Shown: in pieces, positions 1 through 64,000 of the stretch
How the letters are laid out: each line of letters starts with the position of its first letter
Numbering within the stretch: the first letter of the stretch is position 1
Source of the DNA: Bacteroidetes bacterium RIFCSPLOWO2_12_FULL_37_12
GTDB taxonomy: Bacteria; Bacteroidota; Bacteroidia; 2-12-FULL-37-12
Reading direction: 5' to 3'
Assembly (NCBI GenBank): GCA_001769655.1
Contig: MEPC01000038.1
Coordinates: 1-64,000 of the forward strand
Length of the DNA: 64,000 nucleotides
Made by a program: the position numbers and the translations under genes
Notes under the pieces: model-generated
Database searches by the model: none
What the model was told of the DNA's origin: nothing
The model's input: the letters and a program-made list of their open reading frames with translations, nothing else

Positions 1-40
1 CCTATCAAAATAATTGGAATTGAAAGTTTATTTGCAATTT

Positions 41-283
41 CCCCTTGATTGTTGAGTTTTTTTCTCTATGGGGATTTCGTTAAAAAGGTAGAGTGGCTAT
101 GTTTGCAAAAATGTGTTCAAGAAGTTCCTGAGAGAACTTATTTTTTTATTTTCCGAATTTTTGACTTCCCTAAAAGCAAAATACTACCACAGGTTGATTC
201 CAAATTTTTAATTTTCATTCCGGTCTATTTTTTTTCCTTCCGTATATCGCTTCTATTACATCTGATTTTTGTGTATTTTTGCT
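41..283 (+). repeat. Long dispersed repeat R1, copy A
   Basis: About 243 bp that recurs in inverted orientation at 14943-15184 with more than 90 percent identity by eye (about 18 differences counted). The right end contains TATTTTTG (274-281), which fits a Bacteroidota -7 element and is conserved in both copies. The 78-codon open frame inside it is broken by a stop in copy B, so it is not taken as coding. In both places the copy lies upstream of, and points towards, a defence-type gene. Confidence 0.85.
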
Positions 284-373
284 GATGAAAGGAAGTTTTT
301 AGAAGGACTGAAGTTATATGAGGTGCTATGAGGACTGCTTAAAATCAAACAGTACATGCTATAAAAAACGAAA

Positions 374-407
374 CCCGATTGTATGACTTTCGTCAGGGAC
401 AACCGGG
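374..407. repeat. Imperfect hairpin upstream of the Abi-like gene
   Basis: CCCGATTGT (374-382) pairs with ACAACCGGG (399-407) with one mismatch and a 16-nt loop. It lies between repeat R1 and the Abi-like gene. It could be a 5' leader structure or a remnant of a recombination site; the sequence does not decide. Confidence 0.4.
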
Positions 408-463
408 ACTACACTACAAATATACTAATAAATTATGAAAATAGTATATTTGGTAAAAAAATA

Positions 464-1159
464 ATGAATTATCTTGATTTTGAGAAAGCTTTATCAAAAC
501 CGAGACTTGGTCGGTTTCTTTTTGCAGTAAATGGCAATCATGAGAAAGCTATAAACTTGTACAAACTGAATATTCAGCTTTCTCAAACTCTTTATGGACT
601 TCTAAGTATATTTGAAGTTACCCTACGTAACCATATTGACCAACACTACCGAAAACATTACAACGATAATGAATGGCTAAAAAACCAATGTGGACAAGGT
701 GGAATGTTCAGTCACCCAATGTTTACAAAATATGGTTTTGAAACCAGGACAAAAGTACTTACTACTTTAGCTCAACTTGGTACACGGTACAACCATGACA
801 GGCTTGTTGCAGAACTTAGTTTTGGATTCTGGACATATATGTTTGCTTCAATTTAGTTTATGGTCGGTGGACAAGATCTTCATAATATATATGTAAACAG
901 ACCAAAAGGGACAACTCAAAAACAGATATTTAACGAACTTGACGAAATAAGAAATTTAAGAAACAGAATTGCTCATCATGAACCAATATGTTTTAATAAG
1001 AAACATGAAATTTTTACAGGACATACTAAAATAACTTACGACTTTTTAATAAAACAGATTGAGTGGTTGGGTTATGACAGTAAAAAACTAAATTTAGAAC
1101 TCGACGAAACAATGAAGTTCATTTCATCCATTGACGATCAGAAAAAGTACCTCATATAA
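464..1159 (+). pseudogene. Abi-like (Abi_2/AbiD-AbiF type) HEPN protein, interrupted by an in-frame TAG
   Basis: The frame starting at ATG 464 reads as an Abi-like protein: an N-terminal YLDFEKALSKPRLGRFL segment, then LYGLLSIFEVTLRNHID and LSFGFWTYMF, which fit the Abi_2 family. A TAG at 854-856 stops it, and the same frame continues at once with the C-terminal half, which carries the HEPN signature RNRIAHHEP (R-x4-H). Without the stop it would be about 231 residues, normal for the family. HEPN Abi proteins are thought to act as RNases in phage abortive infection. An upstream in-frame ATG at 383 exists but encodes unrelated sequence. The gene is either inactive, suppressed by read-through, or affected by a consensus error. 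It is flanked by repeat R1 and is probably accessory. Confidence 0.75.
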
Positions 1160-1273
1160 CAGGGGATTTATTGAAATTATTTTTTGGGGGCTGACATTGG
1201 TAATCTTACTTTTATACATATAATTTACATTTATGATTTACAAAGTTTTGCAGTTCTAATCCCCAAAAAAATC

Positions 1274-1783
1274 ATGCCCCTCTCACTCATTGTCGCTGTA
1301 TCTGAAAATAATGTCATCGGGTTTAAAAACCAGCTCCCCTGGCACTTGCCCGATGATATGAAATATTTCAAAGAAAAAACACTAGGTCATCATGTCATTA
1401 TGGGCAGAAGGTCTTACCAGTCCATCATGGAACTGTTTGGAAAACCATTGTCTAAACGGATTAATATCATTCTCACTCATACTAAAAACTTTCTGGCGCC
1501 TGATTGCATTGTGGTAAATTCACCCGAAGAGGCACTCGCAAATCTTGAGCATGATAATGAACCCTTTGTTATCGGAGGTGAAAAAGTTTACAAGGAAATG
1601 ATGCACTTGGTTACAAAAATTTACTTGACCAGAATTCATGCAACAGTCATAGGGGATGCCTTTTTTCCGGCTGTTGATTTATCAAAGTGGAAAGAAACGG
1701 GAAACAGATATCACCCGGCAGATGAGAAACACAACTATAGTTTTACATTTTTTGAATATGAGAACCGTAATAAGAACGATTAA
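1274..1783 (+). CDS. folA: Dihydrofolate reductase
   Basis: 169 residues. It reduces dihydrofolate to tetrahydrofolate with NADPH, feeding thymidylate, purine and methionine synthesis in the cytoplasm. Visible family marks are the N-terminal LIVAVSENNVIG strand, LPWHLPDDMKYFK with the catalytic acidic residue at Asp28, VIMGRRSY for NADPH binding and FVIGGEKVYKEM near position 100. The start at ATG 1274 gives the normal family length and N-terminus; a TTG 30 codons upstream would add sequence with no family match. It stands alone: thyA is not adjacent. The 3' side runs into a short tandem repeat. Confidence 0.95.
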   Translation: MPLSLIVAVSENNVIGFKNQLPWHLPDDMKYFKEKTLGHHVIMGRRSYQSIMELFGKPLSKRINIILTHTKNFLAPDCIVVNSPEEALANLEHDNEPFVIGGEKVYKEMMHLVTKIYLTRIHATVIGDAFFPAVDLSKWKETGNRYHPADEKHNYSFTFFEYENRNKND

Positions 1784-1797
1784 ATGAGTAGTATGAT

Positions 1798-1851
1798 TTC
1801 ATGGTTTCATGGTTTCATGGTTATATGGTTATATGGTTTCATGGTTTCATT
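1798..1851. repeat. Octamer satellite (ATGGTTTC / ATGGTTAT)
   Basis: Six to seven near-identical 8-bp units in tandem between folA and the convergent gene downstream. This is one of several low-complexity satellites that fill gaps in this window. Confidence 0.8.
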
Positions 1852-1860
1852 TAACCAAGT

Positions 1861-2487
1861 TTACTCCACCGGTCTTCCGCGTTTCCACCAATCGTTATAA
1901 ATCTGTACAATTTGCTGTAAATTTTCATAGACATATTCTTCATTGACAACCAACTGCGCGAGTTTTGGATAATCTTTCAAAAATTTCCCAACAGTGACAC
2001 TAAAGGCGTACCGGATTACCCATAAATTTTCTCCAGTGGGTTTTTCAAGATAATAATCGGTATTTACCGAATAGCCCTTCGTGAGTTCTCTTCCTTCTCT
2101 GTCAAGTATAGGTAACCCCTTTGAAGCGTAAGTACATTGAAAAAGATTGACGGGTCCCTTTTCCACTCTTTTCATAAAAATATTTTCCTTCAGATAAACT
2201 GTAAAATTCGGCACTACTTTTTTTGATTCAAAATATTCTCCTTCACGGCTGTAACCCAAAATCTCACCCGCATAATATTTTTTCTTTTTACCGACTAAAT
2301 TGATAAATTTTACAAACTGTCCGCTATGGATGTTATTCAAACTCTTGCAATGTCCAAAAAGTGTGTCACGTTTTAACGTAATAATGTATCCGGGCGAGTA
2401 ATTTAGCTTTTGCGCTACAGCGGAGGTCAGTAGAATACTGACAACAGCAATAATCAGGGTTGAATATTTTAGAAATTGGTTATTCAT
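1861..2487 (-). CDS. Exported protein of unknown function
   Basis: 208 residues from the ATG at 2487, which overlaps the TGA of the upstream gene as ATGA, the usual sign of translational coupling. A signal peptide is clear (about residues 1-26, ending SAVAQ). The mature part includes YIITLKRDTLFGHCKSL and later YVYENLQQIVQIYNDWWKRG. The start resembles Bacteroidota exported proteins that open with a description of their own substrate-binding strand, but I do not recognise a family. It probably acts in the periplasm or outer membrane together with its overlapping partner. Confidence 0.7.
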   Translation of the reverse strand: MNNQFLKYSTLIIAVVSILLTSAVAQKLNYSPGYIITLKRDTLFGHCKSLNNIHSGQFVKFINLVGKKKKYYAGEILGYSREGEYFESKKVVPNFTVYLKENIFMKRVEKGPVNLFQCTYASKGLPILDREGRELTKGYSVNTDYYLEKPTGENLWVIRYAFSVTVGKFLKDYPKLAQLVVNEEYVYENLQQIVQIYNDWWKRGRPVE

Positions 2488-3191
2488 TCTTTTCTTTTTT
2501 TCCAATGCCTGTAAATATCTCCAATAAATAATTTAATTTTCATGATATAAATCGGGGCATCGAAATGTTCTTTCAACAGGGCAAAATCGGTGGAGGCATT
2601 CCGGTAACCAAAACCACCTCCTACTCCAAGCCAATAAACAATTTTATAATGACCGGTAATACTTGCTTCAATCAGATTAACGCCCATTTTAGGACGTGTT
2701 TCCCAAATTTTTGCATTTCGGTCTTTTGACCTGAATAATCTGGTTTCACCTATCCCGAATATTACAGGGGCGCTGAATTCCCATTTCCGGTTTGAAAACA
2801 GTACGTATTCAGCAAAAATGCCGAAATAGGAAAATTCGATGCGGTAAATATATAATTCTTCACTGGCTGTACCTTTGTTTAATAGTACCTGGGAGAAAAT
2901 GGGAGGGTCCATGGCATAAATGCCTAATCCAAACCGGTACTTATCCCGGAATTCCAATCCGATTTTTGCCCCCCCTATCCGCACATCTTTATTTGCCACA
3001 AAAGAATTGCGGGCATCAAAGGAAAAAAAAATTTCAGTTTTCTTTTTAGCTGAGTCAGGCGGAGCGCTCGGGTGTGTTATCGCCTCCTGCGCGTAAATAA
3101 AATAGGACGTCAGCCATAGTAATAAAAACACACAAATTTTTTTTGCAAATTTTTTTTCAACGGATTGTGTTATTTTTGCTGAGTGAGGCAA
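2484..3191 (-). CDS. Predicted outer-membrane beta-barrel-like exported protein
   Basis: 235 residues with an N-terminal signal (hydrophobic KKICVFLLLWLTSYFIYAQ, cleavage after AQ). The mature protein is rich in alternating aromatic and glycine strands, for example RIGGAKIGLEFRDKYRFGLG, EYVLFSNRKWEFSAPVIFG and YWLGVGGGFGYRNAS, typical of small porin-like barrels. It forms an operon with the downstream exported gene (4-nt overlap). No specific function can be assigned. Confidence 0.7.
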   Translation of the reverse strand: MPHSAKITQSVEKKFAKKICVFLLLWLTSYFIYAQEAITHPSAPPDSAKKKTEIFFSFDARNSFVANKDVRIGGAKIGLEFRDKYRFGLGIYAMDPPIFSQVLLNKGTASEELYIYRIEFSYFGIFAEYVLFSNRKWEFSAPVIFGIGETRLFRSKDRNAKIWETRPKMGVNLIEASITGHYKIVYWLGVGGGFGYRNASTDFALLKEHFDAPIYIMKIKLFIGDIYRHWKKRKE

Positions 3192-3318
3192 GCGGGGAAT
3201 AATTAATAATTCACAAATTTAATACAAAGTGCACATAGTTAAGCATTTTTTTCCGGAAATAAAAAATTCTAACGGGTTTCAAACAGTTAGCACTTTAACA
3301 GCGAAAAAACTTATTCGT

Positions 3319-4185
3319 ATGTTTTTGTCACTTTTCGTATTATTTTTTTACGGTTGTGAATATTTTAAGAAGGAAAAACCACTCATACAACCCGGTACTC
3401 CGGTAGCCAGGGTTCATGATAAATATTTGTATGATTCCGATATGGAAGGAATTTTTAAAGCAAGCACCAAAGAAGACAGTACCCTACTTGCAAATAAATT
3501 TATTGATAACTGGATTCATCAGCAGTTGTTACTTCATCAGGCAGAATCCTTTCTTGATTATAATAAGGAGGAACTTGAAAAAAAAGTGGCAGAATACCGT
3601 TATTCCCTTTTGGTGTATGATTACGAGGAACAATTTGTGAAAAAACATCTGGATACTTCCATACATTTTGATGAGGTAAAAGCATATTATGAGAAATATA
3701 AAGATAATTTTATCCTAAAATACAATATTTTCCAGGGACGGTTTATAAAACTTCCTCAGAAGTCGCCTAAACTTGAAAAAGTACGCAAGTGGATTATTTC
3801 TGACCGGACAGCAGATATTAAAGAATTGTTTTCCTATTGCTTGCAATTTTCCGCTTTTTTTTCCATTGACGATTCTACCTGGTATCATTTTAAAGAAACC
3901 ACCGAGGGTTCTCCATTTTCAAAAAGTATAAATCCAATCGGATCGCTGAATCAATATAAATATGCAGAAAGTGAGGACTCGCTATTTTTATATTTTTTAA
4001 GAATTAAAGATTTTAAGATGGTGGATGAAATTTCACCTCTGCCTTATGTAAAAGACCAGATAAAAAGTTTGCTTTTGCATAAACGCAGAAATAAGCTCGC
4101 TAAAGATTTACAGGAACAGATTTTTCAATTAGCGGAAAAAAATAAGGATTTTGAGGTGATTGGGAAGAGAAGTGTAAATGACTAA
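3319..4185 (+). CDS. Lipoprotein, possible SurA-like periplasmic folding factor
   Basis: 288 residues from ATG 3319. The signal MFLSLFVLFFYGC ends in a lipobox Cys. After it, PVARVHDKYLYDSDMEGIF and a run of charged helices (LANKFIDNWIHQQLLLHQAE, LEKKVAEYRYSLLVYDYE) resemble the N-terminal chaperone part of SurA/PpiC-type peptidyl-prolyl isomerases. The following stretch (KAYYEKYKDNFILKYNIFQGRFIKL) is how many Bacteroidota members continue. No clear parvulin domain is visible, so it may be chaperone-only. A GTG 30 codons upstream would hide the lipobox signal and is less likely. The gene is transcribed away from the exported-protein pair at 1861-3191. Confidence 0.6.
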   Translation: MFLSLFVLFFYGCEYFKKEKPLIQPGTPVARVHDKYLYDSDMEGIFKASTKEDSTLLANKFIDNWIHQQLLLHQAESFLDYNKEELEKKVAEYRYSLLVYDYEEQFVKKHLDTSIHFDEVKAYYEKYKDNFILKYNIFQGRFIKLPQKSPKLEKVRKWIISDRTADIKELFSYCLQFSAFFSIDDSTWYHFKETTEGSPFSKSINPIGSLNQYKYAESEDSLFLYFLRIKDFKMVDEISPLPYVKDQIKSLLLHKRRNKLAKDLQEQIFQLAEKNKDFEVIGKRSVND

Positions 4186-4210
4186 TAACCACTCTGGTTT
4201 TATGAAAATC

Positions 4211-4301
4211 AGATGTTGGATATTGGATGTTTGATATTGGGATATTGTGCAAGTAATATCTAACATCTAACATCAAATATCTAAAATCAAACATCTAAGA
4301 T
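4211..4301. repeat. Imperfect inverted repeat of GATATTGGATGTTTGATA-like words
   Basis: The left half (GATGTTGGATATTGGATG...) is complementary to the right half (...CATCTAACATCAAATATC). It lies between two convergent genes and could fold into a long hairpin that ends transcription from both sides. Similar words occur at 48244-48273. Confidence 0.6.
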
Positions 4302-5050
4302 CCATTTTCAAATTTCCTCAACTCCATTTTCTCACCGTCAAACACTGCATACGTAAAATAATTTAACCAATCCCCCAGGTTGATAAAACGGCTGTGTTCA
4401 TTTAGTTGAAGGTCAGCCGGAAAATGACGGTGCCCAAATACATAGAAATCATGGTGTTGTTGTGTTTCCATTTTTTTGGCAAACTCGAAAGCCCATTCTT
4501 TTTCACCGTAGAATTTTTCGCCTTTCCGGTCGCTTGATTTACGGCTATGACGTGACCATTTGTTAGCGAAATAAATCCCAAGATCAGGATGAATGAAGGC
4601 AAAAAACCGCTGACAAAAACGGTTATGAAAAATCCATTTTATGATTTTGTAACCGGAAAAATGGGATTCAATGCCGTCACCGTGTGCCACAAAAAATTTT
4701 TTGCCTGATATTTCGAGGGAAAGCGGTTGGTAGTAAATTTTTAAATTAAGTTCTTTCTTAAAATAATCAAATATCCAGACATCGTGATTGCCGGAGAAAA
4801 AATAGACCTCAATTCCCATATCGCTTAACTCCGCCAGTTTACCCTGCAGACGGATGAACCCTTTTGGAATTACTTTTTCATATTCGAACCAGAAGTCAAA
4901 AACATCGCCGACCAAAAATAATTTTCCGGCAGTTGACTTTATATTTTCTAACCAGGCAACAATTTTCTTTTCTCTGCACAAACTTTCTTCTGGGTTCGGC
5001 ATTCCTAAATGGAAATCCGAGGCGAAGTATGTTTTTTTGGAAGTGGTCAT
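4295..5050 (-). CDS. lpxH: UDP-2,3-diacylglucosamine diphosphatase-like metallophosphoesterase
   Basis: 251 residues. LpxH hydrolyses UDP-2,3-diacylglucosamine to lipid X in lipid A synthesis at the inner membrane face. Metal-binding motifs are in order: SDFHLG, VGDVFDFWFE, FFSGNHDVW, VAHGDG and FGHRHFP. The family-specific region between them (RFFAFIHPDLGIYFANKWSRHSR) is also present. I chose ATG 5050; a GTG at 5062 overlaps the stop of the upstream HNH gene. It follows that gene on the same strand. The Bacteroidota version is somewhat longer than the 240-residue E. coli protein. Confidence 0.85.
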   Translation of the reverse strand: MTTSKKTYFASDFHLGMPNPEESLCREKKIVAWLENIKSTAGKLFLVGDVFDFWFEYEKVIPKGFIRLQGKLAELSDMGIEVYFFSGNHDVWIFDYFKKELNLKIYYQPLSLEISGKKFFVAHGDGIESHFSGYKIIKWIFHNRFCQRFFAFIHPDLGIYFANKWSRHSRKSSDRKGEKFYGEKEWAFEFAKKMETQQHHDFYVFGHRHFPADLQLNEHSRFINLGDWLNYFTYAVFDGEKMELRKFENGS

Positions 5051-5058
5051 GCAAATGC

Positions 5059-5637
5059 TCACACTTTGATGTGACCCCAGTTCTCTCCGCGCTTTATCCG
5101 GTAAAGCGCCATCTCACTTACTCCATATTGTTTGGCAAGGTCCTTATGGAGAGTCCGGCGCTTGGGATTAAGCAATTTCTTTTTTAATTCCCTGACTTTT
5201 GCAATCGTAAGTTTTGGTCCTGCTTGTGTTTTCTTGTATTCATTAAGTTTTTTCCTTGCTGAAATTACAAGTGGGCTTTTCTTATAATTTTCAATCATTT
5301 CTTTACGGTTTGCCCATTGCAGATTAGAAAGACGATTATTGCTTTTATCATGGTCGAGTTGGATTACGTAGTTTTGACCGGAAGATTTTTTACGTAAAAA
5401 AGCGGTGGCTACCAATTCCCTGATAAAATAATGATGGTAGTTTATTTTCCCTTTAACCCAGGTGCGGTAATGGAAAACTTTGTATCCTTTAGTATCCCCG
5501 GGAGTAATTATTCTCCCATCTTTAATACGCTTGTTAAAGCTCATTAGCCGTCCCAAATTCGACACGGCATAACGGAACTGGAGTTTTCCTTTAATGGATA
5601 TTTCTTTCCACTTTTCGGATTTATAAATTCTTGGCAT
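5059..5637 (-). CDS. NUMOD4/HNH-type homing endonuclease-like protein
   Basis: 192 residues. It opens with a NUMOD4-like motif (EKWKEISIKGKLQFRYAVSNLGR), followed by an HNH_3 core (YVIQLDHDKSNNRLSNLQW), then a C-terminal helix-turn-helix-like region (KDLAKQYGVSEMALYRIKRG). Such proteins are free-standing endonucleases or DNA-binding relatives common in Bacteroidota. From memory of the family, the first catalytic position is usually His (VIHLDHDK); here it is Gln93, so activity may be reduced. ATG 5637 puts PRIYKSEKW at the start. A TACATTTG (-7-like) lies just upstream at 5658-5665 on this strand. Confidence 0.8.
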   Translation of the reverse strand: MPRIYKSEKWKEISIKGKLQFRYAVSNLGRLMSFNKRIKDGRIITPGDTKGYKVFHYRTWVKGKINYHHYFIRELVATAFLRKKSSGQNYVIQLDHDKSNNRLSNLQWANRKEMIENYKKSPLVISARKKLNEYKKTQAGPKLTIAKVRELKKKLLNPKRRTLHKDLAKQYGVSEMALYRIKRGENWGHIKV

Positions 5638-5690
5638 AGTTTGTTGTTTAAAGGGCACAAATGTACACGAAATATTGGAATTTTGGTAAC

Positions 5691-5840
5691 TGTTCAGTCC
5701 AAGATGAAAAAATACAATTTAGCCACAGATTTCACGGATTAATGTTACATAAAATCTTAAAACCATTTTTAATCCGTGTAATCAGTGGCTAAAATTTTTT
5801 TCTTAGTCAATTTATGGTTAAATTGTATGGGTACTGAACA
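5691..5840. repeat. 150-bp foldback (MITE-like) element R7, full copy
   Basis: Nested inverted arms: TGTTCAGT (5691-5698) with ACTGAACA (5833-5840), TACAATTT (5713-5720) with AAATTGTA (5820-5827), and an inner arm of about 21 bp (5721-5741 with 5770-5790) built on GCCACAGATTTCACGGATTA. A left-arm copy lies at 12899-12960. It looks like a non-autonomous foldback element; no transposase is seen. Confidence 0.75.
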
Positions 5841-5895
5841 ATAATGAATTTTGTAAACATTCCAATATTCCACCTTATCATCTTTCTCAGTAATA

Positions 5896-5934
5896 CCTCA
5901 CCCCAGCCCCTCTCCAAAAAAATGGAGAGGGGCT
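5896..5934. repeat. Hairpin repeat R2, copy 1
   Basis: CCCCTCTCC (5907-5915) and GGAGAGGGG (5924-5932) form a perfect 9-bp stem with loop AAAAAAAT, preceded by CCTCACCCCAG. Further copies are at 21350-21389 (inverted) and 50329-50370. It lies in the gap upstream of murB, so it is not simply a terminator for a gene ending here. Confidence 0.8.
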
Positions 5935-6033
5935 AAAAAGTGCCTGGATTTTTTTTTCGTTTGTGTGTAAATCAAAATTTTAATTGATATTTGGAATTTA
6001 TTTTTGGAAACTTTTCAAATTGTATATAACCGC

Positions 6034-7053
6034 ATGCTTTCCATAATCCATAACATTTCCCTGAAACCATTTCATACGTTTCATACGGAGGTAACTGCGG
6101 AACATTTTACACAATTCCAAAGTGTAGATGATAGCAAAGAATTGATTCACCTTCCCTTATTCAAAAATACGTCCCACTTGATTTTAGGTGGTGGTAGTAA
6201 TATTCTTTTTACCGGAAATGTTAAGGGATTGGTGGCACTAAACAAAATTTCCGGCATAACCATTCTTGCGGAAAATGAAAAATTCATGCAAGTGGAAATC
6301 GGTGCCGGGGAAAACTGGCACGACGTGGTGTTGTGGTCTATAGAAAAAAATCTTGGCGGTATTGAAAATCTTTCGCTTATTCCCGGCTCAGCCGGCGCCG
6401 CACCCATCCAGAATATAGGCGCTTACGGTGTGGAATTAAAAGAAGTATTTGTTTCAGCCGAAATCCTTCTTACGGAAACCGGAGAAATTAAAAAAATTTC
6501 GAAAGAGGAATGTCAGTTTGGTTATCGCGACAGTATTTTTAAACGTGAACTGAAAAACAAATGCATTATCTTAAAAATCACGTTAGCGCTCACTAAAAAT
6601 CCTGTTTTTCGTCTGGAATATACAGCACTTGCCGATGCATTGAAGAGTGTCACTACTCATGATCTCTCATTGAAGAAAATCAGTGACACTATCTGTCATA
6701 TACGGACCTCCAAGCTCCCAAACCCGGAGGTCACAGGTAACGCTGGGAGTTTTTTTAAAAATCCGGAAATAAGTCAGGAGAAATACCAGCAAATTTCAAA
6801 CGATTTTCCATCTGTAGTCGCATATAATTCCGGAAAAGGAAAAAAGCTTGCCGCCGGCTGGTTAATAGAGCAATGCGGATGGAAAGGATACCGGAAAGGG
6901 GATGCAGGAGTTCATGACAGGCAAGCTCTCGTGTTGGTAAATTATGGAAAAGCAACGGGAGCTGAAATAATTAATTTAGCTCTGGAAATAAAGGATTCGG
7001 TGAGAAAAAAGTTTGGAATAGAATTGGAAATGGAAGTGAATGTGATTGACTAA
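6034..7053 (+). CDS. murB: UDP-N-acetylenolpyruvoylglucosamine reductase
   Basis: 339 residues, type I MurB. It reduces UDP-N-acetylglucosamine enolpyruvate to UDP-N-acetylmuramate with NADPH and FAD, an early cytoplasmic step of peptidoglycan synthesis. The FAD site is marked by LILGGGSNILF (49-59) and IPGSAGAAPIQNIGAYG (116-132). The active-site Ser is Ser239 in GNAGSFFKNP. The C-terminal GKGKKLAAGWLIEQCGW and AGVHDRQALVLVNYG are standard. ATG 6034 gives the family N-terminus; a TTG ten codons earlier is less likely. The gene is followed 37 bp later by recN. Confidence 0.95.
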   Translation: MLSIIHNISLKPFHTFHTEVTAEHFTQFQSVDDSKELIHLPLFKNTSHLILGGGSNILFTGNVKGLVALNKISGITILAENEKFMQVEIGAGENWHDVVLWSIEKNLGGIENLSLIPGSAGAAPIQNIGAYGVELKEVFVSAEILLTETGEIKKISKEECQFGYRDSIFKRELKNKCIILKITLALTKNPVFRLEYTALADALKSVTTHDLSLKKISDTICHIRTSKLPNPEVTGNAGSFFKNPEISQEKYQQISNDFPSVVAYNSGKGKKLAAGWLIEQCGWKGYRKGDAGVHDRQALVLVNYGKATGAEIINLALEIKDSVRKKFGIELEMEVNVID

Positions 7054-7077
7054 TGATAAAAATAAATAGTACCTTTG
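7046..7077 (+). promoter_or_regulatory. Bacteroidota-type promoter for recN
   Basis: TTG (7046-7048) and TACCTTTG (7070-7077), spaced 21 bp, match the Bacteroidota consensus of TTTG and TAnnTTTG. The -7 element ends 13 bp before the recN ATG. The TTG lies inside the last codons of murB, so recN probably has its own promoter. Confidence 0.6.
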
Positions 7078-7090
7078 CCTCAAAACATCT

Positions 7091-8752
7091 ATGCTGAAAT
7101 ATTTTAATATTCAAAACTACACGTTAATTGACGAGCTCCGGTTTGAACCGGCAAGCGGTCTTAATATAATTACCGGAGAAACCGGATCGGGTAAGTCAAT
7201 TTTGTTCGAGGCATTACAACTTTTAGCAGGCGGTAAAAATGAAAACATACAACCTCCGGAGCCGACCCAAAAATGTATTTTGGAAGCCGCCTTTGATATT
7301 TCAAGCTATAATCTGAAGAATTTTTTTATTGAAAACGAACTCGACTTTGAGCCGGTTACCCTTATCCGCAGAGAGCTTGTAATGAACGGAAAATCCCGTT
7401 CGTTTATTAACGATACTCCTGTTTCATTACCGCTTATTAAAAATCTTTTTTCTGAATTAGTGGACTTTCATTCGCAACATGAAAAACTTCTTCTGTCAAA
7501 TGCCGGGTTTATTTTAAAAATGATAGATTCATTTTCAGACACTCATGATTTACTAACTAAAAATAAAAAATACTTTGAGGATTGGAAAAAAGCGGAAGAA
7601 AAATTTTTAGCATTAACTGCAGATGCAATCCGGTTCCGAAAAGAATTTGATTTTTTATCTTTTCAATTAAAATAATTAACGTCCGCAAAATTAGTCGAAG
7701 GTGACTTGGAAAAATCCGAAGAGGAACTTAAGATTCTTTCGCATGCGGAAGAAATAAAACAAAAATTACAAGCGGTTCTTGAAAATTTATCCCGTTCCGA
7801 CGAATCCCTTCTGGCACGCCTCGCAGTGATGAACCGCACATTTTCCGAGTTAAATTCTTTGTCTCCTGCCTATGAACCGTTACGGAAACGGATTGAATCG
7901 GTGATGATAGAGTTGAAAGATATTGGGAGCGAATTGGAATCCCAGGAGGAAAAAACCGACTACAATCCTGAAAGGATTCAACTATTGACAGATCGTATTG
8001 ACCGTATTTATTCGCTCTTAAAAAAACACAATGTAAAACAGGTCAACGAATTAATTACACTACGTGATGACTTGGAAAGCAAATTAAACCGTACTGAAAA
8101 ATTCGAGGAGGAATTAAATTTATTGCAAAAAGAAAAAGAACAATTATTTTTCAAACTAATTTCCAATGCTGATTCATTGAGCAAAGAAAGAATAAAACAC
8201 CTGCCGCTTCTTGAAAAAAAACTTACAAAATTGCTCATCGAAGTGGGAATGCCAAACAGCCGGCTGAGATTTGAAAGAAAGGAAATTCCGATACATGCCG
8301 GAGGAACTGATACCATTCAATTATTATTTTCTGCTAATAAAGGCATGGAAATGCAGGAATTATCACAGGTAGCATCCGGAGGGGAACTTTCCCGGCTATT
8401 GCTTTGTTTGAAATGCATACTCGCAGAGAAAAAAACGATGCCTACCTTGATTTTTGATGAGATTGATACGGGCATATCCGGAGAAGTGGCACTGAGAACC
8501 GGCGTTTTATTAGAAACCATTGCGCTAAAACACCAGATTATCAGTATCACACATTTACCTCAGATAGCGGCAAAAGGAAAAGCACATTTCAGGGTTTTCA
8601 AAGAAATAAAGGGACACAAAACGTTCAGCCGTTTGCAAAAGTTGGATGAAAAAGACCGGATTACCGAAATCGCGCAGATGGTTTCGGGGAAATCGCCTGC
8701 AAAATCCGCAGGTATTCACGCAAGGGAATTGTTGGGGTTGGGAAATATTTGA
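7091..8752 (+). pseudogene. recN: DNA repair protein RecN, interrupted by one in-frame TAA
   Basis: RecN is an SMC-like ATPase that acts on double-strand breaks with RecA. Walker A (ITGETGSGKSILFEAL), the Q-loop region (FHSQHEKLLL), the ABC signature (ASGGELSRLLL) and Walker B (TLIFDEIDTGISG) are all present. The frame is open over about 553 codons, normal for RecN, except for TAA at 7673-7675. The downstream half continues in the same frame (TSAKLVEGDL...LSHAEEI). Comparison with the family suggests the stop replaced a Glu codon (GAA to TAA, one base). The second half could start internally but would lack Walker A, so it would not restore function. This is either a real null allele or a base error. 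Confidence 0.85.
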
Positions 8753-8811
8753 TTTTTATACCTCCCTTGTATAATTCAAAAAAATTTCGTTAATTCGCAC
8801 TTTATTGATTA

Positions 8812-9048
8812 ATGCCAACAGTATTACGAATAGGTCCATTTAGATTTCATTTTTATTCTGATGAAGGAAATGAGCCCGCTCATATACATATCGAATCTTC
8901 AGACGGAGAATGTAAATTTTGGTTAGAACCAGTTAAGCTTGCAGGAAATAAAAATCTTACTCCTCATGTCATTAAAAAAATTGAAAAATTAATTTATAAA
9001 AATCATAATTTACTTCTAAAGAAATATCATGAATTTCACAACAGTTGA
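8812..9048 (+). CDS. DUF4160 family protein
   Basis: 78 residues, full family length. The motif PTVLRIGPFRFHFYSDEGNEPAHIHIE is characteristic of DUF4160. Its function is unknown; it is repeatedly found beside DUF2442 genes and is suspected to be a toxin-antitoxin component. It overlaps the next gene by 20 bp, so the two are translationally coupled. The conserved HIHIE looks like a metal or nucleic-acid site, which is an inference only. Confidence 0.8.
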   Translation: MPTVLRIGPFRFHFYSDEGNEPAHIHIESSDGECKFWLEPVKLAGNKNLTPHVIKKIEKLIYKNHNLLLKKYHEFHNS

Positions 9049-9301
9049 AAATGAAATAATAGCCGACCCGGTGGCTGTTAGTGCTTGGGGCGTTGGTAGA
9101 AAAATCATAATTGAACTTACCGATGGAAGAATCATTAGTTTTCCGGCTGATCGTTTTAAAATTTTAAAAAAAGCAAGTGAAAAAGAATTAAAACAAGTAA
9201 CTATACGTCTCAAGGGGTACGCACTTAGGTGGGAAAATCTGGATGAGGATATAACTGTAAAAGGAATTATTGCAGGAAATTTCCAATTACCACCGCTATA
9301 A
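9029..9301 (+). CDS. DUF2442 family protein
   Basis: 90 residues. VGRKIIIELTDGRIISFPADRFKILKKAS is typical of DUF2442, a small domain also found fused to helix-turn-helix antitoxins. It partners the DUF4160 gene directly upstream (20-bp overlap) and ends before the T9SS cargo gene. If the pair is a toxin-antitoxin unit, this is more likely the antitoxin, but nothing in the sequence proves it. Confidence 0.8.
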   Translation: MNFTTVENEIIADPVAVSAWGVGRKIIIELTDGRIISFPADRFKILKKASEKELKQVTIRLKGYALRWENLDEDITVKGIIAGNFQLPPL

Positions 9302-9378
9302 AACAAATACTATATCTAAAAAAATTTAATCAAATCTATTGCAAACAAATCGTTTCTATTTAACTAATCATTAAAACC

Positions 9379-11604
9379 ATGAAACCACTCAAAACATTTC
9401 TGACCGCTCTCTGTATTCTAATGTTTAACAACATTTCAACAAAAGCCGTCACCTATCTCCAGGCATCAAAATCTGTCAACGGTCCCTGGTCATCTGATTC
9501 TTTAATTATTTTTACCACCGATAGTTTGTTTTTCAAATTCGATTTGGAAGTTCCTGGCGGGAGCGTACGGTTAGCACCTATTATTGATGCCAACGGAAAT
9601 GGAATCATAGACACAAGCGACTTTGTGTTGGAGGATTCCTCAATAATTTTCATTACCGACAATGGCTCTGTAACAGAAGATGGGGAGACATTTTTTGATC
9701 TCGACCCTGCGTTGGGTACGGTAATCCGCAATCTATCAATTAATGATGCACCTGCTTTCAGAGTTATGTGCAGGTTAATAGACCAAAGTTCTTTCCGGGA
9801 TATTTTGGTAGTTTTAAAAAATACGCCTGCTGATTTTTTATTAAGCGGTAACCTGTATAAACCAGACGGAAACCCTTTAACTGCTGGGTATGCTTCAGTC
9901 GAACCGGTCGGAGATTCTGTACGCAGGGCATCTTTTACAAATTATAACGGGTATTATGAAATCCCGTTAAACGCAGGTACTTACCAGGTCGGCTTCAATA
10001 CAATGGATGGCGAATACCAGGGTTGGGATACTACTGTCACTATTTCCGGAGATATGGTTATTAACTACCAATTTCGGGAAAACAACAGTTATATCAGGGG
10101 TTATGTAATTGATCAGGATTCAAATTCGCTGGGGGGAGTAAAAATACGTTTTAACGGTGGAAAAAGCGCTGAAACAGACAGTACAGGTATGTATGAGGCA
10201 ACTCTTCCTTCAGGAGATAACAGGGTTTCCATTGATAAAGATTGGCTTTTGATAAACAAATATTTACATGACGATAGGAATAATCATAATTTTAATCTGA
10301 CAGACAATGATTCTATTATTAGCACTCCGGAAACAAATTTTATTCTTTATAAATCAAACAGTACCATAAAAGGCACTATCCTTTTACAAAATCCTGTTTC
10401 ACTGCGATTAAATTTCAACGTAAACGTTAATGATTTTCATCTTTCAGGGGATGGATTTTCGGATCCTAATACCGGAAATTTCACTTTGGATGTCTATTCC
10501 GGAGTTTATCAGGGAGATACTCTTAAATACTGGATAGGAATTGTTAATGACGATGATAAATATCCTTTCCCTGATGGATTTTATTCATTTCCTTCCGGAA
10601 TAAACGAAGTTCTCCCAGGTAAAAATAATCTGAAATTTGAGATTAACCCCAATGAAACAAACTTTGCTGATTCTTTTAACATGGCAGATGGTAGCCCGTT
10701 TGATTGGAATAACTGGGGTTCAGGTTATGCCAACTCTTCCAATACCTGGGAACAGGATTCAAATAATATCATACAAATAAAAGACAGTAGCGCTTATTTG
10801 TCCGTTACAGCCAACAATCATGATATTGCCCAGGAGGTAATTACACTCGGATACAAGGGATATAGCGTTAAAAACTCCTCTTATGAATTTGATCTGGATG
10901 CTTCGGGTGTGGGTTCCGGAACATTTCGTTTCTCGCTTTTTAATTCAGGTAATATTTATCTTGGACCTTCTCCGTTGGATCAGGGAGAATATAATAAAAC
11001 CCTTTTTCTTAACTATACCAAAACCGGTGGTTGGAGTTTTTATCAGGCATTTGTGAGGGATCAATCCCTGGATTATAACTATAGGAATGAATTACTGCTT
11101 TCAATCCCGGATACGAACTCTGTTGTAAATGTGAAACTGATATTTTCAGATAACAAAAAGATTAAAATTTATCTTAATGATACTCAGAAAGGAGAAATTA
11201 CCTGGGCAACTTTTCTCAATGCAGGTTTCCCGTTTTTCCACGTTATCAATTACAAAAACTTACCGGCGAATAATATCCGGATTGATAATTTTATGATTTA
11301 TCCCGATACATTATCAACAGGTCTTGCTAAATGTTTATCTGTAAGCCGTCCTGTGTCACTGTATCCTAATCCTACTTCTAACAACATCTCATTTTTTATT
11401 TATTCGCAGGAAGGTGGCAGTACCCGTGTGGAACTCATTAATACGCTCGGAGTAAAAGTGCATACCCTTAATTATTACAATTCATTTTCGAGCGAAATAA
11501 AAGGCGCCATTGATTTATCCCAATTACGTTTGCCGAAAGGGGTTTATTTTCTGAGAATCAGAAACAGCCAGGGGGTGTTTACTTCGAAGGTGATTTATGA
11601 GTAA
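9379..11604 (+). CDS. T9SS-secreted multidomain protein with carboxypeptidase-regulatory-like repeats
   Basis: 741 residues. A signal peptide (1 to about 24) leads to an early Asp-rich segment (DANGNGIIDTSDF). Three carboxypeptidase-regulatory-like beta domains follow: FLLSGNLYKPDGNPL around 155, YIRGYVIDQDSNSLGGVKI around 238 and STIKGTILLQNP around 328. A lectin/laminin-G-like beta region spans roughly 430-640 (WGSGYANSSNTWEQDSNN). The last 80 residues form a type A Por sorting domain (SLYPNPTSNN... PKGVYFLRIRNSQG). It is exported by Sec, then crosses the outer membrane by type IX secretion and is cell-surface or released. Substrate unknown; probably adhesion or glycan binding. Confidence 0.85.
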   Translation: MKPLKTFLTALCILMFNNISTKAVTYLQASKSVNGPWSSDSLIIFTTDSLFFKFDLEVPGGSVRLAPIIDANGNGIIDTSDFVLEDSSIIFITDNGSVTEDGETFFDLDPALGTVIRNLSINDAPAFRVMCRLIDQSSFRDILVVLKNTPADFLLSGNLYKPDGNPLTAGYASVEPVGDSVRRASFTNYNGYYEIPLNAGTYQVGFNTMDGEYQGWDTTVTISGDMVINYQFRENNSYIRGYVIDQDSNSLGGVKIRFNGGKSAETDSTGMYEATLPSGDNRVSIDKDWLLINKYLHDDRNNHNFNLTDNDSIISTPETNFILYKSNSTIKGTILLQNPVSLRLNFNVNVNDFHLSGDGFSDPNTGNFTLDVYSGVYQGDTLKYWIGIVNDDDKYPFPDGFYSFPSGINEVLPGKNNLKFEINPNETNFADSFNMADGSPFDWNNWGSGYANSSNTWEQDSNNIIQIKDSSAYLSVTANNHDIAQEVITLGYKGYSVKNSSYEFDLDASGVGSGTFRFSLFNSGNIYLGPSPLDQGEYNKTLFLNYTKTGGWSFYQAFVRDQSLDYNYRNELLLSIPDTNSVVNVKLIFSDNKKIKIYLNDTQKGEITWATFLNAGFPFFHVINYKNLPANNIRIDNFMIYPDTLSTGLAKCLSVSRPVSLYPNPTSNNISFFIYSQEGGSTRVELINTLGVKVHTLNYYNSFSSEIKGAIDLSQLRLPKGVYFLRIRNSQGVFTSKVIYE

Positions 11605-12863
11605 AGAGAAAACACCGTAATCTCGGGAAGAATTCCAACTCTGCCTGGAAATCCTATAAACCCAAACCCACGGTTTACGTAGAGAAATTTTCCGTTTTTT
11701 TCATACAATCCTGCCCATTGAGGATAAAAATATTTTGCCGGGCTCCATTTTACATATTGATTATCAACGCCAAATTGAAGCCCGTGAGTATGACCGGAAA
11801 AGGTGGCTGATATGGGAATTTCATAGTCAAGTATTTGCGCATCCCAATGGCTTGGGTCATGCGATAACAACAACCGGCAGGAAATAGTTGAGGTTCCAAT
11901 CAGCGCTTTAGAAAGGTTCCCGTGTTTTTGCGACCAGTTTTTAGCTCCCCAGTTTTCTACACCGGCAATGGCAACTTGTGCAATTCCTTTTTTTATAACA
12001 CGATTTTCGTTTAATAAAACATCCCAACCCATGTCCTTCTGCATCTGAATAAGCGTGTTTAAATTTTCTTTTTTTTCATCCTGATTTTTCCATTGGATAT
12101 AATCTCCGTAGTCATGATTTCCCAGAATAGCAAAAACACCCAAAGGCGCTTTTATCTTTGAAAAAATATTGCAATAATTTTTAACTTCATCAGCCCTGTC
12201 GTTCACCATGTCGCCGGTGAAGAAAACGATATCCGGGTTTTCATTCATGAGCATGTCCACCCCGCGCGTTACAGCTCTGCGATTATAAAAACTTCCGCAA
12301 TGTATATCCGAAATCTGCGCAATCTTTAGCCCCTGAAATTCAACAGGCAATCCGGGTAATCGTAATTTTACTCTATGGATTCGGTAATCATAAGCGGATT
12401 TGACCATTCCGTATAAAAGAGTTCCCACATGTATTCCTACAGCCAGGGTGCCGGCTTTCAAAAGAAAATCGGAACGGGTAATTGTATGTTCAATACTGTT
12501 TGATGAAACGGTTTGGGAAGTGAAAAATTTTATAGAGAGAAACTGAACCAAACGTTTTACATCATCAATTAATAGAAAGATTGCCCCGGTCAGCTTAGGT
12601 AAAAAATTCGTGAAAATAAAACCAAAAACTAAGGATTGAAGAAAAGTTTTTTGAAAAGAACCTTCCGGACCCAGACCCTCTCTTCCGAAGATAATCAAAT
12701 ATAAAATGAGAAGAACAGTGACACTTGAGCATCCCAAAAACAAAAACACATAAATTTTTTCGGCAAGTCCTTTAAACAAATTACGGTACCCTCTGATTAC
12801 ATACACTTCGAGAAGCGTTATAGACAGAAACAGAATTAAAAAGAATAGGAGGCGGTGAGACAT
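11595..12863 (-). CDS. Membrane-anchored calcineurin-like metallophosphoesterase (YaeI-like)
   Basis: 422 residues. The N-terminal 150 residues contain about four membrane segments, including LLFFLILFLSITLLEVYVI and IYVFLFLGCSSVTVLLILYLII. A phosphoesterase domain follows with metal ligands in order: ISDIHCG, FFTGDMVND, ILGNHDYGD, LLSHDP and SGHTHGLQFG. The family includes YaeI-like enzymes acting on lipid phosphodiesters. The substrate here is unknown. The gene overlaps the T9SS cargo gene tail-to-tail by 10 bp. Confidence 0.85.
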   Translation of the reverse strand: MSHRLLFFLILFLSITLLEVYVIRGYRNLFKGLAEKIYVFLFLGCSSVTVLLILYLIIFGREGLGPEGSFQKTFLQSLVFGFIFTNFLPKLTGAIFLLIDDVKRLVQFLSIKFFTSQTVSSNSIEHTITRSDFLLKAGTLAVGIHVGTLLYGMVKSAYDYRIHRVKLRLPGLPVEFQGLKIAQISDIHCGSFYNRRAVTRGVDMLMNENPDIVFFTGDMVNDRADEVKNYCNIFSKIKAPLGVFAILGNHDYGDYIQWKNQDEKKENLNTLIQMQKDMGWDVLLNENRVIKKGIAQVAIAGVENWGAKNWSQKHGNLSKALIGTSTISCRLLLSHDPSHWDAQILDYEIPISATFSGHTHGLQFGVDNQYVKWSPAKYFYPQWAGLYEKNGKFLYVNRGFGFIGFPGRVGILPEITVFSLYS

Positions 12864-12898
12864 GGGGGGGGATGGGGAAAAACTTAATACAATCTGTT

Positions 12899-12960
12899 AC
12901 TGTTTAGTCCAAAATGAAAAAATACAATTTTGCCACAGATTTCACAGATTTGCACAGATT
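12899..12960. repeat. Foldback element R7, left-arm fragment
   Basis: ACTGTTTAGTCCAAAATG and the following AAAATACAATTTTGCCACAG closely match the left arm of the element at 5691-5840. The right arm is missing, and the copy runs straight into the attC-like site at 12962, as if cut by insertion of the island. Confidence 0.7.
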
Positions 12961-12961
12961 A

Positions 12962-13015
12962 AATGCAACAGTGGCTGAATTGCTTGTCATAAGGACGCTA
13001 CGAAGATTTAGCTGG
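12962..13015 (-). repeat. attC-like site 2 at the end of the restriction-modification genes
   Basis: On the minus strand it reads GCCACCAGC, AATCTTCGTAGCGTCC, then GCCACTGTTGCAT, and matches site 1 at 15213-15271 over most of its length. It overlaps the methyltransferase stop codon, as an attC site at the end of a cassette would. Core boxes are degenerate (GCCACCA instead of GCCCAAC; GTTGCAT instead of GTTRRRY). The identification is by analogy; no integrase is present in the window. Confidence 0.45.
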
Positions 13016-13870
13016 TGGCTGGTGTGCTTCTACTATTTCGGAATAAAATTCTTCTTGTGATTCTTCTACAAAAAACAAAGTCGGTGTGTCTGCAATAAGT
13101 TTTACTCGTTGTCTTGCAATTTCGCAGTATTCGTGGCTTATGTCTATACCGATATATTGTCTGCCCATTTCACAAGACACTCTAGCTGTTGTTCCGCTTC
13201 CACTCATTGGGTCGAATACCAAGTCACCTTGATTTGTCCAAGATTTAATGTGGTCTCTAACAAGTTCGCAAGGGAAAGGTGCTGGATGTCCTTTTGCTTC
13301 TTGGTCTTCTTGTTTTTTACCGACAACATACTCCCAAATGTTTCCCTTAATTTTTTTGTCCTTAACGGGCTTAGCCATTTTTTCCCTTGTCTGTTCGTTT
13401 TTAGAGTAGTTTTTATATGTCGTTCCATTAAGTTCTAAACCTGCGTGGATACAGTCAACCATAATTGGATTGTGTGTCTTTACAACACCCTTGCTGAACA
13501 CAAACATATACTCAAACTCGTTGTTGTATCGCTTTCGATAGATTTGCGGAATTGGGTTTTTCTTGCGAAAAATCATTGTATCGTGCAGGTTGAAACCTGT
13601 TTCTTTAAAGAATAAAGCCTGATTGAAACTTGTTCCTGTTTCAGTTGCATCAATTGTTGCGTCAGCAACAACCCAAACTACAACACCACCCGGTTTAGTA
13701 ATGCGATAAAGTTCTTTAACTATATCTTCAAAAGGAAACACATACCCTTTATAGTTTCTCAAATCGTCATAAGGTGGTGAAGTAACTGTTAGGTCAATTA
13801 CATCATGGTCGAATTGTTGCATTACTTCTACACAGTTACCTTCAATTATTTTATTTATAAATTGTTCCAT
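12998..13870 (-). CDS. DNA methyltransferase of a HindIII-type restriction-modification system
   Basis: 290 residues. The catalytic motif TSPPYDDLRNY (30-40) and the AdoMet motif FDPMSGSGTTARV, followed by GRQYIGIDISHEYCEIA, give a beta-class amino-methyltransferase (N6-adenine or N4-cytosine). Placed directly downstream of a HindIII-family endonuclease, it should methylate the same site, most likely adenine in AAGCTT as M.HindIII does. I chose ATG 13870, 7 bp after the endonuclease stop. A longer frame starts at 13939 inside the endonuclease gene. The C-terminus overlaps an attC-like palindrome. Confidence 0.85.
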   Translation of the reverse strand: MEQFINKIIEGNCVEVMQQFDHDVIDLTVTSPPYDDLRNYKGYVFPFEDIVKELYRITKPGGVVVWVVADATIDATETGTSFNQALFFKETGFNLHDTMIFRKKNPIPQIYRKRYNNEFEYMFVFSKGVVKTHNPIMVDCIHAGLELNGTTYKNYSKNEQTREKMAKPVKDKKIKGNIWEYVVGKKQEDQEAKGHPAPFPCELVRDHIKSWTNQGDLVFDPMSGSGTTARVSCEMGRQYIGIDISHEYCEIARQRVKLIADTPTLFFVEESQEEFYSEIVEAHQPPAKSS

Positions 13871-13877
13871 TGTCTTT

Positions 13878-14792
13878 TTATTTAAGTGTAAATAGTCCAT
13901 TGTCGGAAATTGCACTGATTGTTTTAATTCTACTTTCAATTTTGTGAACCGTGATTAGTTCTTTCAATGCTTCTTTATGGCTCATTCGCATAATCTTTTC
14001 TCTTTCCTGTGCCAAGAAAGTCAACGCTTCTTCTTTTGAAATGGCTATGCTTTCAGTTGCAACACCTTTCTCAATATTCCATAATTGCTCGACTGCCTTT
14101 GAAAACGAAAGAATTGTTTTATTGATTGCTAACCAATAATCGGTAGCGTTTTTAGAAGGATTGAGGGCTTTAATTGTTTCAAATATTTTCTTCAAAAGCT
14201 GTTGAGCTTTTGCTTTCCCTTCTTTTTCAGAGTAGGAAAGTAGCAATGCAAGATGTGAGTATGTAAAAACACAAACATTTTGAGTTGTGGCTTGTTGATA
14301 AATTTGGCTTGAAGAAGTTGGAAGTTGATAAATCGGGCAAACCACCATTGCATAAGGTTTGCCACGTTTCCATCCGTGCATTGCTTGCACTTTGAAGTCT
14401 TTTTGATTTTTTGCTGTTCTGCTTAGTCTAAACGCTTTGGCATCTGCAACAAAGCTGTAATCTTTTGCAAACGCTTCAACGTCTGCCGCATCAGCTCTTT
14501 CTTTAAGGACTAAACTTTTAAGCCCTAATGCTGTGTATGCTAATGAAAGTAAAGTGTCGGTGTATTTTGAGTATAATTTTTCTTCACTTGAGTCGTGTCC
14601 GTAGCTTTCAGGAATGTTTCCGCAAAGTCGTAAATGGTCAATAAGCGATAAAATGCCATTTTTCTTGATTTCGGCTTCTAATTCCTTCTCTAATTTTTCT
14701 GTGTCGTTACCAAAGTGTCCGCTAAGTTTTCGGATTTCTTCAATCCAATACTGTCGAGTTTTTATTGCCTTAGCTGATATTATTTTGTTCAT
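13878..14792 (-). CDS. HindIII-family type II restriction endonuclease
   Basis: 304 residues, close to HindIII (300). The segment VADAKAFRLSRTAKNQKDFK (115-134) is nearly identical to the HindIII active-site region. It supplies the PD-(D/E)xK residues Asp117 and Lys119, with SSEEKLYSK (69 onwards) as the region of the catalytic Glu. CPIYQLPTSSSQIYQQ also matches HindIII (PFFQYPTTKSQIFKQ). The expected target is AAGCTT. It is co-oriented with and 7 bp ahead of the methyltransferase. This endonuclease-first order means methylation depends on read-through from the same transcript. Repeat R1 copy B lies upstream and may carry the promoter. Confidence 0.93.
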   Translation of the reverse strand: MNKIISAKAIKTRQYWIEEIRKLSGHFGNDTEKLEKELEAEIKKNGILSLIDHLRLCGNIPESYGHDSSEEKLYSKYTDTLLSLAYTALGLKSLVLKERADAADVEAFAKDYSFVADAKAFRLSRTAKNQKDFKVQAMHGWKRGKPYAMVVCPIYQLPTSSSQIYQQATTQNVCVFTYSHLALLLSYSEKEGKAKAQQLLKKIFETIKALNPSKNATDYWLAINKTILSFSKAVEQLWNIEKGVATESIAISKEEALTFLAQEREKIMRMSHKEALKELITVHKIESRIKTISAISDNGLFTLK

Positions 14793-14942
14793 TATCCTCT
14801 GTCAAAATGTTAGTTTTCAAATTTACTTAAATTGTCGGGTTATTTGTCTGAAAAACGTGAAAAGTTGTCAACGGTAACTGTAGGTTGTGCGGTCAGTCAG
14901 CATTGCAACCAACGTCAATCCGTCTAAAAACTACAGTTCACC
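14793..14942. other. Gap upstream of the endonuclease with an imperfect palindrome
   Basis: AACTGTAG (14876-14883) pairs with CTACAGTT (14931-14938), enclosing GGTTGTGC and GCAACC as a second pairing. The whole 63-bp unit resembles a folded recombination site of the kind seen at 15213-15271, but without clear core boxes. No gene is seen. Confidence 0.4.
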
Positions 14943-15184
14943 TGCAAAAATAAACAAAAACCGGATGTAATAGAAGCGATATGCGGAAGGAAAAAAAATA
15001 GACCGGAATGAAAATTAAAAATTTGGCATCAACCTGTGGTAGTATTTTGCTTTTAGGAAAGTCAAAAATTTGGAAAATAAAAAAACAAGTTCTCTCAGGA
15101 GGTTTTTGAACACATTTTTATAAATATAGCCACTCTACCTTTTTAACGAAAACCCCATAGAGAAAAAAAACCAACAATCAAGGG
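14943..15184 (-). repeat. Long dispersed repeat R1, copy B (inverted)
   Basis: Inverted copy of 41-283. On the minus strand it leads into the restriction-modification genes exactly as copy A leads into the Abi-like gene. The conserved TATTTTTG lies at 14952-14945, about 153 bp before the endonuclease start. The stretch 15185-15212 to its left holds nothing recognisable. Confidence 0.85.
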
Positions 15185-15212
15185 GGAAAAACTTCCGCCA
15201 GAGGCAGATTCA

Positions 15213-15271
15213 GTGCAACAGTGGCTTCGTTGTATGTGCTATGGACGCAACGAACCTTAGTTGTTGGGCAC
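15213..15271 (-). repeat. attC-like site 1 at the end of the 364-residue gene
   Basis: Read on the minus strand: GCCCAAC (core-type RYYYAAC, 15269-15263), an arm GGTTCGTTG, a spacer, the complementary arm CAACGAAGCC, and GTTGCAC (one mismatch to GTTRRRY, 15219-15213). TTCGTTG (15226-15232) and CAACGAA (15248-15254) pair perfectly. Length (about 59 bp), order and position over the stop codon of the preceding gene all fit an integron attC site. Confidence 0.55.
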
Positions 15272-16351
15272 AGTTTTTTTCATTAGTTTTTTCATATTCT
15301 TTTTATTTTTTCCAAATAGCTTTTGACAGTACTCATAATTGAATTCTATTGATATTATTTGTTTTTCGTGTTTAGAAAATTTATTCATTTGAGATAGGTC
15401 AAAACCCGAATCTTCAATTAAAATATCTTTAAACCCATCAATCAATGTTTTCATTGTTAAGCTATCTGTAAACCCAAAAAAGTCACTTGGATTAGTATAA
15501 TTCAACTCTATTACTCTTGTCGAAGTATTTGTAACAGTGGATAATGACGTACTTATTTTAAATCCCATAAACTGTAAAAGAAGTCTATCACTAAATAGAG
15601 GATGATTTTCTTTCTTCTCCAAATGCATAGGTGCATAAAATTCCCGAACATATGCCATACATTGAAGTGGTGATGTGTCTTCAAATATTTGAAATGCAGA
15701 CCTTGTTATTAATTTGGTTGATGAAGAATTGAGATATGAGTAGAATAACAATAAATGAGCAGATTTCGGGTCATCTATAAATCCTTGCTTAAAGTATTTA
15801 TATTTCTCAAATTCCGAATGGGTTACAAATTTCGAAATCTTTTTATTTATCAGGTTATTTTTCGATGTTTTTGATGATTTGGGAATTTGTACGACTTGTG
15901 TAGAAAAATAAATGACTTGCTCTAAAACATTAATGATTATTCCAAAAATTTCTCTTGTTGATATCATTCCGTGCTTTGAGCTATCATAATGTTTGATAGT
16001 GTTGCGTAGGGTTATTTTTAAAAAAATTAGAATGGTATTACTGTCCTTATTGGCTTCTAATGATAATTTTTGTAAGTCAGTTATTACCTTTGCAATATAT
16101 ACTAATTCTTTTATTTCAACCCATTTATTGGTGTATGTCAGAGGAACATACTCATCTATTAATTCAGTTGATTTTACAATTAATTTTTTATTTGCTATTT
16201 GAATATCATTTAAAGCATTGGAAATGTGGTTTTCTAGTAACTTTTTCTTGAGTATTGGATATGTAATAACAATAGTAATTATGGCTATTATTGAGCATTG
16301 AAAGTCATTAAAAATTTTATATCCAATTCTAAAAATTTCTTCCATTTCCAA
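15257..16351 (-). CDS. Unknown protein with an N-terminal membrane anchor, cassette-borne
   Basis: 364 residues. One hydrophobic segment (SIIAIITIVITYPILKKKLL, about 20-39) follows a short N-terminus, then a long charged, mostly helical cytoplasmic-looking part with no family I recognise. It stands alone between a GTTGGGC core box 20 bp upstream of its start (16376-16370, minus strand) and an attC-like site over its stop. That is the architecture of an integron gene cassette. Proximity to a restriction-modification pair suggests defence or another accessory role, but this is only context. Confidence 0.65.
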   Translation of the reverse strand: MEMEEIFRIGYKIFNDFQCSIIAIITIVITYPILKKKLLENHISNALNDIQIANKKLIVKSTELIDEYVPLTYTNKWVEIKELVYIAKVITDLQKLSLEANKDSNTILIFLKITLRNTIKHYDSSKHGMISTREIFGIIINVLEQVIYFSTQVVQIPKSSKTSKNNLINKKISKFVTHSEFEKYKYFKQGFIDDPKSAHLLLFYSYLNSSSTKLITRSAFQIFEDTSPLQCMAYVREFYAPMHLEKKENHPLFSDRLLLQFMGFKISTSLSTVTNTSTRVIELNYTNPSDFFGFTDSLTMKTLIDGFKDILIEDSGFDLSQMNKFSKHEKQIISIEFNYEYCQKLFGKNKKNMKKLMKKTVPNN

Positions 16352-16369
16352 GTATTTCGTTTAAATTGT

Positions 16370-16376
16370 GCCCAAC
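16370..16376 (-). other. GTTGGGC core box before the cassette gene
   Basis: GTTGGGC on the minus strand, in the context ACTGGCGTTGGGC. It lies about 20 bp upstream of the 364-residue gene and matches the GTTRRRY core of integron recombination sites. A full palindromic partner on the outer side is not visible. Confidence 0.4.
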
Positions 16377-16527
16377 GCCAGTTTGTGAAAAAACTCACTA
16401 TAATTTGTTGCTAAAATTACTAAATAAAAAACAATTCCATTCATTCAACATGGTAACTTTGTGACCTATTTCAATTTCTGCCCTCAAACTGAAAATTTTC
16501 TGAGTGTCCCTAATCTCCATCAAAATC

Positions 16528-17010
16528 TCAAAACAAATATCTCGCCGACAAGGAGCCATCCCAATAAAATTCCCGGCTGTTGAGCAAGTCAAAGGTAGGT
16601 TTAATATCAACGCCCAAGGTAAACGGAATTTCTTCTATATCCCATTCTAATCCTAAAATTGCATCTACACCTAAATTTAAAAAAAACCCCTCCGTTTTTA
16701 CTTTATTACGCCATGATTCAGCATTTCCATGAAACACACCTACATGCCCTCCAAGCCCATAAAACCAATACAGATTATCAAGCCGGAATGCCGTCTTATG
16801 CAATTCTTTTAGCACAGTAACTAAAGCTCCCTGCCACTCATACTTCGTGTGAAGTATGCCTTCAATTGCATGGTAACGTTTCATCATTTTCTTTACCGTG
16901 ATGCCGTCGGTTTGTCCGAAACGTACTCCGGCGGAGAAATCGTATTTCTGGGCTTTTGCAAAAGCGGTCAGGGTAAAATAGATTGTTAAAAGAATGTATA
17001 ATTTTTTCAT
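16528..17010 (-). CDS. Small outer-membrane beta-barrel-like protein
   Basis: 160 residues with a signal peptide (MKKLYILLTIYFTLTAFAKAQ). The mature part alternates hydrophobic and polar strands: YDFSAGVRFG, ALVTVLKELH, LYWFYGLGGHVGVFHG, FFLNLGVDAILGLEW, FTLGVDIKPTFD. It ends in Phe (SLSARYLF), typical of BAM-inserted barrels. A TACATTTG box lies at 17032-17025 on this strand, about 15 bp before the start. Function unknown. Confidence 0.7.
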   Translation of the reverse strand: MKKLYILLTIYFTLTAFAKAQKYDFSAGVRFGQTDGITVKKMMKRYHAIEGILHTKYEWQGALVTVLKELHKTAFRLDNLYWFYGLGGHVGVFHGNAESWRNKVKTEGFFLNLGVDAILGLEWDIEEIPFTLGVDIKPTFDLLNSREFYWDGSLSARYLF

Positions 17011-17046
17011 GATTTTTTTGATGGCAAATGTACAGGAAATTTTGAT

Positions 17047-19017
17047 TTACATATATGCCTCCCATTTTTTATACATTTCCTCTAATTCTTTCATCACTCT
17101 GTTGTAACGGTCGAGTATCGTGTGAAATCCATCTTTATCATTATATACAACCGGGTCCGATAGTTTTGACTCACATTCAGATTTTTCTTTTTCCAGAGAA
17201 GAAATTTTTTCTTCTAATTGTTTTCGCCGGTGTTCGTGTTGTTTTTTTTCTTTATCCGCCTGGCGCTCTTTCTCTTTTATATTAGGATTTGCAGGTTCTT
17301 TTATTTTAAGACCTTCTTTCGCTTTACTTTTTTTGATGGAATTCAATTCTGCCAATGACTCCATTTTCTTACGGCTCAAATACTCTTCAATGTCATAAGG
17401 AAATTGATGTATCTTTTTATTTTTGAATTCATACACCTGATTGACAAGCCCCGATAAAAATTCCCGGTCATGGGAAACAAGCACGAGAGTGCCACTAAAT
17501 TCCATCAGAGATTTTTTCAGAATATCTTTAGTGATAAGGTCTAAATGGTGGGTGGGCTCATCGAGAATCAACACATTCACCGGTTCCAGAAGAAGCTTTG
17601 CCATGGAGAGCCGGGTTTTTTCACCTCCCGACAACACGCTGACTTTTTTATAAACCGTGTCACCACTGAACAAAAAAGCGCCCAGCAATTTTCGTGGCAC
17701 CACAGGGTTGCCGGCTGTTATATTCGACTCAATGGTTTCAAGAACGGTATGCGCGGGGTTCAGTGTGGCAAAATTGTGCTGGGCAAAATATCCAATCTGA
17801 ACATTATAACCGGTGGTAAGTTTTCCCTGATAGGGTTCGGTGCCGGCTAAAATGCGACTGAGGGTTGATTTTCCTTCTCCGTTTCTTCCAACAAAAGCAA
17901 TTCGGTCGCCCCGGTAAATAGAAAAACTCTGCTCACGAAAGACCTCCTTCTGGTTATATGCTTTTGAAATATTTTCCGCTTTGAAAACATCCACTCCGGT
18001 TCTGGGCGCATTTGGGAACGTGATACGGATTTTGGAAAGGTCCTCTTCTTCGGGAATGACTAATTCGATTTTGTCGATCATTTTAATTCTTGACTGCACT
18101 TGCTTTGCTTTCGATGCCTTGTACCGGAACCGTTCGATAAATTTTTTATTGTGTTCTATTTCTTTTAATTGATTCGACTGAACAGCCAATAAATGTTCTT
18201 GTTGTTGTTGTTTTAATGCTTCGTATCCCAGGTAATTCGATTTAAAATCCCGGAGATTCCCGCTTTGCAAATCGAAAATACGGTTGCATAAATTATTCAT
18301 AAATACCCGGTCGTGTGACACAAGAATCAGGCACCCTTTGTAGGAAGAAAGAAAATTTTCGAGCCATAGTAACGAGTCCATGTCAAGGTGATTGGTGGGT
18401 TCGTCAAGCATCATCAAATCTGGGTTTTGCAAAAGAATTTTTGCCAGTTCCACACGCATTTGCCATCCTCCGCTCAGTTGACTGACATCGTTATCAAAAT
18501 CATTTCTTTCAAACCCAAGACCCGTTAGAATTTTTTCTGTTTTTTCTTTTATGAGATGACCGTCAATGAGCCGTAATTCCTCATATAAATGGTTCAAAAC
18601 AGCGGAATGTTCAGAAAATAGTTCAAGTGTCACTGATTTACCTGCATGTTCAACGGGCAAGGAAGACACACTATGCTCGGCAGGCTCTCCGGCATGAGCA
18701 AGTGCATGTTCCGTTTCCCGGATTTTCACCACTAATTTCTGAATTTCTTTATGAGAACTCATTACTTCCTGAATAATGGAATTAGGTTGAATGTAAATTA
18801 TTTCCTGAGGCAGGTAACCAATCTTCAATCCGGTGGGTTTATGTATGGATTTTTGATTTTCTGTGTAAATGCCTGCCAATATTTTCAGCAGGGTGGTTTT
18901 GCCGGAACCATTTCTGCCTACCAGACCGATTTTATCTTCAGGTCGGATAAGAAATGAAACGTCATTAAAAAGGTATCTATCTCCAAAATGTATGGAAAGG
19001 TTCTGAACGGAAATCAT
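17047..19017 (-). CDS. ABC-F family ATPase (ribosome-associated, Uup/EttA-like)
   Basis: 656 residues with two ABC domains and no membrane part. Domain 1: Walker A GLVGRNGSGKTTLLKIL, signature SQLSGGWQMRVEL, Walker B LMMLDEPTNHLD. Domain 2: GRNGEGKSTLSRIL, LSGGEKTRLSMAK, LILDEPTHHLD. The linker region (roughly 240-320) and a C-terminal coiled coil (from about 560, rich in K and E) are those of Uup-type proteins. The N-terminal domain has an unusual His/Ala/Glu-rich insert around 105-125. ABC-F proteins act on the ribosome, resolving stalls or protecting it from antibiotics. It is last in a same-strand run with the Mla-like genes. Confidence 0.9.
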   Translation of the reverse strand: MISVQNLSIHFGDRYLFNDVSFLIRPEDKIGLVGRNGSGKTTLLKILAGIYTENQKSIHKPTGLKIGYLPQEIIYIQPNSIIQEVMSSHKEIQKLVVKIRETEHALAHAGEPAEHSVSSLPVEHAGKSVTLELFSEHSAVLNHLYEELRLIDGHLIKEKTEKILTGLGFERNDFDNDVSQLSGGWQMRVELAKILLQNPDLMMLDEPTNHLDMDSLLWLENFLSSYKGCLILVSHDRVFMNNLCNRIFDLQSGNLRDFKSNYLGYEALKQQQQEHLLAVQSNQLKEIEHNKKFIERFRYKASKAKQVQSRIKMIDKIELVIPEEEDLSKIRITFPNAPRTGVDVFKAENISKAYNQKEVFREQSFSIYRGDRIAFVGRNGEGKSTLSRILAGTEPYQGKLTTGYNVQIGYFAQHNFATLNPAHTVLETIESNITAGNPVVPRKLLGAFLFSGDTVYKKVSVLSGGEKTRLSMAKLLLEPVNVLILDEPTHHLDLITKDILKKSLMEFSGTLVLVSHDREFLSGLVNQVYEFKNKKIHQFPYDIEEYLSRKKMESLAELNSIKKSKAKEGLKIKEPANPNIKEKERQADKEKKQHEHRRKQLEEKISSLEKEKSECESKLSDPVVYNDKDGFHTILDRYNRVMKELEEMYKKWEAYM

Positions 19018-19041
19018 TTTCTATTTTCTTTTTTCTATCTT

Positions 19042-19806
19042 CTATTTTCTATTTTCAATCTTATCTCGCAACATTTTCTGATGGGGTCCGGCAAAGACAA
19101 ATTCATTGAGCCATGTATTATCTGAATGGAGTATTTCTTCCCTGTTTCCTTCCCAGCATTTTTTTCCCTGATGAATGAAAATGATGGAGTCACCGGTTTC
19201 AAGTACGGAATTCATGTCGTGAGAAACTACGAGTGTGGTCATGTTGAATTCTACTGTAATTTCTTTGATTAGTTTGTCTATGACGATGGAAGTTTGCGGG
19301 TCAAGTCCGGAATTAGGTTCATCGCAAAATAAATAACGCGGATTTAAAGCAATCGCTCTTGCAATTCCAACGCGTTTTCTCATACCCCCGCTCAATTCCG
19401 ACATGGAAAGTTTATTGGAACCACTCAGTTTTACACGTTCAAGGCAGAAATTCACTCTTTCAATTTTTTTCTCGCAGTTAAGTTGACTGAACCGGTCTAA
19501 TGGAAAAAGAATATTTTCCTGCACATTCATGGAATCAAACAAAGCGGAACCCTGAAACAACATTCCGATTTCGCGTAAAATTTTTTTTCGTTGATTGAAT
19601 AAAGCGGTAACTAAGTTCATGTCGTCAAAAAAAACACTGCCTGTATCGGGTTTAAGAAGTCCTACAATGCATTTCAATAATACCGTCTTCCCGCTTCCGC
19701 TTGCTCCAATGATATAATTAACCTTCCCCGGGAGAAATTCCCCTGAAATGGAATCGAGAACATTTTTGTCGTCGAAAGATTTGGATATGTTTGTAATGCG
19801 TAGCAA
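19042..19806 (-). CDS. MlaF-like ABC transporter ATPase
   Basis: 254 residues. Walker A GASGSGKTVLLKCIVG, signature SELSGGMRKRVGIARAI, Walker B YLFCDEPNSGLDP, H-loop VVSHDMNSVLE. These fit the MlaF/Ttg2A group, which powers phospholipid (or other lipid) movement between inner and outer membranes with MlaE and an MCE protein. It follows mlaE on the same strand after 77 bp. No MCE-domain (MlaD) gene is present here, so it must be encoded elsewhere. Confidence 0.88.
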   Translation of the reverse strand: MLRITNISKSFDDKNVLDSISGEFLPGKVNYIIGASGSGKTVLLKCIVGLLKPDTGSVFFDDMNLVTALFNQRKKILREIGMLFQGSALFDSMNVQENILFPLDRFSQLNCEKKIERVNFCLERVKLSGSNKLSMSELSGGMRKRVGIARAIALNPRYLFCDEPNSGLDPQTSIVIDKLIKEITVEFNMTTLVVSHDMNSVLETGDSIIFIHQGKKCWEGNREEILHSDNTWLNEFVFAGPHQKMLRDKIENRK

Positions 19807-19883
19807 AGAGGGAATTAATTTACGACTTACGATTTACGAATAAAGTGAATAAGTGACACTATTCGTAATCAGTAATTTATTAT

Positions 19884-20630
19884 TTACAATAATATTTGAG
19901 CAAGTACATAATCAGCACACAACACGGCAATACAACTATTGGTCACCGCCACCGTGGTTGCCCTGCCGACTTCAAGAGCGCCGCCCTTGGTATTATATCC
20001 TACGTAAGAGCATATTGAAGAAATAAGCAATGCAAAAACAAATGATTTTACCAGCATGAAAAAGATATTGTATGGCACAAAATATTCCCGTATTCCATAA
20101 ACGTAATCATATTCGGTAATAGCGCCTGAAATAGTACCGGCAAAATATCCACCGGTAATTGAAATAAATGCGGCTATGGTCACTAAAACAGGGAACATGA
20201 AAGCGGAAGCAATAATTTTTGGCAAGACCAGATACGATGCAGAATTTATTCCCATAATCTCAATGGCATCTATCTGTTCAGTGATTTTCATAGTGCCTAA
20301 AGAGCCGGCCATATTGGAACCCACTTTGCCGGCAAGCACGATAGCAGTAATAGTAGGCGCTAATTCTAAAATCGTCATGTCCCGTACAATCAACCCAATG
20401 ACCGAGCGGGGAATCAATGGATTTTCAAGATTGTAAGCAAATTGCACGACCGTAACGGCTCCAATGAAAGCAGAAATTATAAATACAATTGTCACTGATT
20501 CTACTCCTATAATAACCATTTCATGAGCCGTGTTGCGAATATATACCGAAAAAGGTTCTCTATGAAAGAACAACTTCTTCAGGAACATCATGTAATCGCC
20601 AATCGCGGTGAGTATTTTAAATTTATTCAT
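19884..20630 (-). CDS. MlaE-like ABC transporter permease
   Basis: 248 residues from ATG 20630, one base after the pcm stop. About five hydrophobic segments are visible: VIIGVESVTIVFIISAFIGAV, then a conserved ELAPTITAIVLAGKVGSNMAGSLG block, and a C-terminal block starting FFMLVKSFVFALLISSICSY. The residues GTMKITEQIDAIEIMGINS are the family signature. It partners the MlaF-like ATPase in envelope lipid transport. Confidence 0.9.
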   Translation of the reverse strand: MNKFKILTAIGDYMMFLKKLFFHREPFSVYIRNTAHEMVIIGVESVTIVFIISAFIGAVTVVQFAYNLENPLIPRSVIGLIVRDMTILELAPTITAIVLAGKVGSNMAGSLGTMKITEQIDAIEIMGINSASYLVLPKIIASAFMFPVLVTIAAFISITGGYFAGTISGAITEYDYVYGIREYFVPYNIFFMLVKSFVFALLISSICSYVGYNTKGGALEVGRATTVAVTNSCIAVLCADYVLAQILL

Positions 20631-20631
20631 T

Positions 20632-21285
20632 TCACAACGGTTTACCATTTTTTCCTAACAGTGGCACAAATTTGAACGAGCCGTACTCAGAGGACTCTGT
20701 TAATTCATTGTCTTGTTTTATTACACAAATCATTTTTTGCACCTCTCCTTTGCCTACTGGAATTATTAAACGCCCTCCGATTTTCAATTGATTCATAAGG
20801 CCATCAGGTATTTTTGGTGCCGCGGCGGTGACAATAATTTTATCATACGGGGCAAAAGAGGGCAACCCCAAAGAACCATCTCCCAGAAATAATTTCGGAT
20901 AATAATTCATTTTAGCAAGAAGTTGTTTTGTTTTTTCATACAATATTCTGTTTAATTCAATGGAGAAAACTTTGGCGCCAAGTTCTACGAGAATACATGC
21001 CTGGTATCCTGAGCCGGTTCCTATTTCAAGTATTTTATCATTTTTTTGTACATCGAGAAGTTCCGTCTGGACAGCTACGGTATAGGGTTGAGAAATCGTT
21101 TGGTCTTCTCCAATCGGAAACGGTTTGTCCTCGTAAGCGTGCTCTGTGAAGGAACTATCCAAAAAAAAATGTCGCGGAACTTTGTCTATGGCTTTAAGAA
21201 TTTTTTCGTTACTAAAACCTTTATCCCTGATTTCCTGACAAAGGGCTTTACGCATTCCTTTATGCCGGTAAGAATCTAAAAGCAT
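20632..21285 (-). CDS. pcm: Protein-L-isoaspartate O-methyltransferase
   Basis: 217 residues. It methylates isoaspartyl residues in damaged proteins using AdoMet, allowing repair. The AdoMet motif is ILEIGTGSGYQACILVEL; IGEDQTISQPYTVA marks the substrate loop. The upstream sequence has TAAGTTTG at 21299-21292 on this strand, which would place the transcription start almost at the ATG. It heads the run pcm, mlaE, mlaF, abcF. Confidence 0.92.
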   Translation of the reverse strand: MLLDSYRHKGMRKALCQEIRDKGFSNEKILKAIDKVPRHFFLDSSFTEHAYEDKPFPIGEDQTISQPYTVAVQTELLDVQKNDKILEIGTGSGYQACILVELGAKVFSIELNRILYEKTKQLLAKMNYYPKLFLGDGSLGLPSFAPYDKIIVTAAAPKIPDGLMNQLKIGGRLIIPVGKGEVQKMICVIKQDNELTESSEYGSFKFVPLLGKNGKPL

Positions 21286-21349
21286 GGTTTACAAACTTAC
21301 ATGAAAATTTTGATTTCCATATAAACAGGATAAAAATACAGAAACATTC

Positions 21350-21389
21350 TCACCCCTCTCCATTTTTTTGGAGAGGGGCTGGGGTGAGG
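21350..21389. repeat. Hairpin repeat R2, copy 2 (inverted)
   Basis: CCCCTCTCC (21353-21361) with GGAGAGGGG (21370-21378), followed by CTGGGGTGAGG. Its left flank (ATAAACAGGATA) also matches, in inverted orientation, the right flank of copy 3 (TATCCTGTTTAT), so the unit extends beyond the hairpin to about 75 bp. Confidence 0.8.
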
Positions 21390-21532
21390 TCTGATTAATA
21401 GAAGAAATGTACATGAAATTTTTTGGTTACACATTGCCGGGAAAAAAAAGTATCGGGGTATGGGTGTGTCGGTTTGTCGGTGTATATTGCATTTTTTTTA
21501 TAAATTCGTGAAAAAATTCAGATATTTCAGAC

Positions 21533-22501
21533 ATGAAAAAAATCGGTATCCATGGTTTCACTGCAGTAAAAGCCCTTTATACAGACGGCATTCTGGCGCG
21601 GGAAAATTTTGAATTTTTTGGATGCAACGATGCCTCTTTTGACCTGCATGATATTGTTCAGTTTGGCGCACTTGATTTTCTTACCGATTTCTCTTCAGTA
21701 ATCAACCGCTGTGATTATATCATTCTGGGAGATGAAAATCAATCTCCTTATGAATTTGCAAGACAGGCAATGCGAAAAGGGAAACCAATAATTCTATTGC
21801 ATCCTTTTTTGTTAAATTATGAAGAAGCAAAAAATCTCTCCAAATTAAGCGAAGAAGCAGGAATTGAAATATTTTGCTTCCACACCTATAATTTATTGCC
21901 CGTTTTCATAACCGGTAAAAAACAACTTGATAACAAAATTGTGTTGTTCCGTTTTGAACATTTCGTTCCCGTTTTATCAGGTTCTAATCTCAAACCGGTG
22001 ATGGAAGGAATTCTCTCACAGAATTTAGCGCTAATTCAGGATGTATCGAAAGCAACTATCCGGAAAATATCAATCAGTCATCAAAAAATCATTTCAAAAG
22101 TAGCCGATTCAGTCAGCATTCACTTTGAATTCGACACAGGGTTGACGGGTGACTTGTGGCTCAACCGGATGGCTATTGAGCCATGCCGGAAAATGACATT
22201 ACTTCAGAAAAACCGTCTGGTTGAAATTGACTTTGTTCATTCTGTAGTAAAAACCATTGATAAGGAAAAAAGCAGGTCTAATCCACCTCATGCCTTGTTT
22301 CAGGAATTTGCAGAACAACCGGTTACTAAATTATTAATCGGTCAACCCGCTTTAACAGGACCCACTCCGTTAGTTCAATTTTTTGATTCCATATTTCCGT
22401 CTTCAAAAAATCTTCCGGTTAAAACGCCCCTTATTCATGATACACTTGCGGCACTGAAACTGGCTCGGCATATTGTGGATAAAATTAATAGAAGTATGTG
22501 A
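21533..22501 (+). CDS. Gfo/Idh/MocA-like oxidoreductase (predicted)
   Basis: 322 residues. The N-terminal half looks like a Rossmann domain: KIGIHGFTAVKALY at the start, DYIILGDENQSPYEFARQAMRKGKPIILLHP around 65-95, and EEAKNLSKLSEEAGIEIFCF. This is the layout of Gfo/Idh/MocA dehydrogenases, but the dinucleotide Gly motif is degenerate (GIHGF). The C-terminal part matches no specific group. It leads a run with a lipoprotein and a sugar transferase, so a role in cell-surface polysaccharide synthesis is plausible. Confidence 0.5.
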   Translation: MKKIGIHGFTAVKALYTDGILARENFEFFGCNDASFDLHDIVQFGALDFLTDFSSVINRCDYIILGDENQSPYEFARQAMRKGKPIILLHPFLLNYEEAKNLSKLSEEAGIEIFCFHTYNLLPVFITGKKQLDNKIVLFRFEHFVPVLSGSNLKPVMEGILSQNLALIQDVSKATIRKISISHQKIISKVADSVSIHFEFDTGLTGDLWLNRMAIEPCRKMTLLQKNRLVEIDFVHSVVKTIDKEKSRSNPPHALFQEFAEQPVTKLLIGQPALTGPTPLVQFFDSIFPSSKNLPVKTPLIHDTLAALKLARHIVDKINRSM

Positions 22502-22536
22502 AATAGGAATGATGGAATATTGGAATATTGGAATAA

Positions 22537-23415
22537 ATGAAAACAAAATCTTCGGTTTTTTTACTTATTGCCTTGGTTTTACAAGGGTGCCTCTGGAGCA
22601 ACGAACCGGAAAAAATTCCGGCTTACATCCGGATCAAAAATTTTAATTTTACATCGCCATCTGAACTCGGAAATAACTCACAAAGCATTTCCGATGTCTG
22701 GGTTTATGTGGACGGAAAAATAAATGGAATTTATGAATTGCCTTGCATATTTCCGGTACTGGAAACTGGTTCTTATGAAGTTAAATTATATGCAGGGATA
22801 TATCCTGATGGAATGCATAATGTCAGAATAAGTTACCCGTTTTTTACTTCGCATAAATTTCAGGCAACGCTGGTAGAAAAAGGTGTTTTGGAAGTGACTC
22901 CTGAAATCACGTATATTGATAATTTGAAATTGCCGGTTTTTATGCTGGAAGAATTTGAAAAGAGTTTTGTGTTGATTGAGCCCAGTCCTCAAAGTGATAT
23001 TGATACGTTGAAAATTGAAACAGATTCGTTGCCTTATATCGGTAAATACGGAGTTATTTATGGAAAAAAGGACGTGAAAGAAAAAATTGATTGGGCTTCC
23101 GTAGAAGAGATTTCAATTTCTGACCCTGGCTCAGCAGTATTTCTCGAAATGCATTTCAAATCAACTATTAATTTTTATGCAGGTGTCTATGCCCTCAATG
23201 GCTTCGGAGGCGTGACCGCTATACTTGATTTGGTTCTCCTTCCCCGAAGTGATTGGCGTAAAGTATATGTAAATCTGACCGATGAAATTGCAAGTCAACC
23301 GTTGGGTACAACGTTTAAAATCCTGTTTCGGGGAGAGACAAATGGAGCCATTGACACAAACGGTAAACCCGATTATATTGCCTTGGATAACCTGAAACTA
23401 TTGCAGATGAAATGA
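22537..23415 (+). CDS. Lipoprotein of unknown function
   Basis: 292 residues. The signal KTKSSVFLLIALVLQGC ends in a lipobox Cys18. A PEGA-like beta domain follows (VWVYVDGKINGIYELPCIFPVLETGSY), then a beta-rich part (SAVFLEMHFKSTINFYAGVYAL ... YIALDNLKLLQ). Its stop overlaps the start of the sugar transferase as ATGA, so the two are coupled. It is anchored in the inner or outer membrane; specific role unknown. Confidence 0.7.
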   Translation: MKTKSSVFLLIALVLQGCLWSNEPEKIPAYIRIKNFNFTSPSELGNNSQSISDVWVYVDGKINGIYELPCIFPVLETGSYEVKLYAGIYPDGMHNVRISYPFFTSHKFQATLVEKGVLEVTPEITYIDNLKLPVFMLEEFEKSFVLIEPSPQSDIDTLKIETDSLPYIGKYGVIYGKKDVKEKIDWASVEEISISDPGSAVFLEMHFKSTINFYAGVYALNGFGGVTAILDLVLLPRSDWRKVYVNLTDEIASQPLGTTFKILFRGETNGAIDTNGKPDYIALDNLKLLQMK

Positions 23416-24806
23416 AAAAAAACCTGGAAACACTGAAGCATATTGTTGCCGACTTTATTTCATCGTTTCTGGCGTGGGTCGGCTTTTTTATGCTACGCAA
23501 ATACATACTTCAGAATATTTCTGAAGGGCTTTCACCTACCTTGCTTGTAGGAGCCGTAGTAATTTCTGTTTTCTGGGTTTTATTATATGCCGTTTCAGGC
23601 ATGTATTCCGATTTATACAGGAAATCGCGTGAAAAAGAATTGATACGTCTTTTCCAGTTTACCCTGTTAGGGGTTCTGATTATTTTCTTCGGAGTCATGT
23701 TGGATGATATTATTATTAACTATACTTCCTATTACAAAACATTCTCGACCTATTTTCTCATTCATCTTTTAGTGGTTTCGATTGTAAAACTTTTTCTTCT
23801 CACCCGGATCAAAAATAAAATAGCTAATCGCGAAATCGGATTCAATACCTTACTCATTGGAAGCGGGAATTCGGCAAAGTCGGTCTATGAGGAATTGGAG
23901 AATATGAAAAAATCTATAGGTAACCGGTTTGTTGGATACCTTGCAACAAATGAATCAGCAGATGAAAAAACACTTCCTATAAAAAAGTTTGGCACCCTGT
24001 TAAATGCGGAAGAAATTATTAATCAACATCGCATTGAGGAAGTGATCATTGCCATTGAATCGCAGGAACATGCACGAATGGGTGAGATAATAAACACACT
24101 TTCTCCTTTGAATGTCACTATTAAAGTTCTGCCCGATTTATATGACATACTCACCGGTTCGGTTAGAATGTCCCATTTATTCGGAACTCCATTAATTGAA
24201 ATAAACCCAAACCTGATGCCCCATTGGGAAAAAGTTGTAAAACGATTTATTGATATTGTTTTTTCATTTCTGGTAATGATGTTGGGATGTTGGTTTTTCA
24301 TTCTCATTGCATGGTTAGTGCGGCTTACAAGCAGGGGTCCTGCTTTTTATAGTCAGATTCGCATTGGTAAGAACGGAAAACCATTTCGTATTTTTAAATT
24401 CCGTACCATGTTTGAAAATTCAGAAACAGAAGGTCCCAGTTTATCCACTGAAACAGATCCACGCGTAACTCCCTTCGGTAGATTTTTGAGAAAAACCCGT
24501 CTTGATGAGTTTCCACAATTCTGGAATGTGTTGAAAGGGGATATGTCATTAGTAGGACCCAGACCCGAAAGAAAATATTTTATTGACAAAATAGTAGAGA
24601 TAGCTCCGCAATACCGGCATCTTCAAAGAGTAAAACCCGGAATCACAAGCTGGGGGCAAATCAAATTCGGATATGCAGAAAATGTAAATGAAATGGTAGA
24701 ACGGTTGAAGTACGATATTATTTATATAGAAAATATGTCGTTGGCGCTTGATTTTAAAATCATGCTGTTTACCATCATGCGAATGATTCAAGCGAGGGGG
24801 AAATAA
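23412..24806 (+). CDS. Polyprenyl-phosphate hexose-1-phosphate transferase (WcaJ-like sugar transferase)
   Basis: 464 residues. The first 130 residues hold four membrane segments (ADFISSFLAWVGFFML; LLVGAVVISVFWVLLYAV; FTLLGVLIIFFGVML; FLIHLLVVSIVKLFLL). A nucleotide-binding-like domain follows (LLIGSGNSAKSVYEELE). The catalytic sugar transferase domain starts at about 270, with KFRTMFENSE, RKTRLDEFPQFWNVLKGDMSLVG and GPRPERKYF. It loads the first sugar phosphate onto undecaprenyl phosphate to begin exopolysaccharide or O-antigen synthesis. No glycosyltransferase cluster follows. Confidence 0.9.
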   Translation: MKKNLETLKHIVADFISSFLAWVGFFMLRKYILQNISEGLSPTLLVGAVVISVFWVLLYAVSGMYSDLYRKSREKELIRLFQFTLLGVLIIFFGVMLDDIIINYTSYYKTFSTYFLIHLLVVSIVKLFLLTRIKNKIANREIGFNTLLIGSGNSAKSVYEELENMKKSIGNRFVGYLATNESADEKTLPIKKFGTLLNAEEIINQHRIEEVIIAIESQEHARMGEIINTLSPLNVTIKVLPDLYDILTGSVRMSHLFGTPLIEINPNLMPHWEKVVKRFIDIVFSFLVMMLGCWFFILIAWLVRLTSRGPAFYSQIRIGKNGKPFRIFKFRTMFENSETEGPSLSTETDPRVTPFGRFLRKTRLDEFPQFWNVLKGDMSLVGPRPERKYFIDKIVEIAPQYRHLQRVKPGITSWGQIKFGYAENVNEMVERLKYDIIYIENMSLALDFKIMLFTIMRMIQARGK

Positions 24807-24935
24807 GAGAAAGGGAAAAAGGGAGAAAGGGAGAAGGGGAGAAAGTAAGCAGGTGAATGAAAAGTAATTGAGAATTTTCCTGTATTTTTGCATTTTATAC
24901 CCTTATACCCTATACCCATTTTCATTTAATAAATC

Positions 24936-26276
24936 ATGAAGCTTGAACAATTTTTCGATGAAAACCTTTCTCATGCTTCCTACATGATTGTTTCGGAAGG
25001 CGAAGCGGTGGTTATTGATCCTTCGCGGGATATCGAGAGATATATTAAATATGCTCACGAACATTTTGCTGTAATTCATGCCATCATTGAAACACATCCG
25101 CATGCTGATTTTGTAAGCGGGCACGGAGAATTATCACGAAAAACAGGCGCCGCTATTTACATCAGCAAATTGGCAAAAGCGGATTATCCCCATATTCCCT
25201 TCGACGAAAATGAAATTTTAAAATTAGGTACCTGTGAACTGCACGCATGCAATACACCAGGACATTCCCCCGACAGCATCTGCATAATTTTAAAACAAGA
25301 TGATAAAGAACATGCTGTATTTACCGGTGACACTCTTTTTGTGGGAGATGTTGGCAGACCTGATTTACGCGAAAATGCCGGGAATTTAAAAGCCAACAGA
25401 GAAGAATTAGTCAGTTCGCTTTATCATTCTACCAGAAAAAAATTAATGAAACTTCCTTCCGATACTATTGTTTCCCCCACTCATTGCGCAGGTTCTCTTT
25501 GTGGCAGAAATATTGGACCCGAACGATACAGCACCATCGGAAAGGAATTAGAAAATAATTATGCACTTCAGGAAATGAACGAGAAAGATTTTGTCCGCAT
25601 CGTTTTAAAAGATCTTCCTTTTCAGCCACGTTACTTTGCTTACAATGTTGGCCTGAACTTGAAAGGTGCTCCTGATGTTAAGGAGATTGCAGACAAGGTA
25701 CCGGTATTTCGTGAGCATGCTCTCGTGGATAAAAATTGCCTGATAGTGGATGTAAGACAGCCCATCCATTACAAACAAAAGCATTTTAAAGGTTCTATTA
25801 ACATACCGCTTAGTTTGCGTTTTGAAACCTGGCTTGGATCAGTGGTGAATCCCAATGAACCGTTTTATCTTACCATGGAATCACATGGGCAGAACGACAA
25901 TGAATATGCAAGTGGTATTATTAAAAGGGTCGCCAAAATCGGATACGACCTTTTTCTTAAAGGTGTTTTAATGACCCATAATCCCGGACAGGAAAAATCT
26001 GAAAAATTGAGTATGAAAGATTTTTCAAAGCGCCGGAAACAATTTTACATTCTCGATGTCCGAAACGTCTCAGAAGCAAAACATAAGATTTTTGATAATA
26101 GCATAAACATCCCTTTACCTGTTTTACGTGAAAATCTTAAAGAAATTCCAAAAAACAAACCGCTGGTGGTTCATTGTGGAGGTGGATCCCGCTCTGCTAT
26201 TGCTTCCAGCATTCTTGAGTGTCACTTTAAACAGAAAGTGTACGATTTAGGAGAAGCGGTGGAAGATTTTAAATAA
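24936..26276 (+). CDS. MBL-fold hydrolase with two rhodanese domains (persulfide dioxygenase-like)
   Basis: 446 residues. The N-terminal metallo-beta-lactamase domain has ETHPHADFVSGH, TPGHSPDS, FTGDTLF and SPTHCAGSLCG, the non-haem iron ligands of ETHE1-type persulfide dioxygenases. Two rhodanese domains follow (about 255-340 and 355-446). The first keeps DVRQPIHYK but lacks the catalytic Cys; the second has VVHCGGGSRS with Cys. It probably handles glutathione- or protein-persulfides and sulfur trafficking. No sulfur operon is adjacent. Confidence 0.85.
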   Translation: MKLEQFFDENLSHASYMIVSEGEAVVIDPSRDIERYIKYAHEHFAVIHAIIETHPHADFVSGHGELSRKTGAAIYISKLAKADYPHIPFDENEILKLGTCELHACNTPGHSPDSICIILKQDDKEHAVFTGDTLFVGDVGRPDLRENAGNLKANREELVSSLYHSTRKKLMKLPSDTIVSPTHCAGSLCGRNIGPERYSTIGKELENNYALQEMNEKDFVRIVLKDLPFQPRYFAYNVGLNLKGAPDVKEIADKVPVFREHALVDKNCLIVDVRQPIHYKQKHFKGSINIPLSLRFETWLGSVVNPNEPFYLTMESHGQNDNEYASGIIKRVAKIGYDLFLKGVLMTHNPGQEKSEKLSMKDFSKRRKQFYILDVRNVSEAKHKIFDNSINIPLPVLRENLKEIPKNKPLVVHCGGGSRSAIASSILECHFKQKVYDLGEAVEDFK

Positions 26277-26281
26277 TATCT

Positions 26282-26324
26282 GGTTTAAGTCTGTAGCCAG
26301 GTAAGTGCGGTTGCGACTTAAACC
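26282..26324. repeat. Hairpin repeat R3, copy 1
   Basis: GGTTTAAGTC (26282-26291) and GACTTAAACC (26315-26324) form a perfect 10-bp stem around a 23-nt loop containing CCAGGTAAGTG. A second copy lies inverted at 34469-34511 with its loop conserved. The loop conservation suggests more than a terminator. Confidence 0.75.
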
Positions 26325-26373
26325 TTATATTAAGTTATTGGTCATTGGTCATTAGTTATTAGTAAATACTCTC

Positions 26374-26796
26374 ATGTCACGCATTCTTGCCATAGATTAC
26401 GGAAAAAAAAGAACCGGCATTGCCGTGACAGACCCGTTGAAAATGATTGCTTCTCCTTTAGTGTGCATTGATACTCCCGACATTTTTATTTTTCTGGAAA
26501 ACTATTTCAAAACGGAAAAAGTGGAGACGTTGGTGATTGGTTACCCGCTGAATACCAATGGCAGTGCCACTGATGTCACTAAAGATGTAATTCGTTATAA
26601 AAACAACATACAAAAAAAATTTCCTGCAATCAAAGTCGAATTCGCTGATGAACGTTATACCAGCGTGATTGCCCACCAAACCATGCTTGCCGCCGGATTG
26701 AGAAAAAAAGCCCGCAGGGATAAACGGTTAGTGGATAAGATAAGCGCGGCGGTAATTTTGCAGGGATATTTGAATAAGATGGGCATTGGGAATTAG
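26374..26796 (+). CDS. ruvX: RuvX/YqgF family Holliday-junction resolvase-like protein
   Basis: 140 residues. RNase H-like fold with acidic residues in AIDYGKKRTGIAVTD (Asp7), EFADERYTS (around 89-97) and RDKRLVDKISAAVILQ (about 114-129). The family is implicated in 16S rRNA 5' end processing and/or Holliday junction cleavage. It stands between the MBL-rhodanese gene and the FAH hydrolase. Confidence 0.9.
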   Translation: MSRILAIDYGKKRTGIAVTDPLKMIASPLVCIDTPDIFIFLENYFKTEKVETLVIGYPLNTNGSATDVTKDVIRYKNNIQKKFPAIKVEFADERYTSVIAHQTMLAAGLRKKARRDKRLVDKISAAVILQGYLNKMGIGN

Positions 26797-26804
26797 GCAT
26801 TCAA

Positions 26805-26855
26805 TAGTAATACAGTTGTAATACAATCGTATTACTATCGTATAACCATTGTATT
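26805..26855. repeat. GTAATAC palindromic satellite
   Basis: AGTAATACAGTTGTAATACAATCGTATTACTATCG-like words. GTAATAC (26818-26824) pairs with GTATTAC (26829-26835). Related words occur at 49821-49843. Confidence 0.6.
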
Positions 26856-26866
26856 CCTAAAAAAAT

Positions 26867-27874
26867 ATGAAACTCATAACTTATTTAAAATCCAACGAAA
26901 TGCGTTCCGGTATTCTAGTCAATAACCGGATTTTTGACCTGCACCTTTCTTCTTCAAAACAACTTCCGGTGAGTATGCGTGAAATATTAATTGGAGGAGA
27001 AAGAGCGTTGGATATCCTACGAAACATTGAAGTCAAGACCAACGATGGAAAATTTATAGAATTCAGCATTGCTTACGATGAAAAAATCCTTTGCGCACCT
27101 ATTCCGGATCCAACTTCCTGCCGTGATGGGTACGCCTTTCGTCAGCATGTGGCGGCGGCGCGAAGAAACAGAGGAGTGCCTATGATTCCGGAATTTGATG
27201 AGTATCCGATTTTTTATTTCACCAATCATCAGGCAATCATGGGTCCCGGTGATGTTTATTGCATGCCCGACCATTTTGAAAAATTGGATTTCGAATTGGA
27301 AGTCGCTGTAGTGATTGGAAAAAAAGGAAGGAACATACCATCCGGAAAAGCTGATGAATATATCGCCGGTTTTACGATTATGAATGACCTGAGCGCCCGG
27401 GTTTTGCAAATGGAAGAAATGAAACTGAATCTGGGACCCGCGAAAGGTAAGGACTTCAGCACTACCATCGGCCCATGGTTAGTGACACCCGATGAATTGA
27501 AAAATTATTTAACTTCCTGCAAAAAAAATCACACCGGTAATTCATGGAATCTGGAAATGAAATGCCGCGTGAATGGAATACAGGTTTCGTTGGGAAACAT
27601 GAGTGACATGGATTGGACTTTTGCCGAAATCATTGAGCGTTGTTCGTATGGGTGCGACATTTTTCCAGGAGATGTGATTGGTTCCGGTACCGTAGGTACC
27701 GGTTGTTTTCTAGAATTGAATGGCACTGCTAAGTTTAACGACCCCTCAGCCAACGAGCAATGGCTGAAAGAAAATGATGTAGTGGAGATGGAGGTGGCGG
27801 GATTAGGAATTTTGAGCAATACGATAAAGCGGGCAGAAGAGGATTTTTCGATTTTGAAGAGGAAAAAAAGATAA
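26867..27874 (+). CDS. Fumarylacetoacetate hydrolase family protein
   Basis: 335 residues. FAH-fold hydrolases cleave C-C bonds in acyl-pyruvates; the class includes fumarylacetoacetase in tyrosine breakdown. Metal-binding residues are in DFELEVAVVIGKKG (Glu pair, around 144-151), the lid region holds AGFTIMNDLSARVLQ, and AKGKDFSTTIGPWLV and the late GDVIGSGTVGTG block complete the active site. Its length and N-terminal part match the 330-residue group annotated as fumarylacetoacetases in Bacteroidota. No other tyrosine-pathway gene is in view. Confidence 0.85.
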   Translation: MKLITYLKSNEMRSGILVNNRIFDLHLSSSKQLPVSMREILIGGERALDILRNIEVKTNDGKFIEFSIAYDEKILCAPIPDPTSCRDGYAFRQHVAAARRNRGVPMIPEFDEYPIFYFTNHQAIMGPGDVYCMPDHFEKLDFELEVAVVIGKKGRNIPSGKADEYIAGFTIMNDLSARVLQMEEMKLNLGPAKGKDFSTTIGPWLVTPDELKNYLTSCKKNHTGNSWNLEMKCRVNGIQVSLGNMSDMDWTFAEIIERCSYGCDIFPGDVIGSGTVGTGCFLELNGTAKFNDPSANEQWLKENDVVEMEVAGLGILSNTIKRAEEDFSILKRKKR

Positions 27875-27977
27875 TACATTTTTCATTTCTTGTTTAGTGT
27901 TATATGTTATTTTTCTAAAACCATAGTTGTTTTGGTATAACTTTATAAAATTTAATAGTTTTAAAAACTCTTCCCCC

Positions 27978-28481
27978 ATGACCCAAACCTCTGTCAATTA
28001 CGGCGTATTCTCCGGATTAACCACATTTGCCTTCATGATTATCCTGTATTACTGCGGCTTAAACCCACTCGGAAACTGGGGCTGGCTCGGATTCTGGATT
28101 CCCATCTTATTTATTTGTCTGGGAACCATCCATCAAAAAAACAAACTCCAGGAGGGTTTCATCACCTACGGACAGGGATTATGGCTGGGTGTTCTGATGA
28201 CACTCGTTGCCTCTTTTACTTCCGCCGTTTTAGTATATGCGCTGTGCGAATTTCTGGATAAATCATTGGTAGAGCGGAACATTGAAGAAGCGATGACCGG
28301 AATGGAGAAAGCAAAGGACTTTCTGAGCGAAGAAATGTATGAGAAAGCGGTAGAAGCCATCGAACAAATGACTCCACGGGAAGTAGCCATCGGTGTGTTT
28401 AATTCAAAATTGTTTGGGGGATTATTTGTGTCACTGATTACTGCCGCCGTTTACCGGAAGGTGAAACCGGTTTTTGAGTAG
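27978..28481 (+). CDS. DUF4199 family membrane protein
   Basis: 167 residues with four hydrophobic segments (LTTFAFMIILYYC, GFWIPILFICLGTI, LGVLMTLVASFTSAVLVYALC and FGGLFVSLITAAVYRK). Between segments 3 and 4 is a charged helical loop (EAMTGMEKAKDFLSEEMYEKA). The layout is DUF4199, a Bacteroidota family of unknown function. ATG 27978 matches the family start; an upstream ATG 17 codons earlier adds an unlikely tail. Confidence 0.8.
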   Translation: MTQTSVNYGVFSGLTTFAFMIILYYCGLNPLGNWGWLGFWIPILFICLGTIHQKNKLQEGFITYGQGLWLGVLMTLVASFTSAVLVYALCEFLDKSLVERNIEEAMTGMEKAKDFLSEEMYEKAVEAIEQMTPREVAIGVFNSKLFGGLFVSLITAAVYRKVKPVFE

Positions 28482-28490
28482 AGGAATGAC

Positions 28491-28598
28491 TCGTTTGTGA
28501 AGACAAAAACGAAGGCGATAAAAAATTCCTTCGTTTGTGAGGACACAAACGAAAGCGATAAAATGCCTTCGTTTGTGTCCTCACAAAAGAAGGCGATA
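28491..28598. repeat. Palindrome repeat R4, cluster of three units
   Basis: Units at 28491-28520, 28529-28560 and 28567-28598 are built on TTCGTTTGTG-loop-CACAAACGAA, followed by RGCGATA. The middle unit has a perfect 10-bp stem with loop AGGA; the third has its loop inverted (TCCT). Further copies are at 33085-33150 and 46668-46700. The cluster lies between two convergent genes. Confidence 0.85.
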
Positions 28599-28601
28599 TC
28601 C

Positions 28602-31600
28602 CTAACGCCCAACAAGATTCAATTCCGAAAATTTATTGAAGCTCGTGCTATGCACCAACCCGAACCCCGTTGTGTAATTGTTTTCTAATGCCACTGAAAA
28701 GGGATTCAGTTTGTTGTACATTCTGAATTTTAGTTTTCCGTTTTTAGCAATATCATATTCAATAGACCAATCACCCGCAATGCTTCTTACCTTACTCTCG
28801 TCCGGTGAGGTTTGTATAAAGTCCCCTTCCCGTATGAGTCGCATTCTCCCGCCGAATAAGGATGCCGTAAGTTTTACTTCTAATTCCTTCAACGCTTGTT
28901 CGTCAAATGTTTGTCCCAGATTCAAGTCAACAGATACGTAAGGATTCGACTGCGAAAGCCAGGAACTGACCTGATTGGAGAGAAATTCCTGAACACCGCC
29001 TTCCAATGCGGCTTTTCCTCCTTCTCCCGAAAGCATGTTTTCCTCCCTCGGCGGGGCTAATCTTCGCAATACCAGCAAACTGAAAATCTGCTTGTTCATT
29101 TCATATTCGTTTGTTTTTAATTCGTTGAGATAACCGGTGGCAAACTGATTGGCTCCGGTTTCCCCTTGTGCCAGCGTGGGAATATCGAGAGAATATGAAA
29201 TATCAGGACGATATAGTTTGCCCGTCAAATCCATTATAATATGAACGTCTTGCCGCTTGGAAGTTAATTTTTTTGAAACCAACGTGTCTTCCAATATTCC
29301 GGTGACATTTGCATTAACAATGTATTCTGATCTTAGATTAATTTCTGCATCCTCGGGTTTGCCCGACCACGTTATTTCGCGTCCCTGTCCGGGTATTAAT
29401 AAAAATTCTTTGTTCACAAACTGCTGAAACGTAAAATTATAGACACCTTTCACAATCTCCAGATTTCCAAAAATATTAAAATCACCTTTCGTGTCAATTT
29501 CTAATTTTAATTCTCCTCTTCCGTTGCCGCTTAGAATATCTCCTGTTTTCTCATCAAAAATAATCCGGTAGGCGGCTTCAGGGGTCACTTCTACATCAAA
29601 ATTCATTTTTAAACCGCTTAAGTCGAGGGGGGTTTCCCGTTCTATTTTCACATCCTCCTGATTCACAAATCGTATGTAGTTCTTTTTTTCATTTCCGCGA
29701 AATGCGTTGACAGGAATAGAAATGTTGGTACCCTTTTCTGTTTTTACACGCGCATCCATTTCTAAGTTTTTCATAGAGCCCTTTATGTTCATATCACCCG
29801 ACGAAAAAACAGTTCCGTAATAAAGTTCATTTATTTTCGAATTTGTTTTAAGAGTCATCAAATTCTCTAACCGGACAGAGAAATCTAATGACACGTTACC
29901 TGAATAACTGTTGCGGATTACTCCATTTATGTACCCGTTATTTCCCATCGCGTCAGTGATGACGGAATTTTCGAAAATAATATTATTTTCAAGCACCCTG
30001 AGCGTTGTATTTACATAATAAATCACATTCAGGTAATCCACTTTGGCGGATGAATTTTTTAAATATCCTATGCCGTTTATTTCAGGTTTATTGAAAGTTC
30101 CTTTCCATGTCAAGTCGGCGCTGATGTTTCCACGGACTTCCGACACAATACCGGAAGTATAGGGTTCAAGGAGATTAAGATTAAAATTATTCAGATTTAC
30201 ATTAAGATTCAAGGGATTCTTCTCGTATGGTGCCACAACTCCCTGCAAACGCAGTGTATTTTCTTTTCCTTTATCTACAAAGAAGTCAATTTTAATTTTT
30301 TTTCCTGCCGCATCCCATTGTGATTTTCCATGCACCTCTCCTACCAGAAAATTGTTTATCATAAAATTCTGAACCCCAATATCTCCCGATATTACAGGTT
30401 TGTCAAACAACTGGCTTAGTTTTAAATCTGCATTGCATTTACCGCTATAAAATTGTTCCTTATCTGGAAAAAATTCATTGAGCATCCCCAGCCGCAATCC
30501 TTCCGCAAAAACAGATAATTCATCCTGTTTGTTTTCAGAGATAATGCCTTCAATCCTGATAAACTGGTCGCGGTTTGTAAATTTTAGGTTGGAAATTTTT
30601 ATTTTTTTTCCGGTCACAGTAAATTTATTTTCAGCGGACAGATTCCATTTTTCACGCCGGTAGGTTATGTAGGAGGGTTGAAGTGTGCCACTGATTCCTT
30701 CATCACCCAGCGCAAGGTTTCCTGATATGTTTGCTGTGTTTTCGGGTCCTGGAATTTTTAATCTGCTCTCAAACTCCATTTGATGATCATGCCAGTTCCC
30801 ATCCGCAAGAAAATTTTCTGCAATTAACTTTTTGTCATGTATCAGGTTCCCCGTTTTAAAAATTCCAACCCCCACTAATTCTTTTCCGGTATATAGTTTT
30901 GAGAGCGTCATGTCTGCATTTCCGTTCAGGATAGTAATAGGAAGAAATGAAACGGTATCCGCCAGCATCTGAACATTCAAAATAGTCGTTATTCCCTGTC
31001 TGAAGTATCCTTCAAACGAGCTGTTCTCTGAAATGTAGAATGGAGAATTTAATAATTCAAATAACCCTTTCGTTTTTTTTATCTTTAATTGGTAGCTTAA
31101 TTTATAGGGAGTAAGGGTTCGGTCGTTGTTGGATTTGTTTTGATAATAGGTTTCGAGTATGCCGGGTTTGTTTTCAAAATATAATTGTATTTCATTAATA
31201 AATTCTTTTACATCATTTTTAAGTTGAGAGAATGTAAAATTTCCATGTGCTGATACATCAACTAATGATGATTTTACTGAAATATTTTTTTCTTCTTTGC
31301 CGGAGCGGAATGTGATTAGAAGTGTATCCAGTTCAACTTGTTGTTTCTCATTCCGGATGTTAAAATTATTCAGTAGGAATTGTCCGTTGGGATTTTCCAA
31401 ACTAAGTACAGGAAAATTAAGTGTAAATCCGGTTTTTATGATTGGCTCAGCCGCCGGTTGCCACCATGCTCCGGGTTTTGCGTAATGGATAATACCGGTT
31501 ATGTCGAGCGAGTGAATGCTTTTTTTCCTGCTTAATGAACCGGTCATGTTCACACGGAGATTAGTATCATTCACCGCAAATTCCCCTGACAAAAGCCGTG

Positions 31601-33071
31601 GGTCGAGGGTTCCTGTAAATGAAATGTTTTTGCAGGGCGAACCATTCACTGTTAATTCACTGATGCGCGTAGTAAGTGAAACCCTGAAACTATCGGGATT
31701 CAGACCGGTTCCCTCGAGTTGGTTGGTAAATGAGATATTAGAAATCCCTGATTTCTTTCCATCCAACTTTTCTATTTTCAGATTTTCACCACCGAAAGTT
31801 CCTTTATAATAGGTTTCAGTCAACGATTTACCCAGCTTGAAATTCATATCGGTAATAATATTTCCGAGTTTGGTTTTAAACGTGCCGGTGGATACAAAAT
31901 CAAGAAGAAATCCGCTTAGTCGCCCGTTGAAAGAAATAGGACCTATCTTAGTTATTTCCTCATTAATTTCACCACCTCCAAACGAAATTATATCATCAGG
32001 CATGACACGCACTTTGTTAAGTTTGAAATCGAAAAATGTTTCGTGGATGTCCGGCAATCCGTCAAAATTAGTTTCCCCTTCAAACAAGGAACCGTGAGGA
32101 AAAACAATCCGGAGATGTTGGATCATAAAATTTCCGGTCTTACCGATAAAATTTCCCTTAATGGAAATCATCTGGTCAGGAATATTTTTTAACGGTACGA
32201 ATTTTCTCAATTCTTTACAGCTTAAAGCCGACTCCGTTAGTTGAATGTTCATGAATATCCCTCTTTTAAAGTCACTAAAGTCATGGTATGAATTATACGT
32301 AAATTTTATGTTTCCATTTACTTCTGACTCTCCGGTTTTAAAGAGCAGGTTTTGAAAAGACATTTCCCGATTGGAAAAAACGGAAAGGCAGGAAAGTGAT
32401 TGTACCGTGATGAAGTTGGTTGTTTCCTGACAAGACAAGGAACGAATGGAAAACAGGAAACTATCATTTTTTGCAATTAATTTTTGCAAAACAAAGTTTA
32501 CTCCTTTAAATTTAAGATGATTAAAATCAAGAGTGTCACTATGCACAGTTTTGTTTTCATTATCAAAATAAAAAATACAGTTTTTAGCGGTCACCTCGTT
32601 AAGATGGTAAGAAACAGATTCATCTTCCGGCAGGGTATCATTCGATAAATTTTTTATTGCTGTCAGAAACTCTGTCAGATTCAGAACGGAGTCCCCGGCA
32701 TGAATTTTTGCATATATCTCCAAATCATGCAGAGCGATTTCCTCCACCTTGGGTTTTTTTTGCAGAAAAGAAAAAAAATTAAAATTGGCAATTGTTTTTC
32801 TCCCGGAAATCAAAGTGTCATTTTTACGGTCTAAAACCACTATATCCCTAAGAGCCAGGCGGTCGAACCAGTGGATATCTACTCTTCCTATGTGCACGTT
32901 GAAACCGGTTTTGCGGGAAAGGTAGTTTGCCGCCCGTTGGGTAATATTTGTTTGAACGGATGGATACTGTAATAAAATCCAACCGGTTATAACTAAAAGA
33001 AAAAGAAAGCTGATACTTATGATAAGCAGACGATATATATATTTGGCGGGCTTCCTCAAGTTATTTGTCAT
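28602..33071 (-). CDS. tamB: TamB-like translocation and assembly module protein (DUF490/AsmA-like)
   Basis: 1489 residues. An N-terminal anchor (LLIISISFLFLLVITGWILL, about 14-33) is followed by AsmA-like start (RAANYLSRKTGFNVHIGRVDI), a very long repetitive beta region and a C-terminal TamB domain (residues about 1130-1489), with LKLEIDTKGDFNIFGNLEIVKG and GLVHSTSFNKF near the end. TamB forms a lipid or protein conduit between inner and outer membranes. The length is normal for Bacteroidota TamB. No TamA/BamA-like barrel gene is adjacent. Its 3' end abuts a palindrome cluster. Confidence 0.88.
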   Translation of the reverse strand: MTNNLRKPAKYIYRLLIISISFLFLLVITGWILLQYPSVQTNITQRAANYLSRKTGFNVHIGRVDIHWFDRLALRDIVVLDRKNDTLISGRKTIANFNFFSFLQKKPKVEEIALHDLEIYAKIHAGDSVLNLTEFLTAIKNLSNDTLPEDESVSYHLNEVTAKNCIFYFDNENKTVHSDTLDFNHLKFKGVNFVLQKLIAKNDSFLFSIRSLSCQETTNFITVQSLSCLSVFSNREMSFQNLLFKTGESEVNGNIKFTYNSYHDFSDFKRGIFMNIQLTESALSCKELRKFVPLKNIPDQMISIKGNFIGKTGNFMIQHLRIVFPHGSLFEGETNFDGLPDIHETFFDFKLNKVRVMPDDIISFGGGEINEEITKIGPISFNGRLSGFLLDFVSTGTFKTKLGNIITDMNFKLGKSLTETYYKGTFGGENLKIEKLDGKKSGISNISFTNQLEGTGLNPDSFRVSLTTRISELTVNGSPCKNISFTGTLDPRLLSGEFAVNDTNLRVNMTGSLSRKKSIHSLDITGIIHYAKPGAWWQPAAEPIIKTGFTLNFPVLSLENPNGQFLLNNFNIRNEKQQVELDTLLITFRSGKEEKNISVKSSLVDVSAHGNFTFSQLKNDVKEFINEIQLYFENKPGILETYYQNKSNNDRTLTPYKLSYQLKIKKTKGLFELLNSPFYISENSSFEGYFRQGITTILNVQMLADTVSFLPITILNGNADMTLSKLYTGKELVGVGIFKTGNLIHDKKLIAENFLADGNWHDHQMEFESRLKIPGPENTANISGNLALGDEGISGTLQPSYITYRREKWNLSAENKFTVTGKKIKISNLKFTNRDQFIRIEGIISENKQDELSVFAEGLRLGMLNEFFPDKEQFYSGKCNADLKLSQLFDKPVISGDIGVQNFMINNFLVGEVHGKSQWDAAGKKIKIDFFVDKGKENTLRLQGVVAPYEKNPLNLNVNLNNFNLNLLEPYTSGIVSEVRGNISADLTWKGTFNKPEINGIGYLKNSSAKVDYLNVIYYVNTTLRVLENNIIFENSVITDAMGNNGYINGVIRNSYSGNVSLDFSVRLENLMTLKTNSKINELYYGTVFSSGDMNIKGSMKNLEMDARVKTEKGTNISIPVNAFRGNEKKNYIRFVNQEDVKIERETPLDLSGLKMNFDVEVTPEAAYRIIFDEKTGDILSGNGRGELKLEIDTKGDFNIFGNLEIVKGVYNFTFQQFVNKEFLLIPGQGREITWSGKPEDAEINLRSEYIVNANVTGILEDTLVSKKLTSKRQDVHIIMDLTGKLYRPDISYSLDIPTLAQGETGANQFATGYLNELKTNEYEMNKQIFSLLVLRRLAPPREENMLSGEGGKAALEGGVQEFLSNQVSSWLSQSNPYVSVDLNLGQTFDEQALKELEVKLTASLFGGRMRLIREGDFIQTSPDESKVRSIAGDWSIEYDIAKNGKLKFRMYNKLNPFSVALENNYTTGFGLVHSTSFNKFSELNLVGR

Positions 33072-33084
33072 TTGTCATTTATTA

Positions 33085-33150
33085 CCTTCGTTTGTGAAGA
33101 CACAAACGGAAGCGATCACCGCATTCGTTTGTGTCCCCACAAACGAAGGA
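33085..33150. repeat. Palindrome repeat R4, two units
   Basis: CCTTCGTTTGTGAAGACACA-type unit at 33085-33116 and an ATTCGTTTGTG-TCCC-CACAAACGA unit at 33123-33150, in opposite loop orientation. It lies between kbl and tamB. Confidence 0.8.
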
Positions 33151-33155
33151 ATATT

Positions 33156-34334
33156 TCACAATTCCCTCCCAACTTCCGTAAATGCTTCAATCGCTTTATC
33201 AAGATGATGAATTTCATGCCCTGCGCTTATTTGCACACGGATACGTGCCTGTCCTTTGGGAACCACCGGATAATAAAAACCGATAACATAGATTCCTTTT
33301 GCAAGAAGTTTTTCCGCAAATTCCTGTGATAATTTTGCATCCATGAGCATGATAGGCACGATGGGATGTTCGCCTGGTTTAATGTCAAAGCCGGCTTTGG
33401 TCATTTTTTCCCGGAAGTACCGTGTATTGTTTTCAAGTTTGTCGCGGAGTTGTGTTGTGCCTGAAAGTAAATCAAGGACACAAAGAGTGCCACCAACAAT
33501 AGAGGGTGCGAGTGTATTGGAAAAAAGATACGGTCTGGAACGTTGCCGTAATAATTCAATAATTTCTTTTCTTCCCGAAACAAAACCACCGGAAGCGCCA
33601 CCGAGCGCTTTTCCGAAAGTTCCTGTAATAATATCCACTCTCCCAGTGACACCGCGGTATTCATGAGTTCCTCTTCCTGTTTTTCCCATAAATCCTGTAG
33701 AGTGGCAGTCATCAATCATCACCAGGGCTTTATAAGTATCCGCCAAATCACAAATCTTATCTAATTGTGCAATGGTTCCGTCCATGGAAAAAACCCCGTC
33801 GGTTACTATAATCCTATGCCGGCAATGCTGTGTGTTTATAAGGATTGATTTCAACTCATCCATGTCGTTATGTGTGTAACGGAATCGTTCCGCTTTACTC
33901 ATCCGGATTCCATCAATGATAGAGGCATGGTTCAGGGTGTCAGAAATGATGGCATCTTCCTTATCAAACAGGGGTTCAAAGACCCCGCCGTTTGCATCAA
34001 ATGCGGCGGCATATAAGATACTGTCGTCTGTGCTTAAAAATTCTGAAAGTTTCTTTTCGAGTTCTTTGTGTTTGTTTTGTGTACCGCAAATAAAACGAAC
34101 CGATGACATTCCATACCCGTGTGTATCAATGGCATTTTTGGCGGCTTTTATTACATCGGGATGCGAGGAAAGCCCCAGGTAGTTATTCGAGCAAAAATTC
34201 AGGACTTTTTTCCCTTCGCCTACATTTATTTCTGCACCCTGCGGGCTGGTGATAATTCTTTCATTTTTATATAAGCCCGCTTCCCGGATTTCGAGTAAGG
34301 TTTGCTTTAGCTGGGGATAAAGTGTGTTGTACAT
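33156..34334 (-). CDS. kbl: Glycine C-acetyltransferase (2-amino-3-ketobutyrate CoA ligase)
   Basis: 392 residues. A PLP enzyme that splits 2-amino-3-oxobutanoate with CoA into glycine and acetyl-CoA, the second step of threonine breakdown. N-terminal [34 protein letters not shown], the active-site Lys in [15 protein letters not shown], and [14 protein letters not shown] are typical of Kbl. ATG 34334 gives the same N-terminus as the E. coli enzyme. The threonine dehydrogenase of the same pathway lies 2 kb away at 36497-37444 on the other strand. Confidence 0.93.
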
Positions 34335-34340
34335 TATCAA

Positions 34341-34682
34341 ATTGTGTTAAACTCACAAAAATAGGTAAAAATGAGGAACTAAAGGTAAACAAATATACAA
34401 ATTACCTAACTGAATGCTTTAATTTCGACTATTTCCTTTACATTTGGGGTTCATCGTAATCATGCACAGATTTAAGTCACAATCACACTTACCTGACTAC
34501 AGATTTAAACCAGAGCGTGTGAATTGTTAATGTAACAAAGTAGTAATAGTTAAAATTTGAATAAAACCCTAAGGGCTTTAATTTGAGTAACCTCCGATGC
34601 AATAGGTAAAATGACTGCGTGACGTAGCAGTTTCTCACAATATGAAATTTATTGAAAATACAACAGATATGTTTTGGGAATG
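34341..34682. other. Gap between kbl and the NDH-2 gene
   Basis: Besides the R3 hairpin at 34469-34511, it contains CCCTAAGGG within AAAACCCTAAGGGCTTT (about 34567) and ACTGC/GCAGT (34613-34631) as small palindromes. No gene is seen. Confidence 0.4.
34469..34511. repeat. Hairpin repeat R3, copy 2 (inverted)
   Basis: GATTTAAGTC (34469-34478) and GATTTAAACC (34502-34511) form an imperfect stem around CACTTACCTGACTACA, the reverse complement of the copy-1 loop with few changes. Confidence 0.75.
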
Positions 34683-35956
34683 GATATAAAAAAGAAAGTA
34701 ATTGTTATTGGAGGAGGATTCGCTGGCGTTCAGTTATTAAGAAAGTAGACGAAACGCTTTTTGATGTTTTGCTAATTGATAAAATCAATCATCACCAATT
34801 CCAACCATTATTTTATCAGGTAGCCACTTCACAACTTGAACCTTCCAGCATTTCATTTCCATTTCGAAACATTTTTAAATATAAAAAAAATATACAGATA
34901 CGTCTTTCGGAGGTCTTAATCATTGATTCTGAAAATAACAAAATAGAAACAACCATAGGCAATTTCAATTATGACTTTCTTGTTATTGCAATTGGTTGCA
35001 AAACAAATTTCTTTGGTAATGAAGAAATAAGTAAGAATGCTCTTACTTTAAAAACCACGTATGATGCCATTCATATCCGAAATCACATTCTTCAAACTTT
35101 TGAAAATATAATTTCAGCTAAAGAAAACGAGAGAGAAGGTCTGCTAAATTTTTCCATTGTTGGTGCTGGACCAACTGGCGTAGAATTGGCAGGAGCATTT
35201 GCCGAAATTAAAAACAATATCCTTCCAAAAGATTATCCGGGTATTGATTTCACTCAATTCAAAATTAATCTAATTGAAGGAAGCAAGGATACTTTGAATA
35301 GTATGAGTTTGTCAGCTAAAAAAACTTCAAGAAAATATTTGCAAAAAATGGGAGTAAATATTATAACAGAAACTTTTGTTAATAAATATGATGGGAATGT
35401 TCTTACACTAAGTAATGGAAATATTATAAAATCAAAAACAGTTATTTGGGCGGCAGGTGTTATTGGTAATACAATTAAAGGATTACCAGGCCATAGCTAT
35501 ACAGTTGGCAATAGAATAAAAGTGAATCGAACTAACTTGGTTGAAGGCACCCAAAATATATTTGCAATTGGTGACATTGCATTAATGAAAACACCTAATT
35601 ATCCGAATGGACATCCACAGTTGGCAAATGTGGCAATTAATCAAGCTAAAAACTTAGCATTGAACTTTAAGAAAAATATTAAAAAAATTCAGCCGAATGA
35701 ATTTGAATACATTGACCTTGGCTCAATGGCTACAATTGGTAGAAACAAAGCTGTTGTTGACTTGCCATATTTTAATTTCAAAGGTTATTTCGCCTGGTTA
35801 ATTTGGATGTTCCTCCATCTTATGCTGATACTAAGTGTAAGAAACAAACTTATCATTTTCATTAATTGGGCAATGGCTTACATGACTAAAGACACTTCCT
35901 TAAGATTAATATTAAAACAAAATAAAAATAATGAAATCAAAAATGATCCTACCTGA
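34683..35956 (+). pseudogene. Type II NADH dehydrogenase (NDH-2), frameshifted near the N-terminus
   Basis: NDH-2 passes electrons from NADH to quinone via FAD at the inner membrane. ATG 34683 opens MDIKKKVIVIGGGFAGVQLL, the first FAD-binding Gly motif, but that frame stops at TAG 34746-34748. The rest of the protein continues in the next frame from about 34735 (KKVDETLFDVLLIDKINHHQF, FSIVGAGPTGVELAGAFAE for NADH, NIFAIGDIAL, and C-terminal membrane helix FAWLIWMFLHLMLI). A missing A in CAGTTATTAAG would explain it. An in-frame ATG at 34652 bypasses the shift but replaces the Gly motif with unrelated residues. Either a pseudogene or an indel error. Confidence 0.8.
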
Positions 35957-36031
35957 ATGAAGAAAAAAGTAATTTCACTAAAATAAACAAAACGCTTGAC
36001 AGCCATACTTTGTAAATACTATCCTCCCCCC

Positions 36032-36286
36032 TCACCTCATCACCGGTTTCTTTCTGGCAGGCACTGTCGTTGCAGAAACTGTTTGCACCGGAACCGGTTT
36101 TATTTCTTTCTCTTTCAAACGGTATTTTCTCCGCGTCAGATTAAGCAGAAATTTTTTGTTGAGTGTAAAACTCACGGAACCGCTATTATCGTATTCCTGT
36201 TTTAATTTTTCCCAATTTACCGGCTCAGATTCTTTGAAGGTAATCGGGTCAATTTTTTTTTCGCTGAGATATTCTTCGTATGTCAT
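36032..36286 (-). CDS. Small conserved Bacteroidota protein of unknown function
   Basis: 84 residues, Lys-rich. MTYEEYLSEKKIDPITFKESEPVNW and FTLNKKFLLNLTRRKYRLKE follow a pattern I recall from short, uncharacterised Bacteroidota proteins. No signal or membrane segment. The C-terminus is a Val/Pro/Thr-rich tail. It stands alone on the minus strand between the NDH-2 gene and the foldback element R6. Confidence 0.65.
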   Translation of the reverse strand: MTYEEYLSEKKIDPITFKESEPVNWEKLKQEYDNSGSVSFTLNKKFLLNLTRRKYRLKEKEIKPVPVQTVSATTVPARKKPVMR

Positions 36287-36302
36287 GGTGTTAGGGATTT
36301 GG

Positions 36303-36449
36303 GTTACTACTCACCACAGAGGCACGGAGAGCACAGAGTTGCATAGAGAATAATCATTGAAACATATATTTTGAATAATCAACTCTGTGTTTCTTTGTGT
36401 TCTCTGTGTCTCCGTGGTTTTGTATTTTATTACCCTGCTGAGTAGTAAC
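36303..36449. repeat. 147-bp element R6 with 11-bp perfect terminal inverted repeats
   Basis: GTTACTACTCA (36303-36313) and TGAGTAGTAAC (36439-36449) are perfect inverted ends. The inner arms CCACAGAGGCACGGAGAGCA and TCTCTGTGTCTCCGTGG also pair. A MITE-like or foldback structure with no coding content, placed just upstream of the threonine dehydrogenase promoter. Confidence 0.75.
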
Positions 36450-36452
36450 GGA

Positions 36453-36485
36453 TTGGGACAAATATAAAAAAATTTATGACTTTTG
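36453..36485 (+). promoter_or_regulatory. Likely promoter of the threonine dehydrogenase gene
   Basis: TTG (36453-36455) and GACTTTTG (36478-36485, one mismatch to TAnnTTTG), spaced 22 bp. It overlaps the upstream ATG at 36476, which supports the later start at 36497. Confidence 0.45.
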
Positions 36486-36496
36486 CGAAAGAATTC

Positions 36497-37444
36497 ATGC
36501 CAAATCCCACCAATATATTAATTATAGGTGCCAACGGACAATTAGGCACTGAGCTAAGTTTTGAGTTACAGAAGATGCATGGCTATGACCATGTAATTAA
36601 AACCGACTTATATCTACCCAGGCATAAAGTTAATCAAGAGGGGGTTTTTTGTCAGTTGGATGTGCTCGATAAGGATGGATTAATAGAAATCATAAAACGG
36701 CATAATATAAAAATAATCTATCACCTGGCGGCGTTGCTCTCGGCAAGTTGTGAAAAAAAACCATTACAGGGCTGGCAGTTAAACATGGACGGCTTGCTGA
36801 ATGTATTGGAGGTTTCTCATGCCCTAAAAATTAACAGGGTATTCTGGCCGAGTTCCATCGCGGTGTTTGGTCCCGGAAGTCCTAAAGAAAATACACCCCA
36901 GCATTGTACAAAAGATCCGGCTACTGTTTATGGTATTACCAAACTGGCTGGCGAACGATGGTGTGAATACTATTTTGCAAAATACGGATTGGATATCAGA
37001 AGCATCCGGTATCCGGGTATTATTGGCTATAAATCAATGCCGGGCGGCGGAACCACTGATTATGCAGTGGATATTTTTCATAAAGCGATCCATCATGAAC
37101 CCTACGAGTGTTTTCTCTCTGAAAATTCCTATTTACCAATGATGTACATGAGCGATGCCATCCGGGCAACCCTGCAATTAATGGAGTCGGATCCGCAAAA
37201 ATTAAGCGTGAGGTCATCTTATAACATTTCCGCCATGAGTTTTTCTCCCAGTGAAATTTACCATGAAATAAAAAAACATTTTCCGGATTTCTTATGCACA
37301 TTCAAACCCGATTTTCGTCAGCAATTAGCCGACTCGTGGCCAAAAAGCATAGATGATTCCATCGCCCGGCGCGATTGGAATTGGAAACATGAATTTGATT
37401 TGGAAAAGATGGTGGCGGATATGATTTTAAATCTCAGGGTTTGA
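36497..37444 (+). CDS. L-threonine 3-dehydrogenase, short-chain/epimerase type
   Basis: 315 residues. NAD-dependent oxidation of L-threonine to 2-amino-3-oxobutanoate, the substrate of Kbl nearby. Rossmann motif IIGANGQLGTEL, IYHLAALLSASCEKKP, and the catalytic Tyr-x3-Lys in VYGITKLAGE identify the SDR/epimerase form found in Bacteroidota, not the zinc form of E. coli. ATG 36497 gives the family start. It overlaps hemE tail-to-tail by 11 bp. Confidence 0.9.
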   Translation: MPNPTNILIIGANGQLGTELSFELQKMHGYDHVIKTDLYLPRHKVNQEGVFCQLDVLDKDGLIEIIKRHNIKIIYHLAALLSASCEKKPLQGWQLNMDGLLNVLEVSHALKINRVFWPSSIAVFGPGSPKENTPQHCTKDPATVYGITKLAGERWCEYYFAKYGLDIRSIRYPGIIGYKSMPGGGTTDYAVDIFHKAIHHEPYECFLSENSYLPMMYMSDAIRATLQLMESDPQKLSVRSSYNISAMSFSPSEIYHEIKKHFPDFLCTFKPDFRQQLADSWPKSIDDSIARRDWNWKHEFDLEKMVADMILNLRV

Positions 37445-38450
37445 ATCCCTTCACAGTTTCTACAAAGCATTTCACCTTCCCAACCTCTGTATCCGGATAT
37501 AAACCATGTCCAAGATTTGCAATGTGATGATGAGAACCAAAACGTTGGAGCATTTCAATGGTTTTTTTCTCAATTGTTTTATAGTCAGCATATAATAAAC
37601 AGGGGTCAAGGTTTCCCTGCAAGGTTTTTCCCTTACTCCACTTACGCGCTAAATTAATATCCATTGTCCAATCTAATCCAATGACACTACTGGGAAGTAT
37701 TGCAATGTCACTCAAAGAGCTAAAAGCGCCTTTTGCAAAAACAATTACAGGAACCATCGTGGATAATTTTTTACAGATTTGCTCAAGGTATGGAATTGAA
37801 AATTCCTGGTACTGTTCAGGAGATAAAATCCCTGCCCAGGAATCAAAGAGTTGAACTATACCTGCTCCGTGTTTTACCTGTGCCACTAAATAATTGATGA
37901 CACTTTTTGAAATTTTATCAAGTAAATCATGAGCTAAAGCCGGCTGGGTGTATAAAAATTTTTTAGCGTTGGAAAATATCTTCGAACCTTCTCCTTCAAT
38001 CATGTAGGCAAACAACGTCCATGGTGCTCCTGAAAAACCTATCAGAGGTATCCGGTTGTTCAATTCATTTTTTACGATGGAAATGGCTGTGTTTACATAA
38101 GAAATTCCTTCTTCGTCAATGATTTTAATCCGATTAATATCTTTTTTATTCTTAATTGTTTTTTCAAGAACCGGTCCTTTTTCTTCTATCATAGTGTATG
38201 GAAGTCCCATTTCTTCAGGCACCACGAGGATGTCTGAAAAAATAATAGCGGCATCCACAGCAAAAGCAGAGATGGGTTGGAGGGTTGCCTCGGCAGATAA
38301 TTCCGGTGTCTGAACAAGATTTTTAAAACTTTTTGCCTTCAGACGGAGTTTTCGGTATTCGGGTAAAACTCTACCTGCCTGGCGCATTAACCATACGGGA
38401 GTACGTTCGGTTTTTTTGCCGTTTGCGGCGCGGAGAAGCAGGTAATTCAT
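37434..38450 (-). CDS. hemE: Uroporphyrinogen decarboxylase
   Basis: 338 residues. Converts uroporphyrinogen III to coproporphyrinogen III in haem synthesis. RTPVWLMRQAGRVLPEYR near the N-terminus carries the substrate-binding Arg residues, DAAIIFSDILVVPEEMG the catalytic Asp, and GFSGAPWTLFAYMIEG and LDWTMDI are conserved. Other hem genes are not adjacent. Confidence 0.95.
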   Translation of the reverse strand: MNYLLLRAANGKKTERTPVWLMRQAGRVLPEYRKLRLKAKSFKNLVQTPELSAEATLQPISAFAVDAAIIFSDILVVPEEMGLPYTMIEEKGPVLEKTIKNKKDINRIKIIDEEGISYVNTAISIVKNELNNRIPLIGFSGAPWTLFAYMIEGEGSKIFSNAKKFLYTQPALAHDLLDKISKSVINYLVAQVKHGAGIVQLFDSWAGILSPEQYQEFSIPYLEQICKKLSTMVPVIVFAKGAFSSLSDIAILPSSVIGLDWTMDINLARKWSKGKTLQGNLDPCLLYADYKTIEKKTIEMLQRFGSHHHIANLGHGLYPDTEVGKVKCFVETVKGFKP

Positions 38451-38642
38451 AGTTTGTTATTTTTCTTTTCACGAAAGTACTAAAAAATAATCCGTATTTA
38501 ATTTTTCGCAGGAGATGAAACAGAGAAAACCACATTGGAACAATAAAACAGGAGTAGAAACCCAACATCCAATTAAAGCCCTTTTAAATCTTTTTCAAAT
38601 TAAAGCAAAAATGCCCTATATTTTAATGTTTTGCTATGTTTG

Positions 38643-38674
38643 TTTGTTTTTTATAAATCCAATTTCTACTTTTG
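38643..38674 (+). promoter_or_regulatory. Consensus Bacteroidota promoter for the small peptide gene
   Basis: TTTG (38643-38646), 20 bp, TACTTTTG (38667-38674). A full match to the TTTG/TAnnTTTG consensus, ending 33 bp before the ATG of the 47-residue peptide. Confidence 0.75.
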
Positions 38675-38707
38675 CGAAAAATTTTAACTAATTAATCAAA
38701 AAATAAA

Positions 38708-38851
38708 ATGAAAACACTAAACCTAAACCAAATGGAAGCCATCAACGGCGGTCTTGCAATGATTGCCTGCAATCAATTCGTATATGAAATTACAGGAATG
38801 TGTGTAGGACGTCAGTATGTATGTCCCCCATTCATGTTCTGCATCATGTAA
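38708..38851 (+). CDS. Double-glycine leader peptide, putative class II bacteriocin/natural-product precursor
   Basis: 47 residues. The leader MKTLNLNQMEAINGG fits the double-glycine pattern used by C39-peptidase ABC exporters (Leu at -12 region, Met-Glu, Ile-Asn-Gly-Gly). Cleavage after Gly15 gives a 32-residue core, LAMIACNQFVYEITGMCVGR and then QYVCPPFMFCIM, with four Cys (positions 21, 32, 39, 45), probably two disulfides or modified thioethers. The gene has its own consensus promoter and a strong terminator, so it is a single-gene unit. No exporter, immunity or modification gene is adjacent. Leaderful peptides of this sort are common in Bacteroidota but few are characterised. Confidence 0.8.
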   Translation: MKTLNLNQMEAINGGLAMIACNQFVYEITGMCVGRQYVCPPFMFCIM

Positions 38852-38872
38852 GATGGTTATCTTTTAAAAAAG

Positions 38873-38901
38873 CCCGCATCAACCATGCGGGTTTTTTTTT
38901 G
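38873..38901 (+). terminator. Rho-independent terminator of the peptide gene
   Basis: CCCGCAT (38873-38879), loop CAACC, ATGCGGG (38885-38891), then nine T. Lies 21 bp after the peptide stop. Confidence 0.92.
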
Positions 38902-38941
38902 TTCTTACATTTCATAAATTGCGCTTTTTTTCCAACCCAAC

Positions 38942-40075
38942 ATGAAATCAATCATCGTTCTCGGAGCCGGACTCGTCGGCGGAGTCATGGCAAAAGACCT
39001 CTCTTCGTTTTGCGAGGTAACCTGCGCCGATATCAATGAAGAAAACCTCCGTAAAGTGGCGCTGAATTCCAAGGTAAAAACTGTAAAAGGCGACTTGACC
39101 CATCACGATACGATTCGCAAGCTGGTGGATGATTTTGACCTCGTAGTAGGTGCATTACCCGGATTCATGGGATTCCATGCATTACATTCTGTTATTTCCG
39201 CAGGAAAAAATATTGTGGATATTTCTTTTTTCCCGGAGGACCCGTTTTTATTGGATGACCTTGCAAAAAAAAACCGTGTCACTGCTGTCACGGATTGTGG
39301 AGTGGCACCCGGTATGAGTAACATGATACTCGGATATCATCATAAAAAAATGAAGGTAGAATCTTTTGAATGTCTGGTAGGAGGATTGCCTGTGAAAAGA
39401 ACCTGGCCCTATGAATATAAAGTTGTTTTTTCTGCAGTTGATGTAATCGAAGAATATAAACGCCCTGCGAGGATGATAGAGAATGGAAAAATGGTGGTGA
39501 AAACTGCCTTGTCTGAGCCGGAATTTGTTGACTTTGATAACGTTGGAACATTGGAAGCATTCAATACCGATGGCTTGCGTTCGGTTATGCGCACCATGAA
39601 CGATATTCCTAACATGAAGGAAAGAACGTTGCGATATCCCGGGCACATTGAATACATGCATGTCTTGAGAGAAACCGGATTTTTTGATACTACACCTGTT
39701 CGGATTGGAAATTCCGACATTCGTCCTATTGATTTTACAGCCAAACTGCTTTTTCCATTGTGGAAACTGAAGGAAGGGGAAGAAGATTTTACCGTAATGC
39801 GCATCACGGTAAAAGGTACTGAAAAGAAAAATGAAGTTACCTATGTTTATAATCTGCTTGATTATTATGACCGGAAAAACAAGGTGACTTCCATGGCAAG
39901 AACAACGGGATATACCTGTACTTCAGTGGCACAGATGATGCTGGAAGGAAAATTCAACCGGAAAGGAATTTGTCCGCCGGAATATTTAGGCGAAAATGAG
40001 AAATGCTTTAATCTGGTTCTAGAATATCTGAAGAAACGGAAGGTAGTTTATGACGTGAGTAGAAAGGAGGGGTAG
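38942..40075 (+). CDS. Saccharopine dehydrogenase-like / lysine 6-dehydrogenase family protein
   Basis: 377 residues. The N-terminal Rossmann motif VLGAGLVGGVMAKDL is followed by DLVVGALPGFMGFHALHSVI and VTDCGVAPGMSNMILGYH, hallmarks of the saccharopine-dehydrogenase NADP family, including L-lysine 6-dehydrogenases. The C-terminal substrate domain includes ECLVGGLPVKRTWPYEYK. A role in lysine degradation is likely but not shown; no partner gene is adjacent. Confidence 0.8.
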   Translation: MKSIIVLGAGLVGGVMAKDLSSFCEVTCADINEENLRKVALNSKVKTVKGDLTHHDTIRKLVDDFDLVVGALPGFMGFHALHSVISAGKNIVDISFFPEDPFLLDDLAKKNRVTAVTDCGVAPGMSNMILGYHHKKMKVESFECLVGGLPVKRTWPYEYKVVFSAVDVIEEYKRPARMIENGKMVVKTALSEPEFVDFDNVGTLEAFNTDGLRSVMRTMNDIPNMKERTLRYPGHIEYMHVLRETGFFDTTPVRIGNSDIRPIDFTAKLLFPLWKLKEGEEDFTVMRITVKGTEKKNEVTYVYNLLDYYDRKNKVTSMARTTGYTCTSVAQMMLEGKFNRKGICPPEYLGENEKCFNLVLEYLKKRKVVYDVSRKEG

Positions 40076-40097
40076 GGTTTTTAACAAAGAAAATGTG

Positions 40098-40105
40098 TAA
40101 ATTTG
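40098..40105 (+). promoter_or_regulatory. -7-like element (TAAATTTG) before the toxin-antitoxin pair
   Basis: TAAATTTG matches TAnnTTTG and lies 26 bp before the antitoxin ATG. A clear -33 TTTG is not seen. Confidence 0.4.
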
Positions 40106-40130
40106 TAGTATAATTTTAAGAACATAATCA

Positions 40131-40337
40131 ATGAAAGTTTTATTAGATATTAAAGATGACAAGGCCTCTTCGCTCATGGAAGTATTACGTGGCTTGTCTT
40201 TTGTGAAAACCGAAATGCTCTCTGAAGAAAAAGTATTGCTTATAAAAGAAATAAAAGAAGCGGTAGAAGAAATGAAATTAATAAGAGCAGGAAAATTAAA
40301 AGCACGACCTGTAAAAGAATTATTAGATGAAATATAG
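40131..40337 (+). CDS. Antitoxin-like protein of a RelE/ParE-type pair
   Basis: 68 residues. MKVLLDIKDDKASSLMEVLRGL, then a long charged helix and a C-terminal KARPVKELLDEI that looks like the toxin-wrapping tail of type II antitoxins. It overlaps the toxin by 11 bp, with antitoxin first as usual. It has no clear helix-turn-helix, so autoregulation may need the complex. Confidence 0.75.
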   Translation: MKVLLDIKDDKASSLMEVLRGLSFVKTEMLSEEKVLLIKEIKEAVEEMKLIRAGKLKARPVKELLDEI

Positions 40338-40656
40338 AGTTCTTAGTATTCCCTTGTTTGACAGACAGTTCAAGCGCCTGCTGAAAAAGTTTCCATCTCT
40401 CAAGAATGAATTAAAAGAACTTTCTGATTCATTGGAACAAAACCCAGAACAAGGTGTACCTATCGGAAAAAATTGTTACAAAATTCGCATAGCTATTGCG
40501 TCTAAAGGAAAAGGCAAATCGGGAGGCGCCAGAGTAATTACAAATATTGTTGTTTCTGAAAATAATGTTTATTTGCTTACTATTTATGATAAGTCAGAAA
40601 AAGCAACCCTTGATATTAACGAACTGAACGAATTATTTAAAAATATTCCACAATAA
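40327..40656 (+). CDS. RelE/ParE-family toxin
   Basis: 109 residues. FDRQFKRLLKKFPSLKNELKELSDSL, then CYKIRIAIASKGKGKSGGARVI and VYLLTIYDKSEK, fit the RelE/ParE fold of type II toxins of the subgroup with a GKGKSGGAR motif. RelE members cut mRNA on the ribosome; ParE members poison gyrase. Which applies here is not decidable by eye. Confidence 0.85.
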   Translation: MKYRVLSIPLFDRQFKRLLKKFPSLKNELKELSDSLEQNPEQGVPIGKNCYKIRIAIASKGKGKSGGARVITNIVVSENNVYLLTIYDKSEKATLDINELNELFKNIPQ

Positions 40657-40688
40657 ATATTTCACTTATCTAATTTATAATATTCATC

Positions 40689-41315
40689 ATGAAAACTCTC
40701 TCAATCATTCTCGTAACCCTGTGTTTCAACTTTTCGCAGTTAGTAAAAGCCCAGGAAGCAGGTTCTCCCATCTCTATGGCTGATGCCTTCAAATATTCTT
40801 ACGAAGCCGAATATGCAGGTAAGAATGACGAAGCCATTCGTATTTTAAAAAATTCGTATGATGAAAAAAGTTACGAGATGAATCTACGTCTTGGCTGGTT
40901 GCATTACTCTTCCGGGTTATTTTCTGAAAGTATGACCTATTATGCTAAAGCCATTAATTTGCTTCCATTATCTCTGGAGGCAAAGTTCGGTTACACCTTG
41001 CCTGCCGCCGCATTGGGTTCATGGGATAAAATAGAAAATCAATACAGGGAGATTTTAAAAATTGATACAAAGAATGTAAATGCATCTTATAAACTTGGAC
41101 TTATTCTATACGGAAAGAAAGAATATGCCGAAGCGGAAAAATTGTTTTCAAATCTGGTCAATCAATATCCTTTTGAATACAACTATGTGCTTACCTACGC
41201 ATGGATTGAATATTTTCTGAAGAAACCCCGTGAGGCAAAAGTACTTTTCAATAAAGTACTGCTTATGTCACCGGCAGATGTTTCTGCTCAGGAAGGGTTA
41301 GGGCTAATCAAGTGA
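40689..41315 (+). CDS. Exported TPR-repeat protein
   Basis: 208 residues. The signal peptide (MKTLSIILVTLCFNFSQLVKAQ) is followed by tandem tetratricopeptide repeats, e.g. ESMTYYAKAINLLPLSLEAKFG, NASYKLGLILYGKKEYAEAEKLF and PREAKVLFNKVLLMSPADVSAQE. A periplasmic scaffold; partners unknown. It follows the toxin-antitoxin pair closely (33 bp) but is probably independent. Confidence 0.8.
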   Translation: MKTLSIILVTLCFNFSQLVKAQEAGSPISMADAFKYSYEAEYAGKNDEAIRILKNSYDEKSYEMNLRLGWLHYSSGLFSESMTYYAKAINLLPLSLEAKFGYTLPAAALGSWDKIENQYREILKIDTKNVNASYKLGLILYGKKEYAEAEKLFSNLVNQYPFEYNYVLTYAWIEYFLKKPREAKVLFNKVLLMSPADVSAQEGLGLIK

Positions 41316-41337
41316 TTTGTTTTTTTTCAGGGCACTT

Positions 41338-42087
41338 CTAAAAATTCAACCCCATTCTTTGCTTTAATAATCCACTCACTTTTTCCCCTTTGGCTATTAT
41401 ATCCTCTGTGATTTTCCACGAGGGTTTTTTTGTCAGTGTCCCGTTCATTTTTCCAACTTCAATTTCACCTACCCTTATTTTTTTCCCTCCGGCGTATTTC
41501 AAATAGAGTGATAAATAATAAATGTATTGCTTATTGTATCCATCATATTCCGTAATTATTTCATAACCGGCATCATCAATACTTTCAAATGATAATACTC
41601 CAGTGACAGAAAAAAACAGATAATTATACCGGGTGATGGCTATAATTTTTTTATCATCGTCAATTATTGTTTTTTTAGGAGGAAGAAAAAAAGCCATTAC
41701 GAATACTGCTGAAAGAACAGTGTAATAAAGTACACTATTTATCCTGTTTGAATGTTTTTTTATAAAAGGCAATAAAGCAATAACCACACTCGCCACACTG
41801 TACATAATAAGCCCCAAAGTACCATAGATGATAAAACGCATGGTGGATGATGGGGAGGTGAAAAATTCAGAGCCAATGCCGGATTCAGTCAGATAACAGG
41901 AAGAAAATGAGAAATAGTGATTGTGAAAAGGAATAAGAGAACGACTCAATTCATCGTTTATACTTTTTGATATAAGCCAATGACCGAAAACTTCAAACCC
42001 ATAGATGATAATTAAACCTATTACAACTTTCAATAGATAAAACCAGCAACCGGATTTTTTTTTGCTACTATTTTGAGATTCAGTCAT
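41338..42087 (-). CDS. Integral membrane protein of unknown function
   Basis: 249 residues from ATG 42087; an upstream start at 42132 would add 15 residues. Membrane segments: LLKVVIGLIIIYGFEVFGHWLI (about 20), FIIYGTLGLIMYSVASVVIALLPF (about 85), VLYYTVLSAVFVMAFFL (about 120). The C-terminal half is soluble and beta-rich. No family recognised. It is transcribed away from the small exported gene at 42173. Confidence 0.6.
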   Translation of the reverse strand: MTESQNSSKKKSGCWFYLLKVVIGLIIIYGFEVFGHWLISKSINDELSRSLIPFHNHYFSFSSCYLTESGIGSEFFTSPSSTMRFIIYGTLGLIMYSVASVVIALLPFIKKHSNRINSVLYYTVLSAVFVMAFFLPPKKTIIDDDKKIIAITRYNYLFFSVTGVLSFESIDDAGYEIITEYDGYNKQYIYYLSLYLKYAGGKKIRVGEIEVGKMNGTLTKKPSWKITEDIIAKGEKVSGLLKQRMGLNF

Positions 42088-42172
42088 GCCGTTTAATTTA
42101 TGGTGAAATATAGTAATTTTTATTATTTCCATAAATTTAATTATCTTCGTACTCTGAATGTGTGGAATTAAA

Positions 42173-42646
42173 ATGAAAAACCTTATACAACCTATTCTTC
42201 TGCTATTAATTTATGAAATTTCATTCCCCCATCCGTCCTATTCTCAAAACCAGGATTCAATTACTTCCCAAAAACAATTTTCCACAACCGACTCTTTCCC
42301 TTTCCCTTCCAATATTTCTTACCTCATGCTGGATGATAAGCATATCATCTATGAAAACGGAATGGTATTTTATGGTTACGATTTTAAGACGCATACTGCT
42401 GAAAATTCGTATCAGCAATCCATGAAATTGACACGACAGCTTTTCCGGAGAATTAAGAAAACAAAATTAGAAAAGATTATAAACGTTGACTGCATGGCAC
42501 TTTCAGAAAAGGAGCGCCCCTATTGCAGTACGCTTGAATGGAATAACAAAGGCAAAAAAATAAGAGTCATATGGTTTCCTGGAAATAATGATGACGACAC
42601 CATTACGTTAATCAGAATATCGGACAATATGGGGCGGTTCTGGTAG
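42173..42646 (+). CDS. Exported protein of unknown function
   Basis: 157 residues from ATG 42173. A signal peptide (MKNLIQPILLLLIYEISFPHPSYSQ) precedes a domain with YLMLDDKHIIYENGMVFYGYDF and a pair of Cys (DCMAL and RPYCSTLEW). The end is KIRVIWFPGNNDDDTI. Periplasmic; no family recognised. Confidence 0.65.
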   Translation: MKNLIQPILLLLIYEISFPHPSYSQNQDSITSQKQFSTTDSFPFPSNISYLMLDDKHIIYENGMVFYGYDFKTHTAENSYQQSMKLTRQLFRRIKKTKLEKIINVDCMALSEKERPYCSTLEWNNKGKKIRVIWFPGNNDDDTITLIRISDNMGRFW

Positions 42647-42685
42647 CAAAGCTGAATTAAGGGTATCTTTAATATTTTTATATAT

Positions 42686-45466
42686 TTGGCTGTGATTCCG
42701 TCCAATTTTTACAATTCGTGCGCCCAAACCTTCAAGGTTAGCAGATGCATCAAACTCACCCAAACCTTCAAGGTTACCCTGCGTCTCAAACCTACGCTAA
42801 ACCTTGAAGGTTGTTTACGATTTTCTATTTTCTATTTTCTATTTACTATTTACTATCGTCTTTCTTTTAAACTCACCCAAACCTTCAAGGTTATCCTGCG
42901 CCTCAAACCTACGTTAAACCTTGAAGGTTGTTTACGATTTTCTATTTTCTATTTTCTATTCTCTATTTTCTATCTTCTTTCTTCAAGCGTACTTCTCGCC
43001 CAAACCACCCACATCAAAGGTCGTGTCACGGATGCCAGCTCCGGTGACGGTCTGCCCTTCGTCAATGTCTGTTTCAAAAACTCACAGACAGGGGTCACAA
43101 CCGATTTTGAAGGTTATTTTGAAATCAAAACACAAAAACCAACCGATTCGCTGGCGGCATCCTACGTAGGGTATCTTACCCGGACAAAAAAAGTAGAAAA
43201 GAATAAGACACAAACCATTAACTTTCAGTTGCATGTTCTTAATATCCAATTAGCGGAAGTGGAAATTTTACCCGGCGTAAATCCTGCTTTTCGTATTCTG
43301 GATAAAGCCATTGCCCGAAAAGAAGTTAACGACAAGCGTATATTATCTGCTTATCAATACGATAATTACAGTAAAATACAGATCATGGTGGACAAGCTCT
43401 CCGAAAAATACCGGAAAAAGAAAGTTTTTAAACCCATCATCAATTTATTTGATTCTCTCGATGTAGTGGCTGGGGAAGAAGGAAAAGCAGTCCTTCCTGT
43501 ATTTGTTTCTGAAACAATTTCGGAATATTATTTTCTGAAAGAGCCGCTGAGAACCAAAGAAATTATCAAAGCATCAAAGATTACGGGAGTCGGTGTGGAT
43601 GACCAGAGTTTTATTTCACAACTTATGGGCTCTTCTTTCCAGGTTTTTAACTTCTACGAAAACTGGGTGACCTTACTTGGAAAAACATTTATTTCTCCCA
43701 TTGCCGACGGTGGCAAGTTATTTTACACTTACATTCTGAAAGACAGTTTGTGGCTTGGAAATTATTATTGTTATGAAATTAAAATTGTTCCCAAACGTCC
43801 ATTAGATCTTGCCTTTAATGGCACTGTCTGGATCAATGACACTACGTTTGCGCTGAAACAAATTGACCTTGAAATTACCAAGGATGCAAATCTCAACTAT
43901 ATTAACCGCGTCAAAATTCAGCAGGATTTTGAACCCACCCATAGCGGTCCCTGGTTGCCCGTGAAAACTAGGATTCTGATTGACCTTAAAGAGGTAACGG
44001 AAAATTCAGTTGGGATGATAGCCAAATTTTATAATTCCAGCAGGAATATCATCAGCAATCAACCTAACGCACTAACGTTTTACGACGAGTCCTTTGAAAC
44101 CAATGAGGATGCCTTTATGCAGAGTGACACTTTCTGGGATTCAAACCGGCATGAGAAAATTACAAGCACGGAAGCGCATGTATATAAAATGATTGACACA
44201 CTCAAAAAAATTCCTGCGGTAAAAACAGTAGCCGACCTGGTGGATATTGCTGTAAACGGATATATGAAAACCGGCAAAGTGGATTTAGGTCCCTACATTT
44301 TTCTCTACAGCAGAAATACAGTGGAAGGCAACCGGATACGTGTAGGATTCCGGACCAATTACGATTTCAGCAAGCGGCTCACTGTGAGCGGATATACGGC
44401 GTATGGCTTTAAAGATAATGCATGGAAGTACAATCTTGAAATGGAATATATTCTCCGGCGTAAGAATTGGACTACTGTAGGAATTCAGCGAAGATTTGAT
44501 ATAGACCAGGTGGGAATTACCGATGATTTCTTTTCAAAAAACAATCTGTTTGCTTTTTCATCCAGATTAGCTCCTTTAGACCGGTTAAGTTTGAATACAG
44601 AAAACAGGGTTTGGATTGAAAGTACTCCGGTGAGAGGACTGACCGGCTATTTGTTTCTGAATAAAAAAATATTCGAACCAAAGTTTGAGGACTTTATTTA
44701 TTATCCTGAAAAAAGTGACACTACGGTTTCCTTTAAAACATTCCATATTACCGAAGTGGTTTCTGAATTGAGATATTCCAAAACAGAGCGCTTTTTGCAA
44801 AAATACAATCAACGGATTAGCGTGGGAATTCGCTATAGCCCTGTTTACAGAATAAGATATACTCATGGATTTAAAATTCAGGATGGAATTTTAAAGAGCG
44901 ACTTCCTTTATGATAAATTAAGTTTTAACATTTCGCAAAAAGTTAAATTGAATACGTTGGGAAATTCATTTTATTCCATTACCCTGGGAAAGGTTTTTTC
45001 AAAACTGCCTTATCCCCTTCTGGAAGTTCATAAAGGAAATGAAACGGTTTTCAGCAATCCGGGAAATTTTTTTCTGATGAATTTTTTTGAATTTGTAAGT
45101 GATGAATTTGTAACCTTGATTTACGAGCATCATTTTGAAGGACTGTTTCTCAACCGTATCCCTTTAATGAACAAACTTAAATGGAGGGAGCTTGTCACGG
45201 CAAATATGGCTTTCGGGAGAATAAGCAGAGATAACAATCAGATTGTTGTAAAAGATGGAAAGGAATACGATGCGTTCAGTTCCTTGTCAAAGAAACCGTA
45301 TCTGGAAGCGGGGGTTGGAGTAGAAAATATTTTGAATTTTATAAGAATTGATGCCGTGTACCGGCTTGCCTATATTGATAAATTTTACAAGGAAAAATAT
45401 TACGGGTTAACCGGAAGAGGAATTAATCCTTTTGGCATCAAGGTCTTCTTCCAATTCCGGTTTTAA
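42686..45466 (+). CDS. DUF5686 outer-membrane protein with carboxypeptidase-regulatory-like domain; 5' end made of repeats
   Basis: Up to 926 residues. A carboxypeptidase-like regulatory domain (IKGRVTDASSGDGLPFVNVCF) is followed by the DUF5686 region and a C-terminal beta barrel ending FFQFRF. Such proteins sit in the outer membrane and resemble TonB-receptor relatives. The N-terminal 110 codons are odd: they translate tandem repeats (R5 and TCTATTT satellite), and the hydrophobic signal comes from the satellite (FYFLFSIFYLLSSSVLLAQ). The only standard in-frame starts are TTG 42686 and GTG 42692, which overlap a TATATTTG promoter-like box (42681-42688). The true start is uncertain. Confidence 0.75.
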   Translation: MAVIPSNFYNSCAQTFKVSRCIKLTQTFKVTLRLKPTLNLEGCLRFSIFYFLFTIYYRLSFKLTQTFKVILRLKPTLNLEGCLRFSIFYFLFSIFYLLSSSVLLAQTTHIKGRVTDASSGDGLPFVNVCFKNSQTGVTTDFEGYFEIKTQKPTDSLAASYVGYLTRTKKVEKNKTQTINFQLHVLNIQLAEVEILPGVNPAFRILDKAIARKEVNDKRILSAYQYDNYSKIQIMVDKLSEKYRKKKVFKPIINLFDSLDVVAGEEGKAVLPVFVSETISEYYFLKEPLRTKEIIKASKITGVGVDDQSFISQLMGSSFQVFNFYENWVTLLGKTFISPIADGGKLFYTYILKDSLWLGNYYCYEIKIVPKRPLDLAFNGTVWINDTTFALKQIDLEITKDANLNYINRVKIQQDFEPTHSGPWLPVKTRILIDLKEVTENSVGMIAKFYNSSRNIISNQPNALTFYDESFETNEDAFMQSDTFWDSNRHEKITSTEAHVYKMIDTLKKIPAVKTVADLVDIAVNGYMKTGKVDLGPYIFLYSRNTVEGNRIRVGFRTNYDFSKRLTVSGYTAYGFKDNAWKYNLEMEYILRRKNWTTVGIQRRFDIDQVGITDDFFSKNNLFAFSSRLAPLDRLSLNTENRVWIESTPVRGLTGYLFLNKKIFEPKFEDFIYYPEKSDTTVSFKTFHITEVVSELRYSKTERFLQKYNQRISVGIRYSPVYRIRYTHGFKIQDGILKSDFLYDKLSFNISQKVKLNTLGNSFYSITLGKVFSKLPYPLLEVHKGNETVFSNPGNFFLMNFFEFVSDEFVTLIYEHHFEGLFLNRIPLMNKLKWRELVTANMAFGRISRDNNQIVVKDGKEYDAFSSLSKKPYLEAGVGVENILNFIRIDAVYRLAYIDKFYKEKYYGLTGRGINPFGIKVFFQFRF
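42724..42990 (+). repeat. Tandem R5 repeat plus TCTATTT satellite
   Basis: Two units of about 117 bp (42756-42870 and 42871-42987). Each has AACCTTCAAGGTT (a 13-bp palindrome), GCGYCTCAAACC, AAACCTTGAAGGTT and then runs of TCTATTT/TTACTAT. A partial third palindrome begins at 42726. A dispersed inverted copy of the AACCTTCAAGGTT part lies at 49758-49810. Confidence 0.85.
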
Positions 45467-45793
45467 ATTTTTAAAGTGCGATACTTTTTTGGGCTAATTT
45501 TAATTTTCAGTTGCTGGAAAAATTGTCCCAACTAAATTTTATACAAACTAACCAATCAGTAGGAAAGTATCTATGAGCGTTTAAAAGTGCCGTAGGCACT
45601 ATTTAATTTTGTAAGGATGGACTGAAGTCCGTTGTTACAACATGATTTGTTCCTACGGAACTCAATTGCAAACATATTTCCTTTCTAACATTATTTGTAG
45701 CATGTGAAAATAAGAATTAGCCCTTTTTTATCAATTTCATGCGTAATTAAAAAAAATCAGTAAGTTTGCGGGTTATTTTTATACAAAGCACTT
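45467..45793. other. Gap upstream of fabI with three small palindromes
   Basis: AGTGCCGTAGGCACT (45586-45600), GGACTGAAGTCC (45619-45630) and GTTCCTACGGAAC (45649-45661) follow one another at intervals of about 30 bp. A fabI promoter box lies at 45761. No gene is seen. Confidence 0.6.
45761..45768 (+). promoter_or_regulatory. -7 element (TAAGTTTG) of fabI
   Basis: TAAGTTTG matches TAnnTTTG, 25 bp before the fabI ATG. A clear -33 element is not seen. Confidence 0.5.
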
Positions 45794-46612
45794 ATGAATC
45801 ACCAATTACTAAAAGGAAAGCGCGGGATTATATTCGGTGCGCTTGATGAACGTTCACTTGCATGGAAAACAGCGGAGCGGGCGTTTGAAGAAGGGGCGCA
45901 GTTTGTATTGACGAATGCTCCGGTTGCCTTGCGCTTAGGTACCATAAACCAACTGGCTGATAAATGTAAGGCAAAGGTAATACCTGCCGATGCCACATTG
46001 ATAGAAGATATTGAAAAATTATACGATGAATCCATTCAATTTTTAGGAGGGAAAATTGACTTTCTGCTACATTCCATAGGCATGAGTCCAAATGTCCGTA
46101 AAGGAAAAACCTATAATGACCTTGACTATAATTTTTTTCTGAAAACACTCGACATCTCAGGATTATCTTTGCATAAAATTTTACAGGTGGCTGAAAAAAA
46201 GGATGTTTTTAATGAAGGGGCATCTGTGGTAGCTCTTACTTATGTAGCGGCTCAACGGGTATTCCCCCATTATTCTGATATGTCACAGGCAAAAGCGCTA
46301 TTGGAATCCATCGCCCGCAGTTATGGGTACCAATTGGGCGTCAAAAAGAAGGTCCGGATTAATACTGTATCTCAATCACCAACTGTTACTACGGCTGGTA
46401 GTGGAGTTACCGGTTTTGATACGTTTTATAGCTACGCCGATAAAATGTCGCCCCTCGGTAATGCAAGCGCTCTGGATTGCGCCGATTACCTTATCACGCT
46501 TTTCTCGGACCTAACCCGGAAAGTCACAATGCAAAATTTGTTTAACGATGGTGGTTTTTCTTCTATGGGCATTTCCCAACAGATTTTGGAAATAGTTAAG
46601 CAAAAAAACTGA
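45794..46612 (+). CDS. fabI: Enoyl-[acyl-carrier-protein] reductase (NADH)
   Basis: 272 residues. Last step of each fatty-acid elongation cycle. It has the FabI-type cofactor site (GIIFGALDERSLAWKTAERA), LLHSIGMSPN, and the active-site TYVAAQRVFPHYSDMSQAKA with Tyr-x6-Lys. SQSPTVTTAGSGVTGF replaces the usual GPIRTLAASG loop, a Bacteroidota-type variant. A target for triclosan-type inhibitors in general. Single gene with its own promoter. Confidence 0.93.
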   Translation: MNHQLLKGKRGIIFGALDERSLAWKTAERAFEEGAQFVLTNAPVALRLGTINQLADKCKAKVIPADATLIEDIEKLYDESIQFLGGKIDFLLHSIGMSPNVRKGKTYNDLDYNFFLKTLDISGLSLHKILQVAEKKDVFNEGASVVALTYVAAQRVFPHYSDMSQAKALLESIARSYGYQLGVKKKVRINTVSQSPTVTTAGSGVTGFDTFYSYADKMSPLGNASALDCADYLITLFSDLTRKVTMQNLFNDGGFSSMGISQQILEIVKQKN

Positions 46613-46667
46613 TTTTTGTTATTTTTTTTGATATTTTTGCACTTTCGTTGGTTGAAACGGTCCTCGG

Positions 46668-46700
46668 ATTCGTTTGTGAGGACACAAACGAAGGAGATAA
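46668..46700. repeat. Palindrome repeat R4, single unit
   Basis: ATTCGTTTGTG-AGGA-CACAAACGAAGGAGATAAA, perfect 10-bp stem. It lies upstream of the first gene of the A/B array, followed by a GATAAAT satellite (46694-46769). Confidence 0.8.
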
Positions 46701-46769
46701 ATGATAAATGATAAATGATAAATGACCAATGACTAATTACTAATGACTAATTACTAATTTCTAATTTCC
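46694..46769. repeat. GATAAAT / GACTAATTACTAAT satellite
   Basis: Period-7 GATAAAT units turning into ACTAATTACTAAT units, filling the gap directly before the first array gene. Confidence 0.7.
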
Positions 46770-47237
46770 ATGAAAGCAACTATTAAAACAAACACAATTC
46801 GTCTTTTATTGTGTTTACTAACCATCTCGCTGTTTCCTGCTATAGGAATAGGTCAAAAATCACAAACCTCTACAGCAGTGCCATCTAAAGATTTGTATCT
46901 TAAAGCATTTAAAGTCCGAAGTGGCGTTTCTTTTAATCAAAGCGGCGTTACTTCTGTAAACGAATTCGCTTACGTATTAAGTAAAGGTGTCAGCTATGTT
47001 TTAACCAGTTCACAAGCAGAAAACCCCAACGTTAAAATGAGGATGCAATTGTTTGACAGGAATCATAAACTGCTGGCAAGTAACTTTGACGAAGGTAAAA
47101 AGAAATTTTACTCAGCCATTCAATATAAATGCACAACTTCCGGACTTCATTATCTTGCTTTTTCCTGTGAAGGTAGTGGCGGCGCCGGTGAAAAAACCGA
47201 GTGTAAAGGCGAGGGAATATTGAAATTTTCAAATTAA
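46770..47237 (+). CDS. Family A small exported protein, copy A1
   Basis: 155 residues with a signal peptide (LLLCLLTISLFPAIGIGQ). Shares with A2 and A3 a beta-rich core: YVLSKGVSYVLTSS, MRMQLFDRNHKLLASNFDEG and YKCTTSGLHYLAFSCEG. It lacks the N-terminal Cys pair of A2 and A3 and ends differently (ECKGEGILKFSN). It opens an alternating array with family B lipoproteins. Function unknown. Confidence 0.75.
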   Translation: MKATIKTNTIRLLLCLLTISLFPAIGIGQKSQTSTAVPSKDLYLKAFKVRSGVSFNQSGVTSVNEFAYVLSKGVSYVLTSSQAENPNVKMRMQLFDRNHKLLASNFDEGKKKFYSAIQYKCTTSGLHYLAFSCEGSGGAGEKTECKGEGILKFSN

Positions 47238-47325
47238 AATTCAAGGAAAGAATTAACGCTAAACACTAAACACTAAACAATTAACACTAAATAATTAAGT
47301 ATTAAGAATTTATATATTTATTATT

Positions 47326-48234
47326 ATGTTCAGAACAACCACTATTTTATTCGTTTCTACATGTATAGGATTTTATGCATGTCAATCAAAACAATCTGCC
47401 GAAACAAAGTTTCAGGAATCGCTTGACACGCTCAGCGCTGTCACGGTAGCCGACACATCAGAAAAAACCACCGGAGATGTTATTTCATCCTTACCCTCTC
47501 CATTAGAAATTTCTTCCATGATAAAGGAATCGGGAGCAGATTTTTCCAGTTCCATGCTAAATCCTGTGAATAATACTTCCAAATACACAACCTATCACAT
47601 GAAGGCGATAAATCTTGGGGTTTTTGGCGCTGATCTGGGGTATATAAATATTTACAATCAAAATAAATCCGCTCTCGAGTACATTCGCTCTGTAAAAAAT
47701 CTTGCCGATGAACTCCGTGTTGGGCAATTTTTTGATTTTACCACGCTTGCCCGTTTGGCAAAAAATGCCGAAAATATTGATTCTCTACTTTATTTAACCA
47801 CTTCGGGATTCGAAAAAATGGATGAATTCCTAAAAGAAAAAAATCGCGGAAATATCAGCGCGTTAATTCTTACCGGCGCCTGGCTCGAAGGGCTGTACCT
47901 GGCTACACAAGTGGCAAAAACCAAACCCAACAAAGAATTGATTGAGCGGATTGGTGAACAAAAAATTTCCTTTCAGGATCTGATGAAACTTTTAGAAAAT
48001 TTTAAATCGGATCAAAATATTATTAATGTGATTACTTCTTGCGGGACATTGAAAAATGAATTCGATAAAGTAGAAATTGAATATAAACACGGGGAAACAT
48101 CCTCAAGCGAAGTTGACGGGGTTCTGGTTGTTGTTGACAGCGGCTCAAGTACGGTTAAGATTGCCGACGAACAATTAAAAAATATTACCAACTTAACCGA
48201 AGAACTCAGGAATAAACTGATTACAGAAATTTAG
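47326..48234 (+). CDS. Family B lipoprotein, copy B1
   Basis: 302 residues. Signal with lipobox (CIGFYAC, Cys19). The mature part is shared with B2: SLPSPLEISSMIKE, INLGVFGADLGYINIYNQNK, NLADELRVGQFFDFTTL, KEKNRGNISALILTGAWLEG and ERIGEQKISFQ, then an alpha-helical C-terminus. The family looks like an exported, mostly helical domain anchored to a membrane. No known family recognised. Confidence 0.75.
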   Translation: MFRTTTILFVSTCIGFYACQSKQSAETKFQESLDTLSAVTVADTSEKTTGDVISSLPSPLEISSMIKESGADFSSSMLNPVNNTSKYTTYHMKAINLGVFGADLGYINIYNQNKSALEYIRSVKNLADELRVGQFFDFTTLARLAKNAENIDSLLYLTTSGFEKMDEFLKEKNRGNISALILTGAWLEGLYLATQVAKTKPNKELIERIGEQKISFQDLMKLLENFKSDQNIINVITSCGTLKNEFDKVEIEYKHGETSSSEVDGVLVVVDSGSSTVKIADEQLKNITNLTEELRNKLITEI

Positions 48235-48286
48235 TGTTACGGTTTTGATACTTGATGTTTGATATTTGATATATGAAATCTTATTC

Positions 48287-48757
48287 ATGATTACATCCCG
48301 GACATATTTACTTAATTTGAAATTCCTGCTCCTGCTACTTCCGTTACTATTCCACCCGGCGATCATATTTCCTGATTGTTCCAGCAATGATTTGTTTTTT
48401 GATAACTGCGCCCGGAATCTGAATGAATATACGTTCTTGAAATCCTATCAATTTGACCAATCCCAACTTAAAAAATTAGGATTACGTCCTACAGTGAAAT
48501 ATTCAAGCATCTTTTCAAAGGGGTCTGAATATTTTTTTTCCGTATGTAACGAAAATCGTACTGATAATAATAAAATGATCCTTAAATTATACGACAGCAA
48601 TGAGCGATTAATCACGAGTACGTATGACCCTGTATTCAACCGGTATTTCAGCAAATTCAAATTTCCATGCAGAAGAACCGGGGTTTATTATATAGAGTTT
48701 TCATTTCAGGGTGCTTTAGATGGGTGTGGCGCTGGAATGGTGGGGATTAAGATGTAG
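48287..48757 (+). CDS. Family A small exported protein, copy A2
   Basis: 156 residues from ATG 48287. Hydrophobic leader (LNLKFLLLLLPLLFHPAII), then CSSNDLFFDNC, SSIFSKGSEYFFSVC, LYDSNERLITSTYDP, FPCRRTGVYYIEF and GCGAGMVGI. The Cys pattern (C..., C, C, GCG) is the same as in A3, suggesting disulfides in the periplasm. Confidence 0.72.
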   Translation: MITSRTYLLNLKFLLLLLPLLFHPAIIFPDCSSNDLFFDNCARNLNEYTFLKSYQFDQSQLKKLGLRPTVKYSSIFSKGSEYFFSVCNENRTDNNKMILKLYDSNERLITSTYDPVFNRYFSKFKFPCRRTGVYYIEFSFQGALDGCGAGMVGIKM

Positions 48758-48803
48758 GGTAAATGGTTTGGTGGTTAGATGGTAAAATGGTTAAATGGTT
48801 AAT

Positions 48804-49751
48804 ATGAATTCATCAAAGTCAATTTTCAAACACCTTAAGCTGAATGCTTTTATATCTCTGTTTATAACAGTTCTTTTTTTTTCTACTTCCTGCCAGAAAA
48901 AACAAACTCTTACCGAAAATGGTTCTACTCCTGAAACAAAGGTTGCAAAACCAGATACGACCGTTATAGCGCCAGAAGTAATTGATGGTTTACTACATTC
49001 CATACCCTCTCCTCTTGAAATTTCACTGTTGATTAAAAAAACTGTGGTATCATTCATATCAGATATTACAAATCCCTATACAAATTGCGATAACTACACA
49101 ACTCCATTTAAACAAGCCGTAAATCTGGGAGTATATTCTGCTGATATCGGATATCTCGGTTTGTATAATAAACAAACTGTATCAACTCTTTACGTAAGAT
49201 GTCTTCGCAAATTAGCAGATGAGTTGAAAGTCGGGCAATTTTTTACCAGCGAAAAATTACAACGCGCACGCACGTATTCTACTCATCCGGAACAACAGGA
49301 TTCCCTGCTTACTCTTATCACCATGTCTTTTGAAGAAATGAATGAATATCTGAATGAAAAGAACCGCAGAAATGTCAGCGTGCTTATTGTCACCGGTGCA
49401 TGGATTGAAGCACTGAATTTATCGTTGAAGGTCTATGAACAAAACCCTTCCCAAGCGTTATTAGAAAGAATCGGGGAACAAAAAATCACTCTCGACAATA
49501 TCCGGCTCGTATTGTCTGTTTTTAAAAATTTTCCTGAGTTTGCTCCGCTGATTGAACATCTTGACGAACTCAAAAAGGTCTATGACAGGGTAGTAATTAC
49601 TTACACATATGGGGAACCGGAATTCTCAGAAGAACACGGAATGTTGGTTGTGCAGGATAAATCAACCAGCAAAGTTGAGATTACTCCCGATATACTGAAT
49701 GATATAAGGGCATTGACTATCAGGATTCAGAAGTTGGTAACAGCGGTATGA
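48804..49751 (+). CDS. Family B lipoprotein, copy B2
   Basis: 315 residues from ATG 48804. Signal with lipobox (VLFFSTSC). Shares with B1: SIPSPLEISLLIKK, VNLGVYSADIGYLGLYNKQT, KLADELKVGQFFTSEKL, NEKNRRNVSVLIVTGAWIEA and ERIGEQKITLD. The upstream in-frame ATG at 48795 comes from a GGTTAAAT satellite. Function unknown. Confidence 0.75.
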   Translation: MNSSKSIFKHLKLNAFISLFITVLFFSTSCQKKQTLTENGSTPETKVAKPDTTVIAPEVIDGLLHSIPSPLEISLLIKKTVVSFISDITNPYTNCDNYTTPFKQAVNLGVYSADIGYLGLYNKQTVSTLYVRCLRKLADELKVGQFFTSEKLQRARTYSTHPEQQDSLLTLITMSFEEMNEYLNEKNRRNVSVLIVTGAWIEALNLSLKVYEQNPSQALLERIGEQKITLDNIRLVLSVFKNFPEFAPLIEHLDELKKVYDRVVITYTYGEPEFSEEHGMLVVQDKSTSKVEITPDILNDIRALTIRIQKLVTAV

Positions 49752-49757
49752 TGGATA

Positions 49758-49810
49758 CAAACCTTCAAGGTTTGCATGGTTTTGAGGCGCTGGAAAACCT
49801 TGAAGATTTG
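49758..49810 (-). repeat. Dispersed repeat R5, inverted copy
   Basis: On the minus strand it reads CTTCAAGGTTTTCCAGCGCC then TCAAAACC and ACCTTGAAGGTTT, matching the units at 42756-42930. It lies in the gap between B2 and A3. Confidence 0.8.
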
Positions 49811-49870
49811 GATTAGTTTAGTAATACAATGGTAATACGATGGTGGCACCTTTATAAACTGATTGAAATT

Positions 49871-50317
49871 ATGGTTATAAAATATTTCTCATCCTTTTTG
49901 TTTTTCTGCTTTTTCACCATTGGTGTCACCCGCGCGCAATGCGAGGGAGATGCATTTTTTGATTCCTGTATGTCTAAAATCAAAACCTATACTTTTTTAA
50001 AAACTTATACTTCAAAAATCAAAAAGTCAAAAAAAGGGAAAGAAAGAACAGAGATGCATTCCTACGTCCTGAGCAAGGGAACTTCTTACATGATAACTGC
50101 CTGCAGTAGCACAGGACCTGAGGCAAAGCTAATTGTGACACTTGAGGATGGAAATCATAAACCATTGGCAAGCACGTATAGCGAAAAAACAAAAAAACAT
50201 TACCCTGCAATTGGCTATAACTGTCAGACAACCGGAATTCATTATTTTATTTTTACCTACGACAAAGACATGATAGAGGGTTGCGGAGTTTCATTGCTTG
50301 CCTTTAAAAAAATGTAG
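49871..50317 (+). CDS. Family A small exported protein, copy A3
   Basis: 148 residues from ATG 49871. Signal peptide (YFSSFLFFCFFTIGVTRAQ), then CEGDAFFDSC, SYVLSKGTSYMITAC, LEDGNHKPLASTYSEK, YNCQTTGIHYFIF and GCGVSLLAF. It closes the A-B-A-B-A array. The Cys positions match A2. Confidence 0.75.
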   Translation: MVIKYFSSFLFFCFFTIGVTRAQCEGDAFFDSCMSKIKTYTFLKTYTSKIKKSKKGKERTEMHSYVLSKGTSYMITACSSTGPEAKLIVTLEDGNHKPLASTYSEKTKKHYPAIGYNCQTTGIHYFIFTYDKDMIEGCGVSLLAFKKM

Positions 50318-50328
50318 TTACGAAAAAA

Positions 50329-50370
50329 CCTCACCCCAGCCCCTCTCCAAAAAAATGGAGAGGGGTGAGA
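50329..50370. repeat. Hairpin repeat R2, copy 3
   Basis: CCCCTCTCC (50340-50348) and GGAGAGGGG (50357-50365) with loop AAAAAAAT. It sits between convergent genes (array end and TPR gene end), where it could stop transcription from both sides. Confidence 0.8.
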
Positions 50371-50409
50371 AATTAACTGTATATCTATCCTGTTTATTTG
50401 TAATTTTAT

Positions 50410-51132
50410 TCACCTTCTCTTCCCCAGGTTCGGATTAATTTTTCTCGCTTTTTCAAAGTAATAGGTAGCTAACTGATCTTTCCTTTGTGTGTCATAAATG
50501 ATAGATAGATAATTATACGCATCGGCATTCAGCGAATCAATACCTATAATTTTATTGAAAACCTTTATAGCGGGGTCATGATATTTCGCCTCATTCATAT
50601 AGAGATAACTTAGCCCTAATTTCATATACGCATCAAGGTAGGTAGAATCGTATTGAATGGATTTTTTAAATAAGGGTATTGCCTTGTTATAGCTTGTATT
50701 CTCCAGTTCAACTAAACCCATTTTATAATAAACAGTGGGATTCACTGAACCAAGTCCAATAATTTTTCTATAAACCTTGGTGGCTTCTGTAGTAAAACCT
50801 ACTGTTTCATACGCATCGGCAAGTAACCAATACGCATCTTCCTCTTTCGGTTTGAGTTTAATTAAATCATTAAACGAGTTGATGGCTTTTTCAATGTCCT
50901 TTAATTCAGTATAAACAATGCCTAATTGCCGGTGTGCTTCCGCATATTTAGGATCTAAATCAATAATGTCTTTGAATGTTTTTATGGCATTTTTAAGATC
51001 TCCTTTGACTACCATGCTCACTCCTTTTTCAAACAACTCATTCGAGAGATTTGAATGAGGTGATTTGGAATCCTGCGAATAACTAATTAGCGGAAAAAAG
51101 ATGACGAGCGAAAAGATAAGTTTTTTGGACAT
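50410..51132 (-). CDS. Exported TPR-repeat protein at the end of the signalling block
   Basis: 240 residues. Signal peptide (KLIFSLVIFFPLISYSQ). At least five TPR units, e.g. LKNAIKTFKDIIDLDPKYAEAH, IEKAINSFNDLIKLKPKEEDAY and YNKAIPLFKKSIQYDSTYLDAY, up to ATYYFEKARKINPNLG. It is 29 bp downstream of the ABC transporter gene on the same strand and probably co-transcribed. A periplasmic scaffold. Confidence 0.82.
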   Translation of the reverse strand: MSKKLIFSLVIFFPLISYSQDSKSPHSNLSNELFEKGVSMVVKGDLKNAIKTFKDIIDLDPKYAEAHRQLGIVYTELKDIEKAINSFNDLIKLKPKEEDAYWLLADAYETVGFTTEATKVYRKIIGLGSVNPTVYYKMGLVELENTSYNKAIPLFKKSIQYDSTYLDAYMKLGLSYLYMNEAKYHDPAIKVFNKIIGIDSLNADAYNYLSIIYDTQRKDQLATYYFEKARKINPNLGKRR

Positions 51133-51161
51133 GGTTTTTTCTATTTACTATTTACTATTTA

Positions 51162-54100
51162 CTATTTTCTATTAATTATTTTCCTTATACTAACTCTCCA
51201 CCTTTTTAGTTTTAAAACTCCTGAGAATAACTTTTCCATACTGTCCATTGCGTATTTCAGCGATTCAAAATAAAGAGTGAAAAACAAAATTGTTGTCATA
51301 AACCATATTACAAGAACATTGAAGAAAAAAGTATCGAAAAGATTTCCGAATAAATGTTTGTTGGGGGCATAAAAATGCGCCCGGTATGCCAATGGATTAG
51401 AACGGTCAATCGGGTCAAGATACACCGCATCAATTAACTGCACCATTCTGCCATTCACTTCCACCAGCCGGTACTCCGCTGTTTTATTGGTTACAATGTC
51501 TTCGAGGTCGTTATTAAAATAATTGGATTTCATAAACTTAAAAACCTGCGCTTTTGGTGGCGTGGATTGCGCATTACTTAAAATCATTTCTTTGCGGGTG
51601 TTGACTTCTGAAAAATGATTTGTATAATAATCTCCCAGTTCATCGAGGTAACTTCTGGCGCTATCTGCAATTTTTGAGTTAAAATGGTCAGGGGATAACC
51701 GGTCTGATAATGTAAATGGCATAGAAGTGATGCGTGATTCGTTTTCTATTTCATTACGTACCACTTGCAGATTTCGCAGGGCTTTTTGTTTCAAAGAATC
51801 ATAAGGACTTTGCCAATACATTTCTGTGGTTTTTAAACGGTCTTTTAGTTCGGGAATAAGATAAACCTGTTTAAAATCGAACTGACTTTCTTTTTTTTCC
51901 AATTCATAAAAATTTCTTTCAAACAAATTATCTTTAAACTGATGCACCATTAGCCCTTCAAATGCCCAACGGGATGCCATCAGGTCGGCTATAATAGGGA
52001 CCTTATCCCTTTTGCCAACAAATTGATTTAATTTGTCGAAACTGAAAATGGCGCCGCTTAAAATCATTTGCGGAATCAAAAGAATCGGGATTAAGATATA
52101 AATCGTAACAGCAGAATTAAAAGATGCTGAAATGTTCATGCCGAGCATATTAGCAAAACAGCTTACAGAAAATAACGTGAACCAGTAGCCAATGTTCATG
52201 TCACGGATTTCAAGAATATAATTTCCAATTAACGTAAAGCTGAGAGTTTGTATGGAAGAAATTACAAAAAGGATGATCACTTTGGACCATAGGTAGCCAA
52301 GACGACTCAGGTTGAGAAATTTTTCCCTTTTTTGAATTTTCCGGTCTCTTATAATTTCCTCCGCACTGACAGTGAGTCCCATGAACAGCGCCACAATAAT
52401 GCACATGAAAAGATAAGCCACTATGTTATCATTATCGCTGAATTTATAAACATCAGAAAGTGGGTCTTCCACATAACGGATAATGAAAGCGAGAATCAGC
52501 GCTAACACCGGTGCCTCGAGAAAATTAATCAGCATGTATTGCGTATTGCTGATTTTTGAGAGAACATCGCGGATGATAAAAATCTTCAATTGATTGAACA
52601 GGGAAGGAATTCTCAGCGTTCGGGGAGGAGCATCATTTACTTCATTTAATTGTTTCGCAGGAAAATTTTTCTGAAAAAGCTGATACCAGTGTTCGGGTGA
52701 CACTTTTCTTTTCTCCGTCAGTTTTCCATATTCATCCACCACTTTCGCTTCAATGATGTTGAAAATAAGTTCTGTATTTACATTTCCACATTCTGAACAT
52801 TGTCCTTTTTCGCTTTGTAATTGCTTGTCGGCTTTCTTGAAATACATCACCGCTTCCACCGGATTCCCATAATAAATAGGTTTTCCTCCCACATCAAGTA
52901 TCAGAATTTTGTCAAACATTTTATAGATGTCGGAAGAAGGTTGATGTATAACCACAAATATCAGCTTGCCTTTGCTGGCAAGTTCTTTAAGCAGGTCCAT
53001 GATATTTTCAGAGTCCCGGGATGATAAACCGGAGGTTGGTTCATCCAGAAATAAAACAGCGGGCTCTCTAATCAATTCAAGGGCGATGTTTAACCGTTTG
53101 CGTTGCCCTCCGGAAATTTTTTTATCTAACACGCTTCCTACCTTAAGCCCTTTGATTTCTCCGAGTCCAAGATCCACCAGGGTTTTCAATACCAGGGCAT
53201 CCAGTTCTTTTTCTTTGAGGTTTTTAAAACAAAGTTTTGCATTATAATATAAATTCTGATATACAGTAAGTTCTTCCATTAATAAATCATCCTGTGCCAC
53301 ATATCCAATCACGCCTTCAACTTTTTCTTTTTCGGAAAAAATATCTATTTTATTGATTCTTACGGAGCCGGAAGTGGGCTTTTCAATTCCTGAAAGCACA
53401 TTCAGCAAAGTTGTTTTCCCCGCGCCGCTCGCTCCCATTATTGCAATCAGGAATCCGTTTTCTTCATTTATGTTAACATGATTCAAACCCAGATTGCCTC
53501 CCTTAAAACGATATATCAGGTCATCGGCGCAAAAAGAAAGGCGGGATTCGGTTTTATCTTTCAAAAAACGGCTAACCACATCACTGTAATAAATGGGTTT
53601 TCCTTTAGGAAGTTTGATGGTACTGCCGTAAGAAAAAAGATAAATATGTTTTTTATTTACGGTTAATCCGTTTAAAAAAACTTCTTCATCTCCGGTATAT
53701 TTCAAAAAATACATATCCACACTGGGCGCATGGATAATGTAAAAAGAACCGTCAAGTGATTCTACCGGAATATGTTTTGTTTTTGTGTATTTTCCATCAG
53801 GAAATTGATTAACAATCAACAATTCATCCATATCCACTTCGTCAAGCATTGATTTAAAAACAAACTGCTCAATGATTTTATATTCATTGGGTTCAAATTT
53901 GAAAACAAGTGAAACCGTATCCACAATTTCTTTTTCGAGAGGTGTCACTTTTTCATCCGCGCTGATAAGTTCCAGCAACCGGATTAAAAGAACAATTTTT
54001 TGTTTTTGCGTTAATGTTTTATTGATTTTTGAGCAGATAGATAAAGTTCTTACCGAGTCCTTTACAGAGGTCAGACGTCTGCCTTTGGGGGCTGATTCTG

Positions 54101-54287
54101 TTTGCTGAGGTTTATTGTATCCGGAGAGATCATCATAAAGCGCAAGATAATCACGGGCGGCTTCCCTGTCCAATTGCTGGAGTAAAAAACCTTCCACTAA
54201 TTGGCGTTGTTCTACTGAGACACTTCCTTCTTGTTTGGTGGTAATGGCAAACAATTGCATCAGGGCTTTTAGGAGTTCTTCACTCAT
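51162..54287 (-). CDS. ABCG-type transporter with extra N-terminal regulatory region
   Basis: 1041 residues. Residues 1 to about 150 are helical and TerB-like (LLELISADEKVTPLEKEIVDTV). A stretch at about 195-265 (VFLNGLTVNKKHIYLFSYGSTIKLPKGKPIYYSDVV, split here for reading) resembles an FHA-like beta domain. The ATPase follows: GASGAGKTTLLNVLSG, ISGGQRKRLNIALEL, LFLDEPTSGLSSRDSEN. After a CSECG knuckle come about five membrane segments, a large extracytoplasmic insert (about 740-960) and a last segment (FFFNVLVIWFMTTILFFTLYF). ABC2/ABCG half-transporter layout. The 3' end runs into a TACTATT satellite. Substrate unknown. Confidence 0.85.
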   Translation of the reverse strand: MSEELLKALMQLFAITTKQEGSVSVEQRQLVEGFLLQQLDREAARDYLALYDDLSGYNKPQQTESAPKGRRLTSVKDSVRTLSICSKINKTLTQKQKIVLLIRLLELISADEKVTPLEKEIVDTVSLVFKFEPNEYKIIEQFVFKSMLDEVDMDELLIVNQFPDGKYTKTKHIPVESLDGSFYIIHAPSVDMYFLKYTGDEEVFLNGLTVNKKHIYLFSYGSTIKLPKGKPIYYSDVVSRFLKDKTESRLSFCADDLIYRFKGGNLGLNHVNINEENGFLIAIMGASGAGKTTLLNVLSGIEKPTSGSVRINKIDIFSEKEKVEGVIGYVAQDDLLMEELTVYQNLYYNAKLCFKNLKEKELDALVLKTLVDLGLGEIKGLKVGSVLDKKISGGQRKRLNIALELIREPAVLFLDEPTSGLSSRDSENIMDLLKELASKGKLIFVVIHQPSSDIYKMFDKILILDVGGKPIYYGNPVEAVMYFKKADKQLQSEKGQCSECGNVNTELIFNIIEAKVVDEYGKLTEKRKVSPEHWYQLFQKNFPAKQLNEVNDAPPRTLRIPSLFNQLKIFIIRDVLSKISNTQYMLINFLEAPVLALILAFIIRYVEDPLSDVYKFSDNDNIVAYLFMCIIVALFMGLTVSAEEIIRDRKIQKREKFLNLSRLGYLWSKVIILFVISSIQTLSFTLIGNYILEIRDMNIGYWFTLFSVSCFANMLGMNISASFNSAVTIYILIPILLIPQMILSGAIFSFDKLNQFVGKRDKVPIIADLMASRWAFEGLMVHQFKDNLFERNFYELEKKESQFDFKQVYLIPELKDRLKTTEMYWQSPYDSLKQKALRNLQVVRNEIENESRITSMPFTLSDRLSPDHFNSKIADSARSYLDELGDYYTNHFSEVNTRKEMILSNAQSTPPKAQVFKFMKSNYFNNDLEDIVTNKTAEYRLVEVNGRMVQLIDAVYLDPIDRSNPLAYRAHFYAPNKHLFGNLFDTFFFNVLVIWFMTTILFFTLYFESLKYAMDSMEKLFSGVLKLKRWRVSIRKIINRK

Positions 54288-54296
54288 GGGGGAGGG

Positions 54297-54374
54297 GTAT
54301 AGGGTATAGAGGGTATAAAGGTATAAAGGTATAGGGGGAATCCATTATACCCTATACCGCTATACCTTTATACC
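54297..54374. repeat. GGTATA satellite with inverted arms
   Basis: AGGGTATAGAGGGTATAAAGG on the left and CCCTATACCGCTATACCTTT on the right can pair. It fills the gap between the SiaC-like and ABC transporter genes, where it may weaken read-through. Confidence 0.6.
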
Positions 54375-54376
54375 TC

Positions 54377-54751
54377 TTAAAGTATAATCTTCTCAATAGG
54401 AAGCGAAAACATTTCAGAATAGTCATTGGCGGCATCTTCCATCTCCAGGTCGTCTTTGTAATAAAACCATCTCACATTTACTTTCATCCCATCGTCAATA
54501 AATCCCTGCAACGTATGCAGAATGTCCCAAATCATTTTAGAAGAAGCAGTATTAAAGTACTCCATCCTGAAATCAAGGATTATGGATTTGAATCCGCTTT
54601 CCTTGTATGTTTTTAACCACTGAATGATGGGTAAATAAAATTCAGCTGCATCTTCGGGCATGGAACGGCCCGAAAATTCATATAAATTTTTCTCCGGATC
54701 AAGAATGATCTTGGGAGTGTCGTCGGTTGCTTCTATGATTAATTTGTCCAT
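54377..54751 (-). CDS. SiaC-like regulatory phosphoprotein (DUF1987)
   Basis: 124 residues, full family length. TPKIILDPEKNLYEFSGRSMPEDAAEFY is the DUF1987 signature. In Pseudomonas, SiaC is phosphorylated on Thr68 by SiaB and dephosphorylated by SiaA, and binds a diguanylate cyclase when unphosphorylated. Here residue 68 is also Thr, in YFNTASSK. It is 12 bp downstream of a SiaB-like kinase gene, on the same strand. No diguanylate cyclase is in the window, so the output partner must differ or lie elsewhere. Confidence 0.88.
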   Translation of the reverse strand: MDKLIIEATDDTPKIILDPEKNLYEFSGRSMPEDAAEFYLPIIQWLKTYKESGFKSIILDFRMEYFNTASSKMIWDILHTLQGFIDDGMKVNVRWFYYKDDLEMEDAANDYSEMFSLPIEKIIL

Positions 54752-54763
54752 AGGATCTTACAA

Positions 54764-55372
54764 TTAAATTGTTTGAACATTTTTAACGGGATTATTTCTA
54801 TTGATTTTAACTTGGAGTGAATAAAACCAGCGGGTTCCGTCCACCGGATTAAAATCAAAATATAATTTACTGCCTGATTTACGGGCGATATCCACCAAAC
54901 CCAATCCTGCTCCGCCCCGGTCACTTAACCTGGAGTTCTGAAGCATTTCTTTATACAGGTTTTTCAATCCTACTTCATCCAGATTATTGATTTTGGTTAA
55001 TTTTTCATTGAGTGCATCCACTTCGTTGTATTCAATAAAATTTCCGGTATAGATATAATACTCATTTTCATCGCGTCCTATCATAAAAATAGCATTCAGA
55101 TTTTCTTTCTTTTCAGCATTGAGTTGGGAGTGTTTGCAAACATTCTGCAAACATTCCATCATGACATAAAAAATTTTTCGTTTGATGCTCATGTCCTCCC
55201 CTACGAGGTCTATTTTCTTCTCAGTCATTGAAAGCAACGAAGTGGTTAGTTCCTGAGAAAACTCACCTTCATACACCAGCAACAGCTTGTGCTTAATCAT
55301 GCTTTTGTGGAGGTCGAATATATAACTGATCTCCACCTGCGGGGGTTCGCCTTTTATATTTTTATCAAGCAT
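54764..55372 (-). CDS. SiaB-like protein kinase (GHKL fold), copy 2
   Basis: 202 residues. FYVMMECLQNVCKHSQL is the GHKL N-box region and GGAGLGLVDIARKSGSKLYF the G-box. These anti-sigma-factor-like kinases phosphorylate the SiaC partner. About 35 percent of the positions match copy 1 by eye, with shared DLHKSMIKHKLLLVYEGEFSQ. The two genes are 2 bp apart. Having two kinases with one substrate is unusual. Confidence 0.85.
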   Translation of the reverse strand: MLDKNIKGEPPQVEISYIFDLHKSMIKHKLLLVYEGEFSQELTTSLLSMTEKKIDLVGEDMSIKRKIFYVMMECLQNVCKHSQLNAEKKENLNAIFMIGRDENEYYIYTGNFIEYNEVDALNEKLTKINNLDEVGLKNLYKEMLQNSRLSDRGGAGLGLVDIARKSGSKLYFDFNPVDGTRWFYSLQVKINRNNPVKNVQTI

Positions 55373-55374
55373 TT

Positions 55375-55956
55375 CTAATTGCTTTTTACTTTTGTCTGGA
55401 ATAAGAAAAATGAGTATTCTTCGTTAAAAGGAATAAAATCAAATAACAGTTTTTCTTTTGATTTTCTGGCTATCTCAATCAACCCAAGCCCGCAGTTGCT
55501 TTTTTCATCAATAGGTCTTCCCGACATGGTTTCTTTAAATTTGGTTTTAAGTTCATCCTGCGTCAAAGTATTAATTTCTTCTAAATGTAATTTCAAGGCA
55601 TCTACTTCAGGGTTCGATATAAGATTACCGGTTGAAATATAGTACCAATCATTGTCTCTGCCAATGGTAAAAATAGAGGACTTTTCATTCAATTCTTCTT
55701 TTGGAAAAGCGGCGTGTTTGGAAATATTCTGCAAACATTCTACGGTGATGCCGAAAATTTTTTTAATAATATTGGATTCCTCGCCAATGGCGCCCATTTT
55801 TTTCTCTGCCATTAATGCCAGTATCTTAGTGATATCCTGGCTAAATTCACCTTCATAAATCAAGATGAATTTATGATTCAGCATGGTCCGGTGAAGGTTG
55901 AAAACAAAACTCATGTCTTCCTTTTTCATTTCAATACCATTAAAAAAATCTACCAT
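55375..55956 (-). CDS. SiaB-like protein kinase (GHKL fold), copy 1
   Basis: 193 residues. FGITVECLQNISKHAAF (N-box) and CGLGLIEIARKSKEKLLFDF (G-box), with NLHRTMLNHKFILIYEGEFSQ near the N-terminus. A second in-frame Met at position 10 is an alternative start. It lies between the PAS-SpoIIE phosphatase and the second kinase on one strand. The two copies may answer different inputs or form a heterodimer. Confidence 0.85.
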   Translation of the reverse strand: MVDFFNGIEMKKEDMSFVFNLHRTMLNHKFILIYEGEFSQDITKILALMAEKKMGAIGEESNIIKKIFGITVECLQNISKHAAFPKEELNEKSSIFTIGRDNDWYYISTGNLISNPEVDALKLHLEEINTLTQDELKTKFKETMSGRPIDEKSNCGLGLIEIARKSKEKLLFDFIPFNEEYSFFLFQTKVKSN

Positions 55957-56021
55957 TGGTTGGTCCGGGGTTATTAAACTAAAGCACCCAAAGATATAGA
56001 TTTTATGATTAACTGCAAAAC

Positions 56022-57581
56022 TTAAATTCTGATTCCCATCACCAGAATATCATCCACTTGTTTCCTGCCATTCATCCAATTATCAAGATTGGTCTGTATA
56101 AAAAATTCCTGGTCAATGAGGTTAAGTTTCTGCGCTTCATTTAACATCTCCTGGAACCGGTACCGCATTAATTTGCTGTCATCATTTCCACCCGGTTGGT
56201 CAATGATTCCATCCGAAAATAAATACAAGGTGTCGTTCTTTAGAAGGTTAACCCGCTGGGAAGTAAATTTCTTTTCTTTTTTCCCTTTATAAAGCCCGAT
56301 AGAAAAAGGATCACCTTCTAAAACTGTCAATATTCCATTTCTGAAATGATAAAGCGAGTGTCCGGCGCCGGAAAAGTCCAGAAACATTTCTTGCGTATTC
56401 AGACAACACAATCCGATATCCAATCCATCCTGAATCTGATTTTCGGGTTGACTATTTTTAAATAAATTAATCAGATTTTCATCTAAATTCTTCAACATCC
56501 AGGCAGGGTTGGCATGACTTGCATCTTTTACTGTTTGATTCAACAGATTATATGCAAGCATGGAAAGCATGGCGCCCGGAACCCCATGACCGGTGCAGTC
56601 AGCCACCGCAAATAATACCGAGTCCTCTTTCCGTGTTAACCAATAAAAATCGCCGCTTACAATATCTCTCGGTCTAAATAGTACAAATGACTCAGAAAAA
56701 ATATCTCTTATTTTTTGAACCGATGGCACAATGGCGTTTTGAATCCGTTTTGCGTAGTCAATGCTCTGGGTTATCTTTTTGTTTATGTCCTGCAGGTCGG
56801 TATTTATTCTTTTGATTTCTTCACTGTCTTTTTTTGATTGTGTAATGTCCCTTTGAATGGAAATCCAATATAATATATTGGCGTGATTGTCTTTCACGGG
56901 AACGGAATTAAGTTGAATCCAGAAATCACTTCCATCTTTATGATAATTGACAAGTTCGGTTTTGATAGGTAACCCGTTTTCAAACGCTTTTTCAATCTTT
57001 TCCACTTCCGTTTTATCTGTTTTTTCGCCCCGCAACACATCAAGCGGAATGCCATACAAATCATCGAGAGTATAGCCGGTAATTTCTGTAAAGGCATCGT
57101 TCATGTAAAGGATACGGGGTCTTTCATGTTTTTCATTACTTGCCTCCGTGACCAGCACGCCTTCGCTGGTATTCACTACAATGGATTCGTACAACTGCAG
57201 GCGGTTTCTTAATTCGTAAGCATCATAAGCTTTTTTAATTACTCTGGAAAGTATGTGCAGAAATATATGTTTTGTGTCTTTAAGAATATAATTTTTTACT
57301 TCATACGTGTTGGCTGTAAGAATTTCCTCGGCTTCCAAGGGTTCCATAAGCAAAATCAGATGGGAAAAAGCAAGCCATTCGGAAAATTTATTTTCTCCAT
57401 TTTTCAAATTTTCGTAGTCGGTTAAAATTATATGAAAACCGGCGGGTCTTTCTGTAGGTGTGTTTTCTATACCAACAATCTTTTGCCACAATGGAAACTC
57501 AGCGGAAATCTGTGTTACTAATTTGTTTGACAATTGTTTGTCATTTAACCAGAAATAAATATAGGAGGGTTGGGTGAGCAT
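56022..57581 (-). CDS. PAS-containing SpoIIE/PP2C phosphatase
   Basis: 519 residues. The first 120 residues resemble a degenerate receiver domain (AGFHIILTDYENLK; HLILLMEPLEAEEIL). A PAS domain lies at about 130-250 (ILYMNDAFTEITGYTLDDLYG, DGSDFWIQLNSVPV). A short coiled coil leads to SpoIIE: RDIVSGDFYWL, ADCTGHGVPGAM, LFSDGIIDQPGG and QVDDILVMGI. The linker KITQSIDYAKRIQNAIVP is shared with the two propeller proteins upstream. It is cytoplasmic, with no membrane segment, and should dephosphorylate the SiaC-like partner. Confidence 0.88.
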   Translation of the reverse strand: MLTQPSYIYFWLNDKQLSNKLVTQISAEFPLWQKIVGIENTPTERPAGFHIILTDYENLKNGENKFSEWLAFSHLILLMEPLEAEEILTANTYEVKNYILKDTKHIFLHILSRVIKKAYDAYELRNRLQLYESIVVNTSEGVLVTEASNEKHERPRILYMNDAFTEITGYTLDDLYGIPLDVLRGEKTDKTEVEKIEKAFENGLPIKTELVNYHKDGSDFWIQLNSVPVKDNHANILYWISIQRDITQSKKDSEEIKRINTDLQDINKKITQSIDYAKRIQNAIVPSVQKIRDIFSESFVLFRPRDIVSGDFYWLTRKEDSVLFAVADCTGHGVPGAMLSMLAYNLLNQTVKDASHANPAWMLKNLDENLINLFKNSQPENQIQDGLDIGLCCLNTQEMFLDFSGAGHSLYHFRNGILTVLEGDPFSIGLYKGKKEKKFTSQRVNLLKNDTLYLFSDGIIDQPGGNDDSKLMRYRFQEMLNEAQKLNLIDQEFFIQTNLDNWMNGRKQVDDILVMGIRI

Positions 57582-57588
57582 TTTCTTT

Positions 57589-60500
57589 CTAAATCTTCAC
57601 ACCAATCACCAGAATATCATCCAATTGTTTTCTATCTCCTTTCCACTCCTCAATGACCTGGTCGAGGTATTCTTTTTGTTCTTCCATGGATAATTTCTGT
57701 ATTTCAAGAACCATTTTCTGAAAACGGGTTCTCATGAATTTCCGGTTATCGGGTCCACCAAACTGGTCTATATAACCATCCGAAAATATATAAATAGTAT
57801 CGTGGTTCAATACATCCAGTTCGTGTGAGGTAAAAAGTTGTCGTTTTTTTCCCAAATATTTACCGATAGGAAATTTATTGGCAGTTTTTATAATTAGTTC
57901 CTGATTTCTTATTAAATATAAAGGATTATAGGCGCCAGAATATTTTAGTTTCATGGTCTGCCGGTCAAAACTACAGAGGGCGATATCCATTCCATCGCGC
58001 ATATCACTTTCTTCAAAGTCCTCTCTGAAAATTTTACCAAGTCCTGTGTTAAGATTTTGAAGGATGCCTGAGGGTTCGGGAATGAGGTCCCCATTTCCGG
58101 AAGAAGCAGATTGATTCAGTAAATTATATCCTACAATAGACATCATGGCGCCGGGAACTCCATGTCCGGTGCAATCGGCGGCGGCAAACAGAATTGAATT
58201 GCCTTTTACATCAAGCCAATAAAAATCTCCGCTTACAATATCTCTGGGCTTAAACAAAATAAATGATTCCGGAAAATATTCATGAACAAGTTCCATAGGG
58301 GGGAGAATTGCCTTTTGAAGTCGCCTCGCATAATTAATACTTTGGGTTATTTTGCGGTTTTTCTCTGAAAGCAAACTATTGGCTTCAGATAATTCATTAG
58401 TTCTTTCTGTCACTTTCGCCTCAAGCACCGCTTTTTCTTTGATTAACTTTTTCTCTCTCCATTTTATATAACCATACATGCACAGCATTAAAAAAACAGC
58501 GCATCCGGAATAAAACCACCATGTTTTCCAGAAAGGCGGAGTAACTATGAATGAGAATGTAACCGGTTTTTCATTCCAAAGTCCATCGTTATTTGCCGCC
58601 CGCAACATAAATATATATTCCCCATGCGGGATATTCGAATAGGTAACTCTCGTTTCGTTAGTCACCGGAAGCCAGTCGTTATCAAAGCCCTGCAGTTTCC
58701 ATTGGTATCTGACTTTTTCAGGTACGGTTAAACTTACCGCTACAAAATCAAACGTAATGTAATTCTGGTCGTAGCGGAAAACATGATCCGCCGGAATTTC
58801 TACATCTTTAAAATAAACACGTAGCCGGTTTATGCGAGTCAGTGGCTCAGCGGAATTCATGATAACTTCTTTAGGATTGTATTTGATGACTCCCTTGATG
58901 GTGCCAAACCAAAGGTTACCGTCCTTGTCTTTACAGGTTGCCTTGTGATTGGTTTCAATGCCGGTAAATCCTTCCGCTTTCCCATAATTCCTGAACGTGC
59001 CACGGTCAACAATATATTGGTCAACGCCTTTATTAGTTCCAAACCAGAGATTTCCTTCCGAGTCCTCATTGATAAGATAAATTAAATCGGAACTTAGCCC
59101 GTCAGTTGTGGAAAATTTTTTAAACACATACTTTGACTGTTCCCCTGCTTTTAATTCATCAGGATTTCGCACAATTTTTATAGCGCCCTCTTTTGTTCCC
59201 AACCAAATATTGTTTTTACGGTCTTCGAATAAAGCCAATATATATTCGCATGGCAATCCTATTTCTTTTGTAATTTTATGAACTTCGGGCTTGGAAGTGT
59301 CACTTTTTAAAATAACATGAGAAAGTCCTTTCGAAGTTCCAGCCCATAAATCTCCGTTATGGTCAATAATAAAATCGCGTACAAACTGTTTTACGAGACC
59401 ATCTTTTGGGGTAATGAATTTTCTTTTATATCCCTGTGGTGCACTTGAATCAGGGGTTAATTTCAACAATCCCCTGTACATAAATGCAATCCATATATTT
59501 TTGAACTTATCTTCAATTATTTTATTAGAATGTTTATAATATGAAATAGTATCAAGAGTAGTAAACAGTTTAAATGCTTTTTCACCGGTACCAAACATGG
59601 GTTTATATTGAATTGTTCCAATATCTCCTGCAATCCAGATATTTCCATAAGAATCCTCCGTAATATGGGAAACGCTATTCGTTATAAGATTTTTAGGGAA
59701 CTGAAAAACTGAAAATCGTTTTGTCAACTCAGCGGTTGGGTCATAAATATTTAACCCTCCTGTGTAAGAACCAATCCAGAATTTTTCGTCCTTTGTTTGC
59801 AAGATTGAAAAAACCGTATTATCGTTCAGACCGTCTTCTTTAGAGAAGGACTCAAACATTTTGCCGCGGAACCGTGTCACTCCTCCGCCATCAGTGCCAA
59901 TCCATAGGTTTCCTTCCCTATCTTCGAATAATCCAAACAAATCATCGGTAGGTAATCCGTTGCGTGTGGTGATGTTTTCAAGAACTTTTACCTTGCCGGA
60001 ATTTTCATCCATATCAACCCTGAAAAGCCCTTGCCCACTGGTCGCTACCCAATAATTTCCTCGTAAATCCTGAATAAAAGCAGTGACTCTTTCTCCGCGA
60101 AAAGTTTCTTTACCAATTGAAAAATTATGAAATACATAATGACCTAATTTCCGCGAGGTCTCTGGATCTATTCGTGTAAAACCTACCTGTGAAACTAACC
60201 ATATACTTCCGATTTTGTCTTTTACAACATGATAAATACGGTCGCTGATAATGCCATCTTCTTTTACAATCTTATCAAAATAGAGGATGAATTTTTTGGC
60301 TTGGTCCTTATCCACTTTTCGTAAAAGATGCTTCATGATATTTACTCCTTTTGTGGAAGAAAAATAAAGGTTTCCAAGGTTGTCTTCATTAATAGATAAG
60401 ACAAGGGAATCCAATAGCTCCTGCTTGACTGTGAAATTTTTAAATAATTCCGTTCTTTTTTCTTTAGGATAATCAGGGGTCTCCGTAAGTTGAATAGTTT

Positions 60501-61005
60501 CTGCAGGAAGTTTTGAGACCCCGTTATAAGTGCCTGCCCAAAGATTATTTCCTTTATCAAGGTAGAGGGATAAAATTTGCAGTGATGCCAATCCATTCTC
60601 CTTGTTATAATTGATAAACACGGGCTTGCTTCTGCTGGCAGTTTTAGCCCCTGAAACATTCAGTTGGTCAGGTGGAAGGTAATGGGTAATTCCCTGTTGA
60701 GTACCTATCCACACACCGCCCGAAGTATCGGGAAAAAGGTCATAAATTGTATTGTCAATCAACCCATCTCTTACAGTAAATGTCTCAAAATTTATCCCAT
60801 CATACCGGCACACTCCTCCTCCCATAGTGCCAAACCAAAGATTACCGGATTTATCCTGGCAGATTGCATACACCTGTGATTGTGCTAATCCTTGTTGGAC
60901 GTTGAAGGTCTGGAAGCTGTAGGTTTGTGCATTGAAGTGTGGGATGGCGACTAACACAAAAAAACATAGTGCCACTATAAAATTTATAATCTTTAAAAAT
61001 TTCAT
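57589..61005 (-). CDS. Beta-propeller sensor with SpoIIE/PP2C phosphatase output
   Basis: 1138 residues. Signal/anchor 1-27, then two-component-regulator propeller repeats (about 30-740, with NLWFGTMGGGV, NLWAGTYNGVS, NLWIGTDGGGVTRF and others), a Y_Y_Y domain (YSNIPHGEYIFMLRAANNDG, about 770-840), one membrane segment (WFYSGCAVFLMLCMYGYI, about 850), a coiled coil, and SpoIIE (RDIVSGDFYW, ADCTGHGVPGAM, FSDGYIDQFGG, QLDDILVIGVKI). This is the periplasmic sensor of Bacteroidota hybrid two-component systems joined to a phosphatase instead of a histidine kinase. It lies 7 bp upstream of the PAS-SpoIIE gene. Confidence 0.9.
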   Translation of the reverse strand: MKFLKIINFIVALCFFVLVAIPHFNAQTYSFQTFNVQQGLAQSQVYAICQDKSGNLWFGTMGGGVCRYDGINFETFTVRDGLIDNTIYDLFPDTSGGVWIGTQQGITHYLPPDQLNVSGAKTASRSKPVFINYNKENGLASLQILSLYLDKGNNLWAGTYNGVSKLPAETIQLTETPDYPKEKRTELFKNFTVKQELLDSLVLSINEDNLGNLYFSSTKGVNIMKHLLRKVDKDQAKKFILYFDKIVKEDGIISDRIYHVVKDKIGSIWLVSQVGFTRIDPETSRKLGHYVFHNFSIGKETFRGERVTAFIQDLRGNYWVATSGQGLFRVDMDENSGKVKVLENITTRNGLPTDDLFGLFEDREGNLWIGTDGGGVTRFRGKMFESFSKEDGLNDNTVFSILQTKDEKFWIGSYTGGLNIYDPTAELTKRFSVFQFPKNLITNSVSHITEDSYGNIWIAGDIGTIQYKPMFGTGEKAFKLFTTLDTISYYKHSNKIIEDKFKNIWIAFMYRGLLKLTPDSSAPQGYKRKFITPKDGLVKQFVRDFIIDHNGDLWAGTSKGLSHVILKSDTSKPEVHKITKEIGLPCEYILALFEDRKNNIWLGTKEGAIKIVRNPDELKAGEQSKYVFKKFSTTDGLSSDLIYLINEDSEGNLWFGTNKGVDQYIVDRGTFRNYGKAEGFTGIETNHKATCKDKDGNLWFGTIKGVIKYNPKEVIMNSAEPLTRINRLRVYFKDVEIPADHVFRYDQNYITFDFVAVSLTVPEKVRYQWKLQGFDNDWLPVTNETRVTYSNIPHGEYIFMLRAANNDGLWNEKPVTFSFIVTPPFWKTWWFYSGCAVFLMLCMYGYIKWREKKLIKEKAVLEAKVTERTNELSEANSLLSEKNRKITQSINYARRLQKAILPPMELVHEYFPESFILFKPRDIVSGDFYWLDVKGNSILFAAADCTGHGVPGAMMSIVGYNLLNQSASSGNGDLIPEPSGILQNLNTGLGKIFREDFEESDMRDGMDIALCSFDRQTMKLKYSGAYNPLYLIRNQELIIKTANKFPIGKYLGKKRQLFTSHELDVLNHDTIYIFSDGYIDQFGGPDNRKFMRTRFQKMVLEIQKLSMEEQKEYLDQVIEEWKGDRKQLDDILVIGVKI

Positions 61006-61035
61006 TTTATTTATATTATGGTCTATATAAATATA

Positions 61036-61103
61036 GAATATTGAACAAGGAATATTGAATGTTGAAATAAACTTCGAAATTCAATATTCCTTGTTCAATA
61101 TTC
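61036..61103. repeat. 25-bp perfect hairpin
   Basis: GAATATTGAACAAGGAATAT plus TGAAT (61036-61060) is repeated exactly in inverse at 61079-61103, loop 18 nt. It is followed, on either strand, by AT-rich sequence. It lies between the two propeller genes and could terminate the upstream one. Confidence 0.9.
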
Positions 61104-61129
61104 ATTATTTTTTATTTATTTATAACCCC

Positions 61130-64000
61130 CTACACCCTCACCCCAATCACTAAAATATCATCCAATTGCTTTCTTTTTCCTTTCCATTCCTCAAAACGAA
61201 TGTCTAAAATATCTCTCTGTTCGTGCATTTCCTTATCCTGAAAAGAAATCACCATTTCCTGAAATCGCGTTCTCATGAACTTACGGTCTTCGGGACCTCC
61301 AAATTGATCCATGTATCCATCCGAAAACATATAGAGACAATCTCCTTTTTGCAACGTTAGCGAATGGTTGGTAAATTCCCCCGAAAATCCTTCTATCGTT
61401 TTACCAATGGGCAAGCGGCTTCCGGGAGAAATGGTTAAATTTTTATTTCTCACCACATATAATGGATGATGAGCCCCCGAAAATTCCACACTATTTTTTT
61501 TCATATCAAAAACACAAAGTGAAATATCCATTCCATCGCGGCGATTACTTTCATCATAACTCTCTCTGAAAATACGCTTCATTCCATTATTAAGATTACC
61601 AAGTATTAAGGAGGGTTGAATGTTGTTTGAATCAGAAACTGCCTGATTCAGCAGATTGAATCCTACGATAGACATCAGGGCTCCGGGTACACCATGTCCT
61701 GTGCAGTCAGCCGCCGCCATCAAAACCTTTCCATCACGCACATCCATCCAATAAAAGTCGCCGCTGACAATATCGCGGGGCTTGAATAAAACAAATGATT
61801 GGGGTAAATAACGTTGTATGTATTCTTGCTGGGGAAGCATAGCTTTCTGAAGCCGTTTTGCATAATTAATGCTTTTAGTAATCTTGCGGTTAGTGTCACC
61901 AAGTTGTAAATTAATTTTAGAAAGTTCAAAAGTTCTTTCAGTTACTTTTGATTCCAACGCCGCTTTTTCTTTACGAAGCCGCTTTTCACGCCACTTAATA
62001 AAGCCGTAGATGAGCAATATAAGTGTCACTCCCGATGAAGTGAAGAACCACCAGGTCATCCAGAAAGGCGGAAGAATTTTAAAAGAAAAACTAACGGGTT
62101 TTTTGTTCCACAATCCATCGTTATTGGCGGCACGCACCTGATAGGTGTACGTACCCGGGGAAATGTTGGAATAAGTAACCCTTGTTTCATTGGTTACAGG
62201 TAGCCAATCTTTGTCGAAACCATCGAGCTTCCATTGATATTTTACCTTTTCAGGTACCGTTAAACTGAGTCCCAGAATATCGAACGTGAAATAATTCTGA
62301 TTATATTCGAAAGTATGATTTTCGGGTAATGTTACATCTTTGTAATAGATCCGGAGTCGTTGAATCTGAGTGATCGGCTCTTGTGGGTTTACTTTGGCTT
62401 CTCCGGGATTATATTTTACAACACCCTGAATGGTACCAAACCATAAATTTCCATCTCTGTCTTTACAGGATGCCTTATGGTTGGTTTCAATCGCTGTAAA
62501 TCCATCTTCTTTTCCATACGTTTTAAAATGGTCTCTTTCCATAATATATTGAACCACTCCTTTATTAGTTCCAAACCATACATTCCCTTCCTCATCTGAT
62601 TGTGAAAAATAAACCAGATCAGAATTCAGTCCGTTTGTAATATTATATATTTGGAACTTGAATTTTCTTTCCACTTTGTTGAATAAACCGGGTTGTTCGG
62701 GTGACATTCTTGCAACTCCGTTCTGGGTAGTAATCCAGATATCACCGTTTTTATCCTGCAGGAGTGTCATTATTTCATCATCAGGTAAGCCGGAAGATTT
62801 ATTCAGAGTATATACAGGAGGTCTTAGTAAACCGGCATCTTTGAACGCAATGAGGTTTAACCCCTTTCTGGTAGCTATCCATACATTACCTTCATTATCT
62901 TCTAAAATATCATTTATAAAATTATCAGCTAAGCCATTTTGTTTTGAAAGGTATGTCCTTGTATAATCAGATGGATTATTTAGATTTCTTCCCAATATCA
63001 TAATCCCCTTATACATCGTACCCACCCAGATGGCACGCCTGGAGTCCTGCATAAGGCAAGAGGTCTGATTGTAATAAGGAATTGAATCTTCTTTTAAATA
63101 CACTTTTATTTTATTTTCCTTGCTAACATACGGGTCAGGATTATATCGCGCAACCCCCTTATAAGTCGCAATCCAAATATATCCTTGTTTATCGGTAATC
63201 ATATCTACAATCTGATCATCAGGCAGACCATTTGTTTTATCGAGATATGTAAATTTCTGATTGATATTTCCAGGTAAAGACGGATCAAAAATGGAGACAC
63301 CTTTAGTATAAGCGCCAAACCACATTCTTCCGGACATATCTTGTAGGATTGAAAACACAGTATTATCTTTCAAGCCATGGCTTGTATTGTATGTTTCAAA
63401 CATTTTTCCCCTGAACCGTGCAACGCCACCTCCATCAGTGCCAATCCATAGATTTCCTTCGTAGTCCTGGATGATAGACCATAAAAAATTAGTGGGAAGT
63501 CCATTTTGTTCTGTAATTTGTTCGAGCGTGATTAATTTATGTTCATCCTCATCAGGTATTATATGTAGTAGTCCGGCGCCGTCTGTTACGAACCAGAAAT
63601 CTCCATGGGAATCCTGTAAAAATGATCTGGGAAAGTTTTTTTCATTTTTGAAAAATTCCGGTTTGTCCCATTTATAATTGGTAAAAACGTAATGCCCCAA
63701 ACTTCTGGAAGCAGAAGGGTCGAGTTTAGTAACTCCCTCAGAATTTAAAAACCAAATTTGTCCGAGGTTGTCCTGAGCCATTTCATAAATAAGTTCATTC
63801 ATCAAACCATCTTTCATAGAAATTTTATCAAAATATAATATAGAAGAGGAAGAGTCGGGTCCTGTAGTTTTTCGTGGTAAATAACTCAGTGTATTAACTC
63901 CGTAATAGGTGCCAATGTATAATTTCCCGAATTGGTCTTCTTTAATTCCAGTTATAATGCTGTCGGAAAGTCCATCCTTGACAGAGTAATGTTTAAAAAG
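61130..64000 (-). CDS. Beta-propeller sensor with SpoIIE/PP2C phosphatase output, 5' end beyond the window
   Basis: The frame is open from the stop at 61130 to the window end, so the N-terminus is missing. It is a close paralogue of the protein at 57589-61005: propeller repeats (NLWIGTDGGGVARF, RMWFGAYTKGVS, NVWIATRKGLN), Y_Y_Y domain (YSNISPGTYTYQVRAANNDG), a membrane segment (WFFTSSGVTLILLIYGFI), coiled coil and SpoIIE (RDIVSGDFYWM, ADCTGHGVPGAL, FSDGYMDQFGG, QLDDILVIGVRV). Compared with the paralogue, about 180 residues of N-terminus lie outside. An internal ATG at 63817 is not the true start. Confidence 0.9.
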   Translation of the reverse strand, partial: LFKHYSVKDGLSDSIITGIKEDQFGKLYIGTYYGVNTLSYLPRKTTGPDSSSSILYFDKISMKDGLMNELIYEMAQDNLGQIWFLNSEGVTKLDPSASRSLGHYVFTNYKWDKPEFFKNEKNFPRSFLQDSHGDFWFVTDGAGLLHIIPDEDEHKLITLEQITEQNGLPTNFLWSIIQDYEGNLWIGTDGGGVARFRGKMFETYNTSHGLKDNTVFSILQDMSGRMWFGAYTKGVSIFDPSLPGNINQKFTYLDKTNGLPDDQIVDMITDKQGYIWIATYKGVARYNPDPYVSKENKIKVYLKEDSIPYYNQTSCLMQDSRRAIWVGTMYKGIMILGRNLNNPSDYTRTYLSKQNGLADNFINDILEDNEGNVWIATRKGLNLIAFKDAGLLRPPVYTLNKSSGLPDDEIMTLLQDKNGDIWITTQNGVARMSPEQPGLFNKVERKFKFQIYNITNGLNSDLVYFSQSDEEGNVWFGTNKGVVQYIMERDHFKTYGKEDGFTAIETNHKASCKDRDGNLWFGTIQGVVKYNPGEAKVNPQEPITQIQRLRIYYKDVTLPENHTFEYNQNYFTFDILGLSLTVPEKVKYQWKLDGFDKDWLPVTNETRVTYSNISPGTYTYQVRAANNDGLWNKKPVSFSFKILPPFWMTWWFFTSSGVTLILLIYGFIKWREKRLRKEKAALESKVTERTFELSKINLQLGDTNRKITKSINYAKRLQKAMLPQQEYIQRYLPQSFVLFKPRDIVSGDFYWMDVRDGKVLMAAADCTGHGVPGALMSIVGFNLLNQAVSDSNNIQPSLILGNLNNGMKRIFRESYDESNRRDGMDISLCVFDMKKNSVEFSGAHHPLYVVRNKNLTISPGSRLPIGKTIEGFSGEFTNHSLTLQKGDCLYMFSDGYMDQFGGPEDRKFMRTRFQEMVISFQDKEMHEQRDILDIRFEEWKGKRKQLDDILVIGVRV

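Follow-up and report, generated by a model that had tools for sequence, protein, structure and literature searches.

Can a very short gene that encodes a double-glycine peptide, with none of the usual partner genes at its side, be regarded as a true gene, and by which apparatus might its product be processed and exported? The question is raised by an ORF of 47 codons (38708-38851, forward strand) in the window, i.e., the whole stretch of 64,000 nucleotides analysed here from Bacteroidetes bacterium RIFCSPLOWO2_12_FULL_37_12. The ORF has exactly the design given in the original prediction: a double-glycine leader of 15 codons, MKTLNLNQMEAINGG (38708..38752), is followed by a predicted mature core of 32 residues, LAMIACNQFVYEITGMCVGRQYVCPPFMFCIM (38753..38848), and by a TAA stop codon (38849..38851). 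The core holds four Cys, one Thr, no Ser, and one basic residue, and it ends with CPPFMFCIM. The leader was recognized from its sequence and from its match with a profile built on 20 leaders (E = 5.8e-6, the profile including the window leader itself). A gene of this size is easily overlooked, and the peptide retrieved no Pfam or NCBIfam family above the cut-off and no solved structure; PADLOC and Rfam did not give any match either, and the predicted structure was of low confidence (pLDDT 51). Nevertheless, homologues exist, both in the same genome and in others (see below), and on this comparative basis we consider the ORF to be coding and a true gene.

The gene is flanked by a uroporphyrinogen decarboxylase gene (37434-38450, reverse strand) and by a gene of the saccharopine dehydrogenase family (38942-40075, forward strand); as had been predicted, neither an exporter gene nor an immunity gene adjoins it. 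An ORF of 58 codons (38515-38691), which covers the peptide promoter, was taken as spurious, no match supporting it. Further along the window, at 40327-40656, a 109-residue protein has a weak match with a RelE-type toxin family (PF06296, 28.3 bits vs. a cut-off of 27).

Upstream of the peptide gene lies the arrangement TTG (-33), N20, TACTTTTG (-7, 38667-38674), spanning 38644..38674 on the forward strand, which fits the Bacteroidota promoter consensus. The promoter announced in the original prediction was thus retained as one of this type, while a sigma-70 reading was dropped. The promoter pattern occurs seven times in the window vs. 8.5 expected, so that alone it is not above chance; it gains weight only because the paralogue described below shows the same layout (TTG-N20-TAnnTTTGCGAAAAA). 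Downstream, an intrinsic terminator (38866..38901, forward strand) is formed by a 14-bp stem (38866-38898) and a U-run, with a folding energy of -18.4 kcal/mol (z = -4.5), in full accordance with the strong terminator that had been proposed. Bounded by these two elements, the peptide gene is a stand-alone unit.

Similar peptides had been expected to be scattered through the genome. The search of the genome by query (rather than by enumeration of its short genes), with a leader pattern and the profile of 20 leaders, retrieved only two real matches, the window peptide and one paralogue, the next match having E = 0.9; hence, the expectation holds for two genes on two contigs. The paralogue (C23:228098-228241) shares 59% identity over its full length with the window peptide (E = 9.6e-11), including all four Cys, has its own promoter and terminator, and lies upstream of genes that read as those of ribosomal proteins L21 and L27. 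The codon differences between the two leaders are mostly silent. Outside this genome, a search of 60 relatives yielded one further full-length match (2.4e-8), and of 395 class genomes two, in addition to the one under study, had true core relatives (1.4e-8 and 6.6e-5). When 84,980 named genomes were scanned with a pattern, core relatives came from two MAGs only, Bacteroidia bacterium NORP286 (JAESSM010000139.1) and Bacteroidetes bacterium B1T1B10 (JACZWC010000065.1), and no relative was found in viral contigs. The leader and the four Cys are conserved in the paralogue and in the relatives, with cores of 29-33 residues across the family. As far as these searches tell, the core family looks rare and the leader widespread.

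The genes surrounding the relatives are informative. In NORP286 the peptide gene is followed by the genes for a 219-residue protein with five transmembrane segments (five-TM protein) and for a CxxC protein with a thioredoxin fold (thiol oxidoreductase), after which the contig ends. In B1T1B10 the order is six double-glycine peptides, two of which belong to the family of the window peptide, then the five-TM protein, the thiol oxidoreductase, and an ABC exporter with a C39 peptidase domain (C39-ABC); such partners thus co-localise with peptides of this family. The six peptides, all different, lie in tandem upstream of a single exporter operon (positions 8402-9805 of locus L032) and comprise at least two unrelated core types.

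The five-TM protein has about 220 residues and about five hydrophobic segments; it matched no Pfam or NCBIfam model above the cut-off, and its predicted structure was of low confidence (pLDDT 37). It is present in 19 of the 395 class genomes. A C39/ABC-like gene was found close by in 10 of 18 five-TM loci (one of them from the genome under study and one from a named plasmid), eight of the 10 also having an ORF with a double-glycine leader. Without a model in Pfam or NCBIfam, the protein (L037:9152-9811 and homologues) marks exporter operons. The family may also have another role, since at six loci (L066-L069, L071, and L072) its more distantly related homologues stand without an exporter or a convincing double-glycine peptide. 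Plasmids yielded only a distant operon of five-TM protein, redoxin, and ABC transporter, from Flammeovirga pectinis (NZ_CP034564.1:43934-47455, L087:7935-11456), where the transporter is of the C39 type, a 51-residue double-glycine peptide (MKKLTFNQMGKINGG) is encoded, and a LanC-family gene and transposases lie near.

One clear homologue of each of these three partners is present in the genome that harbors the window peptide, on three different contigs and far from both peptide genes. The transporter on which the peptide was said to rely, and the lack of which, together with that of a transcript, would have spoken against the original prediction, does exist: one C39-ABC, and no more than one, is encoded in the genome (contig C23, about 95.8-97.9 kb; 5.6e-34 vs. 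PF03412), its gene being flanked by those of a thymidylate kinase and of a PAS-domain hybrid histidine kinase, and divergent from the latter. The five-TM protein, of 219 residues, is encoded at C34:85154 (4.9e-56, 40% identity), and the CxxC thiol oxidoreductase of thioredoxin fold at C1:75589 (1.9e-37, 31 orders of magnitude better than the next of the three matches). The partner contigs and the window have one common tetranucleotide make-up; the possibility that these contigs had been misbinned was accordingly rejected. The C39-ABC shares 40-48% identity with six exporters adjoining a five-TM protein, vs. 25-31% with 27 others of the class, and in the phylogenetic tree it falls, on a fairly long branch, inside the clade of operon-type exporters (support 99/99), a few distant operon-type exporters being placed outside. 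The active-site Cys (Cys17), His, and Asp of its C39 domain align with those of PCAT1, as would be expected of a functional C39 exporter.

The five-TM protein, the thiol oxidoreductase, and the link that they suggest with the bacteroidetocins were missing from the first reading of the locus. Bacteroidetocins (proposed class IIf; Coyne et al. 2019) have a double-glycine leader of 15-16 residues and at least two, typically four, Cys, and their region consists of four genes, coding for a five-TM protein of unknown role, the peptide, a thiol oxidoreductase, and a C39-ABC (PMC6671954). Toxin activity was attenuated when the gene for the peptide, for the TM protein, or for the oxidoreductase was deleted; immunity was conferred by neither of the last two proteins, and the four-gene set was enough in E. 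coli (PMC6671954). Since the published regions have no obvious immunity gene (PMC6671954), one need not be expected beside the window peptide. Bacteroidetocin A has BamA as its target (PMC8546649).

According to these data, the window gene quite probably encodes a secreted, disulfide-bearing peptide of bacteroidetocin-like type, which a dispersed system would cut after the double glycine and export. The gene would be transcribed alone, from its own promoter to its terminator. The sole C39-ABC, on C23, would recognize the leader, cut after Gly15, and export the core of 32 residues, a step that we judge likely; disulfide formation with the help of the oxidoreductase on C1 (about 75.6 kb) is also likely, if slightly less so. 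The five-TM protein on C34 (about 85.2 kb) would be needed for production. Processing, export, and disulfides are what we infer from the gene content, and the least certain steps lie outside the cell, where the peptide would probably inhibit related Bacteroidota: an antibacterial role is favored, though not strongly, and BamA, by analogy with bacteroidetocin A, is a rather doubtful target.

The main rival to this reading is that the peptide is a secreted signal (a pheromone), cut and exported by the same C39-ABC and sensed by the producer's kin, no killing being involved. Exporters of the ComA type do carry signals, the exporter gene of this genome adjoins and diverges from that of the hybrid histidine kinase, and stand-alone single-gene units suit regulated signals. 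However, the B1T1B10 operon showed no kinase of this kind, and its several different double-glycine peptides side by side are more reminiscent of an arsenal, and both the four-Cys design and the gene set match those of the bacteroidetocins; we thus hold a signalling function to be improbable, if worth keeping in mind.

Much less room is left for the two other explanations. The peptide might be the precursor of a RiPP, with Cys cross-linked by an enzyme whose gene lies elsewhere, e.g., a radical SAM protein, given that putative RiPPs in Bacteroidales also use double-glycine leaders and C39-ABC exporters (PMC10352776) and that the Flammeovirga operon has a LanC-family gene near it. Lanthionine formation is nearly excluded because Ser is absent from the window core and Thr occurs in it only once; moreover, no modification enzyme was seen adjoining the peptide genes in this genome or in the two MAGs, and the partner that does stand beside the peptide genes is a thiol oxidoreductase, all of which makes a RiPP very unlikely. 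The scattering of the partners over three contigs and the fairly long branch of the exporter could, on the other hand, be the marks of decay, i.e., of an operon broken up and of peptides surviving as relics without working export. Yet the reading frames of the five genes are all intact, both peptide genes have kept promoter and terminator as well as the leader and the Cys, their leaders having the mostly silent differences noted above, and the exporter retains its active site; this makes a decaying remnant at least as hard to accept.

Returning to a bacteroidetocin-like secreted peptide, we give about even chances to the idea that these very short peptides with four Cys represent a subfamily of their own, produced in trans from unlinked single-gene units that share one export and disulfide apparatus. 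This, in turn, would imply that new peptides can be added anywhere in a genome. As the mining of bacteriocins is usually guided by gene clusters, such peptides would be missed: here the peptide, its paralogue, and the full set of partners share one genome without clustering. The five-TM protein and its exporter clade also offer a sequence handle for the export systems of orphan double-glycine peptides in Bacteroidota.

Among known systems, the bacteroidetocins are the closest: the window peptide shares with them the leader (15 residues), the four Cys, which the paralogue and the MAG relatives have as well, the Bacteroidota host, the lack of an obvious immunity gene, and, in kind, the five-TM protein, the thiol oxidoreductase, and the C39-ABC, these having been set against the published description. 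In two genomes with five-TM homologues (G169 and G335) the five-TM gene directly precedes a four-Cys peptide with GGKFWG, as in the published regions; in G169 the oxidoreductase and exporter genes also follow, which completes the order known from there. The differences concern the core, of 32 residues (29-33 in the family) vs. 42-48 for A, B, and their nearest relatives (35-50 in the discussion of the paper), ending with CPPFMFCIM and with a single basic residue vs. a net charge of +6 for bacteroidetocin A, and the gene organization, with two unlinked peptide genes and ancillary genes on other contigs, whereas in all published cases they are close by, as they are in B1T1B10 and, up to the contig end, in NORP286. 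Given these differences in core length and in the linkage of the partners and of the two peptide genes, the window peptide is, on sequence grounds, a bacteroidetocin-like variant and not a confirmed member. With class IIa/IIb bacteriocins of Gram-positive bacteria it shares the kind of leader that a C39-ABC exporter processes, although its matches with TIGR03949 (14.9 vs. 21.5 bits) and TIGR01847 (13.5 vs. 15.7) are weak and below the cut-offs, its leader has 15 residues vs. 18-24 (PMC6671954), and it has neither a YGNGV motif nor an adjoining immunity gene. Finally, the exporter aligns over its full length with the C39-ABC transporters PCAT1 and ComA, active-site residues being kept; unlike them, it is part of a distinct clade of Bacteroidota exporters, the genes of which elsewhere adjoin that of a five-TM protein and, mostly, that of a thiol oxidoreductase.

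Follow-up and report, generated by a model that had tools for sequence, protein, structure and literature searches.

A probable SiaABC-type partner switch with propeller-linked phosphatases and an ABCG transporter as candidate output in Bacteroidota

The closest described system is SiaABCD of Pseudomonas aeruginosa, in which a PP2C phosphatase, the kinase SiaB and the phosphoprotein SiaC are encoded in one operon and the proven effector, SiaD, is the product of the gene right after siaC (PMC7647112, PMC8457831). The phosphosite of SiaC, Thr68, lies in a Y-x-N-T motif (Y-L-N-T-S-S in its wider frame; PMC7647112). SiaC binds to the SiaD stalk at two motifs, where it contacts V78, R80, I81, S82, D83, R84, Y85 and Q86, and phosphorylation of Thr68 blocks this binding (PMC8457831). 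The same study proposed a role for DUF1987 proteins in modulating adjacent proteins and did not settle why an extra binding protein is needed (PMC8457831). Beyond that study, our literature search returned nothing on DUF1987, and likewise nothing on DUF6272 or on propeller-SpoIIE proteins; the literature found describes SiaABC only as a diguanylate cyclase switch. Three other kinds of system bear on the comparison. Bacteroidota hybrid two-component systems join a sensor half, made of a periplasmic propeller and a Y_Y_Y domain with one transmembrane (TM) helix, to histidine kinase, receiver and DNA-binding parts. In switches of the RsbU/RsbW/RsbV type, a PP2C phosphatase and a GHKL kinase act on a small STAS-like protein; SiaB is itself a GHKL-type kinase, and the first layer of the Sia switch resembles that of these systems. 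Finally, in Mycobacterium tuberculosis the FHA-bearing ABC exporter Rv1747 is tied to PknF, a threonine kinase encoded in one operon with it (PMC3908365, PMC5549992).

The locus described here lies in a stretch of 64,000 nucleotides (the window) from a genome of 3.94 Mb that is 97.9% complete. It consists of eight genes, all on the minus strand, and this array, which an earlier note had read from the letters alone, is borne out at the same coordinates by Pfam and NCBIfam domains. Propeller-SpoIIE phosphatase 1 (61130..64000, minus) is cut by the window end; its full gene (C38:61130-64567) encodes 1145 residues comprising a signal peptide, a Reg_prop beta-propeller, a Y_Y_Y domain, a TM helix, a coiled coil and a SpoIIE PP2C domain, whose motifs can be read from the sequence as RDIVSGD, ADCTGHG, FSDG and LDDI. 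Phosphatase 2 (57589..61005, minus; 1138 aa) has the same architecture. In Pfam both proteins match Reg_prop (E 6e-57 and 2e-48), Y_Y_Y (E 3e-15 and 5e-16) and SpoIIE, a domain found above cut-off in three genes of the locus, and the best solved-structure match of the SpoIIE half of phosphatase 2 by phmmer is P. aeruginosa SiaA (6k4e, E 3e-37). The proposed joining of propeller sensors to PP2C phosphatases is supported by this architecture: with Pfam and NCBIfam only SpoIIE was found past the TM helix, and histidine kinase, receiver or AraC parts were not. The sensor half is thus that of the hybrid two-component systems, whereas a SpoIIE phosphatase replaces their kinase, receiver and DNA-binding parts. 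The third phosphatase, PAS-SpoIIE (56022..57581, minus; 519 aa), is SiaA-like in its C-terminal half. Its PAS domain is similar to those of LOV photoreceptors (97 bits to the YtvA family, below cut-off), the photoactive Cys of LOV domains is replaced (GIPLDVLRG), and the first 130 residues of the protein resemble a degenerate receiver.

Two SiaB-like kinases and one SiaC-like protein follow. Kinase 1 (55375..55956, minus; 193 aa) and kinase 2 (54764..55372, minus; 202 aa) score 161.6 and 150.3 bits against the SiaB family model NF038262 (cut-off 85); in both the catalytic N-box Glu and Asn and the GLGL box are intact. Tandem siaB genes are also present in five other loci. SiaC (54377..54751, minus; 124 aa, STAS-like) reaches 121.6 bits against PF09345 (cut-off 24.5) and matches the solved SiaC structures 6kko, 6kkp, 7e6g and 6k4f (phmmer, E 1e-13). 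Alignment to 6kko gives the phosphosite context Y65-F-N67-T68-A69-S70-S71-K72, so that Thr68, which the earlier note had singled out, is in the correct position (codon 54548..54550, minus, counted from the start codon) and is the predicted phosphosite; the Y-x-N-T motif is kept, with Ala69 where P. aeruginosa has Ser. The Pseudomonas equivalog cut-offs of NCBIfam are missed by all three components (SiaA 193-216 against 700, SiaB 74-89 against 225, SiaC 82.7 against 150 bits). From the second propeller gene through PAS-SpoIIE and both siaB genes to siaC the gaps are 7, 65, 2 and 12 bp, exactly as first reported; 124 bp separate the two propeller genes.

The gene 3' of siaC, after 89 bp, encodes a TerB-like/FHA-like/ABCG transporter (51162..54287, minus; 1041 aa), the conserved candidate output. 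Pfam detects ABC_tran at residues 268-419 (NBD), ABC2_membrane at 566-784 (TMD) and a weak TerB match; the NBD-TMD order with ABC2_membrane is that of the ABCG type, and the loop ahead of the last TM helix is enlarged. An AlphaFold2 model of the N-terminal 262 residues (53502..54287, minus), built from 57 sequences with a mean pLDDT of 90, consists of a TerB-like helical bundle (3-144) and an FHA-fold beta domain (about 155-232). The bundle resembles PG1108 (2h5n) with a Foldseek probability of about 0.9, and the beta domain resembles FHA structures with a probability of up to 1.00, the best E being 0.017 and none falling below 0.001. This domain contains an invariant N-G pair and the N terminus has no Pfam FHA match; as the residues that typically bind phosphothreonine cannot be made out in the window protein, the domain is named FHA-like. 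Compared with Rv1747/PknF, then, SiaB stands in for PknF, SiaC and a TerB-like domain are present, FHA is a fold match only, and no Hanks-type kinase was matched among the eight locus proteins in Pfam or NCBIfam. A SiaD-type stalk in the transporter was considered and rejected: profile comparison gave a probability of 1.1%, and a motif matrix on which the two SiaD motifs score 17.5 and 10.2 gave 5.8 bits for the window protein, with a family mean of 0.4 and a background per-protein median of 1.3. The segment LTSVKDS (residues 72-78), stalk-like by eye only, was rejected on the same scores, and binding of SiaC would need another surface.

A TPR protein (50410..51132, minus; 240 aa) is encoded 29 bp past the transporter. 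The earlier note had listed it at the end of the array; its presence beside the cluster is not conserved in other genomes (94 loci gave 4 matches, the gene itself included), and it was dropped from the unit. A terminator and promoter scan of the convergent gap beyond, of a kind that does not cover Bacteroidota promoters, gave nothing. The conserved cluster instead takes in five plus-strand genes at 46770-50317 that the earlier note did not include. Two encode lipoproteins (47326..48234, 302 aa; 48795..49751, 318 aa) of the family of the relatives' 302-aa lipoprotein, and three encode small secreted proteins (46770..47237, 155 aa; 48266..48757, 163 aa; 49829..50317, 162 aa) of the family of the relatives' 143-aa secreted protein, so that the finding reaches to 46770. 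No Pfam family was matched by the lipoproteins or by two of the small secreted proteins. The 302-aa lipoprotein is modelled as a mostly helical fold (pLDDT 87), and a fold search of the PDB returned nothing below E 0.8. Elsewhere in the genome (C19; L033:5333-8995), a SpoIIE gene is followed by genes for another lipoprotein of this family, also 302 aa long, and for a small secreted protein of 138 aa, with neither siaB nor siaC.

The placing of the transporter next to siaC recurs widely. A SiaC-alignment scan of named genomes yielded 80 loci from Bacteroidota groups or Chlorobiota, which are typically arranged as receptor, CheR, CheB, GAF, SpoIIE, siaB, siaC, TerB-ABCG, 302-aa lipoprotein and 143-aa secreted protein. 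The transporter lies directly 3' of siaC on the same strand in 65/80 of them, a figure that is no rate for SiaC at large since the loci were picked by similarity to the window SiaC; the lipoprotein is present in 61/80 and the small secreted protein in 58/80. Among all loci read, wherever both genes occur the transporter is 3' of siaC (84/84, of which 79 are immediate neighbours), on the same strand in 71 and on the opposite strand in 13. This linkage survives rearrangement, which argues for a functional tie. When the gene order of the window was sought elsewhere it was found in genome G425 (L220), and so it is not unique to this assembly: lipoprotein and secreted protein are on the plus strand, and transporter, siaC, three siaB and propeller-SpoIIE on the minus strand, with identities to the window of 54% for the transporter, 49% for SiaC and 41% for the propeller protein.

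Co-occurrence points the same way. Sixty relatives were compared, the window's own genome among them; many of the genomes used in this work are metagenome assemblies. SiaC is present in 40 of these, with up to 15 copies per genome. With a threshold of E below 1e-15, TerB-ABCG was detected in 35/40 SiaC-positive and 1/20 SiaC-negative relatives (p 4e-10). In a phylum sample it was found in 5/22 SiaC-positive and 1/374 SiaC-negative genomes (p 2e-6). Both Fisher values overstate independence, since the sampled genomes are akin. The association has exceptions on both sides. TerB-ABCG occurs without SiaC in G348 and G414, and paralogues away from any siaC are found in G049, G146, G186 and the window's own genome (C34:135691-136476); five SiaC-positive relatives have no TerB-ABCG, and numerous SiaC paralogues in the relatives lack an adjoining transporter. 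Most ABCG-linked SiaC fall in one clade (66/74 of its members), to which the window SiaC belongs. As regards SiaC copies as such, L048:2747-3970 and L090:6075-7307 each hold three consecutive siaC genes without siaB, and G398, G416, G438 and G425 have 10 to 15 copies each, many without an adjoining siaB or an obvious effector.

The propeller input, which the earlier note had regarded as a distinct logic, is not singular. Propeller-SpoIIE genes are present in 15/89 SiaC regions of relatives and also in L108, and thus represent a recurrent type of input. In relatives they are often followed by a lipoprotein of about 271 aa, siaB and siaC; this lipoprotein (271-274 aa; L197:3538-4362, L187:4818-5633 and nine other loci) matches no Pfam family and is a candidate co-sensor.

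A natural fusion combines parts of both proteins. Genome G429 encodes, between siaC and the transporter gene, a protein of 374 aa (L249:6525-7649) in which a TerB/FHA-like module (residues 5-223, E 1e-23) is followed by a SiaC domain (250-368, E 6e-28). This protein, the one fusion of its kind in the loci read, suggests that SiaC may act at the N-terminal TerB/FHA-like module of the transporter. Linkage, co-occurrence and this fusion support the ABC transporter as output, a role proposed for it at the outset. We therefore consider it probable that the locus encodes a threonine partner switch of the SiaABC type, with periplasmic propellers as its input, in which unphosphorylated SiaC acts on the ABCG transporter. 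The beta-propeller and Y_Y_Y domains would sense an envelope ligand in the periplasm, and the signal would pass through one TM helix and the coiled coil to the cytoplasmic SpoIIE phosphatase, with PAS-SpoIIE as an extra cytoplasmic input. Judged by their sequences, the two SiaB kinases would phosphorylate SiaC at Thr68 and the SpoIIE phosphatases would take the phosphate off. Unphosphorylated SiaC would then engage the cytoplasmic TerB/FHA-like module, presumably by direct binding, and set the activity of the transporter; that this form is the active one would follow the SiaD precedent. The adjoining lipoproteins and small secreted proteins may be envelope partners or cargo, and both ligand and substrate are left general in this proposal. 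Compared with SiaABCD, the presumed effector gene is likewise directly 3' of siaC, whereas a transporter without the SiaD stalk takes the effector's place, inputs come from propeller and PAS proteins, and there are three phosphatases, two kinases and Ala69 for Ser.

In Bacteroidota beyond the window's class, the gene 3' of siaC usually opens with a segment related to the SiaD stalk. Its consensus is EY..LL.QA..LT.IGD..Q.KL, the D and Q being invariant in 22 sequences. A profile of these 22 stalks, with SiaD left out, ranked SiaD (7e6g) best of 177,635 PDB sequences (E 9.6e-4); the best single stretch reaches 0.055, and the match falls on the two SiaC-binding motifs of SiaD. Stalks were recorded in the gene after siaC in L121-L126, L128, L129, L132, L134, L136, L139, L140, L142, L143 and L145. 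What comes after them varies: GGDEF (L121, L124, L125), a histidine kinase (L122, L123, L143), SpoIIE (L132, L134), a class III cyclase (L136, L142), a two-TM anchor (L139 and, within the window's class, C31, L201 and L218) or nothing (L128, L129, L140, L145). Several stalk genomes have GGDEF genes, some of them directly 3' of siaC. The shared stalk, sought in the gene that follows siaC, may offer a general means of finding SiaC targets. Across 396 phylum genomes the stalk is present in 17/22 SiaC-positive and 1/374 SiaC-negative ones (one weak match, E 1e-3, left out), a tally that is partly circular on the positive side, as the profile was built from some of the counted genomes, and not so for the near absence from SiaC-negative genomes. 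Stalk or TerB-ABCG is found in 21/22 SiaC-positive and 2/374 SiaC-negative genomes; of the five SiaC-positive genomes that lack a stalk, four carry TerB-ABCG, and the two occur together in the window's genome alone. Stalk and TerB-ABCG nearly exclude each other. Position 69 of SiaC, a residue in contact with SiaD close to D83 and Q86, is Ser in 12/12 stalk-linked and Ala in 71/85 ABCG-linked proteins, a split that may be due to shared ancestry.

The genome holds four genes each for SiaC and SiaB and about 16 for SpoIIE proteins (17 matches, two being pieces of one gene), and so the single phosphoprotein of the earlier note, for which the two kinases may compete, stands for the operon and not for the genome. 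It has no GGDEF domain anywhere, which extends to the whole genome the absence of a diguanylate cyclase noted at the locus; none was found in the 60 relatives either (0/60), and the same search finds GGDEF in 8/14 control genomes. Besides an orphan siaC on C3, two other Sia loci are present. One, at about 210-217 kb of C38, encodes a GAF/HAMP receptor, CheR, CheB, GAF, SpoIIE, SiaB and SiaC. Its SiaB (C38:216438-217004; L029:11438-12004) has lost the N-box Glu kept in 157/158 aligned SiaB and is probably inactive as a kinase, judged by its sequence. Its SiaC belongs to the same ABCG-linked clade as that of the window, so both may serve this transporter; if they do, propeller, PAS and CheR/CheB-type inputs would merge.

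The other locus, on C31, has siaB and siaC followed by a 175-aa coiled-coil protein with two TM helices (C31:2274-2801; L027:2274-2801) and the stalk motif KIITKVSDRLQ; this stalk (C31:2298-2525) is the only one of SiaD type found in the genome. A single-sequence PDB search with the protein gave no SiaD match; SiaD was reached only with the 22-stalk profile. The protein is likely a separate SiaC effector in the same genome. The window SiaC could itself act on a stalk protein elsewhere, such as this membrane-anchored one, the transporter being a mere neighbour. The position of that stalk directly after another siaC and the lack of a stalk motif in the transporter are in keeping with such a reading, which we nonetheless consider unlikely: the C31 stalk comes with a siaB and a siaC of its own, stalk genes occur in 5/60 relatives and are absent from most SiaC-positive ones, against 35/40 for TerB-ABCG, the Ser69/Ala69 split separates the two groups of SiaC, and the transporter is linked to siaC in two orientations and its module fused to SiaC.

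SiaC is structurally akin to anti-sigma factor antagonists (PMC7647112). Together with the GHKL-type SiaB and a first layer like that of RsbU/RsbW/RsbV, this would fit a transcriptional partner switch, with an anti-anti-sigma-like SiaC and the transporter genes as co-regulated targets in place of a direct partner. We regard it as very unlikely, as SiaC forms a separate family for which a direct effector, SiaD, has been solved (PMC8457831), siaC is followed in the loci read by genes for enzymes, membrane anchors or the transporter, with no sigma or anti-sigma gene recurring next to it there, and the fusion points to direct contact; with respect to RsbU/RsbW/RsbV, the window differs in having a separate phosphoprotein family, no linked sigma factor and a transporter as predicted effector. 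Least probable of all is that the propeller-SpoIIE genes encode independent phosphatases for other STAS proteins and adjoin the siaB-siaC-transporter cluster by position only, as the excess of SpoIIE over SiaC genes and the 124-bp gap past the first propeller gene might suggest, given the close spacing from the second propeller gene through siaC, the recurrence of propeller-SpoIIE in SiaC regions of relatives and in L108, and a PP2C domain whose best solved-structure match is SiaA.

Collectively, and with moderate confidence, we see SiaC as a general threonine-phosphorylated adaptor with exchangeable effectors, which are reached through a plug-in docking stalk across Bacteroidota and were replaced, in the window's class, by a TerB/FHA-like ABCG transporter directly gated by SiaC. 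If such gating holds, this would be, to our knowledge, the first case of a partner switch that controls an ABC transporter. Propeller sensors, familiar mainly from hybrid two-component systems, would then have a second role, in which they act on transport without transcription. To the question raised in PMC8457831, one phospho-adaptor with many effectors and a common docking stalk would be a testable answer. In a Bacteroidota group without enzymes that make c-di-GMP, SiaC is tied to a transporter and to uncharacterised lipoproteins, and a function can be predicted for several unannotated protein families.
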